Virus record (IMG/VR): IMGVR_UViG_3300017963_000425 | Span: 1-41,732 of that record | Source of the DNA: a virus | Strand: one strand, 5' to 3' | Length of the DNA: 41,732 nucleotides | Shown here: positions 1 through 41,732 of the stretch, piece by piece | How the letters are laid out: every line of letters starts with the position of its first letter | Position numbering within the stretch: position 1 is the stretch's first letter | Program-made: the position numbers and the translations under genes | Notes under the pieces: generated by a model | What the model was told of the DNA's origin: nothing | What the model saw: the letters and a program-made list of their open reading frames with translations, nothing else | Database searches by the model: none

Positions 1-292
1 CGCCCTGAACTATCTTGCCCCAAGTAGTCGGACTGCCAGCACCATTAGAATTTAATCTTCTGCCACCAGCAAGAATGCTGCCTGTTGCATAGATATTCAA
101 ACCTGTTGCTTGAACATCAGCAATTACTTTGTCTGCCTGAACACTTCCTGCAATAAAAGCGTTTAATCCGCTAAATGCTGCTGCTGAAGTTACACTTCCT
201 GTGAAAAATGCGTTCTGGGTTTGGAGATTAGTGCCACTCCAAGTAATTACTTCTTCTTCGCCTAATCCATCATTTAACCCTGTTCTTGCCAT
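1..292 (-). CDS. Lectin-like virion protein, N-terminal part (cut by window end)
   Basis: The reading frame starts at ATG 292 with a GAGGTG ribosome site just upstream and stays open to base 1 (97 codons visible). The product is rich in Gly, Ser, Ala and Thr and has repeated FxxGSV-type segments, as in trimeric fibre or decoration proteins. Its last visible part (TTWGKIVQG) matches SWGKWVQAG in the complete gene at 32428-32817, just before that protein's lectin-like domain. The gene follows the major capsid gene by 9 bases, so a capsid fibre or decoration role is likely. The remainder is probably the fragment at 41582-41732. The protein class is inferred from the paralogue and position. Confidence 0.7.
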   Translation of the reverse strand, partial: MARTGLNDGLGEEEVITWSGTNLQTQNAFFTGSVTSAAAFSGLNAFIAGSVQADKVIADVQATGLNIYATGSILAGGRRLNSNGAGSPTTWGKIVQG

Positions 293-301
293 TTTTCACC
301 T

Positions 302-1153
302 CTAAGTTGTTATTTTCGCTATTGCTTTCGCACGAAGGTATCTAATCTTTAATCTCTGAGTGATTGCTGCTGCTCGCATATCATAAGCAGGAAGATCCCA
401 GTTCTCAATAGTAACAGGTCTTTTTTCCGCAATGACGTATGCCCAAGCTTTGTCAGTAACGTATGCGTATGCCGATGTCATTCCAGCATTAGAAGATACT
501 TTGATGACATTCATACCATAGATTGTGCCAAGAAAACCGCTCTTTATCATATCTGTATTACCGACTTTATTAGCTTCAACGAAAGTGTCAATATTTCTCA
601 GATCATTAAGGACTTCCATACCTACAAACAAAGTAGTAGGATTATAGTCCTCATCTTCAAGATATTGCATTGCTCGTGTGATGTTAGCGATGGTTATCGC
701 ACCACTACCAGATACTGTGCTGTTAGCGTTGTCAAGTGCATCGGTTATAACAAGAGCATTTTCATTTTCTGCGATTCTTTTACCTGCAATCTTAATATTA
801 TGTTGTAAAAGATTCCATTTCGCATCTTCAAGCATTTCTTTTGTGATTCTAATTGAAACGCCATATTTCTTTGGCTTCATATTGAAACTACTATATTCAG
901 CCTCATCCAATGGTATCTCCGCACCTTCAACTACCTCACGAACATCCATTGTGTTAGGATCCATAGTATCAATATCAACACTTGAACCTGGAATCTGGCC
1001 TGGTCCAAGATAAATCGCAGCCTCGCTTCTTGGTATCAGATTTTTGTCTACTTCTTCAATCAATGTATCGTAGATTTTTCTCGGTATAAGTAATTGACCT
1101 TCTGTTCCCAAGGAGGTGCTCAACAATTCTTGTACATGTTTCATTTCTGTCAT
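302..1153 (-). CDS. Major capsid protein, HK97 fold
   Basis: 283 residues, a usual length for a short HK97-type capsid subunit that uses a separate or fused scaffold. The N-terminal arm is followed by an acidic segment with GSSVDIDTMDPN and a spine-helix segment around residues 95-130 (KKYGVSIRITKEMLEDA, then an amphipathic helix with RIAENEN), the arrangement typical of this family. The C-terminal part has the alternating strands expected of the P and A domains. It lies directly after protease-scaffold and decoration genes, as in most tailed viruses. The start at 1153 is fixed by an AAGGAGG site. Identification rests on family pattern and gene order. Confidence 0.87.
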   Translation of the reverse strand: MTEMKHVQELLSTSLGTEGQLLIPRKIYDTLIEEVDKNLIPRSEAAIYLGPGQIPGSSVDIDTMDPNTMDVREVVEGAEIPLDEAEYSSFNMKPKKYGVSIRITKEMLEDAKWNLLQHNIKIAGKRIAENENALVITDALDNANSTVSGSGAITIANITRAMQYLEDEDYNPTTLFVGMEVLNDLRNIDTFVEANKVGNTDMIKSGFLGTIYGMNVIKVSSNAGMTSAYAYVTDKAWAYVIAEKRPVTIENWDLPAYDMRAAAITQRLKIRYLRAKAIAKITT

Positions 1154-1163
1154 TTTAGCCTCC

Positions 1164-1637
1164 TTATCCGTGTATGTCTATCAAAGCATATCCGCCAGAT
1201 GCACCAGCAGTTACTGCTCTTCCGATATCATAGCCAAGTGCTGCCCAAATGTCTGGAGAACCAGTAGTGTTTCCATTACCGCACCAACTCGACACAGCAT
1301 TATTTCCATCACATACAACTTTTGTACCTGGGATCACGCTACCATTGCATGCCAAAAGATATGCACCTCTTGTCGCAACTGTAACTGTTCCACTAACAGC
1401 AGTTGTATTCAAAGCTATACCATTAAATTGTCCGCCAGAAGCATCTATTGAAAATAGTAAATCTGAAGTTGCAAAAGTATTTGCGCCAGAACCTACCACA
1501 CCAGTAGCACCAGAAGCAAAGACTAATACGCCACCACTAATGATTTCATTTCTTGCGTAACCACCAATGGTTCTCGGATTGCCACCATCAAAGATGCCTA
1601 CCGCACCCAAAGAATTTCCTATTCCTGTTGCTGCCAT
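1164..1637 (-). CDS. Capsid decoration (cement) protein, DUF2190-like
   Basis: 157 residues, Gly/Ala/Thr-rich, with no charged helices or membrane segment. The C-terminal segment GYDIGRAVTAGASGGYALI resembles the ending of DUF2190-type capsid cement proteins, small beta-rich proteins that bind the outside of HK97 capsids. It sits between the protease-scaffold gene and the major capsid gene, the usual place for decoration proteins. Four Cys residues are present, unusual for such a protein, and could form disulphides or bind metal. The start at 1637 has an AGGAGG site about 8 bases upstream. The family call is from memory of the pattern. Confidence 0.65.
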   Translation of the reverse strand: MAATGIGNSLGAVGIFDGGNPRTIGGYARNEIISGGVLVFASGATGVVGSGANTFATSDLLFSIDASGGQFNGIALNTTAVSGTVTVATRGAYLLACNGSVIPGTKVVCDGNNAVSSWCGNGNTTGSPDIWAALGYDIGRAVTAGASGGYALIDIHG

Positions 1638-1643
1638 CTTTAA

Positions 1644-2549
1644 TTACCTCCTAAGCCTCGAAAACTTTTCGTCATTGAAATTCTCAAGATAGATATCGTA
1701 ACCCCTATCTCCTCTTTCAACTCGCAATCCTGTATTGGATGTTTCTTCCGTAGTATCTTCTTTCACAGATCCTACAGTTTTATCCACAACAGGAGCTTTT
1801 TCTTCTTCTTTTTTAACTTCTTCTTCAGGAATCTCCTCTTTCGCTGGTTCTTCCTGTTCTTTCGCCAAACCTTTAACAGTCTCGGTTACTTCTTTAAGAT
1901 GTTCTTTCATAGCTTTAAGCTCTTCAGAAAGTTCTTTCTTAAGTTCTTGCATCTTTGTAATCTCTGTATCAATCTTTTCTTCCACTTTAGGTTCAGTTGT
2001 TTTCTCTTCCATTTTAACTGCTACCTCCTTAGTTTTAATTAATTGTTCTTTACTAATACCTGCCACATTCTCATGTATAGGTTTAGAATCTTGAATTGCT
2101 TGTTGTATTGTGGCACCAGGAACGCCAGGAACTACAACAGTGGATAGTTCACAACAAGTCATATCTTTAGCTATCAGGTAATCTGCGTCTTCGCTTTCCT
2201 TCACCAATTTGCCTACAATCGCGCCAATAGAAACATGCTTCACTCTACCATCCTTGACTTGCTCTGATAGTTTACTATTCTTGATCCAGCCTTCATAAGT
2301 CACAGATTCATCAGTATCATTAAAAACTGCGCTCTCTACCACACCAACAGCATTGTCAACTATCGCTTCGTGATCCTTGATAATAGAAACACCAGTCATA
2401 GTATTAGCGAACCTTCTCAGTTCTTCGCCAGTATACATTATACCGTTCCTGCTCACGCCAGACTTAACAGCCACACCATTAACTCTATGCTTTTCTTCAG
2501 AAAAATCAAACAAACCTTCATTCGTTTGTTTTGTCGCTGGGACCTCCAT
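1644..2549 (-). CDS. Prohead maturation protease fused to scaffold
   Basis: 301 residues. Residues 1-150 look like a herpesvirus-assemblin-type (S78/U35-like) prohead protease: His in IIKDHE (about H60), a Ser in KHVSIGA (about S107) and the ELSTVVVPGVPGA strand near residue 140. Residues 180-260 are a highly charged Glu/Lys coiled coil, the usual internal scaffold, and the C-terminus ends in a basic tail (RLRR) that could contact capsid subunits. Such fusions let the scaffold be cleaved away as the head matures. It overlaps the upstream small gene by 32 bases and is followed by decoration and capsid genes. A GGTGAAGGAAG site precedes ATG 2549. Confidence 0.8.
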   Translation of the reverse strand: MEVPATKQTNEGLFDFSEEKHRVNGVAVKSGVSRNGIMYTGEELRRFANTMTGVSIIKDHEAIVDNAVGVVESAVFNDTDESVTYEGWIKNSKLSEQVKDGRVKHVSIGAIVGKLVKESEDADYLIAKDMTCCELSTVVVPGVPGATIQQAIQDSKPIHENVAGISKEQLIKTKEVAVKMEEKTTEPKVEEKIDTEITKMQELKKELSEELKAMKEHLKEVTETVKGLAKEQEEPAKEEIPEEEVKKEEEKAPVVDKTVGSVKEDTTEETSNTGLRVERGDRGYDIYLENFNDEKFSRLRR

Positions 2550-2790
2550 CTTCCTTCACCTCTTCTTTGAAATCAATATTGCCGTTAAACACAAGTTTAA
2601 CATTTTCAGCGACTATGATATGACCGTCCTCATCACGACGGAGATTTTCTTTGCTGTCCCTCCATTGTTTGAAACAAACAGCGTTTCTTTGTTTTTGGTC
2701 AGGAAATTCTGTCTTCATAGTATCATTACCCATACAACGACCAATGAAATCGTTTTGTTTCTCGCCTTTGTTCGGTTTCGGTATTGGCAT
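2518..2790 (-). CDS. Small Cys-containing protein preceding the prohead protease
   Basis: 90 residues. The N-terminal half carries a motif often found at the start of protease-region proteins in tailed viruses: MPIPKPNKGE, then FIGRCM, then an acidic FPDQKQRNAVCFKQW segment. It is known as a short conserved segment but its role is unclear. The C-terminal half is acidic and overlaps the protease gene by 32 bases. A TTGGAGG ribosome site and an archaeal-type TATA box lie upstream, so this gene probably starts a capsid transcript. Confidence 0.65.
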   Translation of the reverse strand: MPIPKPNKGEKQNDFIGRCMGNDTMKTEFPDQKQRNAVCFKQWRDSKENLRRDEDGHIIVAENVKLVFNGNIDFKEEVKEDGGPSDKTNE

Positions 2791-2824
2791 TTTTTATTTC
2801 CTCCAATTATTTTAATAAGTATAG

Positions 2825-2842
2825 CATATATATAAACTTTTG
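2825..2842 (-). promoter_or_regulatory. Archaeal BRE/TATA promoter for the capsid genes
   Basis: On the minus strand the sequence reads CAAAAGTTTATATATATG, a purine-rich BRE followed by a TATA box. A start about 25 bases downstream (near 2806) would leave a leader of about 16 bases with an AGGAGG site before ATG 2790. The core is repeated almost exactly at 5498-5512. It lies in the 52-base gap after the gene ending at 2843. Confidence 0.65.
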
Positions 2843-3163
2843 TTAGTCCAGTATATACTCTTCGTGACTTCTCGTTCGATATACGCTTTTAGGATTGCCT
2901 CTCTGTGTAAGATCATGCAATGGTTTCTCGCCTTCAATCTGTGCTCTCGTGCCAAATAATTTATTATCTCCGCCCTGTCGCATTACTTCTTGCGGATTCG
3001 TTGTTCCACTACCAGTATAATCTTCCCAATCACCAAGAACTAAAATATCTTCTTGGCTTATAGCAGTAGATGTAGAAAAATCATCACATTGGTGTATATA
3101 GTCACTGGTATGTGGTTGCACCACATAGCGTTTATTACATCTTGGGCAAATCTTAATCGTCAT
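2843..3163 (-). CDS. Small zinc-ribbon virion-region protein
   Basis: 106 residues from ATG 3163. The N-terminus has CPRCNKRYVV and a later HQC, a plausible three-Cys/one-His zinc site, followed by a polar region containing TQRGNPKSVYRTRSHE. I do not recognise the family. The start overlaps the stop of the previous gene (ATGACGATTAA), which suggests translational coupling; a longer in-frame version beginning further upstream would overlap that gene deeply and is less likely. Its position between portal and protease genes suggests a head assembly or accessory role, but nothing in the sequence proves it. Confidence 0.6.
   Translation of the reverse strand: MTIKICPRCNKRYVVQPHTSDYIHQCDDFSTSTAISQEDILVLGDWEDYTGSGTTNPQEVMRQGGDNKLFGTRAQIEGEKPLHDLTQRGNPKSVYRTRSHEEYILD
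2850..2859. repeat. AGTATATACT palindrome, copy 1
   Basis: A perfect 10-bp palindrome about 20 bp upstream of the TATA box at 2825-2842, overlapping the last codons of the gene ending at 2843. Identical copies lie at 13563-13572 and 17478-17487, each next to a predicted promoter. It may be a regulator binding site, but here it is also constrained by coding sequence. Confidence 0.35.
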
Positions 3164-3341
3164 TTTTATAACTTTTAATTTTATCGAAGATCCTGTTCTG
3201 CTCATCTTCAAGAGCTTTCTCATACGCTAAGAAACATTCACGACACACAAGCTTGTTCCCAGCCATAAGAACAAAACCAGATTCTTTCTTACCGCAAACT
3301 GAACAATCCGGTCTTTTCTTATATCCTTGCATTTCTATCAT
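3153..3341 (-). CDS. 62-residue double-CxxC zinc-finger protein
   Basis: The product has CSVC near residue 13 and CREC near residue 33, forming a four-Cys treble-clef or zinc-ribbon finger, then an acidic helix. ATG 3341 shares a base with the preceding stop (TAATG), which is why it was preferred to the TTG six bases upstream. It lies in a string of coupled micro-genes between portal and protease. Function is unknown; nucleic-acid or protein binding is possible. Confidence 0.6.
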   Translation of the reverse strand: MIEMQGYKKRPDCSVCGKKESGFVLMAGNKLVCRECFLAYEKALEDEQNRIFDKIKSYKNDD

Positions 3342-3472
3342 TAACAACTACCTTTCTTTCCGCCTTTCTTACGACCTATCCCAGAGCCACCAGTTCTGCC
3401 TCTGCCTTGTCCTCTTCCATCTCTTGGTCCTGTCGAACCACTTCTCGGCCCACTACCATCACGTCTTGGCAT
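3341..3472 (-). CDS. 43-residue Gly/Arg-rich MPRRDG microprotein
   Basis: A short frame from ATG 3472 to TAA 3341. It begins MPRRDGSGP, like the start of DUF5320-type proteins (MPRGDGTGP) of archaea and bacteria, continues as an Arg/Gly-rich stretch (GRGQGRGRTGG) and ends in a Lys-rich tail and Cys. It has a clear TAGGAGAT ribosome site 9 bases upstream and is coupled to the next gene through TAATG. The composition is typical of a disordered nucleic-acid-binding peptide. It lies just after the portal gene. The family resemblance covers only the N-terminus. Confidence 0.6.
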   Translation of the reverse strand: MPRRDGSGPRSGSTGPRDGRGQGRGRTGGSGIGRKKGGKKGSC

Positions 3473-3485
3473 TTTCGTTTATCTC

Positions 3486-5408
3486 CTATCTGACATTTAT
3501 TAGAGTGCAACGACATCCTGGATGTGTTGCCTCTGGAATGAAATCTTCACTAATCTCATTAATATTGAATATCCTTCCATTCAAAGAAGAACATAACGGA
3601 CATGTTCGTTCACTCATACTCGAAACGAATTGTAGTTGTTCTACTCCTTCTTCCTTAAAATGAACTATTGCGCCTCTATTGCTCAATCTTACAGTCTCCG
3701 TTCTCGCAATTAATGGTGCTCTTGCTTCACTACCTAATCGTAATATAGGATTACCATCCGCATCAGTAACTAACTCTCCACCCTTCATTCTGTATAAATT
3801 TTGTGGCTTAACTTTCTTTTGAATCTCATTAACAATCCAACCTAATGTTTTATTTCTACGGAAACCTTCAATTAAAACTTCCCTTAACTTATTGACTTGT
3901 GTACCAGAAAATTTACCAGCAGATAACTCGGCAGTAGTGAACCCTTGCAGATTCTCGAAGTTGTCCATCATGGTAACACCTAATACTTTCTCCATATAAC
4001 GCTCATAATTAAAATCTACCCACTCACGAACAGACATCAGCATAGATTCTTGCATTGATGGACTTACATATTCATTAGCAACAGGATTAGTTATGTTCCT
4101 GTTAGATCCTGGCACTTTCGGTTGTTCTTGTTCTAATTCTGCCTTCTTTTCCATTTCAGGGTTCTGAGGAAGCTCAACTTTGTATAATCTTGCCAATTCT
4201 TGCTCCATTGCTTGAATAAAAGCAGGAGACAAAACAAAACTATTTTTCAAGGTCTCATTAATCTTTTCTATTCTTTCATTCGCATCACTCTCATCAGGAC
4301 TGCCCCACTCGAACTCTACGTGAACATCACCCATACCATCCGCTTGTAACACTCGCTTGAATATATCGTTCTCAATTACTTTCTCAACTTCTGCTTGTAA
4401 ACTTGCTATGTGACGCATCCAAGTTTCTTTCTGCATCTTTGCAATACCTTGTGGGATCTTGCCCTTGCCTAAGATAACTTCTGGTGTCTGGAATGCATAA
4501 ATCAACATATCTAAATCATAACGATTCACTGCCTCAAACTTATCTCCAACGCTACCAAAGTCAACAGCCTTGATCTCTGTATATGGACCAGTAACCCATT
4601 CGTGCTTATTATTGAGCCATTCTAATTTCTTTCCGAAAGCTTCCATTTCTGATTGTGGTGGTGCGATACCTTTCTCTCTATCTCCCATGATAACGTGATA
4701 CGGAGAATTAGCTTTCCTACTGACAATGGTATGCATATCTTTATCACAACCTATCATATTGTTTATAGTTGTGACCGAAGATTGTATTATGCCAATGCCA
4801 TAAGCATCATTAGAAACACAATTAATCTTTAAGTGTGCAATTTGGTGTGGCTTAAAAGTGGTGACTTTGCTAATATTAAATTGGTTCATCTTACCAAAGT
4901 ATTGGTTATATTCTTCTATCTTGCCTTTATTATCTCGCTTGACATACATATACTTCGCATCCAATGGTTTCAGACCAGCAGGAGCTTCATTCTTCTTTCC
5001 GCCAATCTCAAGATAACCATTCCCTTTGATAAGAGCTTCTTTGATCCAGGTACGCAAAAGCGTATCAAAGTTCATATCCTGCATGAATTGTTCTATTAGG
5101 GTTTTGGCATTAGGATTATCACATTGCACATAAAAACCGCCTCCAACTATGAAGTCGACGTGTTTATCTACAACGCCAGTAACAAGTCCAAACTTTTTGT
5201 AAAGACCTTCCGTAACTGAGAAATCGAAGGGATGCTGTTCGCCGAGTTCCTTCGGAAATTTGATTTCATTCTGCACTATCTCGCCTTTGAACGAAACCGA
5301 ACTATTCTTGTCAAGCAAGTTTCCTTGTTCCGCATAGACATAGAACTGGTTAGAATTAGATTTAGATTCTATCTTTTCTTTTTTTCTGAACAAAGGAAAT
5401 ATGGCCAT
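3486..5408 (-). CDS. Portal protein fused to MuF-type head morphogenesis domain
   Basis: 640 residues. Residues 20-410 are portal-like: an N-terminal basic segment, a YGIGIIQSSVTTINNM helix, the clip/stem region, and the conserved FQTPEVILGKGK segment that positions the crown helices. Residues 450-640 match the phage Mu gpF domain: an IARTETVRLSNRG helix, CPLC at 603-606 and HPGCRC at 629-634, which probably bind zinc. The portal forms the dodecameric DNA gate; MuF domains are found inside the capsid and in some viruses are ejected. Portal-MuF fusions are known. It follows the terminase genes. The ribosome site is weak, so the start is the least certain part. Confidence 0.88.
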   Translation of the reverse strand: MAIFPLFRKKEKIESKSNSNQFYVYAEQGNLLDKNSSVSFKGEIVQNEIKFPKELGEQHPFDFSVTEGLYKKFGLVTGVVDKHVDFIVGGGFYVQCDNPNAKTLIEQFMQDMNFDTLLRTWIKEALIKGNGYLEIGGKKNEAPAGLKPLDAKYMYVKRDNKGKIEEYNQYFGKMNQFNISKVTTFKPHQIAHLKINCVSNDAYGIGIIQSSVTTINNMIGCDKDMHTIVSRKANSPYHVIMGDREKGIAPPQSEMEAFGKKLEWLNNKHEWVTGPYTEIKAVDFGSVGDKFEAVNRYDLDMLIYAFQTPEVILGKGKIPQGIAKMQKETWMRHIASLQAEVEKVIENDIFKRVLQADGMGDVHVEFEWGSPDESDANERIEKINETLKNSFVLSPAFIQAMEQELARLYKVELPQNPEMEKKAELEQEQPKVPGSNRNITNPVANEYVSPSMQESMLMSVREWVDFNYERYMEKVLGVTMMDNFENLQGFTTAELSAGKFSGTQVNKLREVLIEGFRRNKTLGWIVNEIQKKVKPQNLYRMKGGELVTDADGNPILRLGSEARAPLIARTETVRLSNRGAIVHFKEEGVEQLQFVSSMSERTCPLCSSLNGRIFNINEISEDFIPEATHPGCRCTLINVR

Positions 5409-5497
5409 AAACGTGAAAGAGCAGGTGGACGTGGCTTAGACCGTGTCCGCTTCGTGACATTTCTGGCACGCCTGCATTTTTCTTATAAACAATACTT

Positions 5498-5512
5498 CTA
5501 TATAAACTTTTG
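5498..5512 (-). promoter_or_regulatory. Archaeal BRE/TATA promoter upstream of portal
   Basis: The minus strand reads CAAAAGTTTATATAG, matching the promoter at 2828-2842 over 14 bases. It overlaps the last codons of the terminase nuclease gene. A start near 5478 would give a leader of about 70 bases before the portal gene. A weaker box (TGTTTATAAG) lies about 20 bases further on. Confidence 0.6.
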
Positions 5513-6109
5513 CTAATGAACGCCCCAGTAAATTGCTTTTGTAGTTCCTACCTTGAAACCAGAAGCTGCCAATGCAAGTGCGTCAGGAAAATCGTCATGG
5601 CCTTTTTCACTATGATGGATCTTAAGATTGCCATGCTTGGTCTGACCATCCTTACTACCAACAACTTCATATCTTAAGTCTGCTAATTGATAGATAAGTT
5701 TTTGATGGTCAGGGATATGTAGTCCGCCAGGCTTGTTCCTTGCCCTCTTCTCAAGCAAAGCCCTTAGATTAGAATAAATGTCTTGCTTTAACTTAATGGT
5801 GAATGTTTTAGCGTCAACCTTTCCAGCAAGGGCAGAATCTTCCTGCAATACGTCAGCAACGCCTGCTCCGAGCCCTGTTTCATCTATAATAACTTTCTGG
5901 AACTTGAATCTGCTATTCAAGAAACGAATGCGGTTGATTGCGTCTGTAAGAAGCTTATGTCGTGTTTCTTCAATATATACCACATACAAATCATCATCAT
6001 CATAAGGTTGTTCTATGACTATGTAAACCGAACTATCTTCTCCAAGCCGAGCAAGGTCAACACCAAGAACATATCTCGCCTTAGGATGTATCTCACTAAT
6101 CGGTGGCAT
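5513..6109 (-). CDS. Large terminase, nuclease domain (separate ORF)
   Basis: 198 residues from ATG 6109. It is the RNase H-like headful or cos nuclease of a large terminase: GVDLARLGEDSS (first acid near residue 18), VIIDETGLGAGVADVL (second) and HHSEKGHDDFPDALALA (third) give the metal-binding acids. Normally this follows the ATPase domain in one chain. Here it has its own start, an AGAGG site upstream, and a TAATG junction with the 39-codon ORF before it. It is in the same reading frame as the ATPase ORF at 6221-7033, but at least five in-frame stops separate the two. It cuts concatemeric DNA during packaging. Confidence 0.83.
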   Translation of the reverse strand: MPPISEIHPKARYVLGVDLARLGEDSSVYIVIEQPYDDDDLYVVYIEETRHKLLTDAINRIRFLNSRFKFQKVIIDETGLGAGVADVLQEDSALAGKVDAKTFTIKLKQDIYSNLRALLEKRARNKPGGLHIPDHQKLIYQLADLRYEVVGSKDGQTKHGNLKIHHSEKGHDDFPDALALAASGFKVGTTKAIYWGVH

Positions 6110-6228
6110 TATTCGTCCTCTGGAAAACCAAAACAAAACTTTCTTAATGCTTGATCCCTATCTTTCTTTTCCTGGAACTCACCAATCAAAATACCTTCAA
6201 CATTCCGTATCTTATGTGCTTTATACAT
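6109..6228 (-). CDS. 39-residue ORF lying between the two terminase domains
   Basis: A frame from ATG 6228 to TAA 6109. It overlaps the stop of the ATPase gene by 8 bases and shares one base with the nuclease start (TAATG). The product is charged and contains RNVEGILIGEFQEKKDR and a KFCFGFPEDE ending. It has its own GGGAGG site 7 bases upstream, so it looks like a genuine gene rather than debris. I do not recognise it. It could bridge or regulate the two terminase parts. Its frame differs from that of both neighbours. Confidence 0.55.
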   Translation of the reverse strand: MYKAHKIRNVEGILIGEFQEKKDRDQALRKFCFGFPEDE

Positions 6229-7033
6229 AAACTGCCTCCCTCGGTATCATTGGATAATCATCAATACAAGCACTAATTAATTCTTGTGTGAAATAACAAT
6301 CAATGTCTTCAATGAACTCACCGAATATCTCTGTCCGAACATAAACATGATCCTTGCCATAATCATCTACTTCTTTCTGCACTTCTTCTTTGCTAATGTA
6401 AGGATTATCGAATGTTGTAAAGTGAAAGCTTTCGTAACCATCAACACCTTTCCTGCCACGCTGGAAGTCATTATAGAAATTATTTTTTCCCCAAGGAGTA
6501 GAAGTCTGCCATATTGGTGCACCCTTATCAAAGGCCATTGGTCGTATCGCTTGCAATGCAGTCTCTTTCAGGAAACCACTCTCATCCCAGAACATTCTAT
6601 CATATGCCTCGCCACGCAAGGAATCTGGATTATCGCCAGAACCGAACTCTACAGAACAACCATTGATCCATTCAATCCTTGGATGCGGATGTTCAGTAAA
6701 CTTCTTAAGATCATTCATTGCAGGAACTGGTGCATTCCTTAGAATTTCTAATATCTTGTTATATACTATCCTGCTCTGTTTGTATGTTGGTGCTACAACG
6801 AATTGTCGTGGATAGAACTTGAAGGTGGCACCCCTTATTATCTCTCCAGCAATCATGTGTGTCTTCCCAGTTCTTCTGCCACAACATATGACTTTATGCT
6901 TAGAAATAGACTTAAGAATGCCTTGTTGTTTCTTGTGCGGTTCAATGCCAAGATAACCTACTTGGAAAAGGACAGGATCTTTCAACTCTTTCTCGAACTG
7001 TTTCGCATCAATTTTATTTTTCTCAATCGCCAT
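6221..7033 (-). CDS. Large terminase, ATPase domain (separate ORF)
   Basis: 270 residues. Walker A is CGRRTGKT (residues 51-58), Walker B is RMFWDE (residues 146-151) and the coupling motif is TSTPWG (177-182), all typical of the DNA-packaging motor. The protein stops after the ATPase lobe at IPREAVYV, where other large terminases (usually 400-550 residues in one chain) run on into the nuclease domain; the nuclease is encoded next, at 5513-6109. A GTAGAAG context precedes ATG 7033, which overlaps the previous gene's stop. Together with the nuclease it should package DNA through the portal. Confidence 0.85.
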   Translation of the reverse strand: MAIEKNKIDAKQFEKELKDPVLFQVGYLGIEPHKKQQGILKSISKHKVICCGRRTGKTHMIAGEIIRGATFKFYPRQFVVAPTYKQSRIVYNKILEILRNAPVPAMNDLKKFTEHPHPRIEWINGCSVEFGSGDNPDSLRGEAYDRMFWDESGFLKETALQAIRPMAFDKGAPIWQTSTPWGKNNFYNDFQRGRKGVDGYESFHFTTFDNPYISKEEVQKEVDDYGKDHVYVRTEIFGEFIEDIDCYFTQELISACIDDYPMIPREAVYV

Positions 7034-7151
7034 CTTCTACAAATGCTCTTGGTGTTTTATTACAAAAATGTAAAAATCCTTTAATTTCTTTGCCACAGCA
7101 ATCACAACAAGATATAATTTTTCCATCAATTAACTTATTAATTATCGCCAT
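7023..7151 (-). CDS. 42-residue Cys-rich micro-protein
   Basis: Starts at ATG 7151 inside the end of the previous gene and ends inside the start of the terminase ATPase gene. It contains CCDCCGKEI and a later FC, giving a likely zinc-binding cluster. It was preferred to the longer in-frame version because of a GGGGCTGAAG site at the correct distance. Function is unknown. It is one of three consecutive tiny Cys-rich genes. Confidence 0.5.
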   Translation of the reverse strand: MAIINKLIDGKIISCCDCCGKEIKGFLHFCNKTPRAFVEDGD

Positions 7152-7317
7152 CTTCAGCCCCCATCCATTTTTCCTTACAGTTTCTACAAATATATCCTCT
7201 AATATTTCTAGGATTTCCTTTTTCACAAATTGAATAACATAATCTATCTTTACCACAAACACCACAATCTTTCTTAAAATACTTTTTATTATATTTTAAT
7301 TTAAATTCAGTTTCCAT
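7138..7317 (-). CDS. 59-residue zinc-ribbon protein
   Basis: Begins at ATG 7317 after a GGAAGGTGG site. CGVC near residue 18 and CRNC near residue 46 form a classic two-knuckle zinc ribbon, with an additional Cys pair between (CYSIC). It overlaps both neighbours by about a dozen bases. Such small ribbons often resemble HNH or transcription-factor fingers, but no catalytic residues are visible. No function can be assigned. Confidence 0.55.
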   Translation of the reverse strand: METEFKLKYNKKYFKKDCGVCGKDRLCYSICEKGNPRNIRGYICRNCKEKWMGAEDGDN

Positions 7318-7426
7318 TCCGACCACCTTCCTTAAAATTATGTTTGAATACGAAGTCCATATAACATTCAAAACAAATTACCTTTCCAAGCTTAGTCTTC
7401 TTACAAAGTTCACATCTTTCAGCCAT
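7307..7426 (-). CDS. 39-residue zinc-knuckle protein
   Basis: A frame from ATG 7426 to TGA 7307, too short for routine gene finding. It has CELC at residues 5-8 and CFEC at 18-21, a compact zinc knuckle, and a perfect GGAGGCTGAAG leader identical to that of the gene at 7799. Stop and start overlap neighbours on both sides. Probably a genuine small zinc protein; role unknown. Confidence 0.5.
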   Translation of the reverse strand: MAERCELCKKTKLGKVICFECYMDFVFKHNFKEGGRNGN

Positions 7427-7799
7427 CTTCAGCCTCCTTCTTTTTTTTATGATATGCTCTCATATATGCTTTTATCTTATCCTTGTTTGCTTCTCTATAT
7501 GCTTTCTTCTGTGCTTTTATCTTATCTTTATTAGCTTCATAGTATGCTTTCTTCTGTGCTTTTATCTTATCTTTATTAGCTTCTCGATATGCTTTTATCT
7601 TATCCTTGTTTGCTTCTCTATATGCTTTATTATGTGCTTTTATCATATCCCTGTTTGCTTCTTTCCATGCTTTTATCTTATCCTTGTTTGCTTCATTATA
7701 TGCTTTTGACTTATGTTTTTTATTAAGAGGAGAATCTAATGGTTCTATGTCATCATAAAAGTCAGACCAACCCAATTCTATCAATTCTTTCTCAGACAT
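7419..7799 (-). CDS. Lys-rich tandem-repeat helical protein
   Basis: 126 residues. After a 30-residue acidic head (MSEKELIELGWSDFYDD), the rest is built from about seven copies of an 11-13 residue unit of the form AYREANKDKIKAQKK, strongly helical and basic. Related Lys/Asn/Glu repeats occur in many mobile elements, often near HNH nucleases, and may coat or bind nucleic acid; that role is not proven. A GGAGGCTGAAG leader precedes ATG 7799. The repeat copies are nearly identical at DNA level, so copy number may vary. It lies between terminase genes and a structured non-coding region. Confidence 0.65.
   Translation of the reverse strand: MSEKELIELGWSDFYDDIEPLDSPLNKKHKSKAYNEANKDKIKAWKEANRDMIKAHNKAYREANKDKIKAYREANKDKIKAQKKAYYEANKDKIKAQKKAYREANKDKIKAYMRAYHKKKKEAEDG
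7449..7719 (-). repeat. Coding tandem repeats of 30-39 bp
   Basis: Repeated units whose plus-strand form contains ATGCTTTTATCTTATC and TTTGCTTC, encoding the KDKIKA and EANK parts of the helical protein at 7419-7799. Spacings of about 30 and 39 bases alternate. This is a coding repeat, not a CRISPR array. Confidence 0.7.
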
Positions 7800-8031
7800 C
7801 TTCAGCCTCCTTGAAATAAACTGCCCTTAGTGGCAAATACTCAGGACATTTCTGATTATAACCATCACATACATAACACCATTCCTGGCAATGTTCTTCT
7901 ATGTCTCTACCACCAGCAAGCATTGCTTGTAGTGCTGAGTAGTGAATGCATTTATCTAACCTTTCATCCAATCCGTCCGGAACTTCCATTTTTCTGGTCG
8001 GTGCACTGACAGTCAGAATCTGGTCTGACAT
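7792..8031 (-). CDS. 79-residue Cys-rich hypothetical protein
   Basis: Has a C-terminal cluster HCQEWCYVCDGYNQKCPEY (four Cys and one His), a probable metal site, after a mainly helical N-terminal part. The end overlaps the next start by 8 bases. The ribosome site for ATG 8031 is poor (AGGA almost touching the ATG), so a later Met at residue 15 is possible. It is the first gene after the structured region at 8040-8350. I do not recognise the family. Confidence 0.5.
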   Translation of the reverse strand: MSDQILTVSAPTRKMEVPDGLDERLDKCIHYSALQAMLAGGRDIEEHCQEWCYVCDGYNQKCPEYLPLRAVYFKEAEDV

Positions 8032-8185
8032 GTCCTAACCAAAGACTTGTCTGCAGACGCACCTTTGACCAAAAAGCAGAACGAAGCAGACATCAACACA
8101 CTAACATTGTTATGAGGTGACAACAATAATGGCACTCGCTCCGTTCTGCATTAATAGGGTTTAAAAAAGGTGTAAGAGCATAAAA

Positions 8186-8205
8186 GGAGGGGCGAAAGCC
8201 CCTCC
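8186..8205 (-). terminator. Stem-loop 1, 8-bp perfect stem
   Basis: Arms GGAGGGGC and GCCCCTCC around a four-base loop (GAAA on plus, TTTC on minus). On the minus strand it is followed by TTTTATGC and then, after an 11-base TTACACC-containing gap, a TTTTTT run, which resembles an intrinsic terminator. It is enclosed by the outer GGTGTAA/TTACACC stem. Confidence 0.5.
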
Positions 8206-8242
8206 CCAGATATATAATACATTACACCTCTTTCAGTATAAA

Positions 8243-8258
8243 GGAGGCCGAAGCCTCC
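8243..8258 (-). terminator. Stem-loop 2, cUUCGg tetraloop
   Basis: Arms GGAGGC and GCCTCC. Read on the minus strand the loop is TTCG closed by C-G, the exceptionally stable cUUCGg tetraloop, followed by TTTATACTG. The special loop appears only on the minus strand, which argues that the RNA of this strand is the functional one. Confidence 0.5.
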
Positions 8259-8315
8259 CTCGCCATTTATTTGCTCGGACACCTACATTACCAATTATAG
8301 GTGTGTGAGTATAAA

Positions 8316-8345
8316 GAGGGAAGGAGAAGCAACAAACCTTCCCTC
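8316..8345 (-). terminator. Stem-loop 3, 9-bp stem with 12-base loop
   Basis: Arms GAGGGAAGG and CCTTCCCTC around a 12-base loop; on the minus strand it is followed by TTTATACTC. It is the first of the three stem-loops met by transcription coming from the TerS-like gene, whose stop is 48 bases upstream. Confidence 0.5.
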
Positions 8346-8392
8346 GAATCTCGACCCATTTCAGAGATGAAAAACTCGTTCTATGACATTAA

Positions 8393-8806
8393 CTATACAT
8401 CTACAACTTCTTCATCCTTCTGCTTTTCCTTGAAAGCAGAAATCCTGTCAAGTATTTCAGTAGCAGTAACATTAATATTTATGTTTTCTTGTTTTATGTT
8501 TATCTTTTCACCGTGCTGTAATCTATGCCATTGTAGTAACGTCTGGCCTAATTGCGTCATCTGGTTCGCATTCTTACAATGTGCTTTTATCCCTTGTAAG
8601 TAAGTTCTGATATCTAACGCAGACGAGTTTGGATCTGTCATTATCTGATAAAGCTTCTTTGCACCTTCATTATCTAAACCCTTCTTTTTTAACTCTCGGA
8701 TTTGGGCTGCGAGCTTTTTTTTTGGACTAATGACCGCACCACCCTTTTTTCCCATCTCTCGAGCTCGTTTCGAGTTAATAGGGATTAAATTTTGCTCATT
8801 TGCCAT
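8393..8806 (-). CDS. Putative small terminase subunit
   Basis: 137 residues, mostly helical and basic. The N-terminus has SKRAREMGKKGG followed by Lys-rich helices, an arrangement often seen in small terminase-like DNA-binding proteins, then helices with SSALDIRTYLQGIKAH that could oligomerise. It precedes the terminase genes in the same direction, separated by the structured region and small genes, which supports a recognition subunit that marks viral DNA for packaging. A GGAAGG site precedes ATG 8806, which overlaps the stop of the radical SAM gene. No diagnostic residue exists for this family, so the call leans on context. Confidence 0.5.
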   Translation of the reverse strand: MANEQNLIPINSKRAREMGKKGGAVISPKKKLAAQIRELKKKGLDNEGAKKLYQIMTDPNSSALDIRTYLQGIKAHCKNANQMTQLGQTLLQWHRLQHGEKINIKQENININVTATEILDRISAFKEKQKDEEVVDV

Positions 8807-10211
8807 TATTAACCTTCCAATACGGTGTATTTTTATTATTCTTTCGCTTCAGACCAACATACTTAAATTGTATGTCGCCATCTGAAAGTTTCCCAATAGG
8901 CAAGATTGCGCCCTGGAAATATTGCAATGGACTTCTTTCTTTTCCGAGCTCCGTCCATGTTTGAAATAATACATCTGACCATTTCACCAGTCTGCGCTCA
9001 AAAGATGCTTTCGGTCCAACTCCTGGATTTATTAAATCATGTGCCAATGTTTTATATGCCCAGTCCGGAATCACGTCTTTGCTTGTAATAATCTTTCCGT
9101 TTTTTGCCTTTAACAAAGCTTCTGTTCCTTGCTCCCTTTGCCAATTTCCAAATACTTTATGTTCTGGTGAAATTGCACAACAGCAACCATAATCATTCAA
9201 TTGTTTCCAACACGGATCACTTACTCCAATGTTCCAACCTAATTCCTTACAATAATCATATATTGCGAACATTATTTGTTCCGTCCACGAATGATGAGGT
9301 CGCATACATGCTTGTATCTTACCAAATCGTTTATATATACCATTTAATGGAATTCCAGATATTTGTTCAATCTCTTTCCATTTCTTTTTCAAATCTTTTG
9401 TTTGCCTTCCAGGCACAAATCCAACTTCATAGCTAATATTGCGACATCCAGCTTTATGTGCCATATCAATAAGTTCCTTCCATGCATTAGGATGGTTCTT
9501 TGTTGAATCACTTATTCCTGGCAATATTGGTCTAAATCGAAGGCATGTCTCAACTCCGACTTCTTCAAGTCTGCGCATACATTCAATTCTTTCCGTTGCA
9601 GATGGTGCTCGTTTATCAATCTTAGCCAAAATTGCGTCATCACAAGTTATTATACTAAAATGCACTCTGAACAGATGCGGTTTATCTTTAACTGCATCTA
9701 TATACTCATCCAATAAGAAAAGATTTCCTTTCGTGCTTATTCTAACTGGCTGGTCATATTTTTTTACTATTTCTGCAAACTTTAAAAACCACCCTTGATT
9801 TCGTTCAATATTATCCAACGGATCTGTGATTGCTCCTAATTGTATTGGTGTAGGATATCCATTTTTTTTCTTATGATAATTCAATGCATATCTTATTTGT
9901 TCCCCTCTCTTGCCACCACCACCGCCCAGAATTCTGTCTATCATCGCCAGGCTTGTTTGTCCCACCTCTTTTGAAAAGTTTTCTCTGTGTTGTATCAAAT
10001 TGTTACTAAAGCAATACAAGCATCCGAACGAACAAACACTATGACTATCTATTGCAACTGGCAGAGCACAATCAAAACCATCGCTTGTATATCTTAACCC
10101 AGGATAGCTTCTAAGTTTTTTCTTTACAGGTTTACATACAGTTGCATCTTTACAATGTGCAGAGTATTTAAAACATTCTGCACAAACATTCTGTTTCTCG
10201 CATCTAAGCAT
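8796..10211 (-). CDS. Radical SAM enzyme, spore-photoproduct-lyase-like
   Basis: About 471 residues. CSFGCLYC (near 60-67) is the CX3CX2C motif that binds the [4Fe-4S] cluster activating S-adenosylmethionine. Around it are SPL-like segments: RISTKGNLFLL, HFSIITCDDAIL and CLRFRPILPGI. A Cys-rich N-terminus (CAEC, CKDATVC) and a CCC cluster near residue 340 could hold another metal cluster. SPL-like proteins repair or modify nucleic acid, but the exact substrate cannot be read. It follows a ParB-like gene with a 4- to 8-base overlap, so the two may act together. ATG 10211 was preferred to ATG 10226 because of the GAGG spacing. Confidence 0.75.
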   Translation of the reverse strand: MLRCEKQNVCAECFKYSAHCKDATVCKPVKKKLRSYPGLRYTSDGFDCALPVAIDSHSVCSFGCLYCFSNNLIQHRENFSKEVGQTSLAMIDRILGGGGGKRGEQIRYALNYHKKKNGYPTPIQLGAITDPLDNIERNQGWFLKFAEIVKKYDQPVRISTKGNLFLLDEYIDAVKDKPHLFRVHFSIITCDDAILAKIDKRAPSATERIECMRRLEEVGVETCLRFRPILPGISDSTKNHPNAWKELIDMAHKAGCRNISYEVGFVPGRQTKDLKKKWKEIEQISGIPLNGIYKRFGKIQACMRPHHSWTEQIMFAIYDYCKELGWNIGVSDPCWKQLNDYGCCCAISPEHKVFGNWQREQGTEALLKAKNGKIITSKDVIPDWAYKTLAHDLINPGVGPKASFERRLVKWSDVLFQTWTELGKERSPLQYFQGAILPIGKLSDGDIQFKYVGLKRKNNKNTPYWKVNNGK

Positions 10212-10809
10212 CCTTGATGACCTCATAAAACCATTCTGGATCCATCAGATTTTTTCCTGAAAGTTTAACTTTATTTTTGAGTTCGTTATATTTTTCTTCA
10301 TCATTGTAATATTCTACATAGAACCAGTTGCTATTCTTGGTAGTGCTTTTCTTTCCATCATCAAATTGTGACACAAGTTCAGTAAATTCTTCCTTGCTAT
10401 AATCATCAGCATATAAGTTCATATTTCCGACTTCCTCTTCTGAAAATCCCCACTCTCTCAGTTCTTCAGGATTAAACGCTTCTGAAAGTATAGCAAAATC
10501 AAATTCTCCTGTATTCTTGTTGCTTCTAATGTTATATTCTTCCACTTCTTTCTCTGTCAATTTTCTATTCGGCACCCTGACTTCAATTTCTTCTTCATCC
10601 CTTCCCAATATTCTCAATGCTTGTATTCTTTGATGGCCAGCCACAATAGTTCCATCCACATTTATTGCAGGCAATTCCACAAAATTAAATTTTTCTATTG
10701 ACTTTTTTAATTGTTGCATTTGTTCATCAGTAATCTTTCTTGGGTTGCTATTATACGATTTCAAGTTCTTAATTGCCCTCTTTTCCGTTCTCCATTCCAA
10801 TTCATCCAT
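10204..10809 (-). CDS. ParB/sulfiredoxin-fold nuclease-like protein
   Basis: 201 residues. Residues 10-95 are a ParB N-terminal domain: NSNPRKITDEQ, then the signature IVAGHQRIQALRILG, then a two-strand segment with EVRVPNRKL. The rest is acidic and helical with WFYVEYYN near residue 165. In viruses ParB-like domains without a CTP-dependent partition partner often act with DNA-modifying enzymes or as nucleases; here the partner gene is the radical SAM enzyme. No ParA gene is present, which argues against plasmid-like partition. GAGGTG lies 8 bases before ATG 10809. Confidence 0.75.
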   Translation of the reverse strand: MDELEWRTEKRAIKNLKSYNSNPRKITDEQMQQLKKSIEKFNFVELPAINVDGTIVAGHQRIQALRILGRDEEEIEVRVPNRKLTEKEVEEYNIRSNKNTGEFDFAILSEAFNPEELREWGFSEEEVGNMNLYADDYSKEEFTELVSQFDDGKKSTTKNSNWFYVEYYNDEEKYNELKNKVKLSGKNLMDPEWFYEVIKDA

Positions 10810-11185
10810 TTTTCTGGCACCTCAGTATAATTTCGTCTCCCATTTGCAATTGAAGACATGAATAGTCTGCGTTTGGCTCAACAAACCTGTTTACTTCTTG
10901 TATTGTCGTAATATTGTGTATTTCAACTGGATGTTCATTAATATTAGTATAATAGTCCATATTCAAGTCTGGCCTATCATAGTATATATGGAAACAAACA
11001 GCAATAAGCAATATTAATGCAACTCCCCACGCACCGATCAAGATTAAATAATAATTAGTATTATCTTTTTGTGTGGTTGCTTGTGTAGAACTATCAGGCA
11101 ATACTTTCCTAAGTCTCGGTCTGACTACATTATCACCTTTTCTAAGTTTTCTTTCGACAGCTTCCCAATCTTCCTCCTTTTTCAT
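10802..11185 (-). CDS. Single-pass membrane protein
   Basis: 127 residues: a basic cytoplasmic N-terminus (about 1-44), one transmembrane helix (residues about 45-67, with YLILIGAWGVALILLIAV), and an external domain of about 60 residues with an NIT sequon and two Cys. No family recognised. It has its own TATA box 30-40 bases upstream and an AGGTGA site, so it probably starts an operon with the ParB and radical SAM genes. A role at the host membrane, such as anchoring or superinfection immunity, would fit but is unproven. Confidence 0.6.
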   Translation of the reverse strand: MKKEEDWEAVERKLRKGDNVVRPRLRKVLPDSSTQATTQKDNTNYYLILIGAWGVALILLIAVCFHIYYDRPDLNMDYYTNINEHPVEIHNITTIQEVNRFVEPNADYSCLQLQMGDEIILRCQKNG

Positions 11186-11211
11186 TCTATCACCTAAAAT
11201 TAAATATAGGG

Positions 11212-11229
11212 GAAGATATATATAAATTT
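11212..11229 (-). promoter_or_regulatory. TATA promoter for the membrane protein-ParB-radical SAM operon
   Basis: The minus strand reads AATTTATATATATCTTCC, a TATA box preceded by an A-rich BRE-like tract. A start about 25 bases downstream (near 11197) gives a leader of about a dozen bases before ATG 11185. A run of C and A bases separates it from the stop of the preceding gene. Confidence 0.55.
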
Positions 11230-11245
11230 TCCCCCCAAAAAAAAT

Positions 11246-11578
11246 TTATTCTACTTTTTGTGCATAGACTACACCTTTCATTTCCTTATTGACCATCTCT
11301 TTGGTATGTATCACTCTAACCTTCTTCCCTACCCAATCAGTTGTCTGTTTACCAAACATCTTAATAACGATTGCTTGGCTGGTCCTGTTCATAGTCCACG
11401 TTTTTTTCTTTCCATCTGCCAGTTCTACTGCTATTTCGAATCCATCTTTGTCCGATTTGTATGGCAATTCCTCTTTCGGAATTATCTTTCCTTCATCCAG
11501 GAATTCCAATTCCATAGTTTCGTCTGGTCCGCCGATATCATCTGGCTTCAGATAGTTACTCAATTCCAGTTCTACCAT
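11246..11578 (-). CDS. Small replication-region protein, unknown family
   Basis: 110 residues from ATG 11578, chosen because GGAGG lies 7 bases upstream; in-frame Met codons at 11593 and 11605 lack one. The acidic N-terminus is followed by a beta-rich part with KKKTWTMNRTSQAI, DWVGKKVRVIH and a closing GVVYAQKVE strand. This pattern resembles small OB-like proteins that sit near single-strand annealing or helicase genes in tailed viruses. That resemblance is from memory and weak. It directly follows the helicase-like gene. Confidence 0.55.
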   Translation of the reverse strand: MVELELSNYLKPDDIGGPDETMELEFLDEGKIIPKEELPYKSDKDGFEIAVELADGKKKTWTMNRTSQAIVIKMFGKQTTDWVGKKVRVIHTKEMVNKEMKGVVYAQKVE

Positions 11579-11595
11579 TTTGTTTTCCTCCATAT

Positions 11596-13305
11596 TTAAA
11601 GGCATATATCTTCTTCTGTGACTTCAATATCTTCTTCATCAATATTGGCACAGAAAGTTATATATCCTTTTTTTGGTGAATATAATGTAGCAAATTTGAA
11701 TCTGTCCATAATCCATTTATTAATTTGTTCATAATTTTCAGGTTTAAATTTGCTGAACAATTCTTTAGTTGATACGAGTTTATTTTCGCTGTTTTTATAT
11801 AGTTTGTTGAACTCCATTTGTATTTTACCACTTTTAAGTGGTGTGTTACTATTATGATTATCATATACTTCTTTTCTTACTTTTTCTTTATTTTTTGACA
11901 TTATTTCCTTATTTGACATTATTTCCATGTCCCCACACATCCCATGATTTGCATCAATTTTTTGGCCATTTTTATCTATTGATATGCGTTTGGAAAAAGA
12001 ATTAATAGGAATAATGTCAAGAAGTCCACTTTTTTCGTCTGTCTGTTCATCACCTATGTTATGCAGAACTGCACGCCTCCGCAAGTGCTCATCTATCTCA
12101 TCATAAGGGGGAAAATAAGTCATCATGTAAGCATCACGAATGCCATACTCTAATGGTTCCCTGCCCTTGTCTGTCGGTCTTTTGTTTACCAGCAATAAGT
12201 TGAGCTCCCCCAGTTTATCAAGGTTTCGCCTGACTCGCTTCTCCACCATCCTTGGTATCTCCACAGCGATCTCTGCCACCGTATATCTTCTGTTATCTCC
12301 ATTACTAAGCAAGTCCACGATTTCTTTTTGGTCCCTTGTCAATGGCAACAGACTATTCTTAAACAATAATGTTTTGAACGCTAACACCGCATTTTCATAA
12401 TCTACAGGTTCAGCTATCAGATAATTGTTCTCGTTCCGTTTCCTGCTATATTGGTGTAATGCACAGCTTGCTTTTATATAATCCAAGAAACGAGGAAATA
12501 ATGTTCTAATCATGATACTGTCCACAGGAAACAATTTTGCCACTTTTTCTGCGAACGGAATTGACACTTTTACTGGCATTAGTCTTGTTTGTGCCATGAC
12601 AAGCGAACTGTCTATTTTTTCTTCTTCTGCGGAGAACAGCTTGTCCGCATTCATCAATTTTTTAGCTTGATGGTTAATTATTGCGCTTGTTTGTTTATCT
12701 GATTCTGTCAAGTTCAATATATTAAATCTCCTCATAAGTTCAATTGTTGGTATGCCTTGCGCTGTTGTCACGAAGATGACAGGTTTCCCCACGACTTCTA
12801 TATCTACTGCTCTTTGTTTAATCACTATTGTTGCGCATGAACCAGAACTGCACATGACTTTAAACACATCAGAATTAATGACCGAGTTACTGAGGTCTTC
12901 TCCATAGAATATTTTACCGTCCCATGTCCATTCTGGATCAAACTTTTTATTTTTCCAATATGTGAATGCTGTTGGTGAGATTCTTGTTCTTTTAATCCAA
13001 TCTCTTGATGGTATAACTTCTAATGTTTTCGTAGTCACCCAATCTTTCCCTGCGCCAGACTCAGAATTTATCAATAGGTTATATGACGCTGGATTTGCAT
13101 TTTTCACCAATCTTCCTGATGCACATATAAACATGGTTATAATTGCTTCTTTTTCTCCGACAACCCTTTTTTGTGCTTCGTTTAGCATGAACTGCAAGAG
13201 TAGAGGAGATTTTAATATTGCAAAATATAGCTGATCTCCAATCTCATTCTCGCTCTTTAGCTTCCTCAGCTCGGTTTTCGCCGTTTCAGAATCCTCTTTT
13301 TTCAT
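11596..13305 (-). CDS. P-loop ATPase, putative replicative helicase
   Basis: About 569 residues. NSESGAGKD (near 80-88) is the Walker A loop; a segment with KIFYGEDLS is the likely Walker B strand. Around the P-loop the arrangement resembles MCM-like AAA+ helicases (GEKEAIITMFICAS before it, a MRRFNILNL segment after). A winged-helix segment near residue 345 (RRYTVAEIAVEIP, KRVRRNLDKLGEL) suggests DNA binding. The last 130 residues are low-complexity with a small folded end. No polymerase or primase is seen, so it probably unwinds DNA for the host replisome. ATG 13305 was chosen over upstream GTG codons. Confidence 0.65.
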   Translation of the reverse strand: MKKEDSETAKTELRKLKSENEIGDQLYFAILKSPLLLQFMLNEAQKRVVGEKEAIITMFICASGRLVKNANPASYNLLINSESGAGKDWVTTKTLEVIPSRDWIKRTRISPTAFTYWKNKKFDPEWTWDGKIFYGEDLSNSVINSDVFKVMCSSGSCATIVIKQRAVDIEVVGKPVIFVTTAQGIPTIELMRRFNILNLTESDKQTSAIINHQAKKLMNADKLFSAEEEKIDSSLVMAQTRLMPVKVSIPFAEKVAKLFPVDSIMIRTLFPRFLDYIKASCALHQYSRKRNENNYLIAEPVDYENAVLAFKTLLFKNSLLPLTRDQKEIVDLLSNGDNRRYTVAEIAVEIPRMVEKRVRRNLDKLGELNLLLVNKRPTDKGREPLEYGIRDAYMMTYFPPYDEIDEHLRRRAVLHNIGDEQTDEKSGLLDIIPINSFSKRISIDKNGQKIDANHGMCGDMEIMSNKEIMSKNKEKVRKEVYDNHNSNTPLKSGKIQMEFNKLYKNSENKLVSTKELFSKFKPENYEQINKWIMDRFKFATLYSPKKGYITFCANIDEEDIEVTEEDICL

Positions 13306-13346
13306 CACTTTTTCTGGCACCTTTTATTTTTTGTGCTTCTGGCAAA

Positions 13347-13357
13347 CTTTATAAATT
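13347..13357 (-). promoter_or_regulatory. TATA promoter for the helicase gene
   Basis: The minus strand reads AATTTATAAAG. A start about 25 bases downstream near 13327 leaves a leader of about 22 bases before ATG 13305. The inverted repeat at 13366-13386 lies just upstream. Confidence 0.5.
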
Positions 13358-13365
13358 CTTCTAAA

Positions 13366-13386
13366 CTGCAGATTTATATTCTGCAG
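13366..13386. promoter_or_regulatory. Inverted repeat CTGCAGA-7-TCTGCAG, possible operator
   Basis: A 21-bp element with perfect 7-base arms and an AT spacer, 9-40 bases upstream of the leftward TATA box. A site for a dimeric regulator is likely. The spacer is itself TATA-like (TTTATAT). Confidence 0.5.
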
Positions 13387-13613
13387 TATATATATCCAAG
13401 CCCACATATAAACATTATAGGCCACACCCACACAAAACGACGCCTCTTTCTGCATTCCCGATTTATTTGCTGTTTAAGGCGACTTTCTTGCACAGGCATA
13501 AACATACCGCCTGGTCCCTAATTCGTCCTAATTTCTCCTTTAAAATCGTCGGATTGTCCCAAAGTATATACTAAAGCCTCTATATCGCGAAACAGAGGTT
13601 GCAGTTTAATAAT
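13387..13613. other. Divergent intergenic region, possible replication origin
   Basis: Non-coding stretch between the leftward helicase gene and the rightward amidoligase gene. It holds repeated words (CATAAACAT at about 13406 and 13499, TCCTAATT/TCCCTAATT at about 13516-13536, TTGTCCCA here and again at 13625), the AGTATATACT palindrome, and CCTCT/AGAGG arms near 13578-13599. The helicase next to it and the strand switch make it the best origin candidate in the window. No ORB-like element was recognised. Confidence 0.35.
13563..13572. repeat. AGTATATACT palindrome, copy 2
   Basis: A perfect 10-bp palindrome about 42 bp upstream of the rightward TATA box. Identical to copies at 2850-2859 and 17478-17487. 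Confidence 0.4.
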
Positions 13614-13623
13614 CTTTAAATAG
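13614..13623 (+). promoter_or_regulatory. TATA promoter for the amidoligase operon
   Basis: CTTTAAATAG preceded by AAT, a good archaeal TATA box. A start about 25 bases downstream near 13643 would leave a leader of about 44 bases, with GGAG 9 bases before ATG 13687. Confidence 0.6.
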
Positions 13624-13628
13624 TTGTC

Positions 13629-13654
13629 CCACTTAACTATTTAATATAAAGTGG
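13629..13654. promoter_or_regulatory. CCACTT-14-AAGTGG inverted repeat over the start point
   Basis: Perfect 6-base arms at 13629-13634 and 13649-13654 flank the predicted transcription start. A repressor bound here would block RNA polymerase. The spacer is AT-only apart from one C and contains a second TATA-like word. Confidence 0.45.
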
Positions 13655-13686
13655 TGCTGTTTATTTAAAAAAACGGAGTAAAAAAA

Positions 13687-14775
13687 ATGGCAAATAAAGC
13701 AATGAAAAATATTAAAATAGGCATTGAGGTCGAATGTGTTATTAATGCCGATAAAGTGAGCGTGAATGCTGGTGCTTACCATAGCGGAGTGCGACAGCCA
13801 GGCTTACCTTTATGGAAGGTTGAGCGTGATGGCAGTCTGCGGAGCAATGGCGAGTTCGAGAATGCGAGGACTTGCGAGTTCGTGAGCAATGTTATTAGAA
13901 GCAAGAATGGCTATAATAAGGCCTTAAAAAAATTGCAGGAATTTCTGTCTGCTGGAGATAGCTACGACATGTGCGAAGTTGTTGCATTTAATAATAGTTG
14001 TGGTAGCCATGTGCATTTTTCCATTAAAGACTTTAACTTTAAGGAGAATGTTGTTTTTAAAAAGTATAGGGGCATTAGAAAACACTTTTTAAAGCGAATT
14101 GATAAATCTAAAGTTTTAAGCCAGGAAACAAAAGAAGCTATTAAAAAGCAATATGTCAGAAACTACGCTAAACGGTTGACAAGAGCGAGGATGGAAAGAA
14201 GCGTAAGGCATACCGAATTTAATTTCTCGAGTGAGGACATTGGCACAGGCCTTGAATGGCGAAGCATAAACTTAAACAATGTGCAAGACTGGGAAGAATT
14301 CCATGAAGTGTTCAAAATAATTTATGAATGCCTTGAATTTTTATACAAGCTTTCAACCAAATACACGAGCACATATAACCAGCGTATCCCTGACGTGCAT
14401 GGCGACAGGAACAATGGTTATGCATTAAAGTTTAAGGTTGCATACGACAAGAAGAAAGATGAAAGTATTGTTTTAACCTTGACAGCAACCGACAAACTGC
14501 GCAACATATTAAAGCGTGCAATAATCGAAGAAACGACAAGGTTCACAATATTGGGCAACAAAAAATATACCAGATATAAAGTAAAGCGTTCCAGGGTTGA
14601 CGGAGCGACTGGCGTTTATTTTTGGGAGATGTTGTTCGCCAAAAGATTGGTGGACAATGGCACCTTTGAAGTTGTGCTACCGAACACAGCATATATTAAT
14701 AGGATGATGGACAACCTAAAAACAGCAAGCAAAAGGTTAATCTATGCTGAATATATAGATAGCTTGGGTGACTAA
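13687..14775 (+). CDS. Amidoligase (glutamine-synthetase-like COOH-NH2 ligase)
   Basis: 362 residues. The pattern fits the amidoligase family of the glutamine-synthetase-like fold: GIEVECV near the start, EFVS around 64, CGSHVHFSI (105-113) with two His, and LEWRSIN near residue 197 for ATP/metal binding. These enzymes join a carboxylate to an amine using ATP; relatives in viruses and mobile elements have been predicted to modify peptides or cell-wall material. The next gene is a class II glutamine amidotransferase three bases away, a pairing known for this family, which would supply ammonia. Substrate unknown. Confidence 0.75.
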   Translation: MANKAMKNIKIGIEVECVINADKVSVNAGAYHSGVRQPGLPLWKVERDGSLRSNGEFENARTCEFVSNVIRSKNGYNKALKKLQEFLSAGDSYDMCEVVAFNNSCGSHVHFSIKDFNFKENVVFKKYRGIRKHFLKRIDKSKVLSQETKEAIKKQYVRNYAKRLTRARMERSVRHTEFNFSSEDIGTGLEWRSINLNNVQDWEEFHEVFKIIYECLEFLYKLSTKYTSTYNQRIPDVHGDRNNGYALKFKVAYDKKKDESIVLTLTATDKLRNILKRAIIEETTRFTILGNKKYTRYKVKRSRVDGATGVYFWEMLFAKRLVDNGTFEVVLPNTAYINRMMDNLKTASKRLIYAEYIDSLGD

Positions 14776-14777
14776 AA

Positions 14778-15599
14778 ATGTGCAACATAAACATTTTAAT
14801 TAAGGACAAAAAGGATAGCTGGAACGTCGCCAGTTTCATGATGGCAGTGACAGCTTCCAGCTATTCTCGTAACCCTGACGGAGAAGGGCTATTTTGTGAT
14901 AGCGACAGCAAGAGTTTGTTTATTAAACAGAACCAGAAGATTAACTTGCTAAATTATGGCAAATTGTTCAAGGATGGTAAGTTTATAATAACACACCAGC
15001 GACTCAGCACAAGCGGATTCAACCAAAGATGGCACCATCCTTTTGTGAATAAAGACTTTGTATTCGTGCATAATGGCATAATAAATCGTTTCCTTGGAAA
15101 GAAAGGTAGCGATTCATATGGTTTTTTTATGGCGTTCACTGCATTATTCAACAAATTGCAGACTGGCACAAGGGAAGAGCGTATTGTGCAGAGCATTAAG
15201 CACTTATTGGATGGTCTTGATGACGGCAGTTATAGCATTGCCATTTATGACAGAAGGACGGAGAAATTATACTATTGCAAGAACAGCATGACAAATATTC
15301 ACTTTTTTAGATTTGCCAGGAAGTTGTACATAACAACCCTGCATAGTAATTCAGAATTTATCCCAATGTTAAGCAAGCAACACACAGAACTTGACATTAA
15401 GGACTACACTATTTACAGAGCAAACAAGAAACAAGGGGAACCAGTTTCAGTTTATAGCATTGCTAACATAAAAGAACCAGAACCACCAAAGGAGACAGCA
15501 AAGGAAGAGACAACAAAGCAAAAAAAGAAGACCAAAGACGAAGTGCAATGCTATGACTATAACCCTTTCGAGAAATATTCGTGTCAAGAAACATATTAA
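14778..15599 (+). CDS. Class II glutamine amidotransferase
   Basis: 273 residues. The second residue is Cys (MCNIN), the N-terminal nucleophile once Met is removed. Further family residues are HQRLSTSG (Arg75), FVFVHNGII (Asn99-Gly100) and SDSYGF (Asp near 108). It hydrolyses glutamine to release ammonia, presumably for the amidoligase encoded immediately upstream. Residues 1-215 form the Ntn-hydrolase fold; the last 55 are a charged linker rich in Glu and Lys. There is no synthetase domain of its own, which supports partnership with the neighbour. The start is fixed by the need for Cys at position 2. Confidence 0.83.
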   Translation: MCNINILIKDKKDSWNVASFMMAVTASSYSRNPDGEGLFCDSDSKSLFIKQNQKINLLNYGKLFKDGKFIITHQRLSTSGFNQRWHHPFVNKDFVFVHNGIINRFLGKKGSDSYGFFMAFTALFNKLQTGTREERIVQSIKHLLDGLDDGSYSIAIYDRRTEKLYYCKNSMTNIHFFRFARKLYITTLHSNSEFIPMLSKQHTELDIKDYTIYRANKKQGEPVSVYSIANIKEPEPPKETAKEETTKQKKKTKDEVQCYDYNPFEKYSCQETY

Positions 15600-15625
15600 A
15601 ACATATTATTAGGAGGCAGATTAAA

Positions 15626-15793
15626 ATGGAAACTGACGAAAATTTCACTTGTGCGTTTTGCGGTTGCAAAGACTGTCCGCAATGGATGTATGGTGGCCAG
15701 TCGGAAGATGGCGAACCCATCTGCGACCATTGTGCAGACAAGACAAGAGAATATTACCGAGACGTGCAAGAACACCACAAGGAGGAGGACTAA
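15626..15793 (+). CDS. 55-residue zinc-finger protein
   Basis: Starts at ATG 15626 after AGGAGGCAG. Contains CAFCGCKDC near residue 9 and CDHC near residue 36, a probable zinc-binding knuckle, followed by an acidic and His-rich tail. An upstream in-frame Met lacks a ribosome site. No function can be assigned. Confidence 0.6.
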   Translation: METDENFTCAFCGCKDCPQWMYGGQSEDGEPICDHCADKTREYYRDVQEHHKEED

Positions 15794-15794
15794 A

Positions 15795-15986
15795 ATGAGA
15801 AAATTTATAGTATTGACGACTAATTGTCTTAATCAAGGAGAAGTTTATATCTCTGAAGTTATGGCAGAAAGTTTAGAAGATGCTTACGAAAGAGTTAATG
15901 ATGAAGGTTGCCACCAATATGACAACCATGCATTATTTACTTGTAAGCAATGGAACAAATTAAAAAAACAAATAAACAAAAAATAG
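15795..15986 (+). CDS. 63-residue hypothetical protein
   Basis: ATG 15795 follows an AGGAGGAGG site one base after the previous stop. The product begins with a beta strand (MRKFIVLTTNC) and continues with an EVMAESLEDAYERV helix and a basic tail. It resembles short one-domain alpha/beta phage proteins, but I do not recognise it. Confidence 0.6.
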   Translation: MRKFIVLTTNCLNQGEVYISEVMAESLEDAYERVNDEGCHQYDNHALFTCKQWNKLKKQINKK

Positions 15987-15999
15987 GAGGCGAATGTAA

Positions 16000-16209
16000 A
16001 TGGTAAGACTACAACTAACAAGGAAACAAGCAAAATATCTGGCGGAGGTAATGGGCAACTGCGTGATTGCGACTATTGAAGACTTAGAGCATCATGGCGA
16101 AGGAGAATCAACTTCAATGCTAAATTTAAAGGAAGCAAAGAACCTGTTGCAAAAATTAGAGAAATTGAAAGGGGCGCAGATAGGATTGCAAGCAACTGCG
16201 GAGGGATAA
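16000..16209 (+). CDS. 69-residue helical hypothetical protein
   Basis: Preceded by ATAGGAGGCGA. Two predicted helices (residues 5-28 and 43-57) with LTRKQAKYLAEVM at the start suggest a small helix-turn-helix-like or coiled-coil protein. No known family recognised. Two bases separate it from the next gene. Confidence 0.55.
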   Translation: MVRLQLTRKQAKYLAEVMGNCVIATIEDLEHHGEGESTSMLNLKEAKNLLQKLEKLKGAQIGLQATAEG

Positions 16210-16211
16210 AA

Positions 16212-16559
16212 ATGGCAAAAGATGACTTAGAGCTAAAAGACTTAAGACAATATTATGGCACGGAGAAGTATTATAAACTGCCAATTTGTAAGTCTGTCTA
16301 TACTGACGGAATCAAATACATTATGGAGAATGGTTATAGTTGGTTCGTCACTGATAGCTTAATAGTGGCAGAATCAAAGTATAAGGACGCAGAGTTCATA
16401 GTAATTAAATTAAAAGTGCGAGAAAGTGGCGCTTATGTAACTCTTGAAGATGGTAATGGCAAGATGCTCTACTATCAAGAATATGATTATACTGACGCAA
16501 AACGCGATTTAGTTCTTTACTGGACAGATGGCGTATTAATGCTTCAGGGAGAGTATTGA
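16212..16559 (+). CDS. DUF6876-like protein
   Basis: 115 residues. The pattern matches DUF6876, a small family of mobile-element proteins: LRQYYGTEKYYKLP at the N-terminus, YTDGIKYIMENGYSWFV, LEDGNGKMLYYQ and a YTDAKRDLVLYW ending with GVLMLQGEY. Proteins of this family are about this length and have no known biochemical function. It sits inside a run of micro-genes behind the amidoligase pair. Confidence 0.7.
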   Translation: MAKDDLELKDLRQYYGTEKYYKLPICKSVYTDGIKYIMENGYSWFVTDSLIVAESKYKDAEFIVIKLKVRESGAYVTLEDGNGKMLYYQEYDYTDAKRDLVLYWTDGVLMLQGEY

Positions 16560-16561
16560 AG

Positions 16562-16699
16562 ATGGATTTTGGAGATTCGGTTGATGAGCGTGATGCTTGG
16601 TATGAGTTTGTCGAGTTCATCTCTGGCACTCAGCCAGGCACAGAGAAGACTATAACATTTAAATGCGGAGAAGTTTACCGCATCCGGAGGGAAAAATGA
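16562..16699 (+). CDS. 45-residue hypothetical protein
   Basis: A frame from ATG 16562, two bases after the DUF6876 gene, with AGGGAGAG upstream. Acidic N-terminal half, basic C-terminus (YRIRREK). It overlaps the next start (ATGA). No family recognised; supported by ribosome site and coupling only. Confidence 0.45.
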   Translation: MDFGDSVDERDAWYEFVEFISGTQPGTEKTITFKCGEVYRIRREK

Positions 16700-16836
16700 C
16701 TTATGAGGGAGAGATGGCAATAGCAACTGAGTTAATGAATGTATCGAAGCAGTTGAACCAAATAAAATTTTTAATGAATGCAATTTGGCTCGAAACGAAG
16801 AAAGAACGGAGGCTCAATAAAGATGATAGAAAGTAA
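16696..16836 (+). CDS. 46-residue helical hypothetical protein
   Basis: ATG 16696 overlaps the previous stop and follows CGGAGG by about five bases. A single amphipathic helix (ELMNVSKQLNQIKF) and a basic tail suggest a small coiled-coil oligomer. Function unknown. Confidence 0.45.
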   Translation: MTYEGEMAIATELMNVSKQLNQIKFLMNAIWLETKKERRLNKDDRK

Positions 16837-17038
16837 AGGTATGACTACATATCGTGGTCTTCGGAATAATGCAAAGTTATGGAAAGCATTGTGTATTCGT
16901 TTAGTCAACCGTGACCTTACAAAAGAAGAATATTTGAACTGGTTGCAGTTGTGTGCGATACGAGTGCCTACTGACGCAGAGGTTGATGAACAAATAGACA
17001 AAGCGAACAGATTGCTCGATGCATCTGTGGAGGAATGA
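16823..17038 (+). CDS. 71-residue hypothetical protein
   Basis: Starts at ATG 16823, 11 bases after GGAGG and inside the preceding gene. Mostly helical, with LWKALCIRLVNRDLTKEEYL in the middle and an acidic C-terminus. No family recognised. A later Met (16841) is an alternative start. Confidence 0.5.
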   Translation: MIESKGMTTYRGLRNNAKLWKALCIRLVNRDLTKEEYLNWLQLCAIRVPTDAEVDEQIDKANRLLDASVEE

Positions 17039-17040
17039 AG

Positions 17041-17175
17041 ATGGCTTTTAGCAAAAAGAAGTTTGAAACAGAGATAGAGTTATTGCAAGATGAGAAGGAT
17101 AATATTATCCTTTTTGGTGTATTTGGCATGCTCTATAATTGGTACAGACGAAGGAAGCTTGAATATACTGCTTAA
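17041..17175 (+). CDS. 44-residue hypothetical protein
   Basis: ATG 17041 follows GGAGGAATGAAG. It has a charged N-terminal helix followed by a hydrophobic segment (NIILFGVFGMLYNWY) and a basic end, so it may touch the membrane. It ends 20 bases before the next gene's start. Confidence 0.45.
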   Translation: MAFSKKKFETEIELLQDEKDNIILFGVFGMLYNWYRRRKLEYTA

Positions 17176-17195
17176 TGTATCGATGGAGGTTGAAA

Positions 17196-17372
17196 ATGAC
17201 TGAAGAAAAGAAGCAAATCGTGGAGAAGGTCAATACTGACAGTATAGAATTGACCAAGAATAGCAAAGGTTTCAACTGGGTGATCAAAGCTTACGGTGAT
17301 GACCATCGTCAGATTGAGCGAAAGCTTAGACATTTAAAAGCTGTTGCTGAAGGTCTTGCTGGAACCGAATAA
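17196..17372 (+). CDS. 58-residue conserved-type small phage protein
   Basis: ATG 17196 lies after GGAGGTTGA. The product has the layout of a common small phage protein: an acidic start, NSKGFNWVIKAYGDD strand and an EIERKL-type helix. It is the last gene before the terminator at 17389-17451. Function unknown. Confidence 0.55.
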   Translation: MTEEKKQIVEKVNTDSIELTKNSKGFNWVIKAYGDDHRQIERKLRHLKAVAEGLAGTE

Positions 17373-17388
17373 TGTTTCCTCAGGCGAA

Positions 17389-17451
17389 GGCAAGAGGCCA
17401 ATTGCACAAAGGGTTTCATTTCCCTTTACTCCTACCTCTTGCCTTTTTTTT
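17389..17451 (+). terminator. Terminator with nested hairpins and T8 run
   Basis: Outer arms GGCAAGAGG (17389-17397) and CCTCTTGCC (17435-17443) enclose an inner hairpin AAAGGG/CCCTTT (17408-17427) and are followed by eight T. It ends the amidoligase and micro-gene operon. Confidence 0.8.
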
Positions 17452-17463
17452 ATTTTAGAAATA

Positions 17464-17475
17464 TTTATATATAAC
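17464..17475 (+). promoter_or_regulatory. TATA promoter for the second rightward operon
   Basis: TTTATATATAAC after an A-rich BRE-like GAAATA, about 13 bases beyond the terminator T-run. A start near 17493 would give a very short leader before ATG 17497. Confidence 0.6.
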
Positions 17476-17477
17476 TT

Positions 17478-17487
17478 AGTATATACT
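17478..17487. promoter_or_regulatory. AGTATATACT palindrome, copy 3 (operator position)
   Basis: The palindrome lies between the TATA box and the predicted start, an ideal repressor site. The word AGTATATACTGG also occurs, on the minus strand, at copy 1. Confidence 0.5.
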
Positions 17488-17496
17488 GGTGGAAAG

Positions 17497-17688
17497 ATGG
17501 TGAAAAGAGAGTGGAAAAAGAAAGCTTTGATCTTATCTCATATTAGAAGTATTGAAACATTGATAAAGGACGCTCCTAAACAATATTGGGGAGAATTTCC
17601 TAATAGTTTCAAAGAAGACATTTATAGGATGCGAGAAATACTTCTTGATTTAGAGAAAAGAGTTGATTGTTTGGAGGCAAAATTTTAA
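17497..17688 (+). CDS. 63-residue charged helical protein
   Basis: ATG 17497 follows GGTGGAAAG. Basic N-terminus (MVKREWKKK) and two long helices ending in LDLEKRVDCLEAKF. First gene after the promoter. No family recognised. Like the next gene it starts MVKRE, so the two may be related by duplication of the start. Confidence 0.5.
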   Translation: MVKREWKKKALILSHIRSIETLIKDAPKQYWGEFPNSFKEDIYRMREILLDLEKRVDCLEAKF

Positions 17689-17689
17689 G

Positions 17690-17977
17690 ATGGTAAAACG
17701 AGAACTTTCTAAAGAAGAAAAAGAGCGGTGCGAAAGACAACTCGAACGGCTTGATGGAGATAAAGAATATGAAGAATTTGCGGAAGAGTATGCAAGATTA
17801 ATGCTTGACAAAGGTCTTGAGCAAAACTATAAGAAACAAAGACGAGATTTTCAGGATAAACTGAAACTTGCAAAAGATAATCTTAAGCAAATCACAGCGA
17901 CGCAAGAGTTTGTGCGAGACCAGCTTGAGAATGGTGTTGAGGAAATTAAAGAAGACAAAGAAAATAAGGAGGATTAA
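17690..17977 (+). CDS. 95-residue coiled-coil protein
   Basis: Almost entirely Glu/Lys/Arg helix (KEEKERCERQLERLDG, then KLKLAKDNLKQI) with an acidic tail. It begins one base after the previous stop. Likely a coiled coil that forms oligomers. No enzymatic motif, no membrane segment, and no recognised family. Confidence 0.55.
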   Translation: MVKRELSKEEKERCERQLERLDGDKEYEEFAEEYARLMLDKGLEQNYKKQRRDFQDKLKLAKDNLKQITATQEFVRDQLENGVEEIKEDKENKED

Positions 17978-17979
17978 AG

Positions 17980-18441
17980 ATGGTAGATGTAAACATATTT
18001 CGTGAGCAGAACGCTGACGAGAAGAAAGAATTCCAGCCGATTGGCAAGAAAACTTTCCAGGACGTTGCACGACAACATTTGATTTCTATTGAGAAAGAAC
18101 AAGTAAAGAAACACTTACCTTTTTGTTATCGTTGTGCGAAGATGGATCTTCAGGATCTAATTGATAAGAAAATGATTGAGACGGTGCGTAGCGAGAGCAA
18201 GCTTGTGGAGACAAGTCCGAAGATTGAGCTCGAGAAGATAGATTTCGTCCAGAAGTATGGTGAGAAAAATTTTGAGATGTTAGGTTCTTCTGAAGTTATT
18301 GAAAAAAAGTTACTTGACGGCATCAGGGCTCCAGTCAAGACTGGTTATCAGTATGAGTATAAATGCAAGAAGAGAGGTTGTTGGTGTAGCGTTTTCGTTC
18401 CTCTTTCTGAGCACGAGAAGAGGCAGAAGAAGAAGGGCTAA
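17980..18441 (+). CDS. 153-residue zinc-binding hypothetical protein
   Basis: CYRC near residue 49 and CKKRGCWC near residue 129 could bind one or two zinc ions across a long helical insertion. An AGGAGG site precedes ATG 17980. The FVPLSEHEKRQKKKG tail is basic. I do not recognise the fold; a DNA- or RNA-binding regulator is possible because the next gene is an AbrB-like protein. Confidence 0.55.
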   Translation: MVDVNIFREQNADEKKEFQPIGKKTFQDVARQHLISIEKEQVKKHLPFCYRCAKMDLQDLIDKKMIETVRSESKLVETSPKIELEKIDFVQKYGEKNFEMLGSSEVIEKKLLDGIRAPVKTGYQYEYKCKKRGCWCSVFVPLSEHEKRQKKKG

Positions 18442-18443
18442 AG

Positions 18444-18602
18444 ATGGCTGAAGAAAGATACCATAAAGTTAGAGAAATTGTCAAGAAGAAAACGTCAGTA
18501 GTCTATGGTATCACGATTCCTAAACATATAGCTGAAGATTTTTTAGGTTTAGATATGAAGATAGTTCGTAGCGGTAGTTGTATAGTGTTAGAAAGTATTT
18601 AG
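18444..18602 (+). CDS. AbrB/SpoVT-like DNA-binding protein
   Basis: 52 residues from ATG 18444. The pattern KKKTSVVYGITIPKHIAEDF, then a Gly-Leu turn and SGSCIVLES matches the swapped-hairpin AbrB domain, widespread in archaea as a small dimeric transcription regulator. It lies directly before the glycosyltransferase operon and could control it or the AGTATATACT palindromes. It is too short for routine gene callers but has a clean start two bases after the previous stop. Confidence 0.6.
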   Translation: MAEERYHKVREIVKKKTSVVYGITIPKHIAEDFLGLDMKIVRSGSCIVLESI

Positions 18603-18626
18603 TATCAAAACAAGAGGTGATTTAAG

Positions 18627-19874
18627 ATAGTAGAACAAAAACATATATACTGGCTTAGTGACAGTCCATTCTCAAACACAGGATTCAGCACAGTTTCTCT
18701 GAACGTGCTGAACGGACTTGATAAACGTGGTTGGAAATGTAGTTTCCAGTCGCACAATTATATCGGCCAGACCTTGCCGAAGGGAAGTGTAAGATTGGCG
18801 GATGGAACACCATTCAATTTCGACCTGTATGGTCACGGAAGAGAACAATACGCAAGAGACCTTCTTCAGCCACGAGTTCGAGAACTAAGACCGCAAATCT
18901 TCGGCGTTCTTCTTGATACTTTCATGTTATATCCTTGGTATCTGCAACAAAATTATGCGCCAGCGAAAACTATGTTTTATTTTCCAAGTGATGGTGGTGC
19001 ATGTCTTCCGCAAGGGTGCGAAGCGATACTACAGAAGTGCGACCTACCGATAGCAATGTCTAAGTTCGGCCAGAAACAAGTCAAGGAAATACACGGAATC
19101 AATGCAGAGTATATTCCGCATGCAGTAGATCCAAAGATATACTATCCTTTAGAACCGGAAGAAAAACAAAAATTGAAAGCAAAATTAGGCTTGTCCAACA
19201 AATTCGTGATCGGGGTTATGGGCAGAAATCAAGGCAGAAAGATGCATGATAGAATCTTTAAGATGTTTGCCAAGTTCGCTAAAATGCACCAAGACGTTAT
19301 TCTTTTCTGCCACTTTGACCCCAACGATTTGGCTGCGGTCTTTGATGTGAAACGCTTGATGCAAAGATTGAACGTGGCAAACAGAGTTGTCTTCTCTGGT
19401 GTGAACTACTTTCGTGGCTTCACTTACGAACAAATGAACGAAGTCTATAATGTGATGGATGTTTATCTATCAACAACAAGCGGAGAAGGTTTCGGTATCG
19501 GCACGATTGAAGCAATGGCTTGCAAGATTCCTGTCATCAATATCGCATACACTACTACTGAAGAATTAGTCATTGCCAATAATGCAGGAGAAAGCATCAA
19601 GCTTGTAGGTTGCGAAGAGATGTCATTATTGTCAACACCGAGCCAAGAGTTCGATTACAAGATGATGAACGGAACTATCACTGGCAGTTGGTGTGTTGAG
19701 CGCGGCATCTGCGACCTTGACGATGGTGTCAAAAAGCTCGAGAAGTTATATCAAGACGCAAAGTTAAGGGAAGATTACGGCAGGAACGGCAGACGTGCAG
19801 TGCTAAGAGACTATACTTGGGACGTTGTGAATGACGAGTTCGACAGACTGCTCACAAGATTGGTGAAATCATGA
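18627..19874 (+). CDS. GT-B glycosyltransferase (GT4-like), apparent AUA start
   Basis: About 415 residues if started at ATA 18627. The conserved N-terminal segment HIYWLSDSPFSNTGFS is read in frame upstream of the first GTG (18705), and GAGGTGA lies six bases before ATA, so translation seems to start there. The C-terminal half has the nucleotide-sugar site: MGRNQGRK, YLSTTSGEGFGIGTIEAMAC and a YTWDVV helix. It is a retaining-type GT-B enzyme that would add a sugar to a glycan or lipid acceptor. First gene of the glycan island. The sugar cannot be predicted. Confidence 0.8.
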   Translation: MVEQKHIYWLSDSPFSNTGFSTVSLNVLNGLDKRGWKCSFQSHNYIGQTLPKGSVRLADGTPFNFDLYGHGREQYARDLLQPRVRELRPQIFGVLLDTFMLYPWYLQQNYAPAKTMFYFPSDGGACLPQGCEAILQKCDLPIAMSKFGQKQVKEIHGINAEYIPHAVDPKIYYPLEPEEKQKLKAKLGLSNKFVIGVMGRNQGRKMHDRIFKMFAKFAKMHQDVILFCHFDPNDLAAVFDVKRLMQRLNVANRVVFSGVNYFRGFTYEQMNEVYNVMDVYLSTTSGEGFGIGTIEAMACKIPVINIAYTTTEELVIANNAGESIKLVGCEEMSLLSTPSQEFDYKMMNGTITGSWCVERGICDLDDGVKKLEKLYQDAKLREDYGRNGRRAVLRDYTWDVVNDEFDRLLTRLVKS

Positions 19875-20053
19875 AAGCAAAATATTTTATTAAAAAAGAA
19901 TATGCTGTTAATATACAAAAAGGAGATATTATTGAAGTTTCATTAGTGGAACATGATAAGTATGGTATTGATAGGCATATTTTTGTTGAAGGAGAAGTCA
20001 GTTGTATCCGCAGAGATCCAAAAGGAGAGTTCGCAGTAGTTTACATAAAATGA
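19871..20053 (+). CDS. 60-residue beta-rich hypothetical protein
   Basis: ATG 19871 overlaps the glycosyltransferase stop (ATGA). The sequence looks like an all-beta SH3 or OB-like small domain (IQKGDIIEVSLVEHDKYG, GEFAVVYIK). It has no enzymatic motif. It is coupled to the B12-binding gene downstream, again by ATGA. Confidence 0.55.
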   Translation: MKAKYFIKKEYAVNIQKGDIIEVSLVEHDKYGIDRHIFVEGEVSCIRRDPKGEFAVVYIK

Positions 20054-20445
20054 AGCGTGTTTATTTGATAAGTCCCAGCGAACAAGGTTTGCTTGCGAAT
20101 GCTGGTGACAGACCACCATTAGGAATATTATACATTGCTTCGTATCTTCGAGAAAATGGCGTCTCTGTTCGTGTCGCTGATATGAACCATATGAAGATTT
20201 CGGAGTTAGCTGATGAACTGATGCACTACTATCCGACCTATATTGGTATCAGTTTCAGCACTCCATTATACGAACGAGCAGTCCAGTTATTACGTTTTTG
20301 TCGTGCGTTTGTGCCGAGAGCAAAGTTTGTCGCAGGAGGTCCGCACCCTTCCGCTTCGCCAGAAAGTTGCGATGAGTTTGATTATGTAATTGTGGGGGAA
20401 GGAGAAGAAGCAATGTTGGAGTTAGTTACAGATGAAAGTTATTAA
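20050..20445 (+). CDS. B12-binding domain protein of a radical SAM pair
   Basis: 131 residues forming the Rossmann-like cobalamin-binding domain that normally begins B12-dependent radical SAM enzymes: RPPLGILYIASYLRENG, YPTYIGISFSTP, VAGGPHPSASPE and DYVIVGEGEEAMLELV. Lacking the DxHxxG His, as is usual for this class, it would bind B12 base-off without a His ligand. The chain stops where the radical SAM domain should follow; that domain is the next, overlapping gene. It would assemble with it or be joined by frameshifting. Such enzymes methylate or rearrange unactivated carbons. Confidence 0.75.
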   Translation: MKRVYLISPSEQGLLANAGDRPPLGILYIASYLRENGVSVRVADMNHMKISELADELMHYYPTYIGISFSTPLYERAVQLLRFCRAFVPRAKFVAGGPHPSASPESCDEFDYVIVGEGEEAMLELVTDESY

Positions 20446-21268
20446 AGCGAAACTGATAGAGAATATTAACGAACTTCCGTTGCCAGCGAGAGATTTGCTC
20501 GACATGAAGAATTATAATTTGATGCAAGATGGAAAACGAACCGCAACGCTCATCACGAGTAGAGGATGCACAGGCGTTTGTGCGTATTGCTCTCGAAAAT
20601 CACTTGGCAACAAATTCAGAGCTAACACACCTCGCAAAGTCATTCAAGAAATCAAGAGGCTTATGGAATATGGTTATGAAAGTTTTTACTTTCTTGACGA
20701 CATGTTCACTTACGATAATGAAAGGGCTGAAGAGATTGCAGACCTTATTATCAAAGAAGGGTTGAATATCACTTTCAGGATCACAACCAGAGCAGACACA
20801 GTAGATTATGACTTGCTCAAGAAGTTGAAATCTGCAGGTCTTGTAATGTTGAGCATAGGTATCGAACACGCAGACAACGAAGTTTTAAAAAAGTCACTCA
20901 AGAATATGACAATCGAACAGAACGAACAGGTCATAGATTGGTGCAACGAACTTTGCATTGAAGTGAAAGGTTTCTTCATCCTGAACTTGCCAGGCGCAAC
21001 AGAAAAAACCATCTGCAAGACTTTAGATTTTGCGAAACGAAAAGGTCTTAAATATGCAGACTTTTATATGCTGACTGCGTTTCCTGGCAGTAGTTTGTGG
21101 AATTTCCCTGACAAGTTCGGTATGAGATTGCTTGATGATAATTTTCATTTTTTCCAGGCATGGATGGGCAAGTATCCGCAGATCAATATTGATAGCAAAG
21201 AACTGCCAAAGGAAAAGATTATAAAGTTATGGGGAGAGGTAATGCAAGAATGGAACAAGAAAAAATAA
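20432..21268 (+). CDS. Radical SAM domain of a B12-type enzyme (separate ORF)
   Basis: 278 residues. SRGCTGVCAYCSR holds CX3CX2C (Cys 46, 50 and 53) for the [4Fe-4S] cluster, followed by the TIM-barrel segments ESFYFLDDMFTYD, FRITTRAD, MLSIGIEHAD and FFILNLPGATE. The N-terminal ELPLPARDLLD is the linker usually found just after a B12 domain. It overlaps the B12 gene by 14 bases in another frame, with GGAG 10 bases before ATG 20432. It probably methylates a glycan, lipid or peptide; a natural split and a frameshift are both possible. Confidence 0.82.
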   Translation: MKVIKAKLIENINELPLPARDLLDMKNYNLMQDGKRTATLITSRGCTGVCAYCSRKSLGNKFRANTPRKVIQEIKRLMEYGYESFYFLDDMFTYDNERAEEIADLIIKEGLNITFRITTRADTVDYDLLKKLKSAGLVMLSIGIEHADNEVLKKSLKNMTIEQNEQVIDWCNELCIEVKGFFILNLPGATEKTICKTLDFAKRKGLKYADFYMLTAFPGSSLWNFPDKFGMRLLDDNFHFFQAWMGKYPQINIDSKELPKEKIIKLWGEVMQEWNKKK

Positions 21269-21477
21269 AAAAATATATAAGAATTATTGAAGATATGGAA
21301 AGTGAACTATATTTATTAGAATGGACATTAAACAGAACTCCTGAAGAAGAAATAAAATTTGTAAAATTATTACAAGAATTTAGGGATATATATGGAATAA
21401 ATTATGGTCAAGTAGTAAAACCTTCGGATATTTTAAGAATTGTAGGTGCGTTTTTAACATGGTTGGAAAAAAATTAA
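21250..21477 (+). CDS. 75-residue helical hypothetical protein
   Basis: ATG 21250 lies inside the end of the radical SAM gene after GAGAGG. Long acidic helix (IIEDMESELYLLEWTL) followed by KFVKLLQEFRDIYG and a hydrophobic C-terminus overlapping the next start. AT-rich codon use differs visibly from the flanking enzyme genes. No function can be assigned. Confidence 0.55.
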   Translation: MEQEKIKKYIRIIEDMESELYLLEWTLNRTPEEEIKFVKLLQEFRDIYGINYGQVVKPSDILRIVGAFLTWLEKN

Positions 21478-22745
21478 TCATTGCATTGATAGGGCAGGAC
21501 GTGGAGAACGTCATCCGTCTCTGCTTAGATAGTATTAAATCTGTAGCGGACTATATAGTCTTTGTTGATGGTGGCAGTAAAGATGATACAATGTATATCC
21601 TTCAGCAAGAATATCCGCAAGTTCATATTATAGAACAAAGATACGAGCATGAGAATAAAGGGGCGAACGGAAAAGCGAGGAATGTCTATCTTGAATATGT
21701 GAAGAAACATTTCGATGGCGAATGGTGTCTTGTCTTGGATCCTGACGAATGCGTTGACCAGCCAGACATCCTGCGTAAGTTCTTAGATGATATTGAGAAA
21801 AGAGAAGATATAAAAGGAAGACAATTGATGTTCAATCCGAGAATGGAACACTTCATTTATTCATTAAGATATATTGATGCTACACAAGAGAAACATTTCT
21901 GTCCGTGCCGATTATTCACTATACACAACCATCTCTATTATGAAGAAGTCGAACATCCTGTTCTTCATTCTCACATTCCTATTCTAAACGTCAATCTTGA
22001 AGGTTTCACTATCTTTCATTTTGCGTATGCGAAAGCAATGTTCGAACTTAAGAAGAAGTATCTCAACCATCTCGAGAAATCTAACATACACGAACCAGAG
22101 TTCTTAGACTGGTGGTATCATGCACATCTGCTTGGCGAGTATCCAATAAAGGCAGTAAATATTGATGCTCTGCCGAAAGTCATCAAAGAACATTTCATAA
22201 TCAACGACGACTACCTCTATTTCAGAAACAGAGGTATGATTGAAGAAAAGCATTGGATGGATGCTCACCATTGGAATAAATTTTTCCAGCCAAAGAAAGC
22301 ACTCGTCTGTGGTTGTGGGATGGGACAACGAGTTTATACATTAAGAGCAATGGGTGTGCAAGCGTTCGGTTTCGATATTAACAAGTATGCGATAGAAAGA
22401 ACTAACTGCAAGGATATTGACAAGTATATTAAGGTTGATGACATTACCAAGATTGAACATTTCCAGGATGATCATTTCGACCTTGTTGTATGCTATGACG
22501 TTCTTGAACATTTAGATCCTGATAGCTTATCTATAGCTCTTGAGAAAATCTATAAAGTTGGGAAGGAAAACTTTTTGTTTTCTATCCCCTTTATAGGCGA
22601 TCCTAACCTTGACGCAGATCCTACTCATAAGATAAAACAAACAAAACAATGGTGGATAGAACAGATACAGAAGGCAGGTTTCCAGTTAAGATTGCCACCG
22701 AAGCATTTCTTATACAAACACCAAATAATATTAGCGAAAAAATGA
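21459..22745 (+). CDS. GT-A glycosyltransferase fused to SAM methyltransferase
   Basis: 428 residues. Residues 1-230 are a family-2 glycosyltransferase: DYIVFVDGGSKDDTM and the metal-binding DPDECVDQPD motif. Residues 275-428 are a class I methyltransferase: CGCGMGQRVYTL (SAM loop), GFDINKYAIERT, and FDLVVCYDVLEHLDP, then SIPF. One polypeptide could thus add a sugar and methylate the same or a neighbouring sugar, typical of surface glycan capping. It overlaps the preceding small gene by 19 bases. The acceptor is unknown. Confidence 0.83.
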   Translation: MVGKKLIIALIGQDVENVIRLCLDSIKSVADYIVFVDGGSKDDTMYILQQEYPQVHIIEQRYEHENKGANGKARNVYLEYVKKHFDGEWCLVLDPDECVDQPDILRKFLDDIEKREDIKGRQLMFNPRMEHFIYSLRYIDATQEKHFCPCRLFTIHNHLYYEEVEHPVLHSHIPILNVNLEGFTIFHFAYAKAMFELKKKYLNHLEKSNIHEPEFLDWWYHAHLLGEYPIKAVNIDALPKVIKEHFIINDDYLYFRNRGMIEEKHWMDAHHWNKFFQPKKALVCGCGMGQRVYTLRAMGVQAFGFDINKYAIERTNCKDIDKYIKVDDITKIEHFQDDHFDLVVCYDVLEHLDPDSLSIALEKIYKVGKENFLFSIPFIGDPNLDADPTHKIKQTKQWWIEQIQKAGFQLRLPPKHFLYKHQIILAKK

Positions 22746-22891
22746 TAAAAAAAATAGCGAGGGAAGTTGAAGAATGGGCAGGAACATTATTATTAGTAGT
22801 TTTTGCATTACTTGTAATTGTAATATTTTTTCCAGTTGCATTCTTCATGCAGAAAAATGATATTAGGAGAACAACAAATCGGAAGGCCTGA
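22742..22891 (+). CDS. 49-residue single-pass membrane peptide
   Basis: ATG 22742 overlaps the previous stop (ATGA). A short charged N-terminus precedes one transmembrane helix (residues about 14-34, LLLVVFALLVIVIFF) and a basic tail. It may anchor the glycan enzymes at the membrane. It overlaps the start of the next glycosyltransferase by 35 bases. Confidence 0.5.
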   Translation: MIKKIAREVEEWAGTLLLVVFALLVIVIFFPVAFFMQKNDIRRTTNRKA

Positions 22892-23519
22892 AAAGTTTAA
22901 AGTGGCAATCTTAGTTCCAACAGTGCCAGGGAACGAAAATACATTGATGGATTGTCTTTGTCATATCATAACCAATAGTAAAAATTATGATTATGAGATC
23001 ATAGTTTATAAGAATAATTTTGAAGGATATACTCCTGCGATAAATAAATTAATAACACAAGCTTTTTCAATACCTGATATACAAGCTGTCTTCATGCTGA
23101 ACGATGACATCAATATCCAAGACGAAGAGTGGCTCAGTAAGTTTATAGAAGCAATAAAAGAAAATACAGGAGTTGTCTGTCCGTTATCTCATTGGAGAAA
23201 TGAACATTGTAGTATGGGTTTTTGTCTAATGCCTCGTCCAGTTCTTGAACAAATGAAAGCAGAAGAAGGCAACTATTTCGATGAAAGGTTTAAGATATTG
23301 AACTGGGATGATGTGGATATGAGTGTTCGTCTGCAAGAAGCTGGTTATGAACTTGTAAAGATTAATGACCATAATAAACCAAATAAACCAATGTTTCATC
23401 ACAAAGGTAGTCTCTCCACTAAAATGTACACTCCTGCGATGGTGGAAGAGATGAAACAAAATAAATTTAGGTTCAAAGAAAAATGGAAAGGTACTCGTTG
23501 GGAGAAAAAATGGAACTGA
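22857..23519 (+). CDS. GT-A glycosyltransferase (family 2)
   Basis: About 220 residues. FKVAILVPTVPGNEN is the usual first strand; VFMLNDDINIQDEEW contains the DxD-like metal site; NWDDVDMSVRLQEAGYELV is the conserved acidic and ED/WDD region. An HHKGSLS segment closes the site. The enzyme would transfer a sugar from a nucleotide sugar with inversion. The exact start is uncertain because no strong ribosome site is seen; a GTG near residue 16 is possible. Confidence 0.78.
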   Translation: MILGEQQIGRPEKFKVAILVPTVPGNENTLMDCLCHIITNSKNYDYEIIVYKNNFEGYTPAINKLITQAFSIPDIQAVFMLNDDINIQDEEWLSKFIEAIKENTGVVCPLSHWRNEHCSMGFCLMPRPVLEQMKAEEGNYFDERFKILNWDDVDMSVRLQEAGYELVKINDHNKPNKPMFHHKGSLSTKMYTPAMVEEMKQNKFRFKEKWKGTRWEKKWN

Positions 23520-24310
23520 AAGAATTATTTGCAAAGCATAAAGATAAGACATTTATCGTAGTCACACCTAATAAAGGGAACTGGGGCGATGAACTTATCC
23601 GGCAAGGTGCGAAAAAGTTATTGCGAGAACTTAATATTAAATATGAAGAATGGAGCCGTAGTGGTTTCGAGTTTGATCGTGGTGAAGATATAATTTTCTA
23701 TATACATGGTGTTGGTGGTTTTGGTCGCACATATCCTAATGTATTGAGCAAGGCAAAAGCAATCCGTAAGCATTATCCTAATAATCTTATAATCTATGGT
23801 CCTTCTACTGCAATGGTAGGAGAAGAACATCTCAAGCAAATGAAAGATGAAATGATAACTGATGATAAATTCATTCTTTTTGCAAGAGAAAGGACAACAT
23901 TCAATTACCTACGTCATAACTTTCCTGACCTTAACCTATACTTGGATGTTTGTCCTTCTCTTCATTTAATGAAAGAAGACCTTATCTCAAAAAATATTTC
24001 GCAAGACGAAATCAAGATACTTACTGCAATAATGGCGAGGGAAGATACTTTCGAGAAGCCAGAAACTGAACCTTCTCAGTTTTCTATCGCTGGATCTATG
24101 CGTTTTGATCCTGTAGATGCACGAGATTTCGCTGAGTTCATTAATTATCATTTATATTCAGGAATAATATATACTAATCGTTGTCATTCTGCAATCTTAG
24201 GAATGATATTAAATAAACCAGTATATATGTCTAATAATAATTATCATAAAAATAAATCTGTATGGGAGTATTGTCTTAAAGATAGAGGCGTGCAATGGAT
24301 AGGAAATTAA
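23510..24310 (+). CDS. Polysaccharide pyruvyl transferase-like protein
   Basis: 266 residues. It has the family layout: TPNKGNWGDELIRQGA at the N-terminus, a GVGGFGR turn, IIYGPST, ARERTT, and the C-terminal TNRCHSAILGMILNKPVYM with the catalytic-region His. Such enzymes attach pyruvate ketals to sugars or use PEP-related donors on surface polymers. A GGGAG site five bases before ATG 23510 supports the start. The gene overlaps the previous glycosyltransferase by 10 bases and the next methyltransferase by 16. Pyruvylation itself is inferred. Confidence 0.75.
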   Translation: MELKELFAKHKDKTFIVVTPNKGNWGDELIRQGAKKLLRELNIKYEEWSRSGFEFDRGEDIIFYIHGVGGFGRTYPNVLSKAKAIRKHYPNNLIIYGPSTAMVGEEHLKQMKDEMITDDKFILFARERTTFNYLRHNFPDLNLYLDVCPSLHLMKEDLISKNISQDEIKILTAIMAREDTFEKPETEPSQFSIAGSMRFDPVDARDFAEFINYHLYSGIIYTNRCHSAILGMILNKPVYMSNNNYHKNKSVWEYCLKDRGVQWIGN

Positions 24311-24768
24311 ATCTTGGGAGCGGTTTTCGGCCACGAAAACAAAATGAAGGCTGGATCAATATAGATATTGAAGAAGAATGTATGCCTGACATTGTGCGTG
24401 ATGTAAGGAAAGGTCTGCCTTTTGATGATAATAGTGTTGACTATGTTTATGCTTCGCACTTTATGGAACATTTTGAATGGGAAGATTTCATCTTCTTGAT
24501 GAGTGAGATATGGCGAGTATTGAAACCAGAAGCAACCTTCGAGATGATAATTCCTCACTATAAGCATGAGAATGCATTTGACATTGACCATAAGATAGTT
24601 ATCACGCCAAGAACTTTTCGAGTTTTCCAGCGAGGCTTGAAAGCTACAAGTTCATATAAACATTTCAACAATAATAAAGTTTACTTCAAAAAAGCAGAGA
24701 TATTTGATGATTTCGATGGAACGAGGGGCGAACCGCAACTATACTGCAAGTTCAAAGCAGACAAATAA
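24295..24768 (+). CDS. Class I SAM-dependent methyltransferase
   Basis: 157 residues, a compact single-domain enzyme. Motif I is LNLGSGFRPRKQ, motif II lies in GWINIDIEEE, and DYVYASHFMEHFEW and EIWRVLKPEATFEMIIPH are the later motifs, typical of small glycan or lipid methyltransferases located in polysaccharide gene clusters. It is short because it lacks a lid domain. It lies between the pyruvyl transferase-like gene and the SPASM enzyme. The target is unknown. Confidence 0.82.
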   Translation: MDRKLNLGSGFRPRKQNEGWINIDIEEECMPDIVRDVRKGLPFDDNSVDYVYASHFMEHFEWEDFIFLMSEIWRVLKPEATFEMIIPHYKHENAFDIDHKIVITPRTFRVFQRGLKATSSYKHFNNNKVYFKKAEIFDDFDGTRGEPQLYCKFKADK

Positions 24769-24770
24769 AA

Positions 24771-25808
24771 ATGGCAGAATTAAATAGTTTTAATCAGTTG
24801 AAAGTATTGCATTGGAAAGATAGGATAGAAAAGATTATAGATGGAGGTTTCCCTCCACCTGTCACAGTAGAGATAGATCCAAGCAATAATTGTAACCATA
24901 ACTGTCCGCATTGTTTCTATAAAGAGTTCAGGGAAGGAAAGAATAGACATCTGCCGAAGAAAACTTTATTTAATATTATAGAACAATTAATATTAGCTGG
25001 TGTTAAATCTATAACCTTTACTGGTGGTGGTGAACCTCTCGCTAACGCACACACAGTAAAAGCATTAGAAAAGTATTCAGAACATATAGATTTTGGTCTT
25101 GTCACGAATGGCGGTATGCTGAAAGGACACGAAAAGATTATAGTAAAGCATTGTAAGTATGTAAGGATAAGTCTTGATGCTGGTTGTGAATATGCACACA
25201 AGAAGATGCATTGCAGTGATGATTATGACAGAATCGTGGAGAGCATCACTACTCTCGCTAAGCTTAAGAAGGAACTCAAAAGCGAGATAGAAATTGGAGT
25301 TACCTTTCTACTTAATGAAAATAATGCGGATGAACTCGAGAAGTTCGTATTCGTTGCTTCAGGGACAGGCGCAGACTTTGCTTATATTCGGCCAGAAATT
25401 GGTTGGGAGAAAGAGTTTCCTAAAGACTTCATCCCAGAAGTCAAGAAGAATCTTAGAAGATGCAAAACATACGAAAGTAAGCGGTTCAAACTATACATAA
25501 ACATTCCTCGTATTAACCAAGTCGTGACGAAGGAAAAGACGTTCAAGCGTTGCCTTAGCACCCCTCTCATTTCAGTGATCGGTGCCGACGGCAATGTTTA
25601 TCTTTGTTGTCAATGGCGTGGCAGTCCTCTGCATGTCATTGGCAATATTTACAAACAAAAGTTTAAAGACTTATGGGGTGGAAAACGACACAGAGAGATC
25701 CTAAAATGGATAGATGTCAATAAATGTCCGCCCTGCCGGAACGGAATATATAACGAAATCTTTGAGAGGTGTATTATAAATGACGGACTCAGACAAAACT
25801 TTTTATGA
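24771..25808 (+). CDS. Radical SAM enzyme with SPASM-type C-terminus
   Basis: 345 residues. CNHNCPHC (41-48) is the CX3CX2C site; FTGGGEPLAN and VTNGGML are the following SAM-binding segments. The C-terminus has VYLCCQWRG, GNIYKQKFKDLWGG and NKCPPCRNGIYN, the SPASM/twitch region which binds an auxiliary cluster. Relatives modify peptides (RiPPs), alcohol groups or sugars. In this cluster a sugar or peptide substrate is equally possible. It begins two bases after the methyltransferase stop without a strong ribosome site. Confidence 0.83.
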   Translation: MAELNSFNQLKVLHWKDRIEKIIDGGFPPPVTVEIDPSNNCNHNCPHCFYKEFREGKNRHLPKKTLFNIIEQLILAGVKSITFTGGGEPLANAHTVKALEKYSEHIDFGLVTNGGMLKGHEKIIVKHCKYVRISLDAGCEYAHKKMHCSDDYDRIVESITTLAKLKKELKSEIEIGVTFLLNENNADELEKFVFVASGTGADFAYIRPEIGWEKEFPKDFIPEVKKNLRRCKTYESKRFKLYINIPRINQVVTKEKTFKRCLSTPLISVIGADGNVYLCCQWRGSPLHVIGNIYKQKFKDLWGGKRHREILKWIDVNKCPPCRNGIYNEIFERCIINDGLRQNFL

Positions 25809-26001
25809 GGGAACTTTAGAAGAAATTAGAACAAAGTATGTAATTATAGAAACGAACGAAAAGAAGATAATCTTAATTCCTTTGGATAGCATTTGTTCTA
25901 TGGAATTATTAGATTTTGAAAATACTACTTGGGTGAAAACACAAGATAAAAATCTTGACGAAAACATAGAAGATACAAAAGTAAAGGTGATTGTAAGATG
26001 A
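25780..26001 (+). CDS. 73-residue beta-rich protein, possibly Sm-like
   Basis: ATG 25780 follows GAGAGGTG inside the end of the SPASM gene and the stop overlaps the next start (ATGA). YEGTLEEIRTKYVIIET, followed by KIILIPLDSICSMELLDF, resembles the strand order of an Sm/LSm or Hfq-type barrel, but this is weak. It could equally be a small adaptor. No catalytic motif. Confidence 0.5.
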   Translation: MTDSDKTFYEGTLEEIRTKYVIIETNEKKIILIPLDSICSMELLDFENTTWVKTQDKNLDENIEDTKVKVIVR

Positions 26002-26843
26002 ACCACGAAATTGACGTTCTCGTCACAACAAAAGATAGACACAGCGAGATAGCTTTGATGGTGCAAAGTCTTAGGACGCAAACCTTCCAGAAATGGAATC
26101 TTATCATCTTGGATGATGCGAGCGGAACGCCAATCCAAGCTTGTGGTTTTCTTTCTATGCTATTGAACCAAGTTAAGCTCGAAGGACATAAAGTAAAACA
26201 TCTAAGGAACGAAATCTCGTATGGAGTATGTGCTGCGAGAAATACTTTGATAGATGCGCAACTTAATTGGAATAGTAGTGCTGACTTAATCTTGCGTGCT
26301 GATGATGACGTAATTTTTGAGCCTGACTATCTTGAACGCTTGATTAAAGTTATAGATTCTGGCTATGATCTCGCTTCTGGTATTGTCCCTATTTGCGGAC
26401 AACCTATCCCTGTGCGAAAGATAGATAAGATAATGCCAATTATAAACGAACATAAGCTTGACGAGAATGGAAATCTTACGCAATTAAATGATGATTGTGG
26501 CTACAAATATACAGAAGCTAAGGTCCTGCCCACACACCATTTCAGAACTAATTGTATGTATAAGAAAGAAGTCCACGAAAAAGTCAGACATCCAACAAAT
26601 CTTACGCCAGTAGGTTTTCGTGAAGAAGGCTTTTTTTCTATGAGAGCAATCTTGCTCGGCTACAAAATTGGAGTTGATACTGGTGCGGTTGCGTATCATG
26701 CAGTTTGCCAGAGCGGTGGTTGTCGTTATCCTAATTATGGTGAATGTGTCCAGACAGATGAGAAGACCTGGCGTGATTGGATCAAGGAAAAGTTCATTGA
26801 GCACGGTGACTTCATAGCTGATTATAATGGAAGAACTAAATAA
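25998..26843 (+). CDS. GT-A glycosyltransferase (family 2)
   Basis: 281 residues. IDVLVTTKDR is the first strand, LIILDDASG and GVCAARNTLID bind the nucleotide, and LILRADDDVIFEP provides the metal-binding acids. The FREEGFFSMRAILLGYKIG segment is the acceptor-side ED-like motif. A C-terminal Cys-rich loop (CQSGGCRYPNYGEC) is unusual for the family. It would transfer an activated sugar. The start overlaps the preceding small gene. Confidence 0.82.
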   Translation: MNHEIDVLVTTKDRHSEIALMVQSLRTQTFQKWNLIILDDASGTPIQACGFLSMLLNQVKLEGHKVKHLRNEISYGVCAARNTLIDAQLNWNSSADLILRADDDVIFEPDYLERLIKVIDSGYDLASGIVPICGQPIPVRKIDKIMPIINEHKLDENGNLTQLNDDCGYKYTEAKVLPTHHFRTNCMYKKEVHEKVRHPTNLTPVGFREEGFFSMRAILLGYKIGVDTGAVAYHAVCQSGGCRYPNYGECVQTDEKTWRDWIKEKFIEHGDFIADYNGRTK

Positions 26844-27234
26844 ATGTATTGTCACGACATGTAGAGAAAATGGAAAAATCTATGCCTACCTTGAAGGGAA
26901 ACCTTTATGTTACTGTCGTGCGCACAAGAATTTATTTTGGGAGTTCTTAGCGATATGGTATGATTCGCAAGGTTCTCTCGCTAACAATAAGAAAAGGTTG
27001 AAACATATATCTAATGTGAAAAAAAGAAGGAGAACTAAAAAATTCAATAAAAAGTTTTTCTTCAACAAATTTGAGAAGGTGAAAAAAAATGAAATTGAAC
27101 ATGATAGGGCCAAGTATCGGCGCAAGTGGATTCTGCAATCATATAAGACAGTTGGCTCTTGCACTGCAAGAGGAGGGCGTCGAACTAAGGCTGGACTCGC
27201 CAAAAAACGCTGGTTGGGAGATGCACGTGAGTGA
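26827..27234 (+). CDS. Cys-containing basic protein overlapping the next gene
   Basis: 135 residues from ATG 26827, which overlaps the previous gene by 17 bases. The first 60 residues have four Cys and a His (CIVTTC, CYCRAH), a likely zinc finger, followed by a very basic stretch (KKRRRTKKFNKK). The last 48 codons overlap the glycosyltransferase starting at 27089, an unusually long overlap, so the genuine product may be shorter or a frameshift may be present. Function unknown. Confidence 0.45.
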   Translation: MEELNKCIVTTCRENGKIYAYLEGKPLCYCRAHKNLFWEFLAIWYDSQGSLANNKKRLKHISNVKKRRRTKKFNKKFFFNKFEKVKKNEIEHDRAKYRRKWILQSYKTVGSCTARGGRRTKAGLAKKRWLGDARE

Positions 27235-28225
27235 TGCTGAATACTTAATGCATACTCGCCCTTTCGACCATGAGATGACATCTGTCTTGATAGGGCAACC
27301 CAATTTCTTACCTTTTGTCTGGGCAGAAAATCCGAAGCATACTATTGCTTTCGTGATATGGGAAGGGGATAGAGTTCCAGATTATTGGATACCACTACTT
27401 AAAGACAAAAGAACAAGTCAAGTTTGGGTGCCGAGCAATCATGTTAAGAACGCTATTGCTGAAACTACTGCTAATTATGCAGAAACTGCTGAAGAAGCAA
27501 CGGAAGATTGCTCTAAAATGATAGATAAGATCCATATTGTCCCTCACGGTGTTGATCTCTCGATATTTAATACCTCTGAGAGCCAAATAAGAGCCGATAC
27601 AGAGCCTTTCACTTTCATAGCTAACAAGGGTTGGTCACAAGGAATAAACGACAGGGGAGGCATACAATGGCTCCTGAAGGCCTACTGTGAAGAGTTTAAG
27701 CCAGAAGAAAACGTGCTTTTAAAGGTCAAGATTAATCCGGTATATAATAACCCTAACTGGAACTTAAATGATGAAATCATTAAATTAAATTTAAAGAAGC
27801 CACATGCTAATATCGCAGTCTCTACTGACCTTATTGAATTCAAGAAAATGAAAGACTTCTATAAAGGAGACGTTTTCGTAAGCTCAACAATGGCGGATGC
27901 TTTTGGTCTTCCTACAATGGAAGCAATGGCTTGCGGTCTCCCAGCAATACAAACTAACTTTGGTGGCCAGACAGATTTCGTGAATAATGAAAATGGCTGG
28001 CTCGTGGATTATGAACTGCAAGAAGTTAAACATGATCCAATGTATGAAGGAGTATCTTGGGCAAAACCTAATCTAAATGACTTGAAAAGAGTAATGCGAC
28101 AATGCTTTAATAACAAGGATCTTGTTGTGAAGAAAGCAGAACTTGCACACCAAGAAGCACAGAAATGGACGTGGCGAAACTCAGCAAAGAAAGCCATCTC
28201 TGCCCTCGATAAATTAAAAGAATAA
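27089..28225 (+). CDS. GT-B glycosyltransferase (GT4-like)
   Basis: 378 residues. GPSIGASGFCNHIRQLA is the N-terminal glycine loop; HIVPHGVDLSIFN closes the first domain; VFVSSTMADAFGLPTMEAMAC with two Glu and QTNFGGQTDFV is the nucleotide-sugar site, and a WTWRN helix ends the fold. It is of the retaining class. The GAAGGTG site 7 bases before ATG 27089 is good. It is the last gene of the rightward operon, ending just before the bidirectional terminator. Confidence 0.85.
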   Translation: MKLNMIGPSIGASGFCNHIRQLALALQEEGVELRLDSPKNAGWEMHVSDAEYLMHTRPFDHEMTSVLIGQPNFLPFVWAENPKHTIAFVIWEGDRVPDYWIPLLKDKRTSQVWVPSNHVKNAIAETTANYAETAEEATEDCSKMIDKIHIVPHGVDLSIFNTSESQIRADTEPFTFIANKGWSQGINDRGGIQWLLKAYCEEFKPEENVLLKVKINPVYNNPNWNLNDEIIKLNLKKPHANIAVSTDLIEFKKMKDFYKGDVFVSSTMADAFGLPTMEAMACGLPAIQTNFGGQTDFVNNENGWLVDYELQEVKHDPMYEGVSWAKPNLNDLKRVMRQCFNNKDLVVKKAELAHQEAQKWTWRNSAKKAISALDKLKE

Positions 28226-28230
28226 AAGAA

Positions 28231-28291
28231 AAACAATCTCAGGCCAACCTAATATTGGGGGTATTGGGTAGAAATAAACCCAAGATTGTTT
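28231..28291. terminator. Bidirectional terminator at the convergent junction
   Basis: Outer arms AAACAATCT (28231-28239) and AGATTGTTT (28283-28291) enclose a second hairpin TTGGGT/ACCCAA. A-rich and T-rich flanks on both sides allow use by the rightward glycan operon and the leftward tail and lysis operon. Confidence 0.75.
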
Positions 28292-28299
28292 TGTGAAAA

Positions 28300-28494
28300 T
28301 TATTTCCTTAATGCTTCTACTTTTCTTGCAATACCATAAGTTGTCAATGGTATGCCAAGAACTGCGGCGATTTGTTTAATTATCTCTGCCCATTGTCCCC
28401 AACCGAGTGCTTGTAATGCACCAGCAATACCAATACAAAGAGCACCATAAAATGTCATACTCTTCCAGAATGGTTTATTTTCTTTTTTTGCCAT
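28300..28494 (-). CDS. Small two-helix membrane protein, holin-like
   Basis: 64 residues with a basic N-terminus (MAKKENKPFWK) and two hydrophobic helices, FYGALCIGIAGALQAL and IAAVLGIPLTTYGIA, ending in a basic tail. Small proteins of this layout lie next to lysins in tailed viruses and are often holins, though sequence cannot prove it. A GGAGGATTG site precedes ATG 28494. It is the last gene of the leftward transcript, next to the terminator. Confidence 0.6.
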   Translation of the reverse strand: MAKKENKPFWKSMTFYGALCIGIAGALQALGWGQWAEIIKQIAAVLGIPLTTYGIARKVEALRK

Positions 28495-28512
28495 TTATAT
28501 CAATCCTCCAGA

Positions 28513-28716
28513 TTATTTAATAGATGATATGGTTATAAAACCATAAGTTAATAACGCACTTAATATGCCAAGAGCACCAGTTGCTATCCAGCGAAAGCGA
28601 GAATTAGATTCTACTTTCGCAACAAGACCTCGCTGGCCGTTACCGAAGACTGCCTGTTTGATCCATTTAACATCAGTATGTATCTCTGAAATCTTGTTCA
28701 AATCTTCTTGTCTCAT
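28513..28716 (-). CDS. Single-helix membrane protein, holin/XhlA-like
   Basis: 67 residues: an amphipathic acidic N-terminus with DVKWIKQAVFGNGQRGL, a typical motif of haemolysin XhlA-type phage proteins, then one C-terminal transmembrane helix (WIATGALGILSALLTYGF). It overlaps the transglutaminase-like gene by 4 bases. The two membrane proteins and the peptidase form a probable lysis module. Confidence 0.65.
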   Translation of the reverse strand: MRQEDLNKISEIHTDVKWIKQAVFGNGQRGLVAKVESNSRFRWIATGALGILSALLTYGFITISSIK

Positions 28717-29375
28717 TTCTTGAATGCCTCTCCTTTGTAACTTTTCACTTCATTCGTGGCGAACCAAATATTGCCATAATATTTATTCTTTCGGAGCGGA
28801 ATACCATTATAATAATATCTCCTGCAAACCGAAGGATAAAAACTACCTTCCATTGGGTAAAAGTCCATCTCTTCTTCCGTCAAATATAAAGCGTATGCGT
28901 GTCCTCCAGCATAAACGCCTCGAGAATCAAAGACGTCTCCTGCACAAACATAGCGTCTGTATCGTGGTATGCCCACCAAACCCCAAGCGTAGCAAATAAG
29001 TACAGCATATCCATCGCAATCATCCCTCCATGATTTAAAGATAGTGTAAGGATCTGCCCAGTATTCCGTGCGATTGAACCTGGCAGGATCCGAAACATAA
29101 GTTATCTTCTTAGTTATATGCTCAGCGATAATCTGTGCTTTAATGTCCATCTCTGTCTCTTCAGCAACAAGTTTCTCGAAGTATTCTTTCATCTCGGCTT
29201 TTTGTTTCGCTGTGACTTTGAATACATCACGGATGTCAATGTAACCTCTCTTTCTCGCATTATAACGAATGTGTCTCGTCTCATACTTTTTATCAATATA
29301 GTCTGTCATCTGGTCAGTAAAGTCCTTTCTACCAAAAAATAAATCTCTTAACTTTTTGCTCCATTTAAATCCCAT
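28713..29375 (-). CDS. Transglutaminase-like cysteine peptidase, possible lysin
   Basis: 220 residues. WRDDCDGYAVL (Cys120), GGHAYALYL (His159) and an acidic residue near 171-176 (EEMDFYPMEG) form the Cys-His-Asp/Glu arrangement of the transglutaminase-like fold. An N-terminal helical region of about 85 residues precedes it. Archaeal virus lysins of pseudomurein-containing methanogens are of this broad fold, but a tail-associated role is also possible. Its neighbours are the two holin-like proteins and a fibre protein. Not a classic bacterial endolysin. Confidence 0.7.
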   Translation of the reverse strand: MGFKWSKKLRDLFFGRKDFTDQMTDYIDKKYETRHIRYNARKRGYIDIRDVFKVTAKQKAEMKEYFEKLVAEETEMDIKAQIIAEHITKKITYVSDPARFNRTEYWADPYTIFKSWRDDCDGYAVLICYAWGLVGIPRYRRYVCAGDVFDSRGVYAGGHAYALYLTEEEMDFYPMEGSFYPSVCRRYYYNGIPLRKNKYYGNIWFATNEVKSYKGEAFKK

Positions 29376-30485
29376 TTAGTCACCCATCCATTGATATGCA
29401 TATTTAAATATAAGAGGGCTCGCTGTTCCTGAAGGATCTGCTGTGCTCTGAAATCTCATTATCATCTCAGAACCTACTGCCGCACAAGTACCTGCTTGAT
29501 TTCTTGTTAATGTAATATAGTTAGATCCTGCATCTGCACTGAAACTTGCAGTGATGGAGCCACCAGATATAGTATATGGATCCCAGATTGCAGTTACAGC
29601 ACGACAATCTTCATCTATTGCAGAACCCGGATTATGAACTGAACTTAGATATGTTCCTGTCGCATGAACTCCATTGATTTTAAATTCTTGTAAACTAAAA
29701 GATATTGTAGAATTTGCGATTGCTCCAATATAAATATTTAAACTTGGAGATGCCCAGCTACCAATACCAGCAGGACCAGAACCGTAACCTAAATCTGTCC
29801 AATCAGATATAGTTGTCCATGTAGAATCATCAAAACTTCCTTCAGTTTTAAGTTGACCTGCAACATGAGAAATTCTAAAATATAACAGTGTAGAGCCAGT
29901 ACAACTAAAACCGCTACCAATATGATCTACAGCATTAGTCCAACTCGTGTTATTAGCATTTCTGCAAATAGAACCACCAAATGCTTTAAATGTCATAGAT
30001 ACACCTTGTCCTGCCTGCCCCCAAGCTCCTGCAAAGTTTCCAATCTTAACTTTACATTCGCCATCTCTAAATGTAGAATTGTGCGTTAATGTGCTTGCTA
30101 CGCTATTACTATTGTTTATTATAAAATCTTCTTCATTATTTGCCGCATCAAAATTTATACTTGTCGCAGCAGTTGAACCAGTCACTGAATATGTACCATC
30201 TCGTGATGCTCCTGTAAAATCTGCAGTATAAATATTATTACCAGAATCTATTGAATTAGATATGATCTTTGCAGTGGTATTCATTTGCATATATGTGCTT
30301 GCACCACTATAAGTATTAGCATTAAAATTGTCCCAATGTAAATGTTCATAATTGTTTCTTATGAAAGTATAAGTTCCATTCCCATCTAAGTCAAGAATCA
30401 TCCTCATATTTGTTTTAGAATAAGGCCATTCTGTTCCTAATTGATCACCATAAAGTATATCTCCATCTTTTGGTCGTTCTGCCAT
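29376..30485 (-). CDS. Tail fibre or receptor-binding-like protein
   Basis: 369 residues, rich in Ser, Thr, Gly, Asn and aromatic residues, with no long helices, beta-sandwich-like throughout. Residues 115-270 resemble a concanavalin-type domain (FIINNSNSVASTLTHN, then LLYFRISHVAGQLKTEGS and GIGSWASPSLNIYIG). It follows the tail hub and baseplate-like genes, the usual place of receptor-binding proteins. Several NxS/T sequons could be glycosylated. GGGAGG precedes ATG 30485; an upstream Met lacks a ribosome site. Confidence 0.6.
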   Translation of the reverse strand: MAERPKDGDILYGDQLGTEWPYSKTNMRMILDLDGNGTYTFIRNNYEHLHWDNFNANTYSGASTYMQMNTTAKIISNSIDSGNNIYTADFTGASRDGTYSVTGSTAATSINFDAANNEEDFIINNSNSVASTLTHNSTFRDGECKVKIGNFAGAWGQAGQGVSMTFKAFGGSICRNANNTSWTNAVDHIGSGFSCTGSTLLYFRISHVAGQLKTEGSFDDSTWTTISDWTDLGYGSGPAGIGSWASPSLNIYIGAIANSTISFSLQEFKINGVHATGTYLSSVHNPGSAIDEDCRAVTAIWDPYTISGGSITASFSADAGSNYITLTRNQAGTCAAVGSEMIMRFQSTADPSGTASPLIFKYAYQWMGD

Positions 30486-30487
30486 CT

Positions 30488-30841
30488 TTAGTAAACCTCC
30501 CAAGTTACTTGTATTTGTAATTCATTTGTCCCATCAAATTGTATCGCAGCGAAACCTTCTCTTTGCCATAGCTTACCACCGCTTGATTCTACAAAAATTC
30601 CAAACTCTCTTAATGGCGTTCCACTCATCTCTACACTATTAAAATCAGCAATCATCTCCCATTTTCTTGCAACAGATAAATCTGAGGTAGTGAATGCATT
30701 TCTATCAGTATGATGAACTAAGCCAGTATTCGTAACTGAAACAACACCACTACCGCTGCCTATTCCAATGTATGCAGGTTCATTAATATCACTACCTATA
30801 CGAACCATTGCAGTTTCCTTACCATAAGTTGTAAATACCAT
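30488..30841 (-). CDS. Baseplate or tail-tip associated protein
   Basis: 117 residues, Gly/Ser-rich and beta-like (IGIGSGSGVVSVTNTGLVHH, REFGIFVESSGGKLWQREGF, IQVTWEVY), with the look of small tail-tip proteins that bridge hub and fibre. ATG 30841 shares its first base with the last base of the tail hub gene. A longer version beginning three codons upstream is possible. No catalytic residues. Confidence 0.5.
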   Translation of the reverse strand: MVFTTYGKETAMVRIGSDINEPAYIGIGSGSGVVSVTNTGLVHHTDRNAFTTSDLSVARKWEMIADFNSVEMSGTPLREFGIFVESSGGKLWQREGFAAIQFDGTNELQIQVTWEVY

Positions 30842-32424
30842 TATGTCCAACTACCTCCGCTGTCCGCAGTGTACCAAACTATATCTCCTCCAGAACCGAG
30901 ATATGGCTGGAGACTACCAGCAGTTACCGCACCAAGAACACCATTCTCTGAATGTCCCAATATAAATGCACTACCAATATTTCTATACTTAACATACCAT
31001 TCTGCAACTCTGATCCCAAAACTGCCAGTCGCTATCTCTAATCGTGTCAATTCGTCAGCATCATCAATCTCTGCTGCTTGCAATTTCTTAATATCAAGCA
31101 TCATTTGTTTGATAGTATCAGTAATATCATCTATCTTCTGCGAAACTTTTAATTGCAGAACATTACTATGGAGATTGTTTGCTGGATTAAAGTTATACTT
31201 AACTTCTAATATATCAAAAGTTTCGCTATCTACATCATGATACGGAAGGTTAACAATCACAGTATTTCCTGCAGTGAAATGTAGAATACCTTGTAGATTA
31301 ATCTTGCCCTGTTTTTTCGGCATAGAATTTCTATTAAGTTCATCAAGAACCATGTCTTTCGCAGCATTAGGATCTTTTATATTACTATCAACTATGACTT
31401 TCGTATGTTTCCCATAAGTATCTATACTAACTCTATCAAGACCATATTTCACAATAGGAACGCTTCGTTCATAATCTATCTTTATTGCGTCAGTGCCAGA
31501 AATTGGGATGTTATTACTTTGTGGGCTCGCACCAGATACGAAGATTACTTGCCGATTATAATAACTTACCAAATATTGAGTAGGACTTCCTGGTGTGCCG
31601 ACTGTCATCTCGAAGATTCCACCAACTTTTGGTGCGGTGCTACCACCAACATAAACATTAGTATTATGGGGTTTATATGTAAGAGTATAAACACTACCTC
31701 CATTCGCAGTAAATGTATCTTGCGCACCAGTCAAGAATCTGTCACCATAAACCCAAACTTCATTAACTATTTCTCTATCCGTTTCTTTAAAATTAGCTTT
31801 TATCGCATTAGTATTATCTATCGTTTGTAAGCTCGATACTGAACCTTTCTCTTCAAAATGTAAATTTCTGCTACTATCTACCCAAAAAGTAAATGTGGAA
31901 AGTTCGGATAATTGTTTCAGTGCATCAAAGACAGGCGTATGATTGAACGAAATATGATCCACAGTAGTCTCCGTTGTATCTACATATCTCGTTGTAATAT
32001 TAGGAACAAAAGTATCTATAATATCTTTAACTATAACGCTGGCTTCTTGATTATTATAGACAGTGGGTTCTATTGTTGTATCTTGTAATAATGAAACATA
32101 ATCCCTGCCTTTGATTATTATTTGTTCTTTCTCACCCTTACCTGCAAATTGTATCTGCTCTAACACTCCTGCAAATATAGGATTCAGTAAGTATATATCA
32201 AATGTGTATGGAAATGCATAATTGTGGACATTGATAGAATCATCAGCGAAGACTAAGATTTCGTCACCCACAGTGAAAGAACTCTCGTTGCGACCAGCTT
32301 CATTATCGAATAATGCAGTAAAACTCGACGCCGAATTGTTCTCTCCAATCGTGGATCTTACATCTATGTCTCTCGCATTATATAATTGCGTCCCTTCAAC
32401 ATCTATCCTTGCAGTTACAACCAT
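30841..32424 (-). CDS. Tail hub / baseplate protein
   Basis: 527 residues. Residues 1-330 have the pattern of gp27-like tail hub proteins: RSTIGENNSASSFTALFDN, VGDEILVFADDS, FAGVLEQIQFAG and a DYVSLLQDTTI turn, then VIVKDIIDTFVP and HISFNHTPVFDALKQLSEL. The C-terminus has a helical segment (DTIKQMMLDIKKLQAAE) and a Gly-rich end. It lies downstream of the tape measure gene and the lectin-like gene, as expected for the tail tip. It would cap the tail tube and attach the fibre proteins that follow. Confidence 0.72.
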   Translation of the reverse strand: MVVTARIDVEGTQLYNARDIDVRSTIGENNSASSFTALFDNEAGRNESSFTVGDEILVFADDSINVHNYAFPYTFDIYLLNPIFAGVLEQIQFAGKGEKEQIIIKGRDYVSLLQDTTIEPTVYNNQEASVIVKDIIDTFVPNITTRYVDTTETTVDHISFNHTPVFDALKQLSELSTFTFWVDSSRNLHFEEKGSVSSLQTIDNTNAIKANFKETDREIVNEVWVYGDRFLTGAQDTFTANGGSVYTLTYKPHNTNVYVGGSTAPKVGGIFEMTVGTPGSPTQYLVSYYNRQVIFVSGASPQSNNIPISGTDAIKIDYERSVPIVKYGLDRVSIDTYGKHTKVIVDSNIKDPNAAKDMVLDELNRNSMPKKQGKINLQGILHFTAGNTVIVNLPYHDVDSETFDILEVKYNFNPANNLHSNVLQLKVSQKIDDITDTIKQMMLDIKKLQAAEIDDADELTRLEIATGSFGIRVAEWYVKYRNIGSAFILGHSENGVLGAVTAGSLQPYLGSGGDIVWYTADSGGSWT

Positions 32425-32427
32425 AGT

Positions 32428-32817
32428 TTAACCTACCGCCATCCAACTAAATGTTTGGCTTGCACTTGTCGTCTCAACATAAAAACTGCCAGCGTTCCAG
32501 CTACCAGTCGGCGCAACAATGCTCTCTAATGTCTGAGCACATGATACTATAATATATGGTGTTGATGTAAATGCTGTTCCAAAACTTACCCAGACATTAC
32601 TGCCTGCGTCTGTTGCTGAACTTCCTGCTTGCACCCATTTCCCCCATGAAGTTACAGAACCAGTTCCAGCAGGAGATAGTTGCATAACATTAGTTCCGCT
32701 CATCACGACACTACCAGTAAATATACTATCTGCACCAGACGTTATCTTATCTGCTAAGACGTTCCATTCCGAAGCAGTTAATGTGCTCCCAGTTCCTTTA
32801 TAATTTAAATCTGTCAT
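32428..32817 (-). CDS. Tail protein with H-type lectin-like domain
   Basis: 129 residues. An N-terminal helix-turn (LTASEWNVLADKI) is followed by a GSV-type segment, SWGKWVQAG, and a lectin-like repeat: VSFGTAFTSTPYIIV, APTGSWNAGSFYVETT and FSWMAVG. H-type lectin-like beta domains occur in fibre tips and bind sugars. The same architecture is seen in the gene split across the window ends (1-292 and 41582-41732). AGGTGATAAA precedes ATG 32817. Confidence 0.65.
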   Translation of the reverse strand: MTDLNYKGTGSTLTASEWNVLADKITSGADSIFTGSVVMSGTNVMQLSPAGTGSVTSWGKWVQAGSSATDAGSNVWVSFGTAFTSTPYIIVSCAQTLESIVAPTGSWNAGSFYVETTSASQTFSWMAVG

Positions 32818-32825
32818 TTTATCAC

Positions 32826-34844
32826 CTATGCACTAATCAATAATTGTAATCTTTCTTGTAATGCTTCTGCCACGTTCTCTGCGTCCAGACCTTGAATCGT
32901 GCCAATATTAACATTGATACCTCCTACTCCTACTCTTGGACTATTTAGAGGCACTACTGCTTCTGGTCCAGCCTCGCCGATTAAAGCCATTGTTGGACTT
33001 CTAACTATGCCTCCATGTTGCATTGTAGGTATTGATGAAGTAAATCCTGAATATGTATGCCCCCTTGATAATATTCTCCCCATAGATTGTGCAGAAAAAC
33101 CTCCACCTGCACGTTCTGGCCCATATTTCTCTGCAAGTCTTGCCCTTGCTTCAGTAGTTGCACCAGATATAATAGAAGAACCCATTGTAGCCAAAAAGGC
33201 TGCTTTTTCTTCAGTAGTTGATTTTCTATCAAGAGTATCCATTAATATCTTTAATTGAGTTGAGAAGTCAGCAATCTTGGGGACAACTTCTTCTGCTTTG
33301 GTTTTAGCATCCGCCATTTTTTGATTTAATATTTCTTGTTCCGCAACATATTTCTCTCCAGAAATTTTACCAGCATCATATTGTTTTTCTAACTGTTCGG
33401 TTGCTAATTGAAAGGCATATTGATCTTTTGCTAACTGAACAATTGCTTGGCTCGAAGTTATTGTTGCCTGACTGCCTAAAACTTCCGCTTCTGTTTTTAC
33501 TTCCTGTTTCCCTATTAATTCATCCATAAGACTACTTTCTTCTTCAAGCCCAGCAACTCGTTGTATTTGTTGTTCATTCATATCTTCTTGACTTGTCCCC
33601 ATTAATTGACCTGCACCGAGCATCATCATTGCAGTTGTAGGATCTGTTGGCAAACCATAAGTCCCAAGTTTAGGTGCGGCTTCACCATACATCTTCTTTA
33701 ATGATTCTTGCTGTAATGCCATCTGAGCGCCAGTAGCTGCAACTCCAACTGCAAAAGCCCCTATCGTCCCAGCACCAACTCCTGCAAGAGCACCACCAAC
33801 TCCCGCACCTCCTCCTTTTCCTGCAATTTTTCCAGCAATACCTCCTGCGGTTCCAGTACCTCCGCCAGCAATATTAACATTCGTTGCTTGAACATTCATA
33901 TTTGCAGTTTTAATAAGACCAAGCGTTTTAGCAATATCCACTCCTTTCGCAACAACACCAGCACCAATTACGGCTGCTCCTGCACCAACAACACCTTTAG
34001 AAATCAAACCTCTCATCTCAGGAGATAGTTCTTGGAATGCTGCCACCATTTTAGATAGCCAAGAAACTACAGACTTTATTGGAGGTAATAACTCCTGACC
34101 AATATCACGAGCAAGAATTGTAATACTATCTATGAGATTGGATATTTGTCCATTTAAAGATTCTGCTTGTTTATCCATAAGATTAGCAAATCTTCCACCT
34201 TCAGAAGACATTGTTTTAAATGCTTTAAGAACAGCATCCGCACCAATCTCGCCTCTTGATGTCATATCTTGTATTTCTGCAGTTGTAACGCCTAATTGTT
34301 TTGATAATTCATCAAGAAGCGGAACACCATTAACTGCAAAATCTCTTAATTCTCTTCCAGTAAGCTTTCCTTGATTTTTAACCTGTCCTAAATTAAGAAT
34401 CAATCTTTGCAAACCTTCTTCTCCCATACCTAAACCTGCAGATACATCTCCAAGATCTTTCAATACTGGCAATACTTCTTCAGCTTCAAAACCAACAGCA
34501 AGTAATTGTCTTGCTGCTTTCTCAACACCAGGCAAAGTAAATGGAGTTTTCTTCGCAAAATCTGTAAGTTTCTTTAGAAATTTTTCTGCTTTTTGTGTAT
34601 CACCAATTAAAGTTTTGAATGCTATTTGGGTTTGTTCAAATTTTCCTGCTTCTCTTGCCATCAATGCAAAAGCGCCTGCTACACCAAGAGCTGCGACCTT
34701 TGAAGCTTTCCCAAGCTTAGCCATCGAGGTTTCAGCTTTTTTAAACTCAGCAGAGAATTGATCTACTGCTCTGATAACTATTTGAACTGAAGCTGCCCCT
34801 GCAAAACCTCCCATAAAACTGCTCCCAAAACTTCCTAATGCCAT
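32826..34844 (-). CDS. Tape measure protein
   Basis: 672 residues. Residues 20-270 are the TP901-type tape measure domain: VIRAVDQFSAEFKKAE, KFLKKLTDFAKKTPF, LPGVEKAARQLLAVGF and GRELRDFAVNGVPLLDELSKQ. A hydrophobic Ala/Gly segment (residues about 280-380) is the predicted membrane-interacting part, then a helical region and a C-terminal GGIVRSPTMALIGEAGPEAV sequence typical of tape measures. The length suggests a tail of roughly 100 nm, by the usual 0.15 nm per residue. It starts at a TAATG junction with the frameshift product of the chaperone gene. Confidence 0.87.
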   Translation of the reverse strand: MALGSFGSSFMGGFAGAASVQIVIRAVDQFSAEFKKAETSMAKLGKASKVAALGVAGAFALMAREAGKFEQTQIAFKTLIGDTQKAEKFLKKLTDFAKKTPFTLPGVEKAARQLLAVGFEAEEVLPVLKDLGDVSAGLGMGEEGLQRLILNLGQVKNQGKLTGRELRDFAVNGVPLLDELSKQLGVTTAEIQDMTSRGEIGADAVLKAFKTMSSEGGRFANLMDKQAESLNGQISNLIDSITILARDIGQELLPPIKSVVSWLSKMVAAFQELSPEMRGLISKGVVGAGAAVIGAGVVAKGVDIAKTLGLIKTANMNVQATNVNIAGGGTGTAGGIAGKIAGKGGGAGVGGALAGVGAGTIGAFAVGVAATGAQMALQQESLKKMYGEAAPKLGTYGLPTDPTTAMMMLGAGQLMGTSQEDMNEQQIQRVAGLEEESSLMDELIGKQEVKTEAEVLGSQATITSSQAIVQLAKDQYAFQLATEQLEKQYDAGKISGEKYVAEQEILNQKMADAKTKAEEVVPKIADFSTQLKILMDTLDRKSTTEEKAAFLATMGSSIISGATTEARARLAEKYGPERAGGGFSAQSMGRILSRGHTYSGFTSSIPTMQHGGIVRSPTMALIGEAGPEAVVPLNSPRVGVGGINVNIGTIQGLDAENVAEALQERLQLLISA

Positions 34845-35047
34845 TATCTTCTCCGTCTGCCTCGCATAGCTTTATTCTTTTGTTTTTTATATTCGTTCTC
34901 TATATCTTTTTGTTCGAAATTGTGACCATCAATCAACATATTTATTTCAACATAAGTCAAAGCATTCATATTAAAGTAAGTATAACCTTGCTTATGTAAA
35001 AATACTTCTAACTTACGTTCTCTTTTGTAGGTTCCGAAGGCGTCGAG
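34844..35047 (-). CDS. Tail chaperone -1 frameshift extension (gpGT-like)
   Basis: An open frame without its own start, in the -1 frame relative to the chaperone gene at 35008-35376, from CTC 35047 to TAA 34844 (67 residues beginning LDAFGTYKRE). It ends in RRRR and a TAATG junction with the tape measure start. It contains LTYVEINMLIDG, a segment expected of the second tail chaperone. Translation that slips at AAAAAAC (35047-35053) yields a fusion of about 177 residues; the unshifted product is 122. This is the classic lambda G/GT-type arrangement. Confidence 0.75.
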   Translation of the reverse strand, partial: LDAFGTYKRERKLEVFLHKQGYTYFNMNALTYVEINMLIDGHNFEQKDIENEYKKQKNKAMRGRRRR

Positions 35048-35376
35048 TTTTTTTTTATATCTTCTTCTGTATTTTCTGGAGATAGTTCAACACCACTAAT
35101 TCTGAATATCTCATTAGATAGCATATTAATTGCATTCCATTTCATATCATTTAGTTCCTGCTCTGTAAACTTTGGTTCAACTAAATGTTTTTTAACTACT
35201 TCTAAATCTCCATCATTATTATTGTTAGTTTGTTTACCTGCCATTAGTTCAAGAACTTCTCCACGAAGTAAAGGTGTAACTTTAAAGTCTCCAAGCCCTT
35301 TTATATGAATATCTAAAGGAAGGATCTCGCCTTTTTCATTCCTTCTAATGATAAGTTTTTCTTTCACATTGCCCAT
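35008..35376 (-). CDS. Tail assembly chaperone (gpG-like)
   Basis: 122 residues: a small beta-containing N-terminus (KLIIRRNEKGEILPLDIHIK) and a helical middle (QELNDMKWNAINMLSNEIFRISG), with an acidic Ser/Thr tail reading through the AAAAAAC slip site. It lies between the tail tube and tape measure genes, exactly where tail assembly chaperones are encoded. Its role is to coat the tape measure protein before tail tube polymerisation. GGAGGTG precedes ATG 35376. Confidence 0.8.
   Translation of the reverse strand: MGNVKEKLIIRRNEKGEILPLDIHIKGLGDFKVTPLLRGEVLELMAGKQTNNNNDGDLEVVKKHLVEPKFTEQELNDMKWNAINMLSNEIFRISGVELSPENTEEDIKKNSTPSEPTKENVS
35047..35053 (-). promoter_or_regulatory. A AAA AAC slippery site for -1 frameshifting
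   Basis: On the minus strand the codons ATA AAA AAA AAC contain the heptamer A AAA AAC inside a nine-A run, the standard slip site. The 0 frame ends at TAG 35008; the -1 frame stays open to 34844 and encodes the expected chaperone extension. Confidence 0.75.
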
Positions 35377-35415
35377 TAATGAACACCTCCATAAAAAAAT
35401 TAAAAAAATATAATC

Positions 35416-36408
35416 CTACCACGGATTATATAATTCTGTTAAGTCATTCACATGAACCACACAAGTCGCAGGATTGATAGTAATAGATTGCGTATTTACG
35501 CCCTCAACAGGACTTGGTGCAGACATATCTGTCATCTTACAACCACTCATTATGACATAGATCTCTCGACTTCCAGTTGAAGCTATACCTTGCAACATTG
35601 CATTAAATGTTGAACCTCCAGTGAAATATTGGTCATAAAGAGTTTTCGTATGTTCTGACGTTCCATGGAATGTCGCAGTCAATTCATAATCTCTATTCAA
35701 AGGTATTGGTGCCCCAATAACTCTGCTACCACAGATGTAATGTGGTGCTTCAAGATTATTATTGATGCTCCAACTGAAATCTGTCATCTCACAATAAACT
35801 GTGCCTGATGGTATCTGTAGCTGGAAATCTTTCCATAAGAAAGGTCTTGCTGTATCTTCAGTTATTGAAGTTACTGCTTCAGAACCGAATGATAGTGCTT
35901 GGCCAATGTAATTAACTTCCATTGTTGCAGCTTCGCCTTGCGTCGCAGAGATGGTCAAAGAATTCACAACACAACCATTAATAGTTCTTACAAAATTAAG
36001 ACCATTGGTTGCGTCGAACTGATGTCCATCTTCTAAAGTAAAGCTCATGAATGGATTTGCCACTCCTGATGTGAACGCATTACCATTATCACTATTAGTT
36101 TCACTTATTACATGTGTATATGGACTTGGGCTTCCACCATCAACACAACTGCCCAATGCAAACGCTAAGAAACGCCAATTTTGTGGATGCAGTGATAATG
36201 TTCCTGTATAATCTTCAGGACCATCAACAAATTGATCAACATTTCTGTCTCCTGCGCCTATGTATCTCAAATTAATTACTCCCATACTTTCGTCTATATC
36301 GTGACTTTGAACCAGTCCTGGCCAAAAACCATTCCCAGAAACGCTGGCGTAAGTTCCAGATTCATAGATGAATGCTACTTGGTTTTGGTCCGATACGTAT
36401 CTCGCCAT
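35416..36408 (-). CDS. Major tail tube protein
   Basis: 330 residues, mainly beta, with the layout of siphovirus tube proteins: an N-terminal Gly/Asp segment (VAFIYESGTYASVSG), GVINLRYIGAGDRNVDQF, YTGTLSLHPQNWRFLAFALG and several ladder strands, then MEVNYIGQALSFG and a second domain with NRDYELTATFHG. Stacked hexamers form the tail tube. It stands between a tail-terminator-like protein and the chaperone gene. A GGAGGTAATA site precedes ATG 36408. Five or more Cys could stabilise the tube. Confidence 0.8.
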   Translation of the reverse strand: MARYVSDQNQVAFIYESGTYASVSGNGFWPGLVQSHDIDESMGVINLRYIGAGDRNVDQFVDGPEDYTGTLSLHPQNWRFLAFALGSCVDGGSPSPYTHVISETNSDNGNAFTSGVANPFMSFTLEDGHQFDATNGLNFVRTINGCVVNSLTISATQGEAATMEVNYIGQALSFGSEAVTSITEDTARPFLWKDFQLQIPSGTVYCEMTDFSWSINNNLEAPHYICGSRVIGAPIPLNRDYELTATFHGTSEHTKTLYDQYFTGGSTFNAMLQGIASTGSREIYVIMSGCKMTDMSAPSPVEGVNTQSITINPATCVVHVNDLTELYNPW

Positions 36409-36422
36409 TTTTATATTACCTC

Positions 36423-36890
36423 CTAACTTCCTAATACAAAATTATATTGAATGCTAATCACCATTGACTTTATAGAGATTTCTCCTTCCCCTCCTTCTTC
36501 ATAGATTGGTGTTTGGCTCAATATATCAAAATCGTGCAGTTCTTGGTCGTCGCTTGTAGAAGCACCACCACCGAACTGGTTTGAACGTAACCTATTAATA
36601 ACTTGTTGAGTAAGTGTATCTTTTTCTTTCTCGTTGCGAGCCCAGACTCTAACTTCAACAGGAATAGACATCCAGATAAGTTCACTTCGCATTCCTAATC
36701 TCTTGATGCTCGCCCCACCATCATGACGAACAGTAATCAATGGATATTCTGCTGGTCGTTGTGGATAACTGGTCATAACAAACTTTGAATTTGTTGATCT
36801 TGTTGTAGAAATAGGATCTGTAATATTATTTAACAAATCATTCCTAATAAATTTGATAGTGTCCGAAATATATGTTGTTGTACTTACCAT
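36423..36890 (-). CDS. Tail terminator-like protein
   Basis: 155 residues. The segment TSYPQRPAEYPLITVRHDGG and the strands ELIWMSIPVEVRVWARNEKEKDTL resemble lambda gpU / SPP1 gp17-type tail completion proteins, about this size and directly upstream of the tail tube gene. It would cap the tube after its length is set. A TATA box (36948-36960) and an inverted repeat lie upstream, suggesting its own promoter. Confidence 0.6.
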   Translation of the reverse strand: MVSTTTYISDTIKFIRNDLLNNITDPISTTRSTNSKFVMTSYPQRPAEYPLITVRHDGGASIKRLGMRSELIWMSIPVEVRVWARNEKEKDTLTQQVINRLRSNQFGGGASTSDDQELHDFDILSQTPIYEEGGEGEISIKSMVISIQYNFVLGS

Positions 36891-36908
36891 CTTTCCTCGC
36901 TTGGAATA

Positions 36909-36923
36909 AAGTGATGCTCACTT
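36909..36923. promoter_or_regulatory. AAGTGA-3-TCACTT inverted repeat in the leader
   Basis: A perfect inverted repeat with a 3-base spacer, between the predicted leftward start near 36929 and ATG 36890. It could be an operator or a short RNA hairpin that modulates translation. Confidence 0.4.
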
Positions 36924-36947
36924 ACATCAATAATAACATAAGTGGAA

Positions 36948-36960
36948 CTGATATATAAGG
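36948..36960 (-). promoter_or_regulatory. TATA promoter before the tail tube genes
   Basis: The minus strand reads CCTTATATATCAG immediately after the stop of the gp10-like gene. A start about 25 bases downstream would leave a 35-40 base leader. A late internal promoter that raises tail-tube expression is plausible. Confidence 0.45.
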
Positions 36961-37425
36961 TTATCTTAATGCTTTCAAACCACGTATTGCTCTATTTATT
37001 GCTTTATTAATCTCACCATAAACTTTCTTTTTATTTCTATCTGCAGTGTTCCTGAAATGTCTTCTTTCTGTAATCCTTGTTGTGCCGAATTCCAACCAGC
37101 TCGCGATCTGTGCGACAGGGGTGCCTGTGCCAGGATAACTAATATTTAAAGGACCAATCTTGACAGTTTTCGTATCAACCAAATCTGTCCTTATACTATT
37201 CAAAAATAAGCCAGTATTTACACTCTTAGGTTCTTTTCTTCTGCCTGCGATACTATTCTTAAGTTCTTCTTCAATAAAAGCACCTTGTCGCACAAGTTCA
37301 ACCTCAACACCTTGTTCAATATCTTTTCCTTTAGCACGAATATAATTAATGACTTCCCCAATACCACGTATCTCCATCTGGACAGGAGAACCACGAGTTC
37401 CAGTTATAGTATCTTTCCCCATCAT
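36961..37425 (-). CDS. HK97 gp10-like tail completion protein
   Basis: 154 residues. It shows the family pattern: an N-terminal helix (INYIRAKGKDIEQGVEVELV), KSVNTGLFLNSIRTDLV, YPGTGTPVAQIASWLEFGTTRITERRHFR and a C-terminal helix. HK97 gp10-type proteins join tail to head. It lies after the head-tail adaptor genes. The start overlaps the neighbour by 4 bases. Confidence 0.78.
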   Translation of the reverse strand: MMGKDTITGTRGSPVQMEIRGIGEVINYIRAKGKDIEQGVEVELVRQGAFIEEELKNSIAGRRKEPKSVNTGLFLNSIRTDLVDTKTVKIGPLNISYPGTGTPVAQIASWLEFGTTRITERRHFRNTADRNKKKVYGEINKAINRAIRGLKALR

Positions 37426-37853
37426 TCACCTGCCAGACTTCCAGTTCCTGTGATCCGTGTGAGATAAACTAATTTATAGATTGGACTACCGACGGCTGGC
37501 CAAGATTCAACTCCTGCTTCCGCCATCGCATACTCATTGCTCGGAGGACTACCAATACCTATCCTCCAAGTGCCAGATGTATTTATAGCTCCTTCAATAT
37601 ATAGTTTAGAATCATTAGTTTTGAGTTTACCTTGTTGCACGAGAACTGCATCGTTACTGCCTCTTGTGGTTCTGATTGGCTGTAATAAGCCACTTATCCA
37701 TAAATCAGAACCACTCTGAGAGAGAGAAATTTCATCATCATAACTCCAACTGCCAGCAGTATAACTTACGTTAAAATATTTTACTCTGGCAATAGTCCCA
37801 TAATTAGAAATAGTGTCGTATAAATCTTTTTGTAGGCCAGAAGCGAAACTCAT
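37422..37853 (-). CDS. Head-tail joining protein, unassigned family
   Basis: 143 residues, beta-rich (VKYFNVSYTAGSWSYDDEI, DLWISGLLQPIRTTRG, SKLYIEGAINTSGTWRIGIG). Position between connector and gp10-like genes suggests a head closure (stopper) protein, which varies greatly in sequence. GAGGCTGG lies just before ATG 37853. It starts 4 bases inside the previous gene. Confidence 0.55.
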   Translation of the reverse strand: MSFASGLQKDLYDTISNYGTIARVKYFNVSYTAGSWSYDDEISLSQSGSDLWISGLLQPIRTTRGSNDAVLVQQGKLKTNDSKLYIEGAINTSGTWRIGIGSPPSNEYAMAEAGVESWPAVGSPIYKLVYLTRITGTGSLAGE

Positions 37854-38116
37854 ATCCAGCCTCCATCTTCGAGCCTCCTTAACATTTCTGCTTTCGTATC
37901 TCGCTTAATATTATACTCAAGAGGTATATTGTTGTCTAAGATCCATTTCTTGATCTTCTTTTCTGTCCAGCTTTGTTTAGGCTTAGGTTTCGGTTTCGGT
38001 TCATCGCCAGCCAAGATGAAATCACCACGAGAAAGTAAAGCTTCAACTTTCTTTTCATCAACCTCATAAATGTCCTGTCTTTGATGTTGCCCTATATATT
38101 TTAGTAAAACTGTCAT
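37850..38116 (-). CDS. Small protein with Pro/Lys linker and SAP/LEM-like end
   Basis: 88 residues from ATG 38116. It has a beta N-terminus (LLKYIGQHQRQDIYEVDE), a PKPKPKPK linker and a helix-turn-helix end (TEKKIKKWILDNNIPLEY, AEMLRRLEDGG) that resembles a SAP or LEM-like DNA- or protein-binding motif. Such proteins are often encoded between connector and tail genes. An alternative start four codons upstream overlaps the connector gene. Confidence 0.55.
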   Translation of the reverse strand: MTVLLKYIGQHQRQDIYEVDEKKVEALLSRGDFILAGDEPKPKPKPKQSWTEKKIKKWILDNNIPLEYNIKRDTKAEMLRRLEDGGWI

Positions 38117-38120
38117 AATA

Positions 38121-38504
38121 TCACCCATTAGATTTAAAAAAGTTCATGCTCGTGCCAATATTCTTAAGTTCTTCCTGCGCCATATTTAAGAACTTAGTTG
38201 CAGTCACATCCAAAGTGGTCTGTCCGCCTTTATTGATAGAAAAATCGCCAAGCTTAACACTCGAAGCATCAGTACCTTCAAGATTCATAAAATTAGCAAC
38301 ATCAGCACAAGTAAGATACGTAATCGCAGCTTGATATGAAATAGAAATACTATTACTGCCAATAGTAGTGCCAGTATATACACTAACATGATTCCTTGCT
38401 CTATCTGCCATCTCGAGCAATCTATTCCCACTAATAGACGCAGGCACATCAGAGATGAGATCCAATACAGTATCATGAACACTGCCTAAACTCCAATCGC
38501 CCAT
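38121..38504 (-). CDS. Head-tail connector protein (gp6-like)
   Basis: 127 residues, mostly helical: SVHDTVLDLISDVPASISG, LLEMADRARNHVSVYTG, and an AAITYLTCADVANFMNL helix before a Gly-containing C-terminus. This is the HK97 gp6 / SPP1 gp15 adaptor pattern, a ring that docks beneath the portal. It is the first of the tail-ward head completion genes and lies upstream of the joining proteins. Confidence 0.75.
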   Translation of the reverse strand: MGDWSLGSVHDTVLDLISDVPASISGNRLLEMADRARNHVSVYTGTTIGSNSISISYQAAITYLTCADVANFMNLEGTDASSVKLGDFSINKGGQTTLDVTATKFLNMAQEELKNIGTSMNFFKSNG

Positions 38505-38506
38505 TC

Positions 38507-38620
38507 TTATCCTCCATATATGATATGTGTTTTCCCTTTCTCATCAACATAGAAACTCTCGCAACCACTGGTTCCAATAAGTTCCCATGTTGAATCCGGT
38601 TCTTTAAAGTAATCTTCCAT
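38507..38620 (-). CDS. 37-residue micro-protein
   Basis: A frame from ATG 38620 to TAA 38507. The product is acidic-aromatic (DSTWELIGTSGCESFYVDEK) and ends with IIYGG. AAGAGGTAATTAAG upstream is a good ribosome site. It lies just before the head-tail connector gene. Function unknown; the class is supported only by the ribosome site and gene spacing. Confidence 0.45.
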   Translation of the reverse strand: MEDYFKEPDSTWELIGTSGCESFYVDEKGKTHIIYGG

Positions 38621-38621
38621 C

Positions 38622-38837
38622 TTAATTACCTCTTCTCAATCTACAATATGGTGCTTTATGAGTAGAGTTCGCTTTCTTAGGACACCATTTGTATAATTGT
38701 GTGCAATAATATTCGCCCTCAAACATTATTGAATATTTAATTCCGCCACCATCAATGCAATCTGCAATGTCAGCAGGTAACGGAATTCCTCCTTCTTTAC
38801 TTTCCCTGAAACGCTTCATATTATCTTCAATGGTCAT
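38622..38837 (-). CDS. 71-residue Cys-rich protein
   Basis: ATG 38837 is preferred, as the longer start at 38855 would overlap the preceding stop. C-terminal half contains four Cys spaced as a likely zinc site (DCIDGG, YYCTQLYKWCPKK, APYCRLRRG). No family recognised. It sits between the surface protein at 38843 and the connector gene. Confidence 0.5.
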   Translation of the reverse strand: MTIEDNMKRFRESKEGGIPLPADIADCIDGGGIKYSIMFEGEYYCTQLYKWCPKKANSTHKAPYCRLRRGN

Positions 38838-38842
38838 TTCTA

Positions 38843-40285
38843 CTATGTAAAACATCCACCACTACAAGTTACTATACATCTATTTGAACTATCTGTTCCG
38901 TCTATCTTATAATTATCAAATTTAATATCTGCAGTCGTGCTAAACGTGCCAGTCCCAGATAAAGTAAAATCGTTTCCTGCTCCAGCAACTGCCCCAGTAA
39001 TCGCACAATTATCACTACAATCAACATCCCAATCTCCGCTCGAATAAGTGCATGTATCTGCTGCCGCAGTAACTGTCTCGATAATTGCGTCATTATAATA
39101 AGCATAGCTTGAATCTTTTGCATATAATGCTGGGTATATAAATGTTGAAGTATTATAATAACTTGAATGTGTACCTCCAGATGTGAAATTCGTCATAGTA
39201 CAATTTATACTACCATCTCCATTTACAACTGAAAAAGTTTTATCTCCACTTATATACATATACCAAGTAAGATTTTCTGCTGCATCAAAATTAAAACCTC
39301 CACTAACAGGGCACTCTTTTAACCATACTGCACCCCCTCCGAGTTGATAGTCTATTTTATTATTTGCATCCGCAAGGACTCTTATTGTTAAATTATTTCC
39401 ATAGTATGCGGAACTAAAAGAATAAACGTCATTCATTTCAAAACCCAATAAGCCATTATCTCCTGCTACTGCATCAATATTAGTTTTTACCATAGAAATC
39501 CTATCAAAACTTGAGATATTAGAACTTATATTAAATGCATAAACCGCACCATTTGTGCTACTATCACGAAAATCTGCATTGGAAAAATCACCTGTATCTA
39601 AATTGGTATTATGTTGATACCAACCTTCTGCTGTTAAAGAATCCCAAGTGAAAGAACAAGCAGTAGAATTACAAGAGGTAGGATCAAATAATCTAACATT
39701 AAATTTCTCATAATCAGAAGCAAGCTTCTCTGACTTTATATACATAGATCCTTGCTTATAAACCCAGCCAAGACGATAGCCTTCCCACCAAGTTACTTTC
39801 ATATTTCTGCCAAAAGACATCTCTGTTTGCTTGCCATCAAGTTTGAAAGTATCGCCATCATAGACTAAATCTCGAACTTCGTATTTATAGTAATAGCCTG
39901 TTCCATTATATACTTCTATTATGTGTTCTGTTGGAAATTGCTCTTTATCTGTAAGTTTACCATCAAAATACCAAGTATCGACAACAACTGGCCCACGAAT
40001 ATATGGTGTTCTTCGTGTAATTGTTGTAGTATTCTGTATTTCATCAATATTAGTTAATACTTCTATCTCTGATGTGCGACGATTCATATTAGAAGAGCCG
40101 TCCATTAGTTTATTATATTCTCGTCCAGAAACAACCCATCTTCCATTTTCAAGAACATAGAAAGTTGATTTATCATTATCTATTCTTATCTTCAAATCGT
40201 TGCCGAAAGTAACATAGACTATTCCACTTCCAACTAATATAAGAAGTACAATTATTCCGAGATAATAATATTTCTTATCTGCCAT
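38843..40285 (-). CDS. Secreted or membrane-anchored surface-type glycoprotein
   Basis: 480 residues with one N-terminal signal anchor (residues 7-26, YYLGIIVLLILVGSGIVYV). The outer part is beta-rich with over ten NxS/T sequons (SNMNRR, YNGTGY, NCTMTNF) and paired Cys motifs; the end CTYSSGDWDVDCSDNC, followed by FTLSGTGTF and CIVTCSGGCFT, resembles secreted surface proteins of DPANN-type archaea. A membrane-anchored protein between capsid and connector genes is unusual. It could be a virion spike, a host-surface protein used in attachment, or a captured host gene. Function is not known. Confidence 0.6.
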   Translation of the reverse strand: MADKKYYYLGIIVLLILVGSGIVYVTFGNDLKIRIDNDKSTFYVLENGRWVVSGREYNKLMDGSSNMNRRTSEIEVLTNIDEIQNTTTITRRTPYIRGPVVVDTWYFDGKLTDKEQFPTEHIIEVYNGTGYYYKYEVRDLVYDGDTFKLDGKQTEMSFGRNMKVTWWEGYRLGWVYKQGSMYIKSEKLASDYEKFNVRLFDPTSCNSTACSFTWDSLTAEGWYQHNTNLDTGDFSNADFRDSSTNGAVYAFNISSNISSFDRISMVKTNIDAVAGDNGLLGFEMNDVYSFSSAYYGNNLTIRVLADANNKIDYQLGGGAVWLKECPVSGGFNFDAAENLTWYMYISGDKTFSVVNGDGSINCTMTNFTSGGTHSSYYNTSTFIYPALYAKDSSYAYYNDAIIETVTAAADTCTYSSGDWDVDCSDNCAITGAVAGAGNDFTLSGTGTFSTTADIKFDNYKIDGTDSSNRCIVTCSGGCFT

Positions 40286-40286
40286 T

Positions 40287-40970
40287 CTAACAAATATTTA
40301 ATGTGCTTGTATCTCCAACTATGATGACGCATGTTGCATTGTCATATATATGGTGTGCTGCATCTGTTGTGAAATTTAAATACGCAACTCCTCCAACATC
40401 TTTTCCACTAATATCAATATTCCCAGTCATAGTAAATCCTGCAACATCCGCAACAGCATTTCCTCCTTGAAAAAAGCTTGTAGCGTTTGCATCATCTACA
40501 CCAGTCAAGTCTCCACCAGTTAATTTTGCAGTGCCGTCATTAAAAGTTGTTGCATTCATATCATCAACGCCAGTAATATCTCCACCAGTTATTGAAGTAG
40601 TGCCGTCATTAAAAGTTGTTGCATTCATATCATCAACGCCAGTAATATCTCCGCCAGTTATTGAAGTAGTGCCATCTGTAATAGTTGTTGCTGTTACAGT
40701 AGTCGAATTAACATTACTTGCATTAAATACATCAAATCCGCCAAAATCAAAATTAGCAGTAATAGGAGATGTTAGAATTGACGCTCCTGCAACAGTCAAT
40801 GCTGTGCCTACAGTTAAAGTGCCTGCAATATTTGATGTCTGAGAACTATTGCTCATGTTCAACCAACCATTACCTTGAACATTATTAAATGTGCTTGTTG
40901 AACCGACAACAACTACAGACACTACTATCAATGCAAACAAAACCAATAATAATTTTGTAATTCCTTTCAT
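40287..40970 (-). CDS. Secreted tandem-repeat beta protein
   Basis: 227 residues from ATG 40970. An N-terminal signal segment (MKGITKLLLVLFALIVVSVV) leads to a Ser/Thr/Asn-rich part with NxS/T sequons and then 23-residue repeats of the form TTFNDGTTSITGGDITGVDD (three clear copies), ending in a Cys-containing tail. Repeats like this fold as beta-helical or trimeric shafts in fibres and adhesins. GAGGTG precedes ATG 40970. A secretion signal on a fibre-like protein is odd; it may act at the host surface. Confidence 0.6.
   Translation of the reverse strand: MKGITKLLLVLFALIVVSVVVVGSTSTFNNVQGNGWLNMSNSSQTSNIAGTLTVGTALTVAGASILTSPITANFDFGGFDVFNASNVNSTTVTATTITDGTTSITGGDITGVDDMNATTFNDGTTSITGGDITGVDDMNATTFNDGTAKLTGGDLTGVDDANATSFFQGGNAVADVAGFTMTGNIDISGKDVGGVAYLNFTTDAAHHIYDNATCVIIVGDTSTLNIC
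40541..40678 (-). repeat. Two tandem 69-bp repeats in the fibre-like gene
   Basis: Copies at 40541-40609 and 40610-40678 differ at about one position over the core; each encodes the 23-residue repeat. A more diverged copy flanks them on each side. Near identity suggests recent duplication. Confidence 0.75.
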
Positions 40971-40978
40971 TTTACACC

Positions 40979-41143
40979 TCAAATCGCAATGTCTGAATCG
41001 TAACCGCCAGCAACTTGGAATTGACCATCACTCTTTCTTACTCTGTAAAGATCAGTTCCGCCAGAGGCCACAGTGATATAAGTACCATCATCAGTAGCAG
41101 TCAAATCACCACTGCCACCAGCTTCTGTCTGGAAATAACTCAT
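40979..41143 (-). CDS. 54-residue beta micro-protein
   Basis: A frame from ATG 41143 to TGA 40979, coupled to the previous gene by overlap and preceded by TTGGTGATT. It is Gly/Thr-rich and beta-like (TATDDGTYITVASGGTDLYRV, then GQFQVAGGYDSDIAI). This looks like a short fibre or decoration piece. Its neighbours are fibre-like and structural. No function can be assigned. Confidence 0.55.
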   Translation of the reverse strand: MSYFQTEAGGSGDLTATDDGTYITVASGGTDLYRVRKSDGQFQVAGGYDSDIAI

Positions 41144-41148
41144 TCTAA

Positions 41149-41496
41149 TCACCAAGCCCAGATTTTTATAATCTGATCATTTGAGTTATCCGCAGCTCTT
41201 ACATATATGCCACTTCGCATAACACCATCCATTGCAATCGCATTATTCGTGCCATATATCTCGCCATGAAGATTGGTTCCATCCCAACTCCAATCTAAAA
41301 CTGAATTGTTCGAACCTGCAAGTATAATTCTATTACAAACTTCGTTTCCTGCTGCACCAAAGCCTGTATTCGTTCCACTAAAACCTATCCAATTATAGCC
41401 AGTAGTAGAACCTATCTCTGAACCTACATAGAAAGCACGTTTTGAGCCTTTGAATTGATAATCTTTATCTCTCCAGCCTTGTTCTTCGTTTCCCAT
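41149..41496 (-). CDS. Beta-rich virion-region protein
   Basis: 115 residues rich in Gly, Asn, Ser and Trp (NWIGFSGTNTGFGAAGNEVC, NSVLDWSWDGTNLHGE, SNDQIIKIWAW), typical of fibre or decoration domains. GGAGGCAAG precedes ATG 41496. It is the first gene after the poly-T terminator and a TATA box, so it may start the tail-ward transcript. No specific family recognised. Confidence 0.55.
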   Translation of the reverse strand: MGNEEQGWRDKDYQFKGSKRAFYVGSEIGSTTGYNWIGFSGTNTGFGAAGNEVCNRIILAGSNNSVLDWSWDGTNLHGEIYGTNNAIAMDGVMRSGIYVRAADNSNDQIIKIWAW

Positions 41497-41517
41497 TCTT
41501 GCCTCCGTATTTGCGTA

Positions 41518-41528
41518 TCTTTATAGTG
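41518..41528 (-). promoter_or_regulatory. TATA-like promoter for the connector-tail transcript
   Basis: The minus strand reads CACTATAAAGA, followed by ATACGCAAATACGG and the ribosome site. The TATA-to-ATG distance (about 27) would make the transcript nearly leaderless. A small GAGG/CCTC hairpin (41533-41547) lies just upstream. Confidence 0.4.
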
Positions 41529-41553
41529 GACGCATGAGGACAATGCCTCCCAC

Positions 41554-41581
41554 ATGAAAAAATAAAAAAAATAAAAAAAAT
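41554..41581 (-). terminator. T-tract terminator after the lectin-like gene
   Basis: On the minus strand the stop codon at 41582 is followed by three long T runs separated by single A bases, within 28 bases. Archaeal RNA polymerase stops at such tracts without a stem. It separates the capsid transcript from the tail transcript. Confidence 0.6.
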
Positions 41582-41732
41582 TTATTTCGTTCCAATCGCA
41601 ACCCAGTAAAAGTCTTCGCTCGCAACTTCGCCTTGCACATAAGCACTTCCTGCGTTCAAACTTCCAGCAATACAGGCAATACTATTCGGTGACGTCGCAG
41701 CACCTATCGCTACAAAAGAATCAGGTGTTGTA
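41582..41732 (-). CDS. Lectin-like virion protein, C-terminal part (cut by window end)
   Basis: Fifty codons from the window end to TAA 41582, without a start. The residues include TPDSFVAIGAATSPNSIACI, LNAGSAYVQGEV and FYWVAIGTK, and match the end of the lectin-like protein at 32428-32817 (LNAGS against WNAGS; WVAIG against WMAVG). It is probably the end of the gene that begins at 292. Compared with 32428-32817, about 20 residues are missing between the two halves. It is part of the capsid transcript, ended by the T-tract. Confidence 0.7.
   Translation of the reverse strand, partial: TTPDSFVAIGAATSPNSIACIAGSLNAGSAYVQGEVASEDFYWVAIGTK

Follow-up and report, generated by a model that had tools for sequence, protein, structure and literature searches.

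The window analysed here is a 41,732-nucleotide stretch of viral DNA (IMG/VR record IMGVR_UViG_3300017963_000425, positions 1 to 41,732), in which the large terminase is laid out as two genes with a small ORF between them. In the order in which they are read, the features of the locus are the following.

6221..7033, minus strand: large terminase ATPase chain, 270 aa, with Walker A RRTGKT and Walker B MFWDE
6224..6304, minus strand: C-terminal tail of the ATPase chain (27 residues, IDCYF...VYV) beyond the lobe boundary, mapped to residue 233 of the fused relative L129
6235..6239, minus strand: ribosome site GGAGG of the 39-codon ORF
6109..6228, minus strand: 39-codon junction ORF, probably translated, its product without known relatives
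6117..6120, minus strand: ribosome site GAGG of the nuclease gene, within the 39-codon ORF
5513..6109, minus strand: large terminase nuclease chain, 198 aa from the ATG at 6109, RNase H-type, with the acidic motifs GVD, IIDETG and HDD kept
3486..5408, minus strand: portal fused to a Mu gpF-like domain (Phage_portal 5.1e-14, Phage_Mu_F 5.4e-12), directly downstream of the nuclease

The 39-codon ORF overlaps the end of the ATPase gene by 8 bases, ATGTATAA, and is joined to the nuclease gene by TAATG, its TAA lying at 6111-6109 and the nuclease ATG at 6109. Ribosome-site spacing is 6 bases for the small ORF and 7 bases for the nuclease. The nuclease ORF is in the ATPase frame and begins 111 bases past the ATPase stop, and read-through from one to the other would cross five in-frame stops, the ATPase's own among them. 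With these stops and the 39-codon ORF between them, the two lobes are not in one polypeptide in the window. The first-pass annotation of this DNA had described separate same-frame ORFs, a gap with at least five stops, the 8-base overlap and the TAATG, and all of these are confirmed. It had also assigned a ribosome site to each of the three genes, which holds for the 39-codon ORF and the nuclease but not for the ATPase, where no ribosome site was seen and the start instead overlaps the stop of an upstream ORF (7023-7265). Its statement that the ATPase ORF stops after the ATPase lobe was inexact, as the chain extends about 27 residues past the lobe. Upstream of the ATPase, the region 7023-7799 holds a series of small ORFs in which cysteines occur in pairs, along with a protein built of EANKDKIKA repeats; several of these ORFs start with a repeated GGAGGCTGAAGATG-like leader.

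Together the two chains hold the parts expected of a large terminase: an N-terminal ATPase lobe with Walker A, Walker B and the catalytic Glu, and an RNase H-type nuclease lobe with its acidic active site. The ATPase chain matches Terminase_6N (1.3e-08), phrog_2 (1.4e-34) and the P74-26 ATPase domain, and its AF2 model (pLDDT 89.0) matches the P74-26 ATPase structure 4zni with a Z of 25.8. The nuclease chain matches phrog_2 (2.7e-08) and, with E values of about 1e-06 to 3e-06, the nucleases of P74-26/G20c (5tge/5m1f), while Terminase_6C scores 16.6 bits, below its cut-off of 22.6. Every catalytic residue examined in the window is kept.

Over 6310 bases, junction included, the window is 100% identical to a second contig, IMGVR_UViG_3300017971_004036, and hence the split is not a one-off sequencing error. 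The ATPase/nuclease split of the window's large terminase is real. A search with the terminase of the relative L003 returned 28 loci, 26 of which (L003, L005-L027, L029 and L030, the last cut at a contig edge) carry a single ORF that runs through the linker and encodes both lobes; L028, which is the window's own contig, and the distant locus L031 make up the rest. In these fused relatives only a short linker separates the ELIxxC segment from the first nuclease strand, which indicates that the window gained sequence there. Among annotated isolates, a single terminase gene, 1224 to 1269 bases long, is annotated in each of the Meiothermus MMP17, Rhizobium X66 and Vibrio 1.157.O regions. Relatives with one intact chain and no 39-codon ORF had been named beforehand as grounds against a genuine split; such relatives do exist, but what they show is that the split is derived, and they are no evidence of an artefact.

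To find further split members, a scan with a nuclease alignment was combined with a check of every nuclease ORF. Among the matches listed, and after duplicates were merged (126 rows to 101), this gave 101 distinct nucleases, of which 86 are fused, 13 are split and 2 (L004 and L174, subsequently dropped) are without an ATPase. The break falls at the same linker in 12 of the 99 distinct rows with both halves, the window included, a proportion among the matches listed that is not a frequency in nature because the scan took the best 80 of 140 relatives and its alignment held three split members. The thirteenth split row, L149, is broken inside the ATPase and hence falls outside the linker count, although it was kept as split in the trees and residue counts; its terminase (L149:2688-3991) is adjoined by the fused relatives L142 and L150. 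A possible further break is seen in a Verrucomicrobia contig (L114:4765-5679), where a 305 aa ATPase ORF lies away from the contig edge with no nuclease match; its relatives L113 and L115 are fused.

Catalytic residues are kept across the split rows. The Walker A Lys and Walker B Glu are present in 13/13, and in the nuclease Asp1 is present in 11/13, Asp2 in 13/13 and HDD in 13/13, whereas a further aspartate (PDAL) is found in only 8/13 (L124 was left out of these counts, and the ATPase part also excludes rows with an ATPase of 180 residues or fewer). The two Asp1 exceptions, L125 and L153, both have a damaged nuclease 5' end. In L125 (4755-5312), as in L126, the split nuclease shifts frame near its start, the 5' end being damaged or unusually read. 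In L153 (4343-5060) the 3' end of an HNH gene reads into the first nuclease strand (YILGADLAR) and then stops; the separate nuclease ORF starts after the HNH gene and is without the first aspartate.

What sits at the junction differs from one split relative to the next. The halves overlap by 4 bases with no cargo in L130 and L135 and by 1 base with no cargo in L165, and they lie 1 base apart in L157 and 73 bases apart in L131. A 71-codon ORF occupies the junction of L148, compared with 39 codons in the window; an HNH/NUMOD3 gene that of L033; an HNH gene that of L153; and a metallophosphoesterase gene that of L190. L158 has a metallophosphoesterase and three ORFs (L159 and L160 share its nuclease domain), while L125, and also L126, has a metallophosphoesterase together with a DUF559-type endonuclease (weak match). 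In L125, L158 and L190, which belong to one split clade, the metallophosphoesterase between ATPase and nuclease has a cysteine-rich N-terminus. Mobile or accessory genes, among them HNH homing endonucleases, metallophosphoesterases and small ORFs, are thus housed at this junction. The clearest sign that endonucleases come and go there is the pair L135/L153, whose nucleases are 93% identical and in which the HNH gene is present only in L153, exactly at the stop/start overlap.

The distribution of the split was then compared with maximum-likelihood trees of both lobes. On the nuclease tree (99 rows) the split label requires 6 changes, at least 5 of them forced by well-supported branches, and on the ATPase tree (95 rows, without those having an ATPase of 180 residues or fewer) it requires 8, at least 6 of them so forced, gain and loss of the split not being told apart in these counts. 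Shuffled labels gave means of 12.4 (nuclease) and 12.5 (ATPase), with 0/500 as low as observed. One clade in which all members are split (L125, L158, L190, L157 and L165) is supported in both trees, and its pairwise identities, computed with the same exclusion and without L124, are 38-61% for the nuclease and 39-56% for the ATPase; identities this low within an all-split clade point to an old split that has been kept. The window itself falls near L129 (fused) and L130 and L131 (split), with low support. For the split pair L135/L153, which share the ATPase stop, nuclease dN/dS is 0.05 (from MGQD on), and the ATPase gives a pN of 0.084 versus a saturated pS of 0.754. By these substitution patterns, the pair is under strong purifying selection. 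Because the active sites are kept, a clade stays split at 38-61% identity and a split pair is under purifying selection, we conclude that the two-chain motor is very probably functional. The first-pass annotation had preferred a two-subunit motor to a sequencing error, and this preference is supported by the identical second contig, the 11 further distinct linker-split relatives, the kept active sites and the purifying selection.

In several fused relatives (L156, L163, L134, L132, L133 and L140), the ATPase and nuclease halves come from different clades, which suggests that lobes have been swapped at the linker. The nuclease of L156 is 58-69% identical to those of the rows compared, its ATPase 23-29%, and L134 versus L003 gives 60% for the nuclease and 25% for the ATPase. 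With lobes from different clades in fused chains, recombination would also take place at the linker, in keeping with visits by endonucleases, although the one need not have caused the other.

To place the break relative to the lobes, an AF2 model of the fused L129 (mean pLDDT 92.3) was compared with solved structures by alignment. Where only the ATPase lobe had been crystallised, most structures end at L129 residue 230-232 (4znk extends to 237), while structures of a lone nuclease lobe begin at residue 230-236. All 12 of the 12 linker-split ATPases run beyond residue 233, by 23-33 residues and by exactly 23 in eight of them; hence the hinge stays on the ATPase chain. In the fused relatives, the stretch that corresponds to this tail forms the beginning of the nuclease lobe structure. 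In fused L129 its region is confidently modelled (blocks 241-260 at pLDDT 96), whereas the last three blocks of the lone window ATPase have pLDDT 68, 66 and 52. From these models we infer that the ATPase tail is by structure a part of the nuclease lobe and would dock in trans on the separate nuclease. Counting against docking, conservation within the five-member split clade is lower in the tail than in the ATPase body (mean identity 33% versus 51%; invariant columns 4/23 versus 63/221). Its hydrophobic pattern is nevertheless kept, as 10/23 tail columns are all-hydrophobic versus 64/221 in the body.

The reading that we prefer, with a probability of roughly two in three, is that the large terminase is made as two polypeptides derived from a normally single-chain motor, that the halves reassemble, and that the 39-residue product is accessory. 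Mobile genes, homing endonucleases above all, would have inserted at the linker and cut the terminase gene in pieces, with a stop/start overlap or new ribosome sites keeping both halves translated. Later loss or replacement of the cargo may account for empty junctions and for small ORFs like the one seen here. The two chains would reassemble at the portal, the ATPase carrying the hinge and the first 23-33 nuclease-lobe residues as a tail whose docking on the nuclease could replace the covalent link. For the window's own split, an insertion origin is proposed by analogy, because the 39-codon ORF carries no endonuclease trace. Compared with five endonuclease proteins, this ORF gave scores reached by 210-490 of 500 shuffles. 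Likewise, the junction DNA compared with four other junctions gave scores reached by 18-299 of 300 shuffles.

How much of a role the 39-residue product has in the motor depends on whether it is made and whether it recurs. The codon score of the ORF is 0.143, against 0.109 ± 0.081 for the genome's in-frame windows (n=224) and -0.164 ± 0.110 for out-of-frame windows, only 4/1120 of which score as high. Furthermore, only 0.075% of 20,000 random gaps with the same dinucleotide make-up contain a 39-codon ATG ORF with a 5-base ribosome site. In all likelihood, judging from these sequence measures, the ORF is translated, and its coupling on both sides would deliver the three products in step. A coding-like ORF with a strong ribosome site, made in step with both halves, is what one would expect if the 39-residue protein were a necessary third subunit bridging them. 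We consider this unlikely, as no relative of the product was found in Pfam (best 0.2), PHROGs, a phage tblastn (best E 9) or the fetched loci (best E 0.49, the window's own contig excepted), and the other split relatives carry either no gene or unrelated genes at this position. The small extra motor component proposed in the first-pass annotation is thus not supported, nor did the search that it suggested beside other split terminases bring up a relative. The product looks like one of several junction cargoes and not like a conserved motor part. Accessory cargo, or a gene that has replaced another, is the most likely reading, although the product may possibly bridge the two halves.

A single chain could also be restored if the gap were removed after transcription, as an intron or an archaeal bulge-helix-bulge intron, or were bypassed by the ribosome. 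The two halves share a frame, an imperfect repeat of 11 bases (AATGATACCGA / AATGCCACCGA) encloses a stretch of 141 bases, a length divisible by three, and group I introns are known in terL (PMC12363816, PMC11878797). However, the window has no Rfam match up to E 1 at 5000-7500, the 11 further split loci have none at gathering scores, and the folding of 231 nt is unremarkable (z -1.07). In addition, the ORF that fills the gap is coding-like and has a ribosome site to itself, and junctions of -4, -1 or +1 bases in some relatives are too short for any intron, which makes this reading very improbable. Intron families were absent up to E 1 in 6 of the 11 split loci, and at looser Rfam limits a candidate structured RNA at the junction came down to two unrelated weak matches (L153 and L190). 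An intein was likewise rejected, as no open frame runs through the insert. Removal of an intron or intein, which had been named as evidence that would overturn a split motor, accordingly has no support from the five stops or the Rfam searches.

Equally improbable is decay or artefact, that is, a terminase broken in a defective or mis-assembled genome. The window is a metagenome contig, and two other split relatives (L125 and L153) have damaged nuclease starts, but the identical second contig, the full set of catalytic residues, the clean start, ribosome site and codon use, the old split clade and the purifying selection on a split pair all argue against it. Least probable of all are two programmed frameshifts that would join ATPase, 39 residues and nuclease in one chain with an extended linker: the three ORFs do overlap or touch, but two shifts are needed, the first confined to about 24 bases without a slippery heptamer, and the device is impossible for relatives with whole genes between the halves.

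The two-chain reading can be set beside several known systems. According to reviews, T4 gp17 split at the linker kept both activities and lost translocation, and the hinge is described as essential (PMC3012670, PMC9958956). This result counts against a working two-chain motor and is the basis of models in which the hinge lets the ATPase pull on the nuclease lobe. The T4 construct resembles the natural split in having ATPase and nuclease as two polypeptides, each of them active in T4. The T4 lobe boundary corresponds to L129 residue 230-234, as judged from the single-lobe crystals, whereas the natural breaks lie 23-33 residues further on, which indicates that they spare the hinge.

In Aeromonas phage Aeh1, NrdA is split by a free-standing HNH endonuclease, mobE, and the pieces are reported to reassemble into a functional enzyme; Aeromonas phage 25 has split DNA polymerase genes (PMC2988022, PMC3653736). 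The likeness to Aeh1 NrdA lies in an essential enzyme split by gene insertion without an intron, with an endonuclease at the junction in some relatives here, whereas here it is a packaging motor, known from sequence, with several kinds of cargo or none at one linker. The terminase gene is intact in relatives and cut in two without an intron match here; an endonuclease gene is absent from the window's junction and present in those of L033 and L153, and in L125 as a DUF559-type gene (weak). By its gene arrangement, the two-chain terminase is a further case of the known 'genes in pieces'. Large terminase genes interrupted by group I introns, with endonucleases nearby, differ in that splicing was seen there and restored the coding region, while the junctions examined here gave no intron match and are in some cases too short to contain one. 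Cyanophage Mic1 offers another interrupted TerL, carrying inteins (PMC7156551), but these are translated in frame and spliced as protein, whereas here the ORFs stop and restart. The closest isolated relative of the window nuclease (40.7% identity) is the TerL of Halogranum tailed virus 1 (KC292026, gene 5), which also lies shortly before a portal-MuF gene, there with one small gene between, but which is one fused chain (CDS 1933-3246). The open-access literature yielded no description of a large terminase made as two chains without splicing, which is weak evidence of absence.

The repeated break at the same place in relatives suggests that a motor part long held to need a single chain can work as two. 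A more far-reaching version, to which we give somewhat less than even odds, is that tailed viruses of a whole lineage allied to Halogranum tailed virus 1 have repeatedly gone over to a two-chain packaging motor, the hinge remaining with the ATPase and a tail of about 23 residues plugging into the nuclease in trans. Covalent continuity, judged essential from work on T4, would then be dispensable, and the junction would be a landing site of homing endonucleases, which would explain the lobe exchange. A break beyond the hinge would offer a natural, reconstitutable two-part motor for testing what the hinge must transmit, and a separate nuclease could be omitted or swapped without touching the ATPase. 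An essential motor gene can also carry mobile genes at such a junction for long periods. In annotation, a short 'ATPase-only' terminase should not automatically be taken for a broken gene.

Elsewhere, a scan of the genome gave 16 distant matches (24-32% identity), including a Diapherotrites archaeon, Chloroflexota, Verrucomicrobia and other bacteria, from which we make no host claim. An amidoligase-like gene lies beside a glutamine amidotransferase-like gene at 13687-15599, followed, up to 28 kb, by radical SAM genes and, as judged by eye, glycosyltransferase-like genes.

Follow-up and report, generated by a model that had tools for sequence, protein, structure and literature searches.

A row of four hairpins behind the TerS gene of an uncultivated, probably archaeal virus: a candidate 3'-end element

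In headful and cohesive-end phages the pac or cos site lies next to the gene for the small terminase subunit (TerS) and carries short repeated boxes. For archaea, a review describes intrinsic termination as not requiring a hairpin and a U-tract as a usual stop signal (PMC7289017), and a study of Haloferax volcanii gives 503 termination sites with hairpins upstream, of which one was tested and showed 59% termination (PMC7237163). The sequence analysed is the uncultivated virus record IMGVR_UViG_3300017963_000425 (41,732 bases, 'the window' below), in which a strongly structured region follows TerS. With about even confidence we read this region as a cis-acting element at the 3' end of the minus-strand TerS transcript, working as a terminator or as a processing array; this is the most economical reading, and it is followed in order by a discrete RNA, a functionless insertion and a packaging site. 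Nothing resembling the array was found for an archaeal virus in the literature searched, which does not imply its absence from print.

The TerS–TerL junction

Genes in the window lie on the minus strand from 13320 down to 1, on the plus strand at 13687–28225 and on the minus strand again past 28.7 kb. Locus L004 is nearly identical to the window and links its end (41732) to its start (1), the 58 bases that the window lacks at this junction being L004 1045–1102, within a repeat-rich gene; the map therefore behaves as circular or permuted. On the plus strand, a cluster of glycosyltransferase, methyltransferase, radical-SAM and polysaccharide pyruvyl transferase genes (18705–28225) probably serves sugar modification, and two segments within ORFs (25531–25650 and 13771–13890) have unusually strong folds for their GC content (−47.4 kcal/mol each). 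At the convergent operon junction, 28230–28294 holds a long hairpin with A/T-rich arms (AAAACAATCT/AGATTGTTTT) that looks like a two-way terminator. The first minus-strand row contains the following.

Upstream part, minus strand: 574-aa protein, small ORFs, ParB-like protein, radical-SAM protein (Pfam PF04055), then TerS
8806–8393, minus strand: TerS, 137 aa, assigned by homology and synteny
Downstream part, minus strand: the structured region, three small ORFs, TerL as two ORFs, portal
8031–7792, minus strand: first ORF downstream of the region, Cys-rich, a putative protein from translation
7799–7419, minus strand: second small ORF
7265–7023, minus strand: third small ORF
7033–6221, minus strand: ATPase part of TerL (PHROG match)
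6136–5513, minus strand: nuclease part of TerL (PHROG match)
After the portal, minus strand: protease- or head-like protein, then major capsid protein

The product of 8806–8393 matched no family in Pfam or PHROGs, and it is taken as TerS because in L117 (43% identity) and L071 (32%) its homologs run into the beginning of a TerL ORF that is intact, and an ORF with the same KGG-type start likewise overlaps TerL in L107; a further homolog (32% identity) is present in G009. The preliminary description had set the region between TerS-like and terminase genes. It was right about TerS, but TerL does not adjoin: the three small ORFs intervene, and TerL begins about 1 kb beyond the region (TerS–TerL gap 1.36 kb). 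The 7804–8031 part of the first small ORF had no Pfam match, and the second is built of about seven diverged KEANKDKIKA-like repeats.

The TerS–TerL junction seems often to take up inserts. By eye, HNH-type ORFs stand between TerS and TerL in L013 (2604–2855) and L043 (3653–4457). TerL of the window (5513–7033) is split at the ATPase/nuclease boundary by some 147 inserted nt that contain a 39-aa ORF, and two-ORF TerLs with the same domain boundary were seen in L042 (9393–10881), L055 (1516–3425), L047 (2117–3514) and L107 (1077–2380), most other relatives checked having a single TerL ORF. The split is about 140 nt in L042 and holds in L055 a 185-aa ORF that is HNH endonuclease-like by eye; the ORFs abut in L047 and overlap by ATGA in L107. 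G009, which also has a split TerL, has, between TerS and TerL, some 390 nt in which no ORF is listed (L042 4326–4716). Parts of this stretch are tRNA-like by eye, ARAGORN and Rfam found nothing in it, and the 391 nt were rejected as a homologous structured region on account of an ordinary fold (z −0.65).

Structure of the hairpin array

That 8040–8350 is free of ORFs and contains inverted repeats had already been claimed. Both statements are borne out: many stops occur in all three minus-strand frames, the sole listed ORF (at least 80 aa) touching the region being plus-strand 8301–8603, antisense through TerS, and the repeats are real. These are three GC stems (9 bp at 8316–8345, 6 bp at 8243–8258 and 8 bp at 8186–8205), an outer stem (8164–8175/8222–8233), an ACACCT/AGGTGT stem (8279–8304), a nested hairpin (arms at 8073–8087/8138–8152) and a palindrome. 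The predicted elements are as follows.

8345–8162, minus strand: core array of four hairpins with linkers of 0–4 nt and a U6 end
8345–8316, minus strand: hairpin A, 9-bp GC-rich stem, 12-nt loop, tail TTTATACTC
8315–8266, minus strand: hairpin 2, the tail of hairpin A paired with its own inverted copy (arms TTTATACTC..ACACCT / AGGTGT..GAG..ATAAA)
8261–8240, minus strand: hairpin B, 9-bp stem including a G-U pair, cUUCGg loop, tail TTTATACTG
8235–8162, minus strand: nested hairpin around C, outer stem AAAGAGGTGTAA/TTACACCTTTTTT with the GC hairpin C inside
8207–8184, minus strand: hairpin C, 10-bp stem including a G-U pair, tail TTTTATGCT
8168–8163, minus strand: U6 run after the outer stem, end of the array
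8149–8076, minus strand: second nested hairpin, 12-bp stem GCAGAACGGAGC/GCTTCGTTCTGC with one G-U pair
8040–8067, no strand: imperfect palindrome centred on GTCTGCAGAC, ordinary as RNA

The minus-strand fold of 8030–8392 reaches −132.8 kcal/mol (−95.1 kcal/mol in shuffles; z −6.46, 0/100) and the plus-strand fold −108.1 kcal/mol (z −6.10, 0/100 shuffles); as the two are similar in z, the fold does not fix the strand. The row of hairpins and the nested hairpin account for the excess structure and the palindrome does not, z being −7.51 for 8160–8262 (minus strand), −3.6 for 8065–8160, −2.24 for 8260–8315, −1.67 for 8310–8392 and −0.10 for the palindrome segment 8030–8072. In a folding scan of the record the most extreme 120-nt minus-strand stretch was that at 8161. 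Counting stems of at least 6 bp with at least 4 GC pairs, the 363 bases hold three GC hairpins (500 shuffles averaged 0.146 and never exceeded 2), and hairpins A and C alone have a perfect GC-rich stem of at least 8 bp in the entire window. GC content is 43% in the region and 33–37% in the adjoining sequence.

Tails of similar sequence had been noticed behind the three GC stems, and these are exact at 8315–8307, 8242–8234 and 8185–8177; the TTTATRCT motif occurs 13 times in the window (both strands), three of them within the array. A cUUCGg loop on the minus strand only, also claimed earlier, is indeed found in hairpin B, but hairpin C has cGAAAg on the plus strand only, and choice of strand by tetraloops was rejected as each strand has one stable loop. 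The stems of A, B and C are unlike in sequence and each is fully paired; if the units are duplicates, their stems would have changed in a compensatory way, which with three units is suggestive only. A switch through an alternative stem (8168–8185/8267–8284) was rejected, being 13.7 kcal/mol worse.

Relatives, host and look-alikes

Searches of viral contigs gave 37 loci with the capsid protein (54–100% identity) and 119 with TerL, 80 of the latter being retained. A capsid relative with 56% identity sits in a metagenome-assembled genome (MAG) named Candidatus Pacearchaeota, in a locus that is mostly a viral structural module, so that a binning error is possible. PCNA_N was found in three of 15 records from relatives (the window is not one of them) and in four of 14 control genomes, all four archaea; an ERCC4 nuclease domain is present in G005. 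MCM was found in 0/15 relatives' records and is uninformative since the family also matches bacteria. Judged by its relatives (MAG, PCNA), the virus probably infects archaea.

Copies of the array were sought by DNA search in phages, plasmids, viral contigs (with a 27-mer and a degenerate pattern of hairpin plus tail) and, from the order to which the MAG belongs, 200 genomes; apart from short matches they were recovered in L001 and L003 only. The degenerate pattern gave two matches at chance level (one within an ORF of L136, the other behind a capsid-like gene in L137). At E≤0.01 the region had matches of 24–34 bases in three of those 200 genomes, which were taken as chance, and a word-7 search against the relatives' loci gave matches of chance length only. 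No perfect GC-rich hairpin of at least 8 bp occurs among loci L004–L083; the 1,083,486 bases of all loci except L001–L003, some of which overlap one another, contain 15, the first in L088. Among the sequences searched, then, only this virus and the contig identical to it carry the array. A lack of conserved stems in relatives had been named beforehand as a refutation, and the array is absent from the relatives examined; this argues against a family-wide function and does not decide among the readings. CTGCAG as an operator core was rejected, 8 of 163 sites in relatives lying outside ORFs with no enrichment.

Parts of the array do have look-alikes in phages. Hairpin B with its tail matched 202 of 50,697 phage records (E≤1); among the 60 matches listed, 49 lie in no feature, three touch a gene and eight are in unannotated records. 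Thirteen were opened, picked for diversity and not at random and including two pairs from related phages, and each of the 13 coincides with the 3' end of a gene on its own strand, between 6 nt inside the gene and 33 nt past its stop; in Pseudomonas phage ventosus the match also falls within the following gene's annotated start. Hairpin C matched 23 phage records, and 12/12 opened were at gene 3' ends, five on the query strand (all including tail letters) and seven on the opposite strand (mainly stem). By contrast, hairpin A gave two weak phage records and the nested hairpin 8070–8155 five. Hairpins B and C therefore look like bacterial phage terminators and hairpin A does not, so that of the triple minus-strand terminator proposed in the preliminary description B and C have gained independent support and A has not.

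Under a single rule for hairpin terminators (stem 6, 4 GC pairs, T-tail, at most 60 nt from the stop) none was found at 579 gene ends of relatives, 45 of the window or 341 of the Pacearchaeota MAG (400 kb); the same rule gave 3 of 11 in four phage stretches picked for holding such a hairpin.

Readings of the region and comparison with known systems

Several observations favour a 3'-end element: structure far beyond that of shuffles, a position directly after the TerS stop (8393) and before same-strand genes, the look-alikes of B and C at phage gene 3' ends and, in the Haloferax volcanii study, hairpins upstream of termination sites (PMC7237163). The array also has the GC-rich stem-loops of an intrinsic terminator (stems of 9, 6 and 8 bp). 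The reading is weakened by the T-tails, with only 3–4 consecutive T after the A, B and C stems and no entry here in a terminator scan of the window, by the seven of 12 hairpin C look-alikes on the opposite strand and the want of any for A, by the probably archaeal host with 0/579 and 0/341 hairpin-terminated gene ends, by distances from the TerS stop on the same strand (A 47 nt, B 132 nt, C 186 nt) that for B and C exceed those in the phages opened, and by plus- and minus-strand folds that are about equally unusual. If the reading holds, RNA polymerase leaving TerS would transcribe the four hairpins (8345–8162) ending in U6, and the GC-rich hairpins with their short U-containing tails would slow or release it or block 3'-to-5' trimming. 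The array would then be where most replication-gene and TerS transcripts end, and the packaging and structural genes (from 8031) would be expressed separately, by read-through or from a promoter of their own at about 8165–8040.

A stable viral RNA was another option of the preliminary description. It is rather unlikely that minus-strand 8345–8162 instead specifies such an RNA as a discrete molecule of about 184 nt, with a 5' end made near 8345 by processing or initiation and a 3' end at U6, which would act in trans or bind a viral or host protein. Such an RNA would account for the compact fold, in which unpaired linkers are nearly absent and 126 of 184 nt pair (−79.9 kcal/mol, helix probabilities mostly 0.9–0.99 and 0.58 for the A-U end helix), and its U6 end would be a usual archaeal stop signal according to the review (PMC7289017). 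Against it, Rfam gave no match at gathering thresholds and nothing credible at permissive ones (the best sub-threshold matches lie far below), the searched relatives, phages, plasmids and genomes hold no copy and promoter evidence is absent in front. tRNA searches with and without introns gave nothing credible, seven ARAGORN mitochondrial-mode matches being dismissed as spurious.

We consider it quite improbable that the array arose recently at the junction, by insertion or duplication of palindromic units, and is itself functionless. The raised GC content, the diverged repeats and inverted arms of the units, the HNH-type ORFs at this junction in L013 and L043 and the separation of TerS and TerL here as against their overlap in L117, L071 and L107 are in its favour; however, a second copy turned up neither in the window nor in the loci fetched and collections searched, no transposase was seen, and stems that differ among units yet still pair suggest selection. 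Least probable of all, a pac or cos site whose repeated AGGTGT/ACACCT boxes TerS would bind, with the cut made nearby, fits the position beside TerS and the two AGGTGT and two ACACCT boxes in about 140 bases, but this earlier suggestion gained no support, as L117, L071 and L107 have a homologous TerS and no such region before TerL, the identical contig L001 passes through unbroken, L004 bridges the window ends with no end at the array, and the boxes are mostly hairpin arms.

That an archaeal tailed virus carries here a compact, virus-specific 184-nt four-hairpin RNA, which either confers bacterial-type hairpin termination on archaeal RNA polymerase as a switch ahead of the structural genes or is a stable viral RNA of a new kind, is in our judgement unlikely. 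If transcription does stop here in an archaeal host, the array would be a natural test of how archaeal RNA polymerase responds to bacterial-type hairpins, a point on which the review holds hairpins unnecessary (PMC7289017) and the Haloferax study gives a partly positive answer (PMC7237163). It would also show how poorly known viruses, probably of Pacearchaeota-like archaea, separate replication from structural gene expression; an ordinary row of terminators would have little significance.

Compared with pac and cos sites, the array shares adjacency to TerS and short repeated boxes, and differs in its RNA-like structure, its absence from relatives with a homologous TerS and in showing no genome end. 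In the Rho-independent terminators of Serratia phage phiMAM1, Dickeya phage JA13 and Shewanella phage Thanatos-1 the stem, the cUUCGg loop and the first T letters are nearly identical to those of hairpin B and lie, as here, on the strand of the upstream gene; hairpin C is similar. Unlike these terminators, the array has a series of three GC hairpins interrupted by a fourth hairpin, weak T-tails, a position far from the stop codon (33 nt at most for B in phages) and a probably archaeal virus as its bearer. GC-rich hairpins of this kind are unseen at gene ends of the relatives or the Pacearchaeota MAG, and what the array has in common with archaeal T-run terminators and the structure-assisted ends reported for Haloferax volcanii is the U6 after a hairpin at 8168–8163 (PMC7237163, PMC7289017).

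Follow-up and report, generated by a model that had tools for sequence, protein, structure and literature searches.

What might a virus amidate, and in what kind of host, with an amidoligase and a class II glutamine amidotransferase (GATase) placed side by side at the head of an operon? The question arises from a 41,732-base IMG/VR virus record without a host label, the whole of which is called the window here. Genes for the two enzymes have been reported in LUZ24-like phages, OM43 phages and a Planctomycetes phage (PMC3890496, PMC3517423, PMC10580990, PMC10945688). Murein has been guessed as the substrate of the pair since 2009 (Iyer et al. 2009, as related in PMC5498523 and PMC10580990), and the larger bacteriophage cassette has been interpreted as a means of altering peptidoglycan to block superinfection (PMC5498523, PMC10580990). 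No tests of a murein substrate for the phage amidoligase-GATase pair were found in this cited literature.

The window holds a tailed-virus gene set that includes a split large terminase, an HK97-type capsid, a tape measure protein and a portal with a fused Mu F-like domain. The features at the locus are as follows.

11596..13320, minus strand: P-loop replication-type protein, divergently transcribed (P-loop pattern scan, identity to DPANN MAGs)
13615..13622, plus strand: putative archaeal TATA motif TTTAAATA, a presumed promoter element (sequence)
13616..13625 and 13635..13644, plus strand: perfect 10-bp inverted repeat overlapping the TATA motif, a possible operator (repeat search)
13687..14775, plus strand: GS-superfamily amidoligase (Amidoligase_2), 362 aa (PF12224, jackknife HMM, fold, conserved residues)
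14778..15599, plus strand: class II (Ntn, N-terminal Cys) glutamine amidotransferase, 273 aa (jackknife HMM, fold, conserved residues)
15626..15793, plus strand: tiny ORF 1, 55 aa, two CxxC-type pairs (GGAGG upstream; no Pfam match)
15795..15986, plus strand: tiny ORF 2, 63 aa (no Pfam match)
16000..16209, plus strand: tiny ORF 3, 69 aa (no Pfam match)
16212..16559, plus strand: tiny ORF 4, DUF6876 protein, 115 aa (PF21781, 79 bits)
16562..16699, plus strand: tiny ORF 5, 45 aa (sequence)
16696..16836, plus strand: tiny ORF 6, 46 aa (sequence)
16823..17038, plus strand: tiny ORF 7, 71 aa (sequence)
17041..17175, plus strand: tiny ORF 8, 44 aa (sequence)
17196..17372, plus strand: tiny ORF 9, 58 aa, last gene of the operon (sequence)
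17386..17446, plus strand: terminator-like stem of 12 pairs followed by T8 (fold, -25 kcal/mol)

The first-pass annotation had named the leading genes as an amidoligase and a class II GATase, and profile searches and structural models bear out both identifications. The amidoligase reading frame scores 33.1 bits against PF12224 (cut-off 22) and is recovered with E=2e-17 by an HMM built from other viruses, window sequences left out. With the jackknife HMMs for the two families, only these two frames match among the window's 446 six-frame ORFs. Residues invariant among relatives of the amidoligase are all present (E14, E16, D48, S50, E64, C105, H108, H110, N179, E190, R192), as is the motif series ExE, DGS, E, C-G-x-H-x-H, R...N and ExR, with R174 also in place, leaving the acidic, His and Arg core of the ligase active site intact. 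K142 and H175 stand where relatives have a near-invariant Arg and Tyr, and the HSGT stretch after the ExR motif is missing. The structural model is of moderate quality (mean pLDDT 65.5), with the catalytic core at about residues 1-223 and a C-terminal stretch of ~140 aa outside the structural matches. The best 50 VIA rows listed are GS/GCS-superfamily chains, the top Z of 9.0 extending over 178 residues; GS scores 9.0, PafA (Pup ligase) 8.6, Dop 7.9 and YbdK 7.2. Foldseek E-values are weak (best 2.7e-3), and the protein is assigned a predicted GS/GCS fold because the VIA rows agree.

The GATase scores 25.9 bits against PF13522 (GATase_6), just below the cut-off of 27, and reaches E=4e-20 with a better-fitting viral HMM built without the window. 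Its invariant residues are likewise complete (C2, G37, H73, R75, T78, H87, P88, H98, N99, G100, D112, G150), the motifs comprising Cys2, HxR..T (H73-x-R75, T78), HP, HNG and D112. The conserved residues of both enzymes presumably bind metal, ATP and glutamine, as judged from knowledge of glutamine synthetase and GlmS. An Ntn glutaminase fold is predicted by the GATase model (pLDDT 71.6, with a low-confidence Lys/Glu-rich tail at 241-273), which resembles PurF (VIA Z 19.6), EgtC (18.4) and GlmS (18.2) and, by Foldseek, the GlmS glutaminase (E 1.6e-10). The cores of both enzymes persist at only ~15-24% identity to relatives. Searching PDB by sequence gave no meaningful relative of either, and neither matched the PADLOC defence models.

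The two genes are the first of a plus-strand operon divergent from the P-loop gene. They had been described as three bases apart; the tight adjacency holds, and the true gap is two bases, the stop codon ending at 14775 and the ATG beginning at 14778 on the same strand, three being the start offset. The operator-like repeat noted earlier is present as a perfect inverted repeat (TTAAATAGTT, 9 nt spacer, AACTATTTAA, 13616-13644) that overlaps TTTAAATA. A comparable repeat arises in ~1.2% of dinucleotide shuffles, a frequency that makes an operator role no more than suggestive. Exactly nine tiny ORFs follow the GATase from 15626 to 17372, in agreement with the earlier count, nearly all with a GGAGG-type ribosome-binding site. 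The stem at 17386-17446 (folding z=-3.68, no shuffle equally stable) is predicted to be a strong terminator closing the operon.

Additional information about the pair comes from other viruses. Scanning IMG/VR contigs with one amidoligase DNA motif gave 82 stretches, and a GATase profile run on LUZ24 and the motif-found loci located 41 class II GATase genes near amidoligases. Thirty-five of these lie directly 3' of the amidoligase with a gap of at most 50 bp (one overlapping), and two more follow an upstream amidoligase at ~140 bp. In the remaining four the amidoligase is downstream; these genes lie near a locus edge, where an upstream gene would be cut off. Many of the 41 loci are close relatives of the L017 type, with at least 14 distinct amidoligase lineages (<65% identity) included. 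Amidoligase and GATase distance matrices are correlated (Mantel r 0.85 for 21 pairs, 0.82 without the L017 type, p=1e-4); shared virus ancestry feeds this correlation, which therefore speaks for co-inheritance rather than for contact. No amidoligase-GATase fusion was found among the ORFs looked at.

The pair is accordingly not new as a kind, being known from LUZ24 and many virus contigs. New is the form seen here, strongly diverged and pared down to the two enzymes, in a virus that probably infects an archaeon; it has neither the γ-glutamyl cyclotransferase nor the second ligase that LUZ24 carries. Normalised distances between the window pair and other viral pairs are at least 0.81. The window proteins had no tblastn match in 50,697 phage records, searching viral contigs and annotated phages with single sequences brought up no true relatives, and a degenerate GATase DNA pattern with exact spacing had no match. 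Four records (L002-L005) considered as relatives were rejected, as they align only with 31 residues of an unrelated phage protein.

The closest annotated likeness is gp18-gp19 of the Pseudomonas phage LUZ24 (NC_010325), with the same two families in the same order and on the same strand. Its two genes are separated by 11 bp and, as in the window, belong to a rightward cluster that precedes the replication genes. LUZ24 differs in having a COOH-NH2_lig (PF14395), a gamma-glutamyl cyclotransferase (GGACT) and an annotated RimK-like ligase, the first two missing from the window. PF08443 (ATP-grasp RimK-like) has no match in the window, nor in LUZ24, although gp21 is annotated as RimK-like. The LUZ24 GATase is also longer (510 aa versus 273 aa), and tblastn does not link the window proteins to LUZ24. 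L017-type IMG/VR viruses share the direct amidoligase-GATase order at a gap of 11-24 bp and, unlike the window, continue with a small gene and a second amidoligase, several records also having a gamma-glutamyl cyclotransferase. In this lineage (L017:484-6137) the amidoligases flank one GATase, the second has an N-terminal Cys-rich region, and a PD-(D/E)XK nuclease-like gene follows.

Taken as a system, the two genes are best read as a two-subunit glutamine-dependent amide ligase that acts early in infection on a host carboxylate, a reading held with moderate confidence. The GATase, with Cys2 as nucleophile after removal of Met, would hydrolyse glutamine to release ammonia, and the GS-fold amidoligase would use ATP/Mg to activate a carboxylate by turning it into an acyl phosphate. 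Reaction of the acyl phosphate with the released ammonia, or with an amine, would give an amide. The target would most likely be a host carboxylate, modified so that the infected cell is remodelled. MurT-GatD of Staphylococcus aureus (PMC3267633) works alike, as a two-gene complex of an amide-forming ligase and a glutaminase, and differs in its Mur-ligase fold, its class I GATase and its murein substrate, without homology to the window pair. By phmmer, the nearest amidoligase to that of the window is in L018, near which a class I GATase-fold/peptidase C26 gene (L018:7633-8250) occupies the place of the class II GATase of other viruses. This partner is consistent with the ligase being functionally tied to a protein that hydrolyses glutamine or gamma-glutamyl compounds, whether as amide ligase or in the opposing roles considered next.

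EgtA and EgtC belong to ergothioneine synthesis, in which EgtC cuts a gamma-glutamyl bond. They resemble the window pair in uniting a GS-superfamily ligase and a class II-fold Ntn enzyme in one pathway; the pathway context and the bond cleavage by EgtC differ from the role proposed for the GATase. By analogy, the amidoligase could attach an amine or peptide through a gamma-glutamyl (isopeptide) bond, and the class II enzyme, instead of supplying ammonia, could be an EgtC-like gamma-glutamyl amidase that removes or remodels this bond. The EgtC fold score is as good as that of GlmS (Z 18.4 versus 18.2), so that fold comparison does not separate the two models, and the peptidase C26-type partner in L018, the gamma-glutamyl cyclotransferase genes of LUZ24 and L017-type records and the listing of the phage GATase with the cassette's degradation genes in PMC5498523 would all fit. 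Subunits of a ligase and a glutaminase would, however, account at least equally well for an order and tight spacing conserved in so many viruses without strict need of a further enzyme, and the window is without a gamma-glutamyl cyclotransferase. Such opposed activities are thus judged unlikely, while the amide ligase remains the preferred reading.

The substrate of an amide ligase would depend on the host, for which the divergent P-loop gene is the main marker. Its P-loop DNA pattern matched two genomes out of ~85,000, both DPANN MAGs, with protein identities of 48% over 336 aa to a Micrarchaeota genome (L089) and 41% to a Woesearchaeota genome (L090). In profile searches of the DPANN phyla, strong relatives were present in 6 of 371 Woesearchaeota genomes (query genome included), and the one strong match among 295 Micrarchaeota genomes was the query genome itself. 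Three more IMG/VR virus contigs (L092-L094) have relatives of this gene and no amidoligase; the pair is thus not established as core to that virus group, though the records may be fragments. Among listed phage matches, the best for the portal are weak ones to Halorubrum viruses at only ~20-22% identity; the listed terminase matches are mixed, mostly bacteriophages. A DPANN archaeal host is likely, mainly from the one gene, while the portal and terminase matches are mixed. The archaeal host suspected in the first-pass annotation gains support in that the P-loop pattern matched only Micrarchaeota and Woesearchaeota. No credible PF12224 match was found in the 666 DPANN genomes (371 and 295) by a search that does detect the window, and the activity thus looks imported by the virus. 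The lone DPANN hit (L091, 20 bits, in a pilus-assembly locus) was set aside as chance.

If the host were bacterial, the pair could be an ordinary phage peptidoglycan-modification cassette that alters murein peptide side chains against superinfection, as published for phiEco32-, LUZ24- and RIO-1-like phages (PMC5498523, PMC10580990). The podovirus cassette (phiEco32, RIO-1, PSA-HP1, PaP3, tf; PMC5498523) shares the amidoligase and the glutamine amidotransferase with the window, and the predominance of bacteriophages among the listed terminase matches would agree. The podovirus cassette is, however, a multi-gene one of bacterial viruses under a murein hypothesis, whereas the window has a two-gene core and a probable archaeal host; with neither gamma-glutamyl cyclotransferase nor COOH-NH2_lig, the pair does not, by its gene content, amount to a full cassette of that kind. 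The neighbour gene, DPANN-specific in the pattern scan, and the Halorubrum virus matches of the portal also argue against this explanation, which is considered quite improbable. To our knowledge murein is absent from archaea, so in a DPANN host it could not be the target; the earlier caution that a wall substrate may not apply was a fair one.

With the amide ligase reading and a DPANN host, the leading substrate candidate would be a uronic acid of a surface glycan or another non-murein carboxylate. This guess, of low confidence, is made because a block at 18627-28225 (plus strand) encodes glycosyltransferases, a polysaccharide pyruvyl transferase, methyltransferases and radical-SAM proteins. 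The block is on the same strand as the pair, from which the terminator and another small operon separate it; as a separate operon behind a terminator, its tie to the pair is positional only. That a DPANN virus amidates a non-murein surface carboxylate (e.g. glycan uronic acids) alongside its own glycan-remodelling genes, altering the cell surface, is a tentative proposal. If it were true, the murein explanation of the widespread phage pair would be wrong or incomplete. The minimal two-gene version strips away the other cassette enzymes and, if the host assignment holds, murein as well, and so offers a small, expressible means to find the real chemistry and makes the substrate question testable outside murein.

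The block also includes a B12-binding and radical-SAM pair and a SPASM radical-SAM protein. Its first glycosyltransferase (18627-19874, plus strand) seems to use the ATA at 18627 as its start codon, downstream of a GAGGTGAT site; the frame from there encodes a typical N-terminus (VEQKHIYWLSDSPFSNTGF...), and ATG, GTG and TTG are all absent from it before 18705.

The tiny genes share the operon with the pair, and the protein-tagging ligase PafA is among the best fold matches of the amidoligase (Z 8.6). The pair could therefore be a small system for modifying peptides, which amidates or tags one of the nine tiny operon proteins or some other protein of the virus. Tiny proteins as substrates had been suggested before, and the suggestion is unsupported, with evidence neither for nor against it. 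A search for the pair together with DUF6876 elsewhere, also suggested then, turned up the pair (LUZ24, many virus contigs) and not its supposed companion: DUF6876 is present in the window and in 0 of 25 other amidoligase- or pair-bearing records, and was rejected as a shared third partner. No tiny protein was found to recur with the pair, and viral early operons commonly hold runs of tiny genes. Peptide modification of this sort is very unlikely. We know of no link between the GS-fold amidoligase family and bases. Involvement of the pair in base modification of viral DNA, or in the modification of a soluble metabolite, which would draw on the class II GATase domains of phage deazaguanine DNA-modification enzymes (GAT-QueC, PMC6893657) and on several radical-SAM genes in the window, is similarly remote, as no QueC, QueD, QueE or FolE homologue is found among the window proteins scanned against Pfam, NCBIfam and PHROGs.

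Other parts of the window show further peculiarities. The large terminase (5513-7033, minus strand) is in two pieces: 6221-7033 encodes the ATPase half and 5513-6136 the nuclease half. Both use one frame, interrupted between them by a short stretch that contains several in-frame stops. Within the replication/packaging arm, a radical-SAM protein (8796-10226, minus strand) has a weak relationship to the PA0069 family. A protein at 10204-10809 (minus strand) has a weak ParB-family match and also scores 49.7 bits with a PADLOC model for type II methyltransferases. A protein at 7419-7799 (minus strand) is built of EANKDKIKA-type repeats, corresponding to tandem repeats of 33/45/78 bases. Among the tail and late genes, a transglutaminase-like protein (28713-29375, minus strand) is under the Pfam cut-off. 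About three copies of a 69-base tandem repeat (40491-40691, minus strand) lie inside a secreted-looking protein at 40287-40982.

Follow-up and report, generated by a model that had tools for sequence, protein, structure and literature searches.

The virus analysed here carries a compact gene island that most likely encodes a virus-owned cytosolic glycan pathway, in which a constant core would be extended by variable decorations and placed on virion proteins; we put the probability of this reading at roughly one half. The window, that is, the whole stretch of 41,732 nucleotides, is a near-complete circular genome of a tailed virus (about 41.8 kb), and the gap of ~58 bases between its end and its start is bridged by contig L058 (~100% identical). 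The island (18627-28225) forms a single tightly packed operon and occupies ~23% of the genome (9.6 of about 41.8 kb), close to the quarter estimated in the first-pass annotation. It recurs in dozens of other contigs and characterises a viral group.

Gene content of the island

Neighbouring genes are separated by at most 24 nt and overlap in most cases. Pfam matches and ORF positions located every gene that the first-pass annotation had assigned to this one operon: five glycosyltransferases (two GT-B, three GT-A), a second methyltransferase, a pyruvyltransferase-family protein, a SPASM radical SAM enzyme and a B12-binding ORF paired with a radical SAM ORF. Its count of three GT-A enzymes holds only when the one fused to a methyltransferase is included, and its three radical SAM-related genes resolve into two radical SAM enzymes and a separate B12-binding ORF. 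The features are as follows.

18444..18602, +, small probable DNA-binding protein of 52 aa, AbrB/MazE-like (swapped-hairpin), immediately 5' of the operon
18627..19874, +, GT-B1, GT4-type glycosyltransferase, conserved 5' bookend (Pfam Glycos_transf_1, 2e-15)
19871..20053, +, small ORF, 60 aa, 4-nt overlap with each neighbour
20050..20445, +, cobalamin-binding part of a class-B-like radical SAM enzyme, encoded separately (Pfam B12-binding, 7e-19)
20432..21268, +, radical SAM domain, HpnJ/BchE/AprD4-like (Pfam, 2e-24; CX3CX2C as CTGVCAYC)
21229..21477, +, small ORF, 82 aa, no homologue among islands
21459..22745, +, GT2-methyltransferase fusion, GT2MT (Pfam Glycos_transf_2, 4e-9; Methyltransf_11, 1e-11)
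22649..22891, +, small ORF containing a single hydrophobic segment, possibly spurious (97-nt overlap)
22836..23519, +, GT-A, GT2b (Pfam Glycos_transf_2, 6e-4, below the Pfam cut-off; phrog_2456, 2e-5)
23483..24310, +, polysaccharide pyruvyltransferase family protein (Pfam PS_pyruv_trans, 1e-9, above cut-off)
24295..24768, +, class I methyltransferase (Pfam Methyltransf_11, 2e-8)
24771..25808, +, SPASM radical SAM enzyme (Pfam Radical_SAM, 3e-19; SPASM, 4e-9; CX3CX2C as CNHNCPHC)
25780..26001, +, small ORF, 73 aa (ORF call)
25998..26843, +, GT-A, GT2c, within the conserved 3' end (Pfam Glycos_transf_2, 2e-15)
27089..28225, +, GT-B2, GT4-type glycosyltransferase, conserved 3' bookend (Pfam Glycos_transf_1, 1e-10)

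ORF callers place the start of GT-B1 at 18705. Since its conserved N-terminus continues in an open frame back to an ATA at 18627, which stands behind GAGGTGAT, we take 18627 as the correct start. GT2MT retains a DXD-like motif and the SAM motif, and homologues of GT2b occur in islands L129, L151, L125, L137 and L101. The predicted structure of GT-B2 (AF2, pLDDT 87) found its best Foldseek match in B736L of chlorovirus NY-2A (3oy2, E 7e-15).

Recurrence of the locus across viruses

The same locus was found in about 50 IMG/VR contigs and one Pacearchaeota MAG, and GT-B1 is 35-62% identical to its counterparts in about 50 viral loci. A scan by GT-B1 gave 28 distinct complete islands, all of which begin with GT-B1 and carry GT2c near the end, ahead of the closing GT-B2. 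The middle varies and draws on GT2-MTase, B12 and SPASM radical SAM, methyltransferase, epimerase and nucleotidyltransferase genes; the GT2MT fusion is present in 20 of these islands and at least one radical SAM gene in 21. The capsid family of the window is encoded by 23 of 27 GT-B1 contigs (E < 1e-110), and conversely at least one bookend was found in 7 of 8 capsid-selected records of at least 21 kb. Assembly chimerism, a threat to the locus named in the first-pass annotation, is thus ruled out by dozens of independent contigs that share locus, gene order and capsid gene.

Pairwise identities of the bookends co-vary (GT-B1 vs GT-B2, rho 0.67 over 352 pairs; GT-B1 vs GT2c, 0.57), whereas no co-variation with middle genes was detected (GT-B1 vs GMD, -0.24; vs PDH1, 0.26; 28 pairs each); the pairs are non-independent and the middle-gene comparisons few. 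Recent capture of GT2MT from DPANN hosts was rejected: among 370 genomes there was no chromosomal homologue at E < 1e-30, and the sole match was a viral contig.

Radical SAM, methyl and pyruvyl genes of the middle

The radical SAM protein at 20432-21268 is 56-57% identical to those of related viruses, and its closest NCBIfam models are HpnJ (135 bits), BchE (104) and AprD4 (84), all under cut-off. A B12-binding domain followed by a radical SAM core with CX3CX2C is the arrangement of class B enzymes. Here the two parts are separate ORFs that overlap by 14 nt in different frames, whereas relatives L050 and L045 encode them as a single ORF; the step could be broken in this virus, or a base call could be wrong. 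The second enzyme combines a CX3CX2C core with a SPASM cysteine domain, both above the Pfam cut-off, and has relatives in many islands. As a sole query against viral contigs its gene recovered none of them, its patterns being too specific, while glycosyltransferase profiles succeeded. A methyltransferase lies immediately 5' of the SPASM gene in L124, L132, L133, L137 and L145 as well. Outside the island, 8796-10226 on the minus strand holds a further true radical SAM gene.

The protein at 23483-24310 is a predicted polysaccharide pyruvyltransferase. It matches Klebsiella WbbZ (6x1l, 1e-6) and Pvg1p (5ax7), and the motifs NxGD, Rxxx(S/T) and His are present as NWGD, RERTT and YTNRCHSAIL, aligning to N29xGD, R121 and H226 of WbbZ. 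The two proteins share these three conserved motifs and a similar length but little sequence identity, and pyruvylation is probable. No counterpart of this gene was found among the other islands compared.

Proposed pathway and its acceptor

This gene content supports the virus-borne glycan pathway with methylation, pyruvate and radical chemistry proposed in the first-pass annotation, with pyruvylation as a probable step. The conserved end glycosyltransferases (GT-B1, GT2c and GT-B2), usually together with GT2MT, would assemble the constant core, with nucleotide sugars taken from the host, and the variable middle would supply decorations specific to each virus. In the present virus these may comprise an O-methyl group and probably a terminal pyruvate. 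The B12-type radical SAM enzyme may C-methylate a sugar or catalyse its dehydration or a C-C step, and the SPASM enzyme may oxidise or epimerise a sugar. The acceptor would most likely be a virion protein, assembled in the cytosol.

The pathway looks soluble because only one of 448 island ORFs has at least two hydrophobic windows. This hydrophobicity scan found no flippase, polymerase or exporter of the multi-TM type in the islands and no multi-TM AglB in the locus, and AglB was likewise absent from the Pfam matches of the window's island proteins. An island-coded flippase, polymerase or oligosaccharyltransferase is therefore unlikely; the role of AglB could be filled by a host enzyme. Sequons, which the first-pass annotation had cited for the proteins at 38843-40970, were set aside as evidence of N-glycosylation, the enrichment being weak: at 40287-40982, 9 NXS/T sites compare with 4.6 in shuffled sequences (p=0.024, uncorrected for 59 proteins) and lie within a repeat, and at 38843-40285, 10 compare with 6.7 (p=0.11).

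The main rival to a virion target is modification of the host surface, which we regard as possible, if rather doubtful. The glycan would be built or trimmed on a host lipid carrier, then flipped and attached to S-layer or lipid by the host, and would block superinfection or mask receptors. The cytosolic face is where archaeal N-glycans are built up on dolichol phosphate (PMC10384203), methanogen viruses carry O-antigen-type genes and GT2/GT4/GT9 enzymes that have been interpreted in this way (PMC9723712), and serotype-like variability suits receptor warfare. It also speaks against a virion target that the pathway could extend a lipid-linked host glycan by borrowing the host's flippase and transferase. 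However, the scan of island ORFs found no membrane glycosyltransferase, flippase, polymerase or oligosaccharyltransferase. Moreover, no integrase or lysogeny gene was recognised among the ORFs scanned, which makes lasting protection of a lysogen less plausible.

Two further products appear much less probable. The nearest families of the B12 radical SAM enzyme, HpnJ, BchE and AprD4, act on lipids, tetrapyrroles and aminoglycosides and would fit a small product, diffusible or polymeric, with no coat (either an exopolysaccharide or a natural product of radical SAM enzymes); the absence of an exporter or polymerase and the glycosyltransferases at both ends of every complete island make such a product improbable. 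Glycosylation of viral DNA at hypermodified bases is more improbable still. Virus glycosyltransferases acting on DNA exist (Pyle et al. 2024, cited in PMC12619734), but a search of the window together with 15 relatives gave no thymidylate-synthase-like base hydroxymethylase (PF00303) above cut-off, and an oligosaccharide better accounts for pyruvylation, for the nucleotide-sugar enzymes and for as many as five glycosyltransferases.

Host

The host is probably an archaeon and plausibly a member of DPANN, a group favoured partly since the genomes searched were DPANN. Among named phages, haloarchaeal tailed viruses are nearest in MCP and tail tube. A sibling virus resides in the Pacearchaeota MAG together with PCNA- and PolB-like proteins (by inspection and our own labels), and proteins distantly related to MCP, portal and tail hub occur on large DPANN contigs. 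A bacterial host was considered on account of a bacterial-type DNA polymerase III alpha in two sibling viruses and of some Bacillus phages that match the tail tube; the capsid, the sibling in the MAG and the relatives on DPANN contigs make it less likely. CRISPR spacers from 371 DPANN genomes gave no convincing match in a search that scored two candidates per genome and was hence insensitive.

Relation to known systems

The best-known examples of capsid glycosylation by virus-coded enzymes come from giant algal viruses. Chloroviruses use mostly soluble virus glycosyltransferases, among them the GT-GT-methyltransferase fusion A064R, and their capsid protein glycan has methylated termini and a common core with decoration specific to the virus (PMC9614988). 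The island resembles the systems of PBCV-1 and NY-2A in its mostly soluble glycosyltransferases, its GT-methyltransferase fusion, the fold of GT-B2, which is nearest to B736L, and, as proposed here, its methylated termini and its core and decoration layout. In contrast, chloroviruses infect eukaryotic algae and have scattered genes, with no radical SAM enzyme described among them, whereas here the putative pathway is encoded by a single operon in a tailed virus. Bacterial O-antigen and capsule loci likewise have constant flanks around a variable and exchangeable middle, which holds genes for nucleotide sugars and decorations; unlike these, the island lacks Wzx, Wzy, an ABC exporter, a ligase and an initiating membrane transferase, and its constant genes are the glycosyltransferases themselves.

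Viruses of methanogenic and methanotrophic archaea share the epimerase, GDP-mannose dehydratase, GT2/GT4 and radical SAM-rich repertoire and anoxic habitats, but their glycan genes are reported as scattered auxiliary genes (PMC9723712), while a bookended locus defines the present group. Mycobacteriophages encode glycosyltransferases that add sugars to proteins of the capsid and tail tube (Freeman et al. 2023, cited in PMC12619734); that system has few glycosyltransferases, and the available excerpt of PMC12619734 does not mention radical SAM, pyruvyl or nucleotide-sugar genes.

If the proposed pathway is correct, prokaryotic viruses too keep serotype-like loci, here marking a probably archaeal tailed-virus group, and dozens of natural variants would allow gene content to be paired with glycan structure. 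We tentatively suggest that a large group of tailed viruses of small DPANN archaea owns such a serotype locus, with fixed end glycosyltransferases and radical-SAM-rich cassettes that are swapped between viruses and would yield different exotic virion glycans, although we consider this unlikely on balance; glycan diversity might then help the viruses gain access to hosts that dwell on other archaea, or evade such hosts. With DPANN hosts, the locus would offer a handle on how viruses recognise these poorly known cells and would also supply radical enzymes that modify sugars.

Upstream region

No Rfam families or tRNAs were found, a terminator scan did not rise above chance, and the model used for the promoter scan is unsuited to archaea. 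For the 52-aa ORF upstream of the operon, Pfam gave no match for the window's copy and a weak match for 1 of the 24 members; in Foldseek, MazE, VapB and AbrB rank first at a non-significant E of about 1. Its predicted fold (AF2, pLDDT 89) is beta-beta-alpha-beta-beta, a topology that suits AbrB/MazE, and homologues precede GT-B1 in 23 other loci.

The predicted glycan-modification locus and its genomic setting

The island at 18627-28225 holds up as genuine and conserved, and offers more of interest than the initial description suggested. It belongs to the known virus-coded glycan loci, from which it differs in architecture and chemistry. By gene content, the IMG/VR record is a tailed virus, which also encodes tail proteins in addition to the following:

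Head, packaging and tail genes of the window
302-1153 (-), capsid protein
1644-2549 (-), protease-like protein
3486-5408 (-), portal fused to minor head domain
5513-6136 and 6221-7033 (-), large terminase split over two ORFs (ATPase; nuclease), compare sequence L088, 242-1639 (-)
32826-34844 (-), tape measure

A nearly identical sequence (L058, ~100%) bridges window ends 1 and 41732 through its positions 1000-1102, with ~58 bases missing from the window. The genome is therefore circular or circularly permuted, at ~41.8 kb; the window holds nearly all of it, and the island takes up ~23%.

All window proteins were compared by tblastn with related virus contigs picked by the capsid gene. The glycosyltransferase GT-B1, the B12/radical SAM, the GT2-methyltransferase fusion and the glycosyltransferases GT2c and GT-B2 follow one another in this order throughout, at 35-57% identity. 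Profile scans returned 60 viral loci for GT-B1 (~50 at ≥35% identity), 33 for GT-B2 and 36 for the fusion. Custom HMMs delimited 28 distinct complete islands of 4.1-11.3 kb (median 8.4 kb); islands that ran past the 10 kb of downstream sequence, among them that of the 65.8-kb sibling virus G008, were scored open and left out. GT-B1 comes first in all 28 as a selection criterion, and GT2c lies near the end, ahead of GT-B2, in every one. The full fusion is present in 20/28 and at least one radical SAM in 21/28 (10 B12-type, 14 SPASM).

The locus marks a viral group. The capsid family of the window (E <1e-110) occurs on 23 of 27 contigs found by GT-B1 alone, and at least one bookend on seven of eight capsid-selected records ≥21 kb (a Pacearchaeota MAG counted as one; the exception is a 28-kb fragment). 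Because locus and capsid family co-occur in both search directions, assembly chimerism, named by the first-pass annotation as a finding that would undo the island, is ruled out.

Gene content of the operon

The gene content first listed was borne out with small corrections: the count of three GT-A domains holds but includes that of the fusion, and the three radical SAM-related genes are two radical SAM enzymes and a separate B12-binding ORF. Intergenic gaps are at most 24 nt, with overlaps in most cases, so the island fits a single operon, of which a 52-aa ORF at 18444-18602 is also part. The B12-binding and radical SAM ORFs overlap by 14 nt (20432-20445) in different frames and form one ORF in relatives, being split in the window only; the break could be natural, or could stem from a recent frameshift or a wrong base call. 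The apparent start codon of GT-B1 is ATA at 18627, possibly a base-call error or a real change.

An ORF of ~50-100 aa lies immediately 5' of GT-B1 in 24 loci, the window included, with the common pattern KxRxI...YGxTIP...SGxxIILxSG. Its predicted fold is beta-beta-alpha-beta-beta (pLDDT 89), with MazE, VapB and AbrB as best fold matches at E ~1. We regard it as a candidate AbrB-like regulator, not a proven one.

Predicted enzyme chemistry and the variable middle

The closest models to the B12-type radical SAM are HpnJ, BchE and AprD4, all well below cut-offs, and AprD4 is also the closest solved structure when a fused relative is used as query. Enzymes of this kind catalyze C-C bond steps or radical dehydration, while others of the class C-methylate. 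For the SPASM enzyme, comparisons with models and solved structures yielded no close characterized relative; sugar oxidation or epimerization would be our guess, by analogy with known SPASM sugar enzymes. The pyruvyltransferase-family protein retains all three WbbZ motifs (PMC10629545).

Between the bookends, Pfam was run on 120 middle proteins, three from the window and the remainder from 28 islands, and identified GT2, methyltransferases, radical SAM, GDP-mannose dehydratase/epimerases and UDP-glucose dehydrogenase. Genes for the two halves of a transketolase, a GHMP kinase, a cytidylyltransferase and a GDP-mannose dehydratase lie in the middle of G008; with a UDP-glucose dehydrogenase-like gene, they belong to a large sugar-nucleotide pathway of this virus (L042, L043). 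The methyltransferase-SPASM pair of the window was found again in five other islands, and its pyruvyltransferase has no counterpart in the other islands of the set.

Identity of GT-B1 co-varies with that of GT-B2, 4-11 kb away (rho 0.67, 352 island pairs), and of GT2c (0.57, 479 pairs), weakly with that of the fusion (0.14), and is uncorrelated with that of GDP-mannose dehydratase (-0.24) and PDH1 (0.26; 28 pairs each). PDH1 reaches 75-77% in some pairs whose GT-B1 is at 48-49%. These values suggest, rather than prove, that middle genes are exchanged among islands, since the pairs are non-independent, identities span a narrow range and rates vary from gene to gene.

Possible acceptors

At least two hydrophobic windows were counted in only one of 448 island ORFs; by this simple hydropathy count, which is not a trained predictor, the locus probably encodes no flippase, polymerase or oligosaccharyltransferase. 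The acceptor would then be either cytosolic, with virion proteins the obvious candidates, or reached through borrowed host membrane enzymes. For function, the best precedent comes from chloroviruses, with mostly soluble glycosyltransferases, a GT-GT-methyltransferase fusion, and glycans combining a common core with virus-specific decoration (PMC9614988); a chlorovirus glycosyltransferase is the best fold match of GT-B2. Some structural proteins of the haloarchaeal virus HRTV-DL1 carry glycans, and infection is unaffected by loss of host AglB (PMC10384203). The island could possibly modify the host surface instead, a role that has been suggested for methanogen viruses carrying comparable genes (PMC9723712). 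Glycosylation of viral DNA is disfavoured because neither the window nor 15 relatives carry a thymidylate-synthase-like gene over cut-off.

The earlier argument from sequons fares poorly, enrichment in 38843-40982 being weak. The two proteins there (-) combine a hydrophobic segment at the N-terminus with Asn-rich repeats and adjoin the capsid genes; the 480-aa one has a homologue near the island in the related contig L122. By inspection, QueE- and QueD-like genes lie in the Pacearchaeota MAG virus (L102, 7357-8769 (-)), a hint that the DNA of some group members may be modified with 7-deazaguanine.

Host

Compared with named phages, the capsid comes closest to tailed viruses of haloarchaea; for the tail tube, the closest are haloarchaeal viruses together with some Bacillus phages. 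The Pacearchaeota MAG holds a sibling virus in two contigs (G019 C14 and C11), in which PCNA- and PolB-like proteins were seen by inspection only; two other siblings, G008 among them, carry a bacterial-type DNA polymerase III alpha. Distant relatives of capsid, portal and tail hub occur on DPANN contigs of up to 421 kb, candidate proviruses; L078-L085 (G113 C2, G080 C6, G049 C16, G105 C29) are large contigs of this kind. The host is likely an archaeon. A DPANN host is plausible but not proven, as the search of archaeal genomes covered the DPANN and gave no convincing CRISPR spacer match to the virus.

Further genes of the virus

The two-ORF terminase recurs in the Pacearchaeota MAG virus, and the split seems to be a trait of the viral group. 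Outside the island, a third radical SAM gene (8796-10226 (-), 476 aa, CSFGCLYC, phrog_13321) looks by eye like the SplB/photolyase type. A 574-aa ORF (11596-13320 (-)) has no Pfam or PHROG match and has homologues, 40-49% identical, in two DPANN MAGs (G199 C45, G363 C27). At 13687-15599 (+), an Amidoligase_2 gene precedes a glutamine-amidotransferase-like gene with a weak GATase_6 match, possibly a peptide-ligase pair. A transglutaminase-like cysteine protein (DDCDGY; 28713-29375 (-)) adjoins two small TM proteins (28300-28716 (-)); together they may form a cassette for lysis or entry that acts on something other than murein.
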